IMG/VR virus record: IMGVR_UViG_3300025133_000598 | Coordinates: 1 to 23,737 of that record | DNA: 23,737 nt | Origin: a virus | Strand: one strand, 5' to 3' | Part shown: piece after piece, positions 1-23,737 of the stretch | Position numbering within the stretch: the first letter of the stretch is position 1 | How the letters are laid out: the number at the start of each line of letters is the position of its first letter | Position numbers and translations under genes: made by a program | Notes under the pieces: generated by a model | The model's database searches: none | The model's input: the letters and a program-made list of their open reading frames with translations, nothing else | What the model was told of the DNA's origin: nothing

Positions 1-31
1 GGAAGGAAAGTTGGGGGGGACATATAGATGA
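1..31 (+). other. Possible 3' end of an upstream gene and ribosome binding region
   Basis: Two plus-strand frames are open from the window edge and stop next to the first complete gene. One ends in TAG at 25-27, directly before the ATG at 28. The other ends in TGA at 29-31, giving an ATGA overlap. Either fits a tightly packed upstream gene, but too little is present to choose between them or name a product. A run of seven G at 13-19 followed by A, seven bases before the ATG, is the likeliest ribosome binding site. A GGAAGGA stretch lies at 1-7. Confidence 0.3.
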
Positions 32-1416
32 GTCAAGGAAAATATGATTGGTCAACTTTTACTGATGGCGCCGGCGCAATGGACATCTATGGCAATACTG
101 TGCGCAAAAGTCTCATAGGTGATTCATATAATGCGGTAACACAGTTTAAAGCAGTTGCGTTGACAGATATGTTCCCATTAAACTCTAATCAGGCCATGGC
201 TCTTGATGGCGGCAGTACGGGCGGCGGTGATAATGCGAATCAAAGATATGCCTATAAAGGTAGAATAATCGGAGAGAACTCTCCACACTCATTCCTACCC
301 AACCCCTGTGATCCGGCCGATTCTTTGGTGAACGATGAGGCCGTTTATAGAGTTATTGCAATGCATACGACTTTTATTGCAACAGTGGCAAACGGCGGCG
401 ACAGCGTAACGCGTGGTGACATTATATATGTGGAACTAGACAAAAGCGACTACTCATATAATTTGGAATATGGTCGGCATGTTTCACTATCGTCTGTAGA
501 AAACCCAGTCGCGACAGAGGGCACCGCATGCGCCAATTTGGTGGGCCTCGTAGGCGAATGGGGCGGCCCACCTCCTGCTCCAGCCGGCACCGTGGCGAGC
601 ATGCTCCCCGGCGGTATGAGCACCGTTCAGGGCGCCTGCGGGATTAAGGTTCCCAGGTCGTCACATGCCAAATGGGCAGCTAATAACGGCGCGCATCCAG
701 ATTGGATTGGCAGGGCTGATTTGAAAACAGGAGAGAATCTGACTTCTCCGGTACCGGCAGCTGAGTTTAAAATAACAAGCCCCTTCGGTTCTCGCGAGTC
801 GGGCCACCACGCAGTTGACATCGGCGCCAAGAAGGGTACCCCGATATATGCAATCGCAGACGGCACCGTAAAAGGCATGAACGACAAGGTATGCCCAGAA
901 GCCCCGCGAGGGAAATGCGGCCCGGGCAAAGGGAAACAATCTCCCTGTAACTGCGGCAAACTGATGGGCAACTGGATAAAACTTCTACACACGGCTAAGT
1001 CCCCCGGCGGCCACCCCATAGAAACCTATTATGCTCATATGACCGCGTACGCCGCCGGCCTCAAACCAGGCGCCACAGTAAAAGCCGGCCAGCAGATTGG
1101 ACAAGTAGGCAGCACTGGAAATAGCAGCGGTCCTCACCTACACATGCAGGTGCATTTCCGCGGCGCCCCAAATACCGAATCAGGGGGTAAGATTGATCCG
1201 ATGGCCTATCTAATGCAGAACACATCCGGCGGCACCAAATGTGGCACCAGCGACGTCGCCGGTGACGCTGTCGCTGTGGTCGCACCGGTGCTCGATGAAA
1301 GCAACGAAGGTACCAAATGGGAGTGGATCGATGAAAATGCATCGCCCCCCACGTGGCGTGAGTTACCTGATGGCGAGCCTCGTACTGATGGAAGCGACTG
1401 GGAAGAGGGGGCCTGA
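28..1416 (+). CDS. Tail-associated M23 (LytM-type) endopeptidase with N-terminal baseplate/hub-like domain
   Basis: Predicted virion protein of 462 residues that would cut peptide cross-links in peptidoglycan during DNA injection. Residues 1 to about 185 form a domain shared with the next gene (blocks ALTDMFPL, ALDGGSTG, MHTTFI, VTRGDI, YNLEYGR, LVGLVG). It is probably an OB-like structural adaptor, an inference from layout and phage context. A Gly/Pro/Ala-rich linker follows. From about residue 248 comes an M23 metallopeptidase with the expected zinc and catalytic residues visible: H260-x3-D264, H337 in YYAHM, and H370-x-H372 in GPHLHMQ. Unusually, residues 289-309 hold an insertion with four cysteines (289, 297, 307, 309). 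The tail past residue 400 is acidic and rich in Trp and Glu. The gene ends in TGA, five bases before the next start. No signal peptide is seen, which fits delivery by the virion rather than secretion. The M23 assignment is strong; the hub location is inferred. Confidence 0.9.
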   Translation: MSQGKYDWSTFTDGAGAMDIYGNTVRKSLIGDSYNAVTQFKAVALTDMFPLNSNQAMALDGGSTGGGDNANQRYAYKGRIIGENSPHSFLPNPCDPADSLVNDEAVYRVIAMHTTFIATVANGGDSVTRGDIIYVELDKSDYSYNLEYGRHVSLSSVENPVATEGTACANLVGLVGEWGGPPPAPAGTVASMLPGGMSTVQGACGIKVPRSSHAKWAANNGAHPDWIGRADLKTGENLTSPVPAAEFKITSPFGSRESGHHAVDIGAKKGTPIYAIADGTVKGMNDKVCPEAPRGKCGPGKGKQSPCNCGKLMGNWIKLLHTAKSPGGHPIETYYAHMTAYAAGLKPGATVKAGQQIGQVGSTGNSSGPHLHMQVHFRGAPNTESGGKIDPMAYLMQNTSGGTKCGTSDVAGDAVAVVAPVLDESNEGTKWEWIDENASPPTWRELPDGEPRTDGSDWEEGA

Positions 1417-1421
1417 TAAGT

Positions 1422-2636
1422 ATGTCAAACAGAGAGAAGCACGACTGGACACTATTTACAGATAGACAAGGCTCGCTTGATCTATATGGTAAGTCATTTC
1501 GCAAAGGAATGGCATACGACACATATAGCGGCAAAACGGTTTTTAGGGCCAGGGCCCTAACTGATATGTTTCCACTTTCTTCAAATCAGCTTATGGCTCT
1601 TGACGGTGGTTCTACGGGAAACGACGGAAATAAAAGATATGCGTTTAAAGCGCGCATCATAGGTGAAAGCTCTCCACACGCATTTCTTCCTGATCCGTGT
1701 GATCCATCATATTCGAAAGATGAGAATATGACATATAGAATTATTGCAATGCATACAACATTTATTAGCACAAATATTATAGAAGGTCAACCAGTAACTC
1801 GCGGAGATATTGTTTCAGTTGAATTAGAGAGAACCGATCAAGCTTACAATCTAGAATATGGTAGATTTATAAATACCCTAAGTGTAGAAAGCCCAGTAAA
1901 CACCGCGGGCACCGAATGCGCCTCGCTTGTTGGATTAGTTGGCGGATGGGAGCAACCCCAGAACATGCCCATGGGCGGTACTACCGCCGGGGCCCCCAAT
2001 AATCCGGGCAAATACTACCAATGCAAAGGTGGCAATGATAAGTGCGGTGCTAAGGATGATTCAACTTTCGCTAAATGCAAAGCGTCGACATACGATGCGT
2101 TAGCAAAGAAGCCCACAACATTCAAGAAATACACAGAAGCCGAGGTGATAGCAGCCGTGAAGGCATCAGGCCAGCCAGAACATATTCAAAAGATAATGTT
2201 TGTTTTCATTGTTAAAGAACAGTCTAAGTTTAGTTTCCCGAATAATAACGTTGCAGGAATACAGCTTGATGGAGGCCAGTTTGCAGGTACCAGTCAGGCA
2301 GATTTCGATTATCAAACTTGTTTTAGAGACGGCGGCGGAGATCAAAGAATATTCGCCGGATTTGACACTTTAGCTAAAGGTATGACCGTGTTTGGAAAGA
2401 CAGTAGCTGGAAAAATGAAAGTATTTCAAACACCGCCGGGCAACTCGATTGAGGCAGATGCAGAAATCTTGACGTGGAATTATTATCGGCAATGGAACTT
2501 AGCGCTAAGTCCGGAGGAATTGGTGAAACTTAAGGCCGATGGCCAAGTAGAAAGAAAAGGCAAAATCTATAAAAAAAGCTGGAGCGGCGTCAAGAGTTCG
2601 TTCCAAGCTTCGTTAACTAAATGGCAAAACGCATAA
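1422..2636 (+). CDS. Paralogue of the preceding protein with a putative lysozyme-like C-terminal domain
   Basis: The 404-residue product begins with a domain that aligns along residues 1 to about 180 with the M23 protein upstream, so the two arose by duplication. The C-terminal part is unrelated to M23. After a linker with three cysteines (201, 208, 219), residues about 235-404 look like a small alpha-helical domain. It has a glutamate at 266 in FIVKEQSKF, followed by NNN (274-276) and VAGIQ (277-281). That spacing recalls lysozyme, glucosaminidase or lytic transglycosylase folds, where a catalytic Glu is followed by an Asn/Gly-Ile-Gln segment; this is suggestive only. If correct, the pair would attack both the peptide and the sugar links of the wall. 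The start is supported by GAGGGG at 1405-1410 inside the end of the upstream gene. The coding sequence is more AT-rich than the M23 half of its neighbour. Gene call firm; enzyme class uncertain. Confidence 0.75.
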   Translation: MSNREKHDWTLFTDRQGSLDLYGKSFRKGMAYDTYSGKTVFRARALTDMFPLSSNQLMALDGGSTGNDGNKRYAFKARIIGESSPHAFLPDPCDPSYSKDENMTYRIIAMHTTFISTNIIEGQPVTRGDIVSVELERTDQAYNLEYGRFINTLSVESPVNTAGTECASLVGLVGGWEQPQNMPMGGTTAGAPNNPGKYYQCKGGNDKCGAKDDSTFAKCKASTYDALAKKPTTFKKYTEAEVIAAVKASGQPEHIQKIMFVFIVKEQSKFSFPNNNVAGIQLDGGQFAGTSQADFDYQTCFRDGGGDQRIFAGFDTLAKGMTVFGKTVAGKMKVFQTPPGNSIEADAEILTWNYYRQWNLALSPEELVKLKADGQVERKGKIYKKSWSGVKSSFQASLTKWQNA

Positions 2637-2705
2637 AAAAAACCTTATAATTTAAACAAGTCATAATTATAAACTATAATATTTAGTAGTGTAACAGGAA
2701 ATCAT
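2637..2705 (+). promoter_or_regulatory. AT-rich intergenic gap, candidate promoter and leader
   Basis: This is the longest non-coding gap in the window and is strongly AT-rich. It contains TATAAT at 2646-2651 and 2675-2680, and TATAAACT at 2668-2675. The last matches six of eight positions of the T4-type late promoter TATAAATA. No convincing -35 element is seen; the hexamer 17 bases upstream of the second TATAAT is a poor TTGACA match. AGGAA at 2696-2700, five bases before the ATG at 2706, is a good ribosome binding site. Initiation of a transcript for the downstream structural genes is plausible but unproven. Confidence 0.3.
2645..2672. repeat. Short AT-only inverted repeat
   Basis: TTATAATT (2645-2652) and AATTATAA (2665-2672) are perfect 8-base inverted repeats separated by 12 bases. 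The arms contain no G or C and no T-run follows, so this is not a convincing intrinsic terminator. It could be an operator-like site or simply a by-product of AT-rich sequence. Confidence 0.35.
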
Positions 2706-3722
2706 ATGGCAGACGACAAAGTTAAAATTTCAGAAGGCCAGATCCCGGGCGATTCGACCGCGTCTGGGCGGTCACTGAATTCGCGCGCCCTCGGCAGCAA
2801 ACAAAAGCTTCCCCCAAAATCCGGCCTATTCCATTCAGTTGCGTTCTGTACCAATCGAGCCGGCCGCGGAGGGCGCATTGGTTATCTTAAGGCGGCAAAC
2901 GAAACTGTATTAACTGGCGAGGGCGCTTATATCGTTCTTGGTACCGATAGGCCAAACTCTATACGTTCTGGTTACGGAGCGTATGGGGGCTGCAAGGCTG
3001 CATCCATTGATTTGGTTGTTGGGCGCATGATCACCGCCAGAAAGGGCAAAGGCCCGAAGACGTCAAAAGGTCAAGTAACGTACGTTAATCCAGACTTTTC
3101 TGCTGATGCAGCCCGAATCCACATTAGTCAAATGACCAATATTGATCACAACTTTGGTATCGCGCGCGGTGTCGGTGTCCAATCGAAGGCGCGCTCAGGA
3201 ATTGGAGTAAAGGCGGATGCGGTAAGAATCATCGGTCGCGAAAGTGTTAAATTGATCACTGGCGGCATGCAAGATGTCAAACACCAGCCCGGCGGCGAAC
3301 CAACATCGCTAGGCAAGAAAATCTCCCAACCTGCGCCAAACATCGAGTTTATTGCAGGAAACAATGTACGGGATCAGGTTGTGTGGGGAGGCCTGTTTAA
3401 TCCGAAAGAGAGGATTAGAGGTCTTCAAGGGATAGCTAAAGGTGGCAACACCCGCGATGCCCTCGGAGAGTTGTGCGATCATCTAGAAATGACAATGATG
3501 GCAACCATGGCAGTAGCATCGATTGCAGAACAGATGTGGGTAGCAATTGGTACCGCTGCTCCTCCTTTAAGTGGCCTGGCAACCTATGCAACATTATCGT
3601 CAGTCTTGAAAGGTAAAATTTCTTTATATCACTTGCGCACTGAGTTGGTTACATGGAGAATAAATTACCTAACTGCCGGCGGCTATAAGTGCCTCTGGAG
3701 TAGGAATGTTAAAACCACCTAA
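2706..3722 (+). CDS. Virion structural protein, possible central spike/hub component
   Basis: The product has 338 residues. I do not recognise it with certainty. The centre (about residues 130-185) reads as short alternating beta strands, including ARIHISQMT and KADAVRIIGRESVKLITGG. That style is seen in the C-terminal beta-helix of gp5-like spikes and VgrG proteins, where 'D-x-I-R-I' strands repeat. Residues about 258-300 are rich in Met, Ala and Thr and fairly hydrophobic, ending in a Pro/Gly turn; they could be a helical oligomerisation segment. The N-terminus (about 1-40) is polar and probably flexible. The gene lies directly after the two hydrolase genes and 11 bases before the giant gene, so a role in the puncturing tip is reasonable: T4 gp5 carries adaptor, lysozyme and spike in one chain, whereas here they would be split. 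The start has AGGAA five bases upstream. Gene call firm; function tentative. Confidence 0.6.
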   Translation: MADDKVKISEGQIPGDSTASGRSLNSRALGSKQKLPPKSGLFHSVAFCTNRAGRGGRIGYLKAANETVLTGEGAYIVLGTDRPNSIRSGYGAYGGCKAASIDLVVGRMITARKGKGPKTSKGQVTYVNPDFSADAARIHISQMTNIDHNFGIARGVGVQSKARSGIGVKADAVRIIGRESVKLITGGMQDVKHQPGGEPTSLGKKISQPAPNIEFIAGNNVRDQVVWGGLFNPKERIRGLQGIAKGGNTRDALGELCDHLEMTMMATMAVASIAEQMWVAIGTAAPPLSGLATYATLSSVLKGKISLYHLRTELVTWRINYLTAGGYKCLWSRNVKTT

Positions 3723-3733
3723 GAGAATAAATT

Positions 3734-6700
3734 ATGGCTGAATCTAAATCTAAATTTTTTAAATGGCAGGATAAGAATGGAGACATGCTGCCCGATGTGT
3801 GTCCGGATCCGGCTGTACCAAGAGTCGATGCTTGCCTGCCGTGTTCCCCCAATCCTCAAGCGACAGTTCCCCGTTGGAAAAATCTAACTCAGGCGGAACC
3901 GTATTTAAATGAAAAATTATGTAAATATCAAGTTTCATTTTTAACGAAAGAGACAATACTGGGTTATGACGGCATATCCGAAGAAGATGCAGCTGCCAGA
4001 CTTGAAAAAATTTGGGAACACTATATGCTCGACTGGTATCAAGATGTTTACAACACCCTTGACCCACAGTGGCTCGTTGATCACCCAGTCGACCCTGGAG
4101 AGCCGCGTCCGGGCTGCATTCGCGCCCTTTTAGATTGGGGAGGAAAAGATACCTCAGACGAATCGATTGAGAAAGTTAAAAACGCCATCGAAAAAACAGA
4201 ATATTGGCTTGAACCAAATCCGGGTTCGTATGTTCAATTGTTATATTCAGTACCATTTGAAGTATATGAAGCGATACCCGAGGCGCAACCACCAGAAGAG
4301 GAAGAGCCGGAACCGGGAGATGTAACAGTCACATATGAAGTTGGCGATTTGGTCATGGATTGTATCAAAACTCGAAAAGGCCTTTATCTATATTCAAGAT
4401 ATCTTAAGGTATATCGCACGATGGAGGGGGCGAACCTCGTTCATGAAGATGGTAGAATATTCAACTTAGAAGACTATGCAGATTATTTGCCATGGGAGAA
4501 TAACTCATATATTGCGCAATGCCTCTCAGAGTTGGATGATTGGCTTAATACGCAAGATTTAAATATTCCAAATACTGGATTCCCACATTGGTTCACCGAG
4601 ACCGTAGAAAAAATAGAGCTTAAAGCAACCGGGAAGTATAAACTTAAGAGCATTAAGGTGTGGACTGACCGATGTAACGAAAGACCGATTTATTTTGGGA
4701 AGAACAGGATAAGGGCCTTGACAACTCGCAATGCTTGGAAAAATCCGACCGCAGTAGCGTTCTTTTTCAAATTAAGCGAGCTTGCCAAAGAGTTTTCTGC
4801 TCGCGTCGAGCGCCCATGGCTAGAAGTCTTAAAGGAGCACACATACCCAGAAATACATTCCACCGGCCCCGGCGCTGGCCAAATCATGCCGAGCGGAAAA
4901 GAAAGCATTCCAGAGTGTATTGCTAACGCACTAGCTAATGAGGCCAAGCAACTTGGCCAAGATATTATGGACGATGTATTCAGCATCGGAGACGCGATTG
5001 CCTATGCGTTCCACAAAAACTTGTGTAGATATGATCCAACCGAAAATGCCGCAGATCAGGCTGAAATTGGAATGAACTTTGGTGTTTCCGAACAGGTGCT
5101 TGATGATATAAAGGCGGATAAAAGTACGATGTGGGGCGCCGCCATGATGGGTGCTTATAAAGAAGTCGATCCTCGCGATCAAATCTTTGCGCATTTTTGT
5201 ATGAGAATGCTTATGTTTAGAAAAGGTTCCCCGATTCAGATGATGGACGATATATGGGCAAACGGACTTGAAAGAATAAAAGTTTGCGGCCTATTCGATT
5301 TGTTATTGGCCGCCGTAGAGTGCCTAACAAAAGGTATGAGTCTGGAAGAGGCGTTAGCCATCCTTCTAAAGAATGCCCTGCAGGCCATGTCAATAGAAGA
5401 TTTTGGATCTCTGTTCGTAGGTCTTCCGCCGGATCAACAAGCGAAGCTCGGAGAAATGGTACAGAAGAAACTCACGACCAAGGAAGGCCTTGAGGGACTC
5501 ACAGAGAAATACACAGATGCCCAAGGACAAGCAGGCGCAGAATCCAAAGTGGCCAAGGGGGACAAGGAAGGGAAGTTCATCGGAAAAACTAAGATTGTGC
5601 CCCCATGGCAGAATCCAGAAGTCGTAGAAGCACAGAAAAAGACTTTGCGAGCCAACGGCATGGGTCAAATGACTCCTGGTGGCGGCGGCGGCCGCGGCAA
5701 ATCTGCGACCACCTCATCAGAGGATCCGACGACATCAAGAAGGTCGCTAGCGCAGAAATTAGACGTCGGAGCGGTCGCAAAAGACGAACTAGATCCAAAT
5801 GTGATTATGGAAGCATACGTAATGGCTCTTTTGGATATATATTCAGAGAACTATCTGATGCTTCTGGATAAACTAAATGATTTCCCTGGAGCCCAGATCA
5901 TTTCAATGCTTCTCTCAACATTAGATTGCCCAAGGCCTCCACTCTTCAATCCAGGTCTCGACGATTTCTTGAAGAGTTTAACTCTTCCATTCTGTAGGAA
6001 CTTGAATGAAATAACACTACCTAGGCTCGAAAATCCATTTATATGGTGGCCTAAGCTGATGGATATCTTCGGCATCTTGTGGGAGCTTCTCAAGGACTTA
6101 ATCTTGCAGCTGATTATTCGGACAATCATAAGAATTATTGTTAAGATTTGCGAACTAATCGGATCCGCGATCTGCAAGGCTCTTGAAGTTACTGGTGCTG
6201 TGGCAGGGTCACTCCCCGGAATTCTTACTGGAAAGAAGAAGTTCAGCAATGTACTCAGAGACGCGATTTGCGGCGAAGACATGTCAGACGATGAAATGGA
6301 TAACGTTGTTACACAGCTTGTGGCAGATCTTGGTGTCGGCGGTCAGGCGCTAGCAGATCCCGACAGGGCACTGACATTCGCAGAAGACCTCTCATCTGCA
6401 ACCACTCAAGCAGAACTGGTTAGTGCCATGTTGGGAGAGCCTTCAGAAACTTTCCTGCGCCTAGGCGATCAAATTGTTGAAAATGGATATCCAGATTACC
6501 GCGATGCTCTCCCGACTCCACAATCGATTGGACGATTCTTCTCTAACGTTGGCAATCTGATTCCAGCCGAGATGAGAGATGAAATGAGAGACGCCTTGGA
6601 CAAGCTGGGTCCCAACGATGAGACTCCGGCAAATCCCACACTGTGCGCCACACCCGAACAATTAGAATCATTCAAGGACTTAAGGTGCCAGTTATTAGAA

Positions 6701-9700
6701 GGCCGCGCCTCACCAGAGCAGTGCGACACCATGTTTGAGAATTGGCGCGGCACAATGATGGACGATCTAGATGAAGTCGCCGCGCTGATGCAAAATGGAA
6801 TCGGCCCGGCCATCGCAGATCAGATGCCTCCTATTGTGGGGGATCCGGGTTGCAACAATGGTATGATGCCATATGAGCCCGATGAGTTTATCAAAGAAGC
6901 TGCAAACGCGATGGATGGCGAAATGAAGAAAATTCATATTGCCTTTTGTACCGACATGCTTGGTAACGGCGGCCTGTTCTCCGGCGGAGACTCTGGGTGG
7001 GGATTCATAAATATGGTATTGTCCGACACTATGGGCAACCCCTTCACGGTTCACCAGAGAAAATCGTTTAATGACAAAAACTATGTTGATTTCTATACTG
7101 ATGTTGATAACGGATGGATTAAAAAGGCGAACGACGACAGCGACGGCGCGGCAATGGGTATCAGTTTCTCTAGTTTAGCCGAACAAGAAGGAGCATACCC
7201 TCAATACGTCGGAGAATGGCTCATGTATCAATATGAAGCCGCCGGCGGCGAGAAGTCTCAAGAACTAAACGATATGGGATTCCGTAATATTGGGAAAGAT
7301 CTTGGGGATAGTGTGAACTTTATTAGCACCAACTCCCCTCGCGGTACCGCTAAATGGCCTATTAGTTTTTCTGACTTAGGCTTCTGTGGTTTGTTCATAT
7401 GTGATATAAACTTAACGGAAATTCCAGATATGGGGTACAATGTAAAGACTGCCCCACAATGGGACAAAGAGCGAATGTGGTTTATCAAAAAGCCCCGCAA
7501 AGATAAGCCTGATATAAAATTGGAGTTTAAAGACAACGCGAAAGGATATCGAATGGGCCAAAACGGGGGCCAGTCCTCGTGGAGTTATGGATTTAATGTA
7601 AATGCATATTTTTCGGACATGCATGAAACTCCAGAGGGAGGATATGCCAACCGTCCCGACGATAATGTGAGGATCTATATTACAGATCTCTACAATATGG
7701 CTGCCGCGATGAAAGATGGATATGAAAAACTCCAAGAAGTCAATGCCGGCAACGCCCGCGGCAAGTCCGAAGACCCACCAGATCCTAAGATTTTAAAGTC
7801 TAGAAAATATGAGTTTCTTGCTGTTGATGACGGCCTAGATTCATTATATGATCCTGGCTCCGAAGGGCTCACAATAGAAGATTTCCCCAGCCTAAGCGAG
7901 TGCTTTTTAAGACAAACTCCCTATCCTCCGCAAGTTAATATGTTGTATGACTTATTTAAGGGCCAACACTCAAAAGAATCTATTAAGAGCGCATACGACG
8001 ACTTTATGCAGCAACAGTTTAAGAAGATTTGCAGTGAGATAGCCAATAACAAAAAAGCTTGGCGCTACGGGGCCCAGTTTGATGATTTGGATATGTCGGA
8101 TTTTGACTATCTTGCTCCACCCAAATTTAAGAATGCCGGCGGCTCTAATCCCAAAACCCCAAAGAAGAATAAAAGTGGCGTCGACTATTATATGCTAGAA
8201 GTTGCAAATTATAATAGCGATGGAAACAGAGACGGCACTCGGCCAATATCCAATGACGATGCCGCCTTGGGGTGGAGTAGAAACCAGTGGCTGAACAAAC
8301 GCCGCGGCACACATCCCGAGAAAACAAGAGTATTTTATCTAGATCCTGGAAAGTACGGTGGCACATACATGAATCCCCCGGTATATGTTAAGCCCCACAA
8401 ATCAGAAGGGTGGGCAGGTATTGTGGATGTCATGTTCCCCGAGTTGAGCCCTTGCAGCCCAAAAACAACAGACGTTATCGACTTTAAAGATATATCCGAT
8501 AAGATATCCAATTCGTATCCCAAAATTCCAGAAGACAGTCGCCTTAAGGGATCCCCAGATTGTGTGGTCGAGGTTCCATACAATAGAATATTGGCAAGAA
8601 TGTCTAAGGCGACAATAGAAGGCCTCATCTCTGCCGGCATCAGAGTATTCGCCGGCGTTCACTTCCTCAAAGGCCTTCCGATCTTCACAAAGTTTGCACC
8701 AGTCTTTCCGACAAACTACAGTAATATTTATTCTGCCTACATTGTTGAGTGTATGGAAGATACCTTTCGTAATGCCGGCGCCGATTTCTTGAGCCCGTTT
8801 AAAGACAATGAATTTTGGTATGCATTCTTAGAGCAGGCAGTACAGACATATGGTCGTAGAGTTGATAATGAAGAATTTGGTGTTGATGGCGCCAATGTTC
8901 CAAAAAACGTAAAAGACGCCCTCACTAGGCTTAACAATTTACAAGAGAGTTTTGACTATGCATACGGCGAAGATCTCTGGGATGCAAAGATGTCTGGTGA
9001 AACTGGATTTTTCAATAGTCTTAAGAATTTCCGCGAAGAGAAAAATCTGGATTCGATTTACAGAACGCAGGAAGATGCCAAACTAGTTCTAAAAGAGTTA
9101 GTTAACGAACAGCTGTCTATAACCTCCCAAAAGCTTATTGGCAACCTTAAGGCATTGGATATGACCCCGGATATCACTGATCTGGATTACTATTATATGA
9201 CTACTTTTTGTGCCGGCACTGAAGAACTCGGCCTAACTCTTGAGGGAACTTTGGTAGAAGAGGTTGTTGGGTTGCCAAGTTCAGCAACGGATAAAGCGGG
9301 AGATATGGCCTGGACGGAATCGCCGCTGCCCGGGATCGAATACCCAGAAGTTTCTATTGTTGTTGACGATGAAACCGGCGAACCAGTAAGTCCGCCTTTG
9401 GTCACGTGGCCCGGCCCATTTTATACGCACGGTGGCGAGTACTCAGTCACAGACGGCAGCGATTATGTCGGCTATTACCATGGCACCACGAGCGAAGAGA
9501 CTGGCATGGATGAGTACTTTGTAGGGGAAGAACTTGAAGACAATACAGAACAGTTAAGGGCGTTTGCCAACAAGATCATAATTGGAACCGAGATCGTGAC
9601 CGAGATCGATGCCCCAGTAGACGAAGAGCCTGTCCCGCCGGCCAAAAAGAAGAAGAACTACGAATCGGTATTCACTCCCCTTGGAGACGTACCAGATGGA

Positions 9701-10687
9701 CCCGATGGCGCCAGCACCACTAAGGAGAAACCATTTACGTTGTATAAGTATATCAAGGTCGATGGTGCGTATTACAACATGGAGAGCGGAGTAAATGCCG
9801 TCCGAGCCGCCGGGGGAGGGCTGATATCTCAAAGCTTCCCTGGAACATTGAAACTAAACAAAGATAGCGAAGGAAACGTGCTTGCTGGTGCACCATTGAG
9901 AGGCGAACTAGGTGTTAGGTATGGATTATTTTTTGGGTGGGGCGCCAATACCGAAATAACCAGAGTAGAGATCGATGCTCTAGATGTTCCCGTGAATACT
10001 TTTGCTGCTATTGAAGCAGATAGCAAATTATTGTATTGTTTGATTCAGTTACTCAAGGAAGATCAGAAGTTTAAGCTTGTTACAAATTACGCATTTTCTC
10101 TTAAGAAGGTTTTGGCCATAATGGCGATATATCAAGATGTAGGATTCTTGCCTTCTATCGGAGAGGTAACCGCCGACGCCGGCGCCAGCTTCGGAGACTT
10201 GTTCCACGATGCCAATGAATATGGCCCCTACTCAACAACCAGCGCGCTTAAAAAGCCCGGAACATACGCCGATTTAGATTGGGGCTCGATCGAGGTAAAG
10301 GGCGAGAACTGGTGGGGCAAGGAAGTTGAAGATGATATCGCAATCGTCGAAGGCGCCACAATGGAACATACTCCCGGCTGGGTTGCTGAAAACGACCGCC
10401 ATGGTTTTTGGCCATCGCTATTTGTTGAGAAATATGACGAATGGGATCAACTTACATTGAGAAAGACCGCAAAACAATTGAAGAGAATATTTCAAGTACA
10501 CTACAGAAGTCGGGATTTCGGCGGTACCGAGAAAGAAATGGACAACCTTGCGCAAGGTTACATGCAACAGTTGAAAGAAAAGTTTAGGATTAGCCCCGGA
10601 AAAGCCTTTTTACCATGGTGGAAAAGAAACAGAGTCAGATCTAATCCCTTTAATGAGAATGGCGAACTGTGCAAAAAGAAAGATTAG
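3734..10687 (+). CDS. Giant virion structural protein (2317 residues), function unknown
   Basis: A single uninterrupted frame encoding roughly 255 kDa at 110 Da per residue. I do not recognise an enzyme or a complete known domain. Visible parts, in order: a cysteine cluster near the N-terminus (C23, C34, C37, C63); an acidic Glu/Pro linker at about 187-197; a Gly-rich, Ser/Thr linker at about 642-671; a long hydrophobic, partly amphipathic helical stretch at about 776-833; a region rich in short acidic helices at about 840-1010; and mixed alpha/beta sequence beyond. Around 1893-1935 there is a YVGYYH module resembling short repeats I recall from environmental phage structural proteins. A Pro/Lys linker lies near 1965-1978, and the C-terminus is basic (WWKRNRVR). 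Between the hub-like genes and gp25, it is most likely a baseplate or tail-tip protein. A tape measure is less likely, since long regular coiled coil is absent. It starts 11 bases after the previous stop. Confidence 0.7.
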   Translation: MAESKSKFFKWQDKNGDMLPDVCPDPAVPRVDACLPCSPNPQATVPRWKNLTQAEPYLNEKLCKYQVSFLTKETILGYDGISEEDAAARLEKIWEHYMLDWYQDVYNTLDPQWLVDHPVDPGEPRPGCIRALLDWGGKDTSDESIEKVKNAIEKTEYWLEPNPGSYVQLLYSVPFEVYEAIPEAQPPEEEEPEPGDVTVTYEVGDLVMDCIKTRKGLYLYSRYLKVYRTMEGANLVHEDGRIFNLEDYADYLPWENNSYIAQCLSELDDWLNTQDLNIPNTGFPHWFTETVEKIELKATGKYKLKSIKVWTDRCNERPIYFGKNRIRALTTRNAWKNPTAVAFFFKLSELAKEFSARVERPWLEVLKEHTYPEIHSTGPGAGQIMPSGKESIPECIANALANEAKQLGQDIMDDVFSIGDAIAYAFHKNLCRYDPTENAADQAEIGMNFGVSEQVLDDIKADKSTMWGAAMMGAYKEVDPRDQIFAHFCMRMLMFRKGSPIQMMDDIWANGLERIKVCGLFDLLLAAVECLTKGMSLEEALAILLKNALQAMSIEDFGSLFVGLPPDQQAKLGEMVQKKLTTKEGLEGLTEKYTDAQGQAGAESKVAKGDKEGKFIGKTKIVPPWQNPEVVEAQKKTLRANGMGQMTPGGGGGRGKSATTSSEDPTTSRRSLAQKLDVGAVAKDELDPNVIMEAYVMALLDIYSENYLMLLDKLNDFPGAQIISMLLSTLDCPRPPLFNPGLDDFLKSLTLPFCRNLNEITLPRLENPFIWWPKLMDIFGILWELLKDLILQLIIRTIIRIIVKICELIGSAICKALEVTGAVAGSLPGILTGKKKFSNVLRDAICGEDMSDDEMDNVVTQLVADLGVGGQALADPDRALTFAEDLSSATTQAELVSAMLGEPSETFLRLGDQIVENGYPDYRDALPTPQSIGRFFSNVGNLIPAEMRDEMRDALDKLGPNDETPANPTLCATPEQLESFKDLRCQLLEGRASPEQCDTMFENWRGTMMDDLDEVAALMQNGIGPAIADQMPPIVGDPGCNNGMMPYEPDEFIKEAANAMDGEMKKIHIAFCTDMLGNGGLFSGGDSGWGFINMVLSDTMGNPFTVHQRKSFNDKNYVDFYTDVDNGWIKKANDDSDGAAMGISFSSLAEQEGAYPQYVGEWLMYQYEAAGGEKSQELNDMGFRNIGKDLGDSVNFISTNSPRGTAKWPISFSDLGFCGLFICDINLTEIPDMGYNVKTAPQWDKERMWFIKKPRKDKPDIKLEFKDNAKGYRMGQNGGQSSWSYGFNVNAYFSDMHETPEGGYANRPDDNVRIYITDLYNMAAAMKDGYEKLQEVNAGNARGKSEDPPDPKILKSRKYEFLAVDDGLDSLYDPGSEGLTIEDFPSLSECFLRQTPYPPQVNMLYDLFKGQHSKESIKSAYDDFMQQQFKKICSEIANNKKAWRYGAQFDDLDMSDFDYLAPPKFKNAGGSNPKTPKKNKSGVDYYMLEVANYNSDGNRDGTRPISNDDAALGWSRNQWLNKRRGTHPEKTRVFYLDPGKYGGTYMNPPVYVKPHKSEGWAGIVDVMFPELSPCSPKTTDVIDFKDISDKISNSYPKIPEDSRLKGSPDCVVEVPYNRILARMSKATIEGLISAGIRVFAGVHFLKGLPIFTKFAPVFPTNYSNIYSAYIVECMEDTFRNAGADFLSPFKDNEFWYAFLEQAVQTYGRRVDNEEFGVDGANVPKNVKDALTRLNNLQESFDYAYGEDLWDAKMSGETGFFNSLKNFREEKNLDSIYRTQEDAKLVLKELVNEQLSITSQKLIGNLKALDMTPDITDLDYYYMTTFCAGTEELGLTLEGTLVEEVVGLPSSATDKAGDMAWTESPLPGIEYPEVSIVVDDETGEPVSPPLVTWPGPFYTHGGEYSVTDGSDYVGYYHGTTSEETGMDEYFVGEELEDNTEQLRAFANKIIIGTEIVTEIDAPVDEEPVPPAKKKKNYESVFTPLGDVPDGPDGASTTKEKPFTLYKYIKVDGAYYNMESGVNAVRAAGGGLISQSFPGTLKLNKDSEGNVLAGAPLRGELGVRYGLFFGWGANTEITRVEIDALDVPVNTFAAIEADSKLLYCLIQLLKEDQKFKLVTNYAFSLKKVLAIMAIYQDVGFLPSIGEVTADAGASFGDLFHDANEYGPYSTTSALKKPGTYADLDWGSIEVKGENWWGKEVEDDIAIVEGATMEHTPGWVAENDRHGFWPSLFVEKYDEWDQLTLRKTAKQLKRIFQVHYRSRDFGGTEKEMDNLAQGYMQQLKEKFRISPGKAFLPWWKRNRVRSNPFNENGELCKKKD

Positions 10688-10714
10688 CGATATTTATAAT
10701 GAGGGATTAAAAAA

Positions 10715-11083
10715 ATGGCATCACTATCAGTTAAACTGCCAATCACTAAAGATTCTGGTGATGGTTTCGAGATGATCAAAGATTTTAGAACACTCATAAA
10801 ACAAAATTTTAAAATGCTCTTGCTAACCCACCCCGGAGAAAGGGTGATGGAGCCCAATTTTGGTGTTGGAATTCAAACCTATATTTTCGACACCTTCTCG
10901 ACGCAGACCTTCAACAATATTGAGAGTAAAATACTCGAACAAATAAGTATCTACTTGCCAGTCATCACGCTCAAAGAGGTTAATTTTGCGGAAGATCAGA
11001 TAAACTATAACAAACTTCATATAAATATACAATACTCAATTCCAAGTTTAAATGTCGAAGATTTGTTAGAGTTCACTATTTAA
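10715..11083 (+). CDS. 25: Baseplate wedge protein gp25-like
   Basis: The 122-residue product matches the gp25 family (132 residues in T4), a small wedge protein that contacts the first sheath ring and helps nucleate sheath assembly in contractile tails and related injection machines. The family's hallmark turn is visible at residues 39-58: HPGERVMEPNFG, followed by an aromatic 'QTYIF' strand. The usual third residue of the 'MRP' motif is replaced, giving MEP. The helices before and after it (ENFKMLL-type and IESKILEQISIYLP) also fit. GAGGGA at 10701-10706, eight bases before the ATG, is a clear ribosome binding site. TATAAT at 10695-10700 is too close to the start to be a convincing promoter. 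The next gene follows after 15 bases. This family also occurs in R-type pyocins and type VI secretion, but the neighbours here point to a phage. Confidence 0.9.
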   Translation: MASLSVKLPITKDSGDGFEMIKDFRTLIKQNFKMLLLTHPGERVMEPNFGVGIQTYIFDTFSTQTFNNIESKILEQISIYLPVITLKEVNFAEDQINYNKLHINIQYSIPSLNVEDLLEFTI

Positions 11084-11098
11084 AGTGAGGTTTTTTTA

Positions 11099-12895
11099 AT
11101 GCCCAAACAACAGAAAAAATTAATACCGATTGATTACACTCATCGCGAATTCGAGTCGATCAGAGCGGACTTGCTCCAGATTGCAGAAAGATTTTATCCA
11201 GATACCTTCCAAGATTTCAGCGAGGCCTCTTTTGGAGCTATGATGCTAGATGCGGTGGCCTATATCGGCGACCAGCTTTCGTTTTACATAGACTATAACG
11301 TTAATGAGAGCTTCCTCGACACTGCATTTCAGTTTGGAAACGTTGTGCGACACGGCCGCTCTTTGGGCTACAAGTTCACTGGTCGACCTTCGACATTCGG
11401 CTCTATAGGAATGTTTTTGCTCATACCAGCGTCTAGCACCGGCCTAGGCCCCGATCCTGCCTACATGCCGATATTAAAAAGGGGAAGCTCCTTCAGCAGC
11501 ACAACCGGCCTCTTGTTCATGATTACAGAGAATGTCGACTTCTCAGATCCTAGAAATCTAACAGTTGCAGCAAGAGTGGATCCGACCACCGGCGCCCCCA
11601 CCCACTACGCTGTAAAAACATATGGTACTGTTGTCTCTGGCCAGTTAGATCAAGAGACTGTAGAGGTAGGAGCCTATGTGCCATTTTATAGAACCACCCT
11701 TTCCACAGGTAACGTCTCAGAGGTCCTTTCAGTATTCGATTCAGAGGGGAATCAATATTTTGAAGTCGATTATTTGGCGCAAGATATGATTTTTAAAGAA
11801 ATAACCAACCCCAACTATAAAAACGACAATGTCCCCTCCATCATAAAGCCATTTTTGGTCTCCAGGAAATTTATATTGCAGCAAGATCGCGATCAGATTA
11901 CACTTCAATTTGGTAGTGGCAAGCTAGGCGATTCCAACGTGGTGGCGAACCCACAAAATGTAGCAATGAATGTATTTGGAAAGACGTATGTGACCGACAC
12001 GACATTCGATCCAACGAGATTATCTCAGAATGAATCATTTGGTATCGTTCCCGCAAATACTACTTTGACTATAACGTATAGGACAACAAACCCGACAAAT
12101 TCAAATATTGGGGTCGGAGGACTCAATACCGTCGGTTCGACCAGTTTTGAATTCACCGATAGACAACAACTGAGCGCAGTTAAAGTTAGTGAAATAATGG
12201 GTTCCTTAGAGATTACGAATGAAGAACCCATTATTGGAGATGTTACGCTCCCGTCTACTTCTGAAATTAAACAAAGAGTTTATGACACGTTTCCGACACA
12301 AAACAGAGCAGTAACCCAGGCAGACTATGAAAACCTGTGTTATAGAATGCCGGCAAAGTTTGGGGCCATTAAAAGAGTGTCGGTTCAAAAGGACGCAGAC
12401 TCACAAAAGAGAAATTTAAATATGTACATTCTCTCTGAAGATATTGCCGGTAAACTGACTGTTGCCAACACAGTAATAAAAAATAACTTAAAAACATGGA
12501 TAAATCAGTATAGAATGATTAATGATACAGTCGATATTTTGGATCCTTACATCCTTAACTTTGGAGTTGAGTTTATTGTTAAGCCACAACAGGCTAGTGA
12601 TAAATACGAGGTTTTGGATAAGTGCATAGACGCGCTTAAGGATCATTATAAGGAGCCATTCTTTATTGGAGAGCCATTGTACATTAGTCAAATATACGAA
12701 GTATTGAAAAAGGTAGATGGCGTATTGGACGTATCAAAAGTCAAGGTTAATCCCAAGACAGCTGGCAGCTATTCGTCATCGGCAATAAACATAAACGATA
12801 ATTTATCTCCCGATGGTTCCTACATAGTTGTTCCGTATAATGCAATATTTGAGATTAAATATCCAGAGGTAGATATCATTGGGAAGATTAGATAA
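11099..12895 (+). CDS. 6: Baseplate wedge protein gp6-like
   Basis: The 598-residue product resembles T4 gp6 (660 residues), the ring-forming wedge protein of the baseplate, related to the P2 J family. Residues 41-76 carry the conserved N-terminal helix pair SFGAMMLDAVAYIGDQLSFY and NVNESFLDTA. Residues about 397-430 carry the C-terminal signature QNRAVTQADYENLCYRMP followed by FGAIKRVSV, equivalent to the 'R-x-V-T-x-x-D-Y' segment of gp6/J proteins. The last 100 residues give the typical alpha/beta dimerisation region (IYEVLKKVDGVLDV). The gene directly follows gp25, the usual partner order. AGTGAGG at 11084-11090 is the ribosome binding site, separated from the ATG by a T-run. The TAA stop overlaps the next ATG by one base, implying translational coupling. 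Confidence 0.9.
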   Translation: MPKQQKKLIPIDYTHREFESIRADLLQIAERFYPDTFQDFSEASFGAMMLDAVAYIGDQLSFYIDYNVNESFLDTAFQFGNVVRHGRSLGYKFTGRPSTFGSIGMFLLIPASSTGLGPDPAYMPILKRGSSFSSTTGLLFMITENVDFSDPRNLTVAARVDPTTGAPTHYAVKTYGTVVSGQLDQETVEVGAYVPFYRTTLSTGNVSEVLSVFDSEGNQYFEVDYLAQDMIFKEITNPNYKNDNVPSIIKPFLVSRKFILQQDRDQITLQFGSGKLGDSNVVANPQNVAMNVFGKTYVTDTTFDPTRLSQNESFGIVPANTTLTITYRTTNPTNSNIGVGGLNTVGSTSFEFTDRQQLSAVKVSEIMGSLEITNEEPIIGDVTLPSTSEIKQRVYDTFPTQNRAVTQADYENLCYRMPAKFGAIKRVSVQKDADSQKRNLNMYILSEDIAGKLTVANTVIKNNLKTWINQYRMINDTVDILDPYILNFGVEFIVKPQQASDKYEVLDKCIDALKDHYKEPFFIGEPLYISQIYEVLKKVDGVLDVSKVKVNPKTAGSYSSSAININDNLSPDGSYIVVPYNAIFEIKYPEVDIIGKIR

Positions 12896-14463
12896 TGGGC
12901 TTAAGAAGATATACAGGCAGTGCCGATAACACTATAGCTAGCGCTTATCAGGGGAACTTATCTACAAGAGGGACAGGCTCGAATATGGGTATGTCCGATA
13001 TTTTAGAGACCTTCTCTATTTATGGGCGCCAGACTCCAAGCAGTTCGCTGGCTTTGGCTTCTCAAGAGCTTTCTAGGATATTGATTAAATTTCCTACAAG
13101 TGAGATTTCTTCTGATCGAACCGCTGGTGTTCTACCGACATCTGGAAGTGTTAAGTTTTATTTGAGATTGCACAATGCGCCTCATTCACGAACGGTTCCG
13201 GAGAATTATTCTCTGATTGTGCAGGCTGTTTCGCGCTCGTGGGAAGAAGGCGTCGGCCTCGATCTTGATAATTATAAAGATAAAACCAAGGGAAATATAG
13301 GCTCAAACTGGATGCGCGCATCAAAGACAGTAGCGTGGACACACATCGGAGGCGATTATTTGACCGCCTCAGATCAGTGGGATGCCTCTGGAAATCCGCC
13401 AGTCTACACGCAAGATTTCTCCACAGGCCTAGAAGACTTGGAGATTGACATTACCGGGTTGGTGGAACACTGGGTTGCAGACGATCTGGGGAATTACGGT
13501 GTAGGGATTATGTTTTCATCCTCATACGAAGGATACTATGAAGATCCCACGGACGGGATTACCCTTAATAATACCGGCGGAGCGCTTAAATCATACTACA
13601 CTAAGAGGTTTTTCGCACGAGGTTCCCAATATTTCTTTAAACGCCCCTGTATCGAAGCCCGCTGGGCAACTCCAAAGCTAGACGACAGGGGCAACTTTTA
13701 TTACAGTAGCTCGTTGGCACCGGCCGCAGATAACTTAAACACCCTTTATCTATACAACTATGTGCGCGGCAAACTAAGAGACATACCAAGTGTCGGAACT
13801 ACAGGCTCCATTATGGTGAGCATGCACTCTGGATCGACCAAAAATACAACACCTTCCGGCTCTAGGTTAATATTATACGATGGCACATATGCCATAACAG
13901 GAGGGTGGGTCTCGACAGGCATTTATTCTGCATCTGTCGCCATAACCTCTGCTGTTACACCAATCCCGACCTTATATGACATATGGTGGACTGGTTCGTA
14001 TTCAAAAACGGGACAACTTTTCACAGGATCGATCTCGCCGCAAGTGCTAACGGCACAAGTCGATACGAGAGAGCCGGTATATTTCATTAACATAACAAAT
14101 TTAAAAAACAAATATAAAACTACGGAAACGGCTAGGTTTAATTTGTTTGTTCGCAACAAGTACTGGAGCCCAACCGTATACACAAAGGCAAACGAAGATG
14201 TAGCCTCAACATCAATTATTAGCGCTTCTTATCGGGTTATTCGGATGATAGATGGCCAAGAGGCGATTGCGTATGGAACCGGTTCCGACCTTCAAACGAG
14301 ACTTTCTTATGACATCTCCGGCAATTATTTTGATTTAAAGATGAATATGCTAGAGGCAGGATATGAATACGCGTTTAAATTTGCGTTTTATGAGCCGGAT
14401 TTAAATTCATGGATCGAACAAGATAAGGCTTTCAAGTTTAGAGTGATAGAGAATGAGTATTAA
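12895..14463 (+). CDS. Beta-rich virion protein with DNRLRE-like N-terminal domain
   Basis: The 522-residue product appears to be made of beta sandwiches. Residues about 9-212 follow the layout of DNRLRE-type domains: an opening SADNTIASA segment, a strand ELSRILIKFP at about 58-72, WEEGVGLD near 116, a GSNWMRA/W-x-GGDY stretch, and a closing strand LEIDITGLVEHWVAD followed by NYGVGIMF at about 181-208. DNRLRE domains are carbohydrate-binding-like modules of secreted and surface proteins. Residues about 396 to the end form a second domain (NITNLKNKY, FVRNKYWSPTVYTKA, LSYDISGNYFDLKMNML, FKFRV). I associate it with uncharacterised environmental phage structural proteins; this is recollection, not a search. 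Linked to gp6 by a 1-base overlap and to the giant downstream gene by 11 bases, it is probably an outer wedge or fibre-attachment protein. T4 gp8 is shorter (334 residues) and no similarity is evident. Gene call firm; domain call moderate. Confidence 0.7.
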   Translation: MGLRRYTGSADNTIASAYQGNLSTRGTGSNMGMSDILETFSIYGRQTPSSSLALASQELSRILIKFPTSEISSDRTAGVLPTSGSVKFYLRLHNAPHSRTVPENYSLIVQAVSRSWEEGVGLDLDNYKDKTKGNIGSNWMRASKTVAWTHIGGDYLTASDQWDASGNPPVYTQDFSTGLEDLEIDITGLVEHWVADDLGNYGVGIMFSSSYEGYYEDPTDGITLNNTGGALKSYYTKRFFARGSQYFFKRPCIEARWATPKLDDRGNFYYSSSLAPAADNLNTLYLYNYVRGKLRDIPSVGTTGSIMVSMHSGSTKNTTPSGSRLILYDGTYAITGGWVSTGIYSASVAITSAVTPIPTLYDIWWTGSYSKTGQLFTGSISPQVLTAQVDTREPVYFINITNLKNKYKTTETARFNLFVRNKYWSPTVYTKANEDVASTSIISASYRVIRMIDGQEAIAYGTGSDLQTRLSYDISGNYFDLKMNMLEAGYEYAFKFAFYEPDLNSWIEQDKAFKFRVIENEY

Positions 14464-17400
14464 GAAATTTTTTGATGGATCTGATAAATCTAGACAGTAT
14501 TTAACAGATCAAGAGCAAAAAGAAGCATTTAAGGAAATTGAATCTTCCAAGAATCTTAAGCAGCTAAGGATCCGACAGGATACCCACCTGCCTCAAGTAG
14601 ATTATGCAGACCCGGATAATTTTGCAAAGTTTGGTTCTGCTTATCTCTATTATAAATCAGCAGTAGAGAGGATTCTAGACTATTACCCCTATGATGGCTC
14701 GGATGCCGAACTTAATGAGTTCTATAACAGGTCATTGCCGATTGAAAAGCACATTTTCAACAAGATGTATCCTCGTACGAACGGATATATAACTTTCTGC
14801 ACCGGTGGCTGGGGTACTCGGTCGGGCCCCATGACAACTAATGGATATGGCTTGCCGGAGACAGTCGAGTATATTACTTTTTACGGTGGTCCAAATATTT
14901 CAACGTCCCTAACAAAGTTAAAGGACATGGAACCTGATCCGCTGTCAAGCAAATTTCAGAGCAACAATATTTATGACGAAAGCATATATGATACTGCCGG
15001 CCTTCGTTCAGATTATGGCAAGGGAACCAGAGAGTCCAACCTTAAGAGCGACTTTGATACAGGGGTCACAGTAGAGTTTTGGTTAAAGACGGGCTCATTG
15101 GGAACAACTGAAACACACAAGCAGGTTGTTTTCGACATGTGGAACAACGAGGTCACAACCAGCGCAGGTTATGGTCGCATTACCATTGAACTAACTGGCG
15201 GCGCCGGATCAGGGAACCCTATTCTAGTCACAGCACAGTCTGGCACTGTGTCAGCTTCTGCTCAGATGTGCTTTACTTCTTCAATAGGTCAAGATCTTTC
15301 TTCTGGAGATTTCTCTTCTTGGCGCCACTATGCAATTACAATGTACAACTCCGGGTCAGACTTTAAGACTGATTTATATGTTAATGGATATTTAAATGAC
15401 ACAAACGCATACACCGGCGGAAAACTAGGAGAACTTAGCTCAAAGAATATGGTCGCCCGCATAGGAGCGCTGGTTACGTCACCCTCTGGTAGTGCTGCAG
15501 CAGCCGGCGCCGGCAAATTAAGCGGCTCACTTGACGAGTTCAGGTTTTGGAAGGTACGTCGCAACGGAGCCCAAATTGGGAAATACTGGTTCGATCAAAT
15601 TCGCGGCGGTGTCAACACAGACATCTCGAATACAGAACTTGGGATGTATTATAAGTTTAACGAGGGTATCACCGGAGATAGCGACATCGATAGCGTCGTG
15701 CTGGATTATGGTGGGCGCCTCTGCAATGGAGTTTGGACAGGTTATACAACAACTTCTAGAAACACAGGCTCAGCTATATTGTCCTCTTCGGCAGCAACCA
15801 AAGAATACGAAGATCCAATCATACAGGCAACTCACCCCCGGGTATCGGAATTAAAAGAAGGGCTGATGGCCAGTGGTTCTTTCCATGATTCCCGCAATAG
15901 CGCCATTGTTAGAAATCTGGTTCCCTCTTGGATTACCAAAGATATGGAGATATCAGATCAAAGTGATTTAGACAAGATGTGTCATATCCTTGGTACGTAT
16001 TTTGATAAATTATATTTACAAATTGGCGGGATTCCAACCTTCAAACACCTCAATTATACTAGCGCTTCCGCCGAGGCTCTCCCGTTTGCGCAACATCTCC
16101 CGCAGTCATTAGGTCTTTATACCCCAGAAATATTTGTTGATTCGACAATTTTAGAAAAATTTAAAAACAGAACTGATAAAGAGCATTTTCAAAATGATCT
16201 TGTTGAAACTAAAAACCTGATATACTCTAATTTATACAACAACCTTGCCGGTATTTATAAGGCAAAGGGGACCGAGAAGGCAATTCGCAACACGTTAAGG
16301 TGTTTTAATCTTAACGATAATCTTGTAACGTATAATGTATATTCCAACAATCAGCAATATGAACTTAAAAATAGCCTCAAGCAGACGTTAAAAAGAAAGA
16401 CCTTCGCAAACTTTAATACATCCGACGGGATTACCGCAGTCATTCATCAGGCAGCAGATCCTCACACAGGCTCAACAAGAGGGTACATTAGCGGAACCAA
16501 TGCATCGGGCTATGAGGATAAGTATGGATTTACGGCTGAAGCGTCGTTGGTTTTTCCAAGATTTTATAAGCAACTAGATCCATTCCCGAGAGACTTCTCG
16601 GATATATCCCTCTTCGGTGTTCAGACGGTCAACACAGCTTCGACGTCAGATACGGCATTCCTTACGGGCGCCCAAGATGTGGCAAACTTTCAAGTATACG
16701 CAGTAAGAGACGAATCTTATTCTAAGAATGCGTATTTCGTATTAACATCGTCTACCGACCCGCACAATTTTCCAACTCTAACCAGTAGTATGTTCTTCGA
16801 TGTGTACGACGACAGTAACTGGAACTTCTCAGTTAGAATCAAGCCAAGCAACTATGGCTTTACAGATCTAGTCAGTGGCTCCCAGGTATACAATTACGAT
16901 GTTGTGTTTAGGGGAATAAACAATAATCTTGGGACCGTATTGAATGAGTTTGAAGTGTCTTCTTCGGTTACCAAGGCCGTAGGCCAGAGCATTGTCCGCG
17001 CACCCAAGAGACTTTATGTCGGCGCCAGAAATACGAATATAACCGGCGCAAATGTATACAAATCAGATATACTGGCCGCGTCAGCGAAGTATTGGACAAA
17101 ATACATTGATAATTTAACTTTAAATCAGCACCTTTTCGACTCCGAAAACTTTGGTATTTCAGGTTCTTATGAACATATTTCCGCGCTCGATAGTAATCTA
17201 CAGAATACGCACAACTATGAGACATTGGCTCTTAACTGGTATTTCGGAAATGTAACGTCGTCGGACGCCAGTGGCAATTTTTACGTAACAGATCTAAGTT
17301 CTGGTTCCGCCGAGAATAGATCTTCAGTCGGTTGGATTGGAAACGTTGGTGGCCACCTTCATAGTGGAAAAGGATCGGGATTTTATACAAATGACTCCAA

Positions 17401-20400
17401 CGTGATAAGAACAAAAAACGTTAATGAGTTTAAGTTTATAGATCCTGAGCGCGCCATCGGCTCTGACATGGTACAAATAAGAAGCGCAGATGATGAGATA
17501 TTTGGCTCAGTCGAGCAGATTCCAAATTATATTTATACTATTGAGAAGAGCCTATATGGAGCAGTAACAGAAGAAATATTAGACTTTTTCGCGGGAGCAA
17601 TAGACTTCCATCACTTGATTGGGCACCCAGCCAATCGATATCGTATGCAATACAAGGCCATGGAGCACTTGAGAAGAGTATATTTTGAGCGGGTCAAAGA
17701 CGTCGGAACCGTCGAAAAGTTTACCGAATATTATAAATGGTTTGATGACGCGCTAGCGATTATAATCGGCCAGCTAGTCCCAGCCTCAGCCGATTTTGTA
17801 AAAGATTCGTATAACACAGTTGAAAGCCACGTCTTAGAGAGAAACAAATATAAGACACAGTTCCCGACGATTGAGTTCCGCTCCCCAGATCCAGAGCCTC
17901 CAATGCGCGGCGTTGGTGAGGCAGCATGGCCATGGGACGCGTCACGAAGCCCACTGCCATCTTCTCCTCGGAGTGCCAAAGTCAGGCCAGAGTATTGGCA
18001 GAAGAGAGCAGAAACATCATCTCCGGAAATAACATCCGGCGATTCTACCATCGATGCGCAACGGCAGACATTCAAAGAAGTAATTTGGAGTACTCCAAAC
18101 TTAAGCAAGAGCATGCCAACTCTTTCAAGTGTTGGCGGGGTTAAGTATCACCACAATCAAAATCTACGTTCGCAGCAAAATCAGACATATTTCTTTGATG
18201 CAACTTTTAATAGGAATATCAAAGGTGGAACTAACTTTGACTCAGGCAAGAACATCGCGTTTACATATAACAGTCTCGCCCCTGCAGGACCAGTTAATGC
18301 GCCCAGTGGCGGCGTATACGTACCGCTAAATGTCTTGTTTGCAGATATTCAAGATCTCGTAAAGATCCAAAGACTTGAGTTGTCAACTAGTTTCTGGCGA
18401 CATCGTGGAAAACCAAACGAAAAAGTCAAAAGAATTATTAAGGTCCAAGCCGGCCGCGCATTCGAAGAGGGCGGCGGGTATACCAGCACAAAGTCTACAT
18501 TCTCGTTCCCGTTCAACATTATGAGTTCATCGGTCATCTCCGGCTTTAACAGCGGCGTCATTGATCGAGTCACCGCTAGCATTGAAATCACCAATCTTCA
18601 TAATGATGTATATGGCGAAGACATGGAACGCCCGATGCAAACGACATGGTCGGAATATGCAGCCGGCGGCCACCAATCCAGACATGTTGGTTTGAACATC
18701 TATGACGCCAATAAGAGCGATGAATATAATGGCTTAGACAACTACACTACTCGTCCTGAAGCATGGAAGATTTTGCTCGGCAACTGTAGTACCACCGGCC
18801 CCGACAGCGGCACTGCCTACGAAAGTGGCTCCATCGGGATGGTGGCGCCAGATTATCCATGGCCAGAAGCCAACGAGCCCGGCATAGCGCCATATCCAAT
18901 GACGGCTTCTCAAAAAGCTGTGTATTATCGCGACTTTACGGCAAAAACCCCATATGTTTTTAAGAACATTCGCATGCGTACAGGATCCACTATTCTTGGA
19001 AACTATCGCAATAACTATGAGATTGTACAGACTGTGGGCGCATGGAATAACCCAAGACAGTTTGCCGAGATTAATGGCCAGCCAGATCTACCGGCGAGAG
19101 CATTTGCAAATTCATCTTCACACACTACAAATATTAGAACATTCCTTGATATTCGACGGGGGCGCGCCCTGTCTGGCTCCTCCCCGGCAATCTTATCCGC
19201 TTCTCGGGAAAACATTGACCCAGCCCTCGACCTTTCTGGAACCACAGCTGGATTCCAGTTTGTGGACGAATACTCTCTGTCATACCTCACCGGCACAGAA
19301 AACAAGTCTGTTTTTAAATCGAGATTCTCTAATCCAGGCGGCCTTGAGGTAAATTATAGAGACTTTAGATCAGACGAGTTTTCAGTCTACAATGCCACGC
19401 GTTATCGTAACATGACCATCCTTAAGCCGTCTCAAGGACCCAGAGGTACCATTTCTGAAGTTACTGGCGTTGGTGGTCCCGGTATTCGTGTTTTTGACAT
19501 TCATGGAATGGATTATGGTCTGAGGTCCCACCTCTCGCGACACACCGCACGCTTTGGTCGCGACAGTCTGATATACACTCCCGATGGCCTACGCGACACC
19601 TATAGTCTTACGAAGCCGTTTATTGGCTACGGAGACTCAAAGATCTATAGAGGCGCCGACCACTTACGCGCGTGGTGGAGCCTTAAGACATCCGCATCCA
19701 ACGCGGGTTATGTCGAAAATCGAGCGGCTACGGCATCAATCGCTTACTATCCTTCGCTCACTGCTTCGTGGACCGAAACCGACCTCACTAGCATAAAACA
19801 TTACCAGCCAGTCTGGACTGATAACCATGGCCCATCCCATTATATTCAGACGTCGAGCTTTAACTTTGTTAGCGGCCCTTGCGATAATACCGCTACCGGC
19901 GGCTCTATTTGTATAGGCTCATCAACAGATTGGGACCCCATCATTGGAAATGGAGCAGGCGCTAGCGGAAAGTTCACTCTTGGTGCTCGCGTTTACTACA
20001 ACTCCGGAGCGCTTGCATTGGAACACGTCGATGGCGCAATGTCCAGCCCCGAGAAATACCCGCGCGCCCTCGATTTTGGTAATGATGTGATCTTGTATGT
20101 AGACCGGTCAACGTGGAGGTATGTGTTCGCAGCTAAATTTGATAGCGCCTTTGTGCACTGGGGCACCGATACCGGCTCAGCAACACCGAACACATGGCAG
20201 AATGTGATGGTAACATTCGAGAACTACCAAACCACAAATCCGCCCATAATTTATATAGACGGCGCCTCTGCGTCATTCAGTCATTATAATGGTACATTCG
20301 CAGGAAGCTATTACGGAATTGCCACCAACGCTGACTGCTTTATCGGAAACAACTACACCGCCAATCGCTCTTGGTCAGGAAGCATTTCAGACGTAGCCGT

Positions 20401-23400
20401 ATGGGACTCGGTTCTTTCCTCTGACGAAGCAGCCGCATGGCACAATGCATCGAGAGGGCCAAGAGAGACAAGTAATACTCAGTTCTGGGGCCCGGGCTCA
20501 GACGGCTCCCTCAAATATCCCGGGTATCACAAGGTTCACAGAAACAGCCTGCCTAGGTTAAAATTGGGCCCAGAGGGAGTACGAAGCACAGTAAATTACA
20601 ACACGGGCGCCGTTAACGATCATACATTACTTTGGCAAGATCCAAATACGCCGTCCGGCAACGATATGAAGTTGTATCATTCCGGCGCTATCACAAAAGC
20701 CGGATCCTGGACAACTTCGCAATCATGGACTCTCGTCATGTGGTTTAACAAGTTAAAAGACAACAGTAATGATCGCGCCTTGATTTCTTTAGGGATGGAG
20801 ACCGGCACATCCAACAAGGCCGCGCTTATGTGGCGAATTAACGGGGGTAATCCACACCAGGAACTGACAATGTATAACGCCATCAACAATGGTAGGTGGG
20901 TCGGCTCAACCGAACTCCAAGACGGTAACTGGTATCACATCGCAGTTACTTTTAATGGAAACTCCGAGAAGAATGATCCAATATTCTATGTCGATGGTGT
21001 CGCCGATACCACAACGGAAGAAAACGAGCCCGGCGGGCCCATGACACTGATCAATTCCCTCAATGGTGGAAGATCGGCCATCGGTGCCGGTAATGCGGGC
21101 ACCACCGACGCGCGCCCATGGCAAAATATAGGAATCGCAGAAGTAGCGATGTACGACACAATTCTTTCAGCTGCTGAAATTGCTCAAATTTATAACGAGG
21201 CTTCCCTTATCAACTTAACATCTTCAGCGATTGCACCGAAAGTGGACAATCTTGTGACATGGCTGAGAATGGGAGACGCAAAAGGCGTAGAGGGCAATGC
21301 AGGTCTGTACGACTTAAGCGGCTCGAATACAGCGATGTCGTCTGGCTATAGCCAAACAGCGCTTCTCGGAGAAGCACACACAGTGTATGATGTGCGTGGA
21401 AATAACCACTTTGCATTTTGGAACGGGGTCGAGACAAACTCAAACCCCGGCTCATGGTTCTCGGCGTCACTGGCCACGGTAACCACAGGACATCCGGCCC
21501 ACTTTACAGGAACCTATGCGCCGATTCGCCCACGTCAGCTATACGAAAGCAGCTCTTACTACGACAACTTCTATGTACAACACCCGATCCCGCGCTCCGA
21601 TAAGCAATATGCTTGGATTACTGGCGCCATTCACGATCCGCTAAATGATCATCGATTTACTGGCTACATGCCGATAGCAGGCACAGACGCCGGAATGTTC
21701 TCTAGTTCTTATACAAATGGCCCACAGGCATTCTTCAACTTTGTGAGTGCTAGCGAACTTGGTTCAATCATATATGGTCAGTACGTAGCCGGCAAGGTGG
21801 CACCGGGTCAAGATCATCGCATAGGACAGTCTGAAAGATGGGGGGCGTACGACCGCCCCTATGCGATTGCGGCGGGCTATAAGGGCTTTGTGCCTCAGCC
21901 GTGCAATCAGCTCAATATCAACATTTATGAACCATTAAGCAGTTCGACAAGCACGTTAGGGTGGCCCATGATTTCTCGTGGCGCAGACTTTATAACGGGC
22001 ACTCAGCTTTCTCGCAATGCTCGGGGTAACGGCGTGGCGACTGATGACTTGGATTGGCCGACAAATGATATAGTAAAGCAATATAGAAATTGGACGATGG
22101 TCAGTAATTCAAGAGGCGACTACGGCGGTGGCGCTCGTTACTTTAATATGCTCATGTGGAAGCGCAACGGCCAATACGGTTACGGCACCTTCGCACAAGC
22201 ACGACAAGCAGATCACCCCGTTGCTTACGACCAGAGAAAGAACAACAAGCTGATGGTCGAATATAAGACCCCGGGAACACCGCAAGAGTTTGCTTTGCGC
22301 CCAGTCTCAATGAAGGGGCGCCCAGTTATCCTTAACCTTGATTACAAGACAGAACAAACACTTCGCAACCAAGTGATAACCAAGACCACAAACGCGACCC
22401 TAAAGACGTCATACAACAACGAGTTCATCTATTTTAACAGCCAGTCGCTAGATAGCCACTTCGATATCGATCAAGCTATAAAGAGCCAAATCACACCATT
22501 TGAGCAACTTGTTTCTCTTAAAGACAACAACAAAGTCACCTTAAACTGGATTCACTATAAAGAGTGTGTGTTCCCGTCACTTAAGAATGAATTCTCTCCA
22601 ACAACATCATTTAGATATGGATATGATAACAAATACTGGAGAGATGATCCAAAAGAAAGAATCAAGCTTCAAAGCGATGGTGCCGACGCGATGGATGTTC
22701 TGGGCGCCATTACAGTCCCACAGTCAAAGCAGGGCAACTCCATGGGAGTCAAGGCGTACTTAAGTGAGAGTTCGTGGCCACTTGATGCTCCTGGCGACTT
22801 CCTCACTAGAACTTCGGCAAGTTGCATCTACGCGGAGGGCCTCAGTTATCTTTATTACAGTATCCGGCAGGGCGGCCCCGCGTGGCTCGAAAACTACGGC
22901 CGCGGCCCACTTGAGCCATGGGAAGCCGGCGCCGTAGATACTCCAATAGCCGGCGAACTTCAAAACACATATGGCTGGCTACATCAATCATCCTCAAGGT
23001 ATGGCGCCACCAATGCTGCTCCGGATGGGGACGACCCCTTGGAGACCTATTACAACTGGGGCGATGGCAGATCCCTATACTATGATTTCTGGACCCGCTC
23101 CGGCCTTGCCGCCGGAGCCCTGTACGGCAGAAAACAAACACTAGCTTCTCCGCTGTCGATTAATCCACAAAATTATCAAAACGTTTCGTGCTCAGTTTGG
23201 ATGCTTGGTGATTTTGGCGGAATGAACCCGCAGCAGAAGTACGCCTCTAGTAGTATTAGTGCATCCCAACACTGGGGACACAGGACCGCCAGCCTTGGCG
23301 CGGGAGAGGCATTTTGGGATGCCCCCCGAACAGCAGGGTATCTTTCAGCCTCCAGAGACGCCAACGGGACAAGGACAATGCATTTTGTATCGGCAGCCTC

Positions 23401-23737
23401 AAAGCCGTTTTATAATGATTATGATAAGTTCAAAGAGAACGACTTGAAGTTCCTTGGCCGCGGCTACTCAGTGGTGCCGGAATATAGAATTAGCGAGAGA
23501 CTAGATGACTATGAAGACGGCGCTATAGATGATCAGAGAGAGTTTACAATTCCCGGTACTGAGTTTGACAGTGCAGATGAAAACTTCTATATCGATTTCT
23601 CTAACTCTGATTTTATGAACAAGTTCTTGGATATTAGAAAGATGTCTGATCTTGAAGCGAAAGAAATCAAGTTAACGTGCAATGCTGTAGTTAAGTTCAA
23701 TCCCTACAAGGGGTTTTACCCCGCCCAGCGCGCCCTT
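14453..23737 (+). CDS. Giant LamG-domain virion protein, partial (3095 codons, no stop in window)
   Basis: One frame reads from ATG 14453 to the last base (9285 bases, 3095 codons) without a stop. TGA at 14444-14446 and TAG at 14447-14449 lie in frame just upstream, so this ATG is essentially the only start. It overlaps the previous gene by 11 bases. Visible LamG/concanavalin-like sandwiches: residues about 199-385 (VTVEFWLKTGS to SLDEFRFWK); about 1839-2003 (KFTLGARVYY to ISDVAVWDSVLSSDEAAAWHN); and about 2090-2252 (SWTLVMWFNK to IAEVAMYDTILSAAEIAQIYN). A fourth may begin near 2911 (NVSCSVWML). Between them lie non-LamG modules: about 560-640 (NNLAGIYKAKGTEKAIRNTL), about 1050-1140 (HPANRYRMQYKAMEHLRRVYF; ESHVLERNKY) and about 2363-2390 (QHPIPRSDKQYAWITG). 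LamG folds often bind glycans, so a role as a peripheral baseplate or adhesion protein is likely. Function and total length are unknown. The 3' end is missing. Confidence 0.85.
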   Translation, partial: MSIKKFFDGSDKSRQYLTDQEQKEAFKEIESSKNLKQLRIRQDTHLPQVDYADPDNFAKFGSAYLYYKSAVERILDYYPYDGSDAELNEFYNRSLPIEKHIFNKMYPRTNGYITFCTGGWGTRSGPMTTNGYGLPETVEYITFYGGPNISTSLTKLKDMEPDPLSSKFQSNNIYDESIYDTAGLRSDYGKGTRESNLKSDFDTGVTVEFWLKTGSLGTTETHKQVVFDMWNNEVTTSAGYGRITIELTGGAGSGNPILVTAQSGTVSASAQMCFTSSIGQDLSSGDFSSWRHYAITMYNSGSDFKTDLYVNGYLNDTNAYTGGKLGELSSKNMVARIGALVTSPSGSAAAAGAGKLSGSLDEFRFWKVRRNGAQIGKYWFDQIRGGVNTDISNTELGMYYKFNEGITGDSDIDSVVLDYGGRLCNGVWTGYTTTSRNTGSAILSSSAATKEYEDPIIQATHPRVSELKEGLMASGSFHDSRNSAIVRNLVPSWITKDMEISDQSDLDKMCHILGTYFDKLYLQIGGIPTFKHLNYTSASAEALPFAQHLPQSLGLYTPEIFVDSTILEKFKNRTDKEHFQNDLVETKNLIYSNLYNNLAGIYKAKGTEKAIRNTLRCFNLNDNLVTYNVYSNNQQYELKNSLKQTLKRKTFANFNTSDGITAVIHQAADPHTGSTRGYISGTNASGYEDKYGFTAEASLVFPRFYKQLDPFPRDFSDISLFGVQTVNTASTSDTAFLTGAQDVANFQVYAVRDESYSKNAYFVLTSSTDPHNFPTLTSSMFFDVYDDSNWNFSVRIKPSNYGFTDLVSGSQVYNYDVVFRGINNNLGTVLNEFEVSSSVTKAVGQSIVRAPKRLYVGARNTNITGANVYKSDILAASAKYWTKYIDNLTLNQHLFDSENFGISGSYEHISALDSNLQNTHNYETLALNWYFGNVTSSDASGNFYVTDLSSGSAENRSSVGWIGNVGGHLHSGKGSGFYTNDSNVIRTKNVNEFKFIDPERAIGSDMVQIRSADDEIFGSVEQIPNYIYTIEKSLYGAVTEEILDFFAGAIDFHHLIGHPANRYRMQYKAMEHLRRVYFERVKDVGTVEKFTEYYKWFDDALAIIIGQLVPASADFVKDSYNTVESHVLERNKYKTQFPTIEFRSPDPEPPMRGVGEAAWPWDASRSPLPSSPRSAKVRPEYWQKRAETSSPEITSGDSTIDAQRQTFKEVIWSTPNLSKSMPTLSSVGGVKYHHNQNLRSQQNQTYFFDATFNRNIKGGTNFDSGKNIAFTYNSLAPAGPVNAPSGGVYVPLNVLFADIQDLVKIQRLELSTSFWRHRGKPNEKVKRIIKVQAGRAFEEGGGYTSTKSTFSFPFNIMSSSVISGFNSGVIDRVTASIEITNLHNDVYGEDMERPMQTTWSEYAAGGHQSRHVGLNIYDANKSDEYNGLDNYTTRPEAWKILLGNCSTTGPDSGTAYESGSIGMVAPDYPWPEANEPGIAPYPMTASQKAVYYRDFTAKTPYVFKNIRMRTGSTILGNYRNNYEIVQTVGAWNNPRQFAEINGQPDLPARAFANSSSHTTNIRTFLDIRRGRALSGSSPAILSASRENIDPALDLSGTTAGFQFVDEYSLSYLTGTENKSVFKSRFSNPGGLEVNYRDFRSDEFSVYNATRYRNMTILKPSQGPRGTISEVTGVGGPGIRVFDIHGMDYGLRSHLSRHTARFGRDSLIYTPDGLRDTYSLTKPFIGYGDSKIYRGADHLRAWWSLKTSASNAGYVENRAATASIAYYPSLTASWTETDLTSIKHYQPVWTDNHGPSHYIQTSSFNFVSGPCDNTATGGSICIGSSTDWDPIIGNGAGASGKFTLGARVYYNSGALALEHVDGAMSSPEKYPRALDFGNDVILYVDRSTWRYVFAAKFDSAFVHWGTDTGSATPNTWQNVMVTFENYQTTNPPIIYIDGASASFSHYNGTFAGSYYGIATNADCFIGNNYTANRSWSGSISDVAVWDSVLSSDEAAAWHNASRGPRETSNTQFWGPGSDGSLKYPGYHKVHRNSLPRLKLGPEGVRSTVNYNTGAVNDHTLLWQDPNTPSGNDMKLYHSGAITKAGSWTTSQSWTLVMWFNKLKDNSNDRALISLGMETGTSNKAALMWRINGGNPHQELTMYNAINNGRWVGSTELQDGNWYHIAVTFNGNSEKNDPIFYVDGVADTTTEENEPGGPMTLINSLNGGRSAIGAGNAGTTDARPWQNIGIAEVAMYDTILSAAEIAQIYNEASLINLTSSAIAPKVDNLVTWLRMGDAKGVEGNAGLYDLSGSNTAMSSGYSQTALLGEAHTVYDVRGNNHFAFWNGVETNSNPGSWFSASLATVTTGHPAHFTGTYAPIRPRQLYESSSYYDNFYVQHPIPRSDKQYAWITGAIHDPLNDHRFTGYMPIAGTDAGMFSSSYTNGPQAFFNFVSASELGSIIYGQYVAGKVAPGQDHRIGQSERWGAYDRPYAIAAGYKGFVPQPCNQLNINIYEPLSSSTSTLGWPMISRGADFITGTQLSRNARGNGVATDDLDWPTNDIVKQYRNWTMVSNSRGDYGGGARYFNMLMWKRNGQYGYGTFAQARQADHPVAYDQRKNNKLMVEYKTPGTPQEFALRPVSMKGRPVILNLDYKTEQTLRNQVITKTTNATLKTSYNNEFIYFNSQSLDSHFDIDQAIKSQITPFEQLVSLKDNNKVTLNWIHYKECVFPSLKNEFSPTTSFRYGYDNKYWRDDPKERIKLQSDGADAMDVLGAITVPQSKQGNSMGVKAYLSESSWPLDAPGDFLTRTSASCIYAEGLSYLYYSIRQGGPAWLENYGRGPLEPWEAGAVDTPIAGELQNTYGWLHQSSSRYGATNAAPDGDDPLETYYNWGDGRSLYYDFWTRSGLAAGALYGRKQTLASPLSINPQNYQNVSCSVWMLGDFGGMNPQQKYASSSISASQHWGHRTASLGAGEAFWDAPRTAGYLSASRDANGTRTMHFVSAASKPFYNDYDKFKENDLKFLGRGYSVVPEYRISERLDDYEDGAIDDQREFTIPGTEFDSADENFYIDFSNSDFMNKFLDIRKMSDLEAKEIKLTCNAVVKFNPYKGFYPAQRAL

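Follow-up and report, generated by a model that had tools for sequence, protein, structure and literature searches.

Tandem genes for probable gp5*-like hub proteins of a large marine phage may place three wall-directed enzymes on one tail spike

We propose that the DNA analysed here carries the last two of three tandem gp5*-like hub genes of a large marine contractile-tailed phage, and that the three encoded adaptors (p1, p2 and p3) use one spike in common to deliver three enzymes, a reading to which we give a probability of about 55%. According to this model, each OB-like adaptor would be located at the tail-tube tip, above a central candidate spike presumed to be trimeric like gp5C, and would bear a wall enzyme: an M15/VanY-like peptidase on p1, an M23 endopeptidase on p2 and a GH73-like glucosaminidase on p3. 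The spike would pierce the envelope during infection, and stem peptides as well as glycan strands would be cleaved by the joint action of the three enzymes. As the adaptors form no covalent part of the candidate spike, its three seats could take three paralogues. To our knowledge, tail spikes are usually taken as homotrimers with one type of lysozyme. If the model is true, this phage has a natural device for penetration with several enzymes, corresponding to the evolved VgrG sets of bacteria, and the three-gene array offers a ready test of whether symmetric spikes turn hetero-oligomeric by duplication.

The window, that is, the whole stretch analysed, is a linear record of 23,737 bases from a marine virus of bacteria. 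Two intact open reading frames stand at its beginning, p2 (462 aa) and p3 (404 aa). As the original prediction had claimed, they have a common N-terminal domain (p2 residues 5-187 and p3 residues 6-185, 107/183 identical, 58%, E 3e-73) and unrelated C-termini, with no profile match between the latter; a profile of the p3 C-terminus also matched none of the other C-terminal types of the family. The 16-base identity pointed out between the two genes (353-368 and 1741-1756) is real and is their sole common stretch of 12 bases or more, and since it encodes the conserved IAMHT motif it adds nothing beyond the protein similarity. What did not hold is the copy number, because the array has three members and not two. 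In L002, a genome near-identical to the window phage (99.6% over 7,975 bases), a third paralogue, p1 (L002:4615-6000, 461 aa), is a complete gene directly upstream of p2. Bases 1-27 of the window are the final codons of p1, so that the contig begins within the array. The p1 stop directly adjoins the p2 ATG (TAGATG) and 5 bases separate p2 from p3, an abutting arrangement that suggests co-translation. The features are as follows.

1-27, plus strand: end of p1, last codons and stop; the L002 and window ends agree except for a few bases at the contig tip
28-1416, plus strand: p2, predicted OB-like adaptor with M23 endopeptidase, 462 aa, with the HHAVD and HLH M23 motifs
28-576, plus strand: p2 N-terminal adaptor domain, 58% identical to p3, slot-2 clade
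802-1167, plus strand: p2 M23 peptidase domain, PF01551 E 9.3e-20
1422-2636, plus strand: p3, predicted OB-like adaptor with putative GH73-like glucosaminidase domain, 404 aa
1422-1970, plus strand: p3 N-terminal adaptor, predicted five-stranded OB-like barrel (AlphaFold2), slot-3 clade
2067-2633, plus strand: p3 C-terminal domain, divergent and glucosaminidase-like, candidate catalytic Glu266; similarity to L023-L025, PF01832 on relatives
2706-3722, plus strand: candidate gp5C-like spike (A3), 338 aa, conserved next gene, with a beta-rich region and a helical hairpin
10715-11083, plus strand: gp25 baseplate wedge protein, PF04965 E 5.7e-16
11099-12895, plus strand: gp6-like baseplate wedge protein, PHROG 219 E 1.8e-17, full-length match to Mel-JY01 and immuto

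The hub placement is based chiefly on gene order, which weighs most: sigma-like, gp33-like, hub(s), spike, large protein, gp25 and gp6. Full-length homologues of the gp6-like protein are found in Microcystis phage Mel-JY01 and Flavobacterium phage immuto, where the order is sigma-like, gp33-like (both recognised by sequence pattern), a spike-like gene, gp25 and gp6. We read the gene at this place in the two cultured phages as a probable OB plus beta-helix spike; in Mel-JY01 a chitinase-like gene is separate. The profile of the 338-aa protein weakly matches the helical (hairpin) region of the Mel-JY01 spike-like protein (single-comparison P 9e-4), and a fold search with its model found no PDB relative. 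On the strength of this common frame and of the hairpin match, we take 2706-3722 to be the spike part and p1-p3 to be the OB-enzyme part, encoded in genes of its own. No copy has a beta-helix spike in the same gene, the last part of every copy being the enzyme domain or a short tail behind it.

The predicted fold of the N-domain points in the same direction. An AlphaFold2 model of p3 (56 rows) predicts an N-terminal helix and a five-stranded OB-like barrel, with pLDDT mostly 83-95 within residues 41-160. In a viral structure library the best match of the N-domain was an M23B peptidase of an uncultured marine virus (E 2.4e-6), and lower down came a cyanophage S-CAM9 'baseplate hub + tail lysozyme' (E 0.05). 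Foldseek against the PDB ranked the OB-fold ribosomal protein uS12 best, with a probability of up to 0.98 but a weak E of 0.01, all matches there lying above E 0.001. A PDB sequence search with the N-domain gave nothing significant, and neither did sequence or profile comparison with gp5 of T4, S-CAM7 and OLIVR5. The N-domain is thus best described as a predicted OB-like adaptor, and p1-p3 probably stand at the T4 gp5 (hub) position, as fold prediction and synteny suggest; the gp5-like position claimed originally gains support from the neighbouring genes and the distant cultured phages.

Which enzymes do these adaptors carry? The M23 domain proposed for p2 is clear (PF01551, 71 bits against a cut-off of 28.7) and has both zinc motifs, HxxxD (HHAVD) and HxH (HLH). 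The p1 C-terminus is VanY/M15-like (PF02557 E 4e-4, below the curated cut-off; PHROG 2649 endolysin, 8e-6), with the motifs SKHQYGFAVD and VHWE (HxxxxxxD, HW). For p3 itself no Pfam or PHROG match was found, and PF01832 Glucosaminidase matched 2/4 members of its C-terminus group with a best E of 0.0028, not above the curated cut-off, for which reasons we call the domain glucosaminidase-like and do not file it as a GH73 member. In lysozyme-superfamily enzymes the catalytic Glu lies at the end of a helix. In the p3 model the predicted helix 253-266 ends at Glu266, residues 269-313 being poorly modelled, and E266 and the following NNVAGIQ are invariant in the four sequences of this C-terminal type. 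With moderate confidence we regard the p3 C-terminus as a putative divergent GH73-like glucosaminidase of the lysozyme superfamily, so that the glycosidase suggested earlier for this half is probably enzymatic. All three C-termini presumably cut the wall. Short Trp-rich tails (KWEWIDENASPPTW, NWYWVGDDW) follow quite different enzymes, at window 1290-1413, in the third copies of L003/L005 and in the first copy of L004, and possibly serve as a docking or sugar-binding tail.

A survey with N-domain profiles and the downstream 338-aa gene yielded about 80 further loci, by their look mostly from large marine phages. Copies were counted with an iterated N-domain profile and a check for the upstream gp33-like gene, which gave 48 complete single-copy loci, 10 distinct multi-copy loci and 8 unclear ones; L165/L166, found in a later scan, makes an eleventh multi-copy locus. 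Five sampled genomes (L002-L006) have three copies, some relatives two and most one. Among cultured phages, p3 and the L007 N-domain had no match and p2 gave M23 matches only, and a search of genome contigs gave no confirmed match. Some copies are adaptor-only and lack an enzyme domain (L093:148-816, 222 aa; L015:391-912, 173 aa); that of L093 is kept beside another copy, as apparently is that of L015, whose upstream neighbour is cut by the contig end. One hub copy, L014:2302-4107, has a long C-terminus with a hydrophobic helical stretch that matches no family above cut-off and looks unlike a wall hydrolase.

In the N-domain tree, the copies of the window phage, L003, L004 and L005 group by slot (p1 100/98, p2 95/90, p3 87/85) and the slot assignment needs 2 changes in all, the minimum; the tree is unrooted and its bootstrap values are not fully settled. 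Since each slot is a clade across lineages, one triplication predates these lineages and gene order has been kept. Judging from this tree, the triplication is common to the window phage and at least three other lineages. Duplication has also recurred independently, because in L021, L067, L089 and L093 the two copies of a pair are more closely related to one another than to any other copy. Copies in the same slot of different phages have a mean N-domain identity of 62-67%, copies in different slots of a single phage one of 49-64%. Residues specific to one slot are concentrated in the N-terminal helix, in the 118-121 loop and at 150-151 and 173-177, as predicted for paralogues that would take distinct seats. 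A mixed 1:1:1 trimer is plausible from the number and conservation of the copies, and is supported by the slot-specific N-domains and their order, the adjoining genes, the few residue patches and the retention of OB-only copies; the three paralogues would then be present together in one virion.

The C-terminal enzymes follow another pattern: they are interchangeable cassettes that have moved from slot to slot and from lineage to lineage. The single-copy hubs L023-L025 share 49-51% identity with p3 in the C-terminus, and in the N-domain they differ far more. The VanY cassette occupies slot 1 in the window phage; in L003/L005 it is found in slot 3, and all three VanY domains fall into one group (89/86, with a tool warning of long branches). 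L089 has two almost identical N-domains, one with a hub-lysozyme-type domain and the other with M23, and the near-identical N-domains of L072/L074 bear M23 and muramidase. Across the family the C-terminal types comprise M15/VanY, M23, amidase_2, muramidase, Phage_lysozyme2, DUF2272 and hub lysozymes, the lysozymes matching annotated hub lysozymes (PHROG 27932, Rhizobium-phage hub proteins). That copies within an array bear different enzymes by design did not exceed chance (p about 0.2, related loci counted once).

Such free C-terminal swapping between lineages, expected under host-range selection, raises another possibility, namely that the paralogues are alternatives: each spike would be a homotrimer (or a random mix), and virions of one clone would differ in enzyme as a bet-hedge across host walls. 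T4 gp5 is known as a homotrimer (PMC3004832), and VgrG1 and VgrG2 of one bacterium did not mix (PMC4924876). Against this, interchangeable copies should convert or vanish, whereas four lineages have kept the N-domains of the slots distinct and in order, and the abutting genes speak for joint translation; we consider this explanation unlikely. Somewhat less probable still is that a single copy is the true hub and the others have moved to another tail site or to end-of-infection lysis. One copy is indeed enough for most relatives, as the 48 single-copy loci indicate, and p1 is the most diverged slot, but the adaptor domain has the same invariant residues in all copies (51 positions in 12 sequences) and no copy lies in a recognised lysis-specific context, all being placed between the gp33-like and spike genes. 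The history proposed originally, one duplication followed by M23 capture by one copy to give a two-enzyme baseplate, suits the contents of the window taken alone and the raised GC3 of the M23 half, but is very improbable, since the third copy just upstream refutes its copy number, each slot forms a clade across lineages, and GC3 exceeds the N-domain level in the C-terminal halves of all three copies. The codon bias cited for it was partly right, GC3 of the M23 half being 0.59 against 0.42, while the GGC share of Gly was not higher (0.60 against 0.67). An older triplication with exchangeable enzyme cassettes takes the place of that history.

A further domain type is frequent in the multi-copy relatives. 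A PTP-like phosphatase domain is found on one copy in L003-L006, L014, L021 and L165, in 6/7 of them on the first gene, with an invariant signature HC[TA]HGxDRTG (HCx5R(S/T)); PTP chains came top in a PDB profile search (E 1.3e-3), and Pfam matches were below cut-offs. Such a copy occurs in 7/11 multi-copy and 0/48 single-copy loci (Fisher 1e-6), or 3/6 against 0/48 with clades counted once (8e-4); as L165 was found via the PTP search, its inclusion is biased, and without it the count is 6/10 (5e-6). The domain also occurs in other phages as a fusion partner of M23 plus PG_binding_1, of PG_binding_1 plus a lysozyme-like region, or of a muramidase-like region. Fusions with the form HC[AT]HGADRTG are present in the large phages L142 (5029-6519), L149 (4948-6591), L172 (125-1408), L132 (5572-7023) and L144 (5179-6546), their partners being M23, peptidoglycan-binding, muramidase-like, lysozyme-like and SGNH-hydrolase-like regions. 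The L142 and L132 PTP domains had no match in cultured phages, and in the literature we found neither a tyrosine phosphatase domain in a baseplate nor a dual-specificity phosphatase in an endolysin. Given the fusions to wall hydrolases, the PTP-like domain looks like a wall-associated module that accompanies a hydrolase and does not replace it, and these copies hint at unexplained envelope chemistry. We offer only tentatively the fuller picture of an encoded heterotrimeric spike, in which three slot-specific paralogues would fill three seats with three enzymes, including in the sister phages a PTP-fold envelope enzyme of an unrecognised class of wall-acting module.

How does this array relate to known systems? 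It consists of gp5*-type tail enzymes, a known type, and the triplicate slot-specific paralogues are a variation on gp5*. The gp5 chain of T4 is cleaved after synthesis, yielding gp5*, with the OB domain and the lysozyme, and gp5C, the beta-helix, and the complex (gp27-gp5*-gp5C)3 has three of each (PMC3004832). The window genes resemble gp5 in that a wall enzyme stands behind a predicted OB-like N-domain and in that they lie in the baseplate region near gp25 and gp6. T4 separates the two parts by proteolysis, whereas the window phage encodes adaptor-enzyme and candidate spike as separate genes; the family also differs in having one to three paralogues, M15, M23, GH73-like, lysozyme, amidase and other domains, and no detectable sequence match to gp5. 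Hub gp15 of Anabaena myophage A-1(L) places several wall enzymes on one baseplate, two of them shown to be active (PMC10966104), but within one polypeptide of a homotrimeric hub, while p1-p3 are three paralogous chains. The T6SS 'evolved' VgrG sets are likewise paralogous spike-type proteins with differing C-terminal domains (effectors in VgrG); VgrG1-3 heterotrimers are reported or proposed in V. cholerae, and experiments in a related system showed that C-termini can be exchanged (PMC8668125). VgrG is a gp27-gp5 fusion of a bacterial secretion system, in contrast to the separate adaptor and candidate spike genes of this phage. In jumbo phage CBB, proteins 238-240 come from neighbouring baseplate genes, and a lysozyme domain is reported for each (PMC5259590); unlike p1-p3, they (reported as gp25-like, T4-type lysozyme and gp5) are not described as paralogues with a common adaptor.

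Two large genes accompany the array in the window. Next to the spike gene, 3734-10687 encodes a 2,317-aa protein that is conserved family-wide and has no significant PHROG match. At the far end, the product of 14453-23737 is truncated where the contig stops; it has at least 3,095 aa, and parts of it look by eye like LamG-type lectin repeats.
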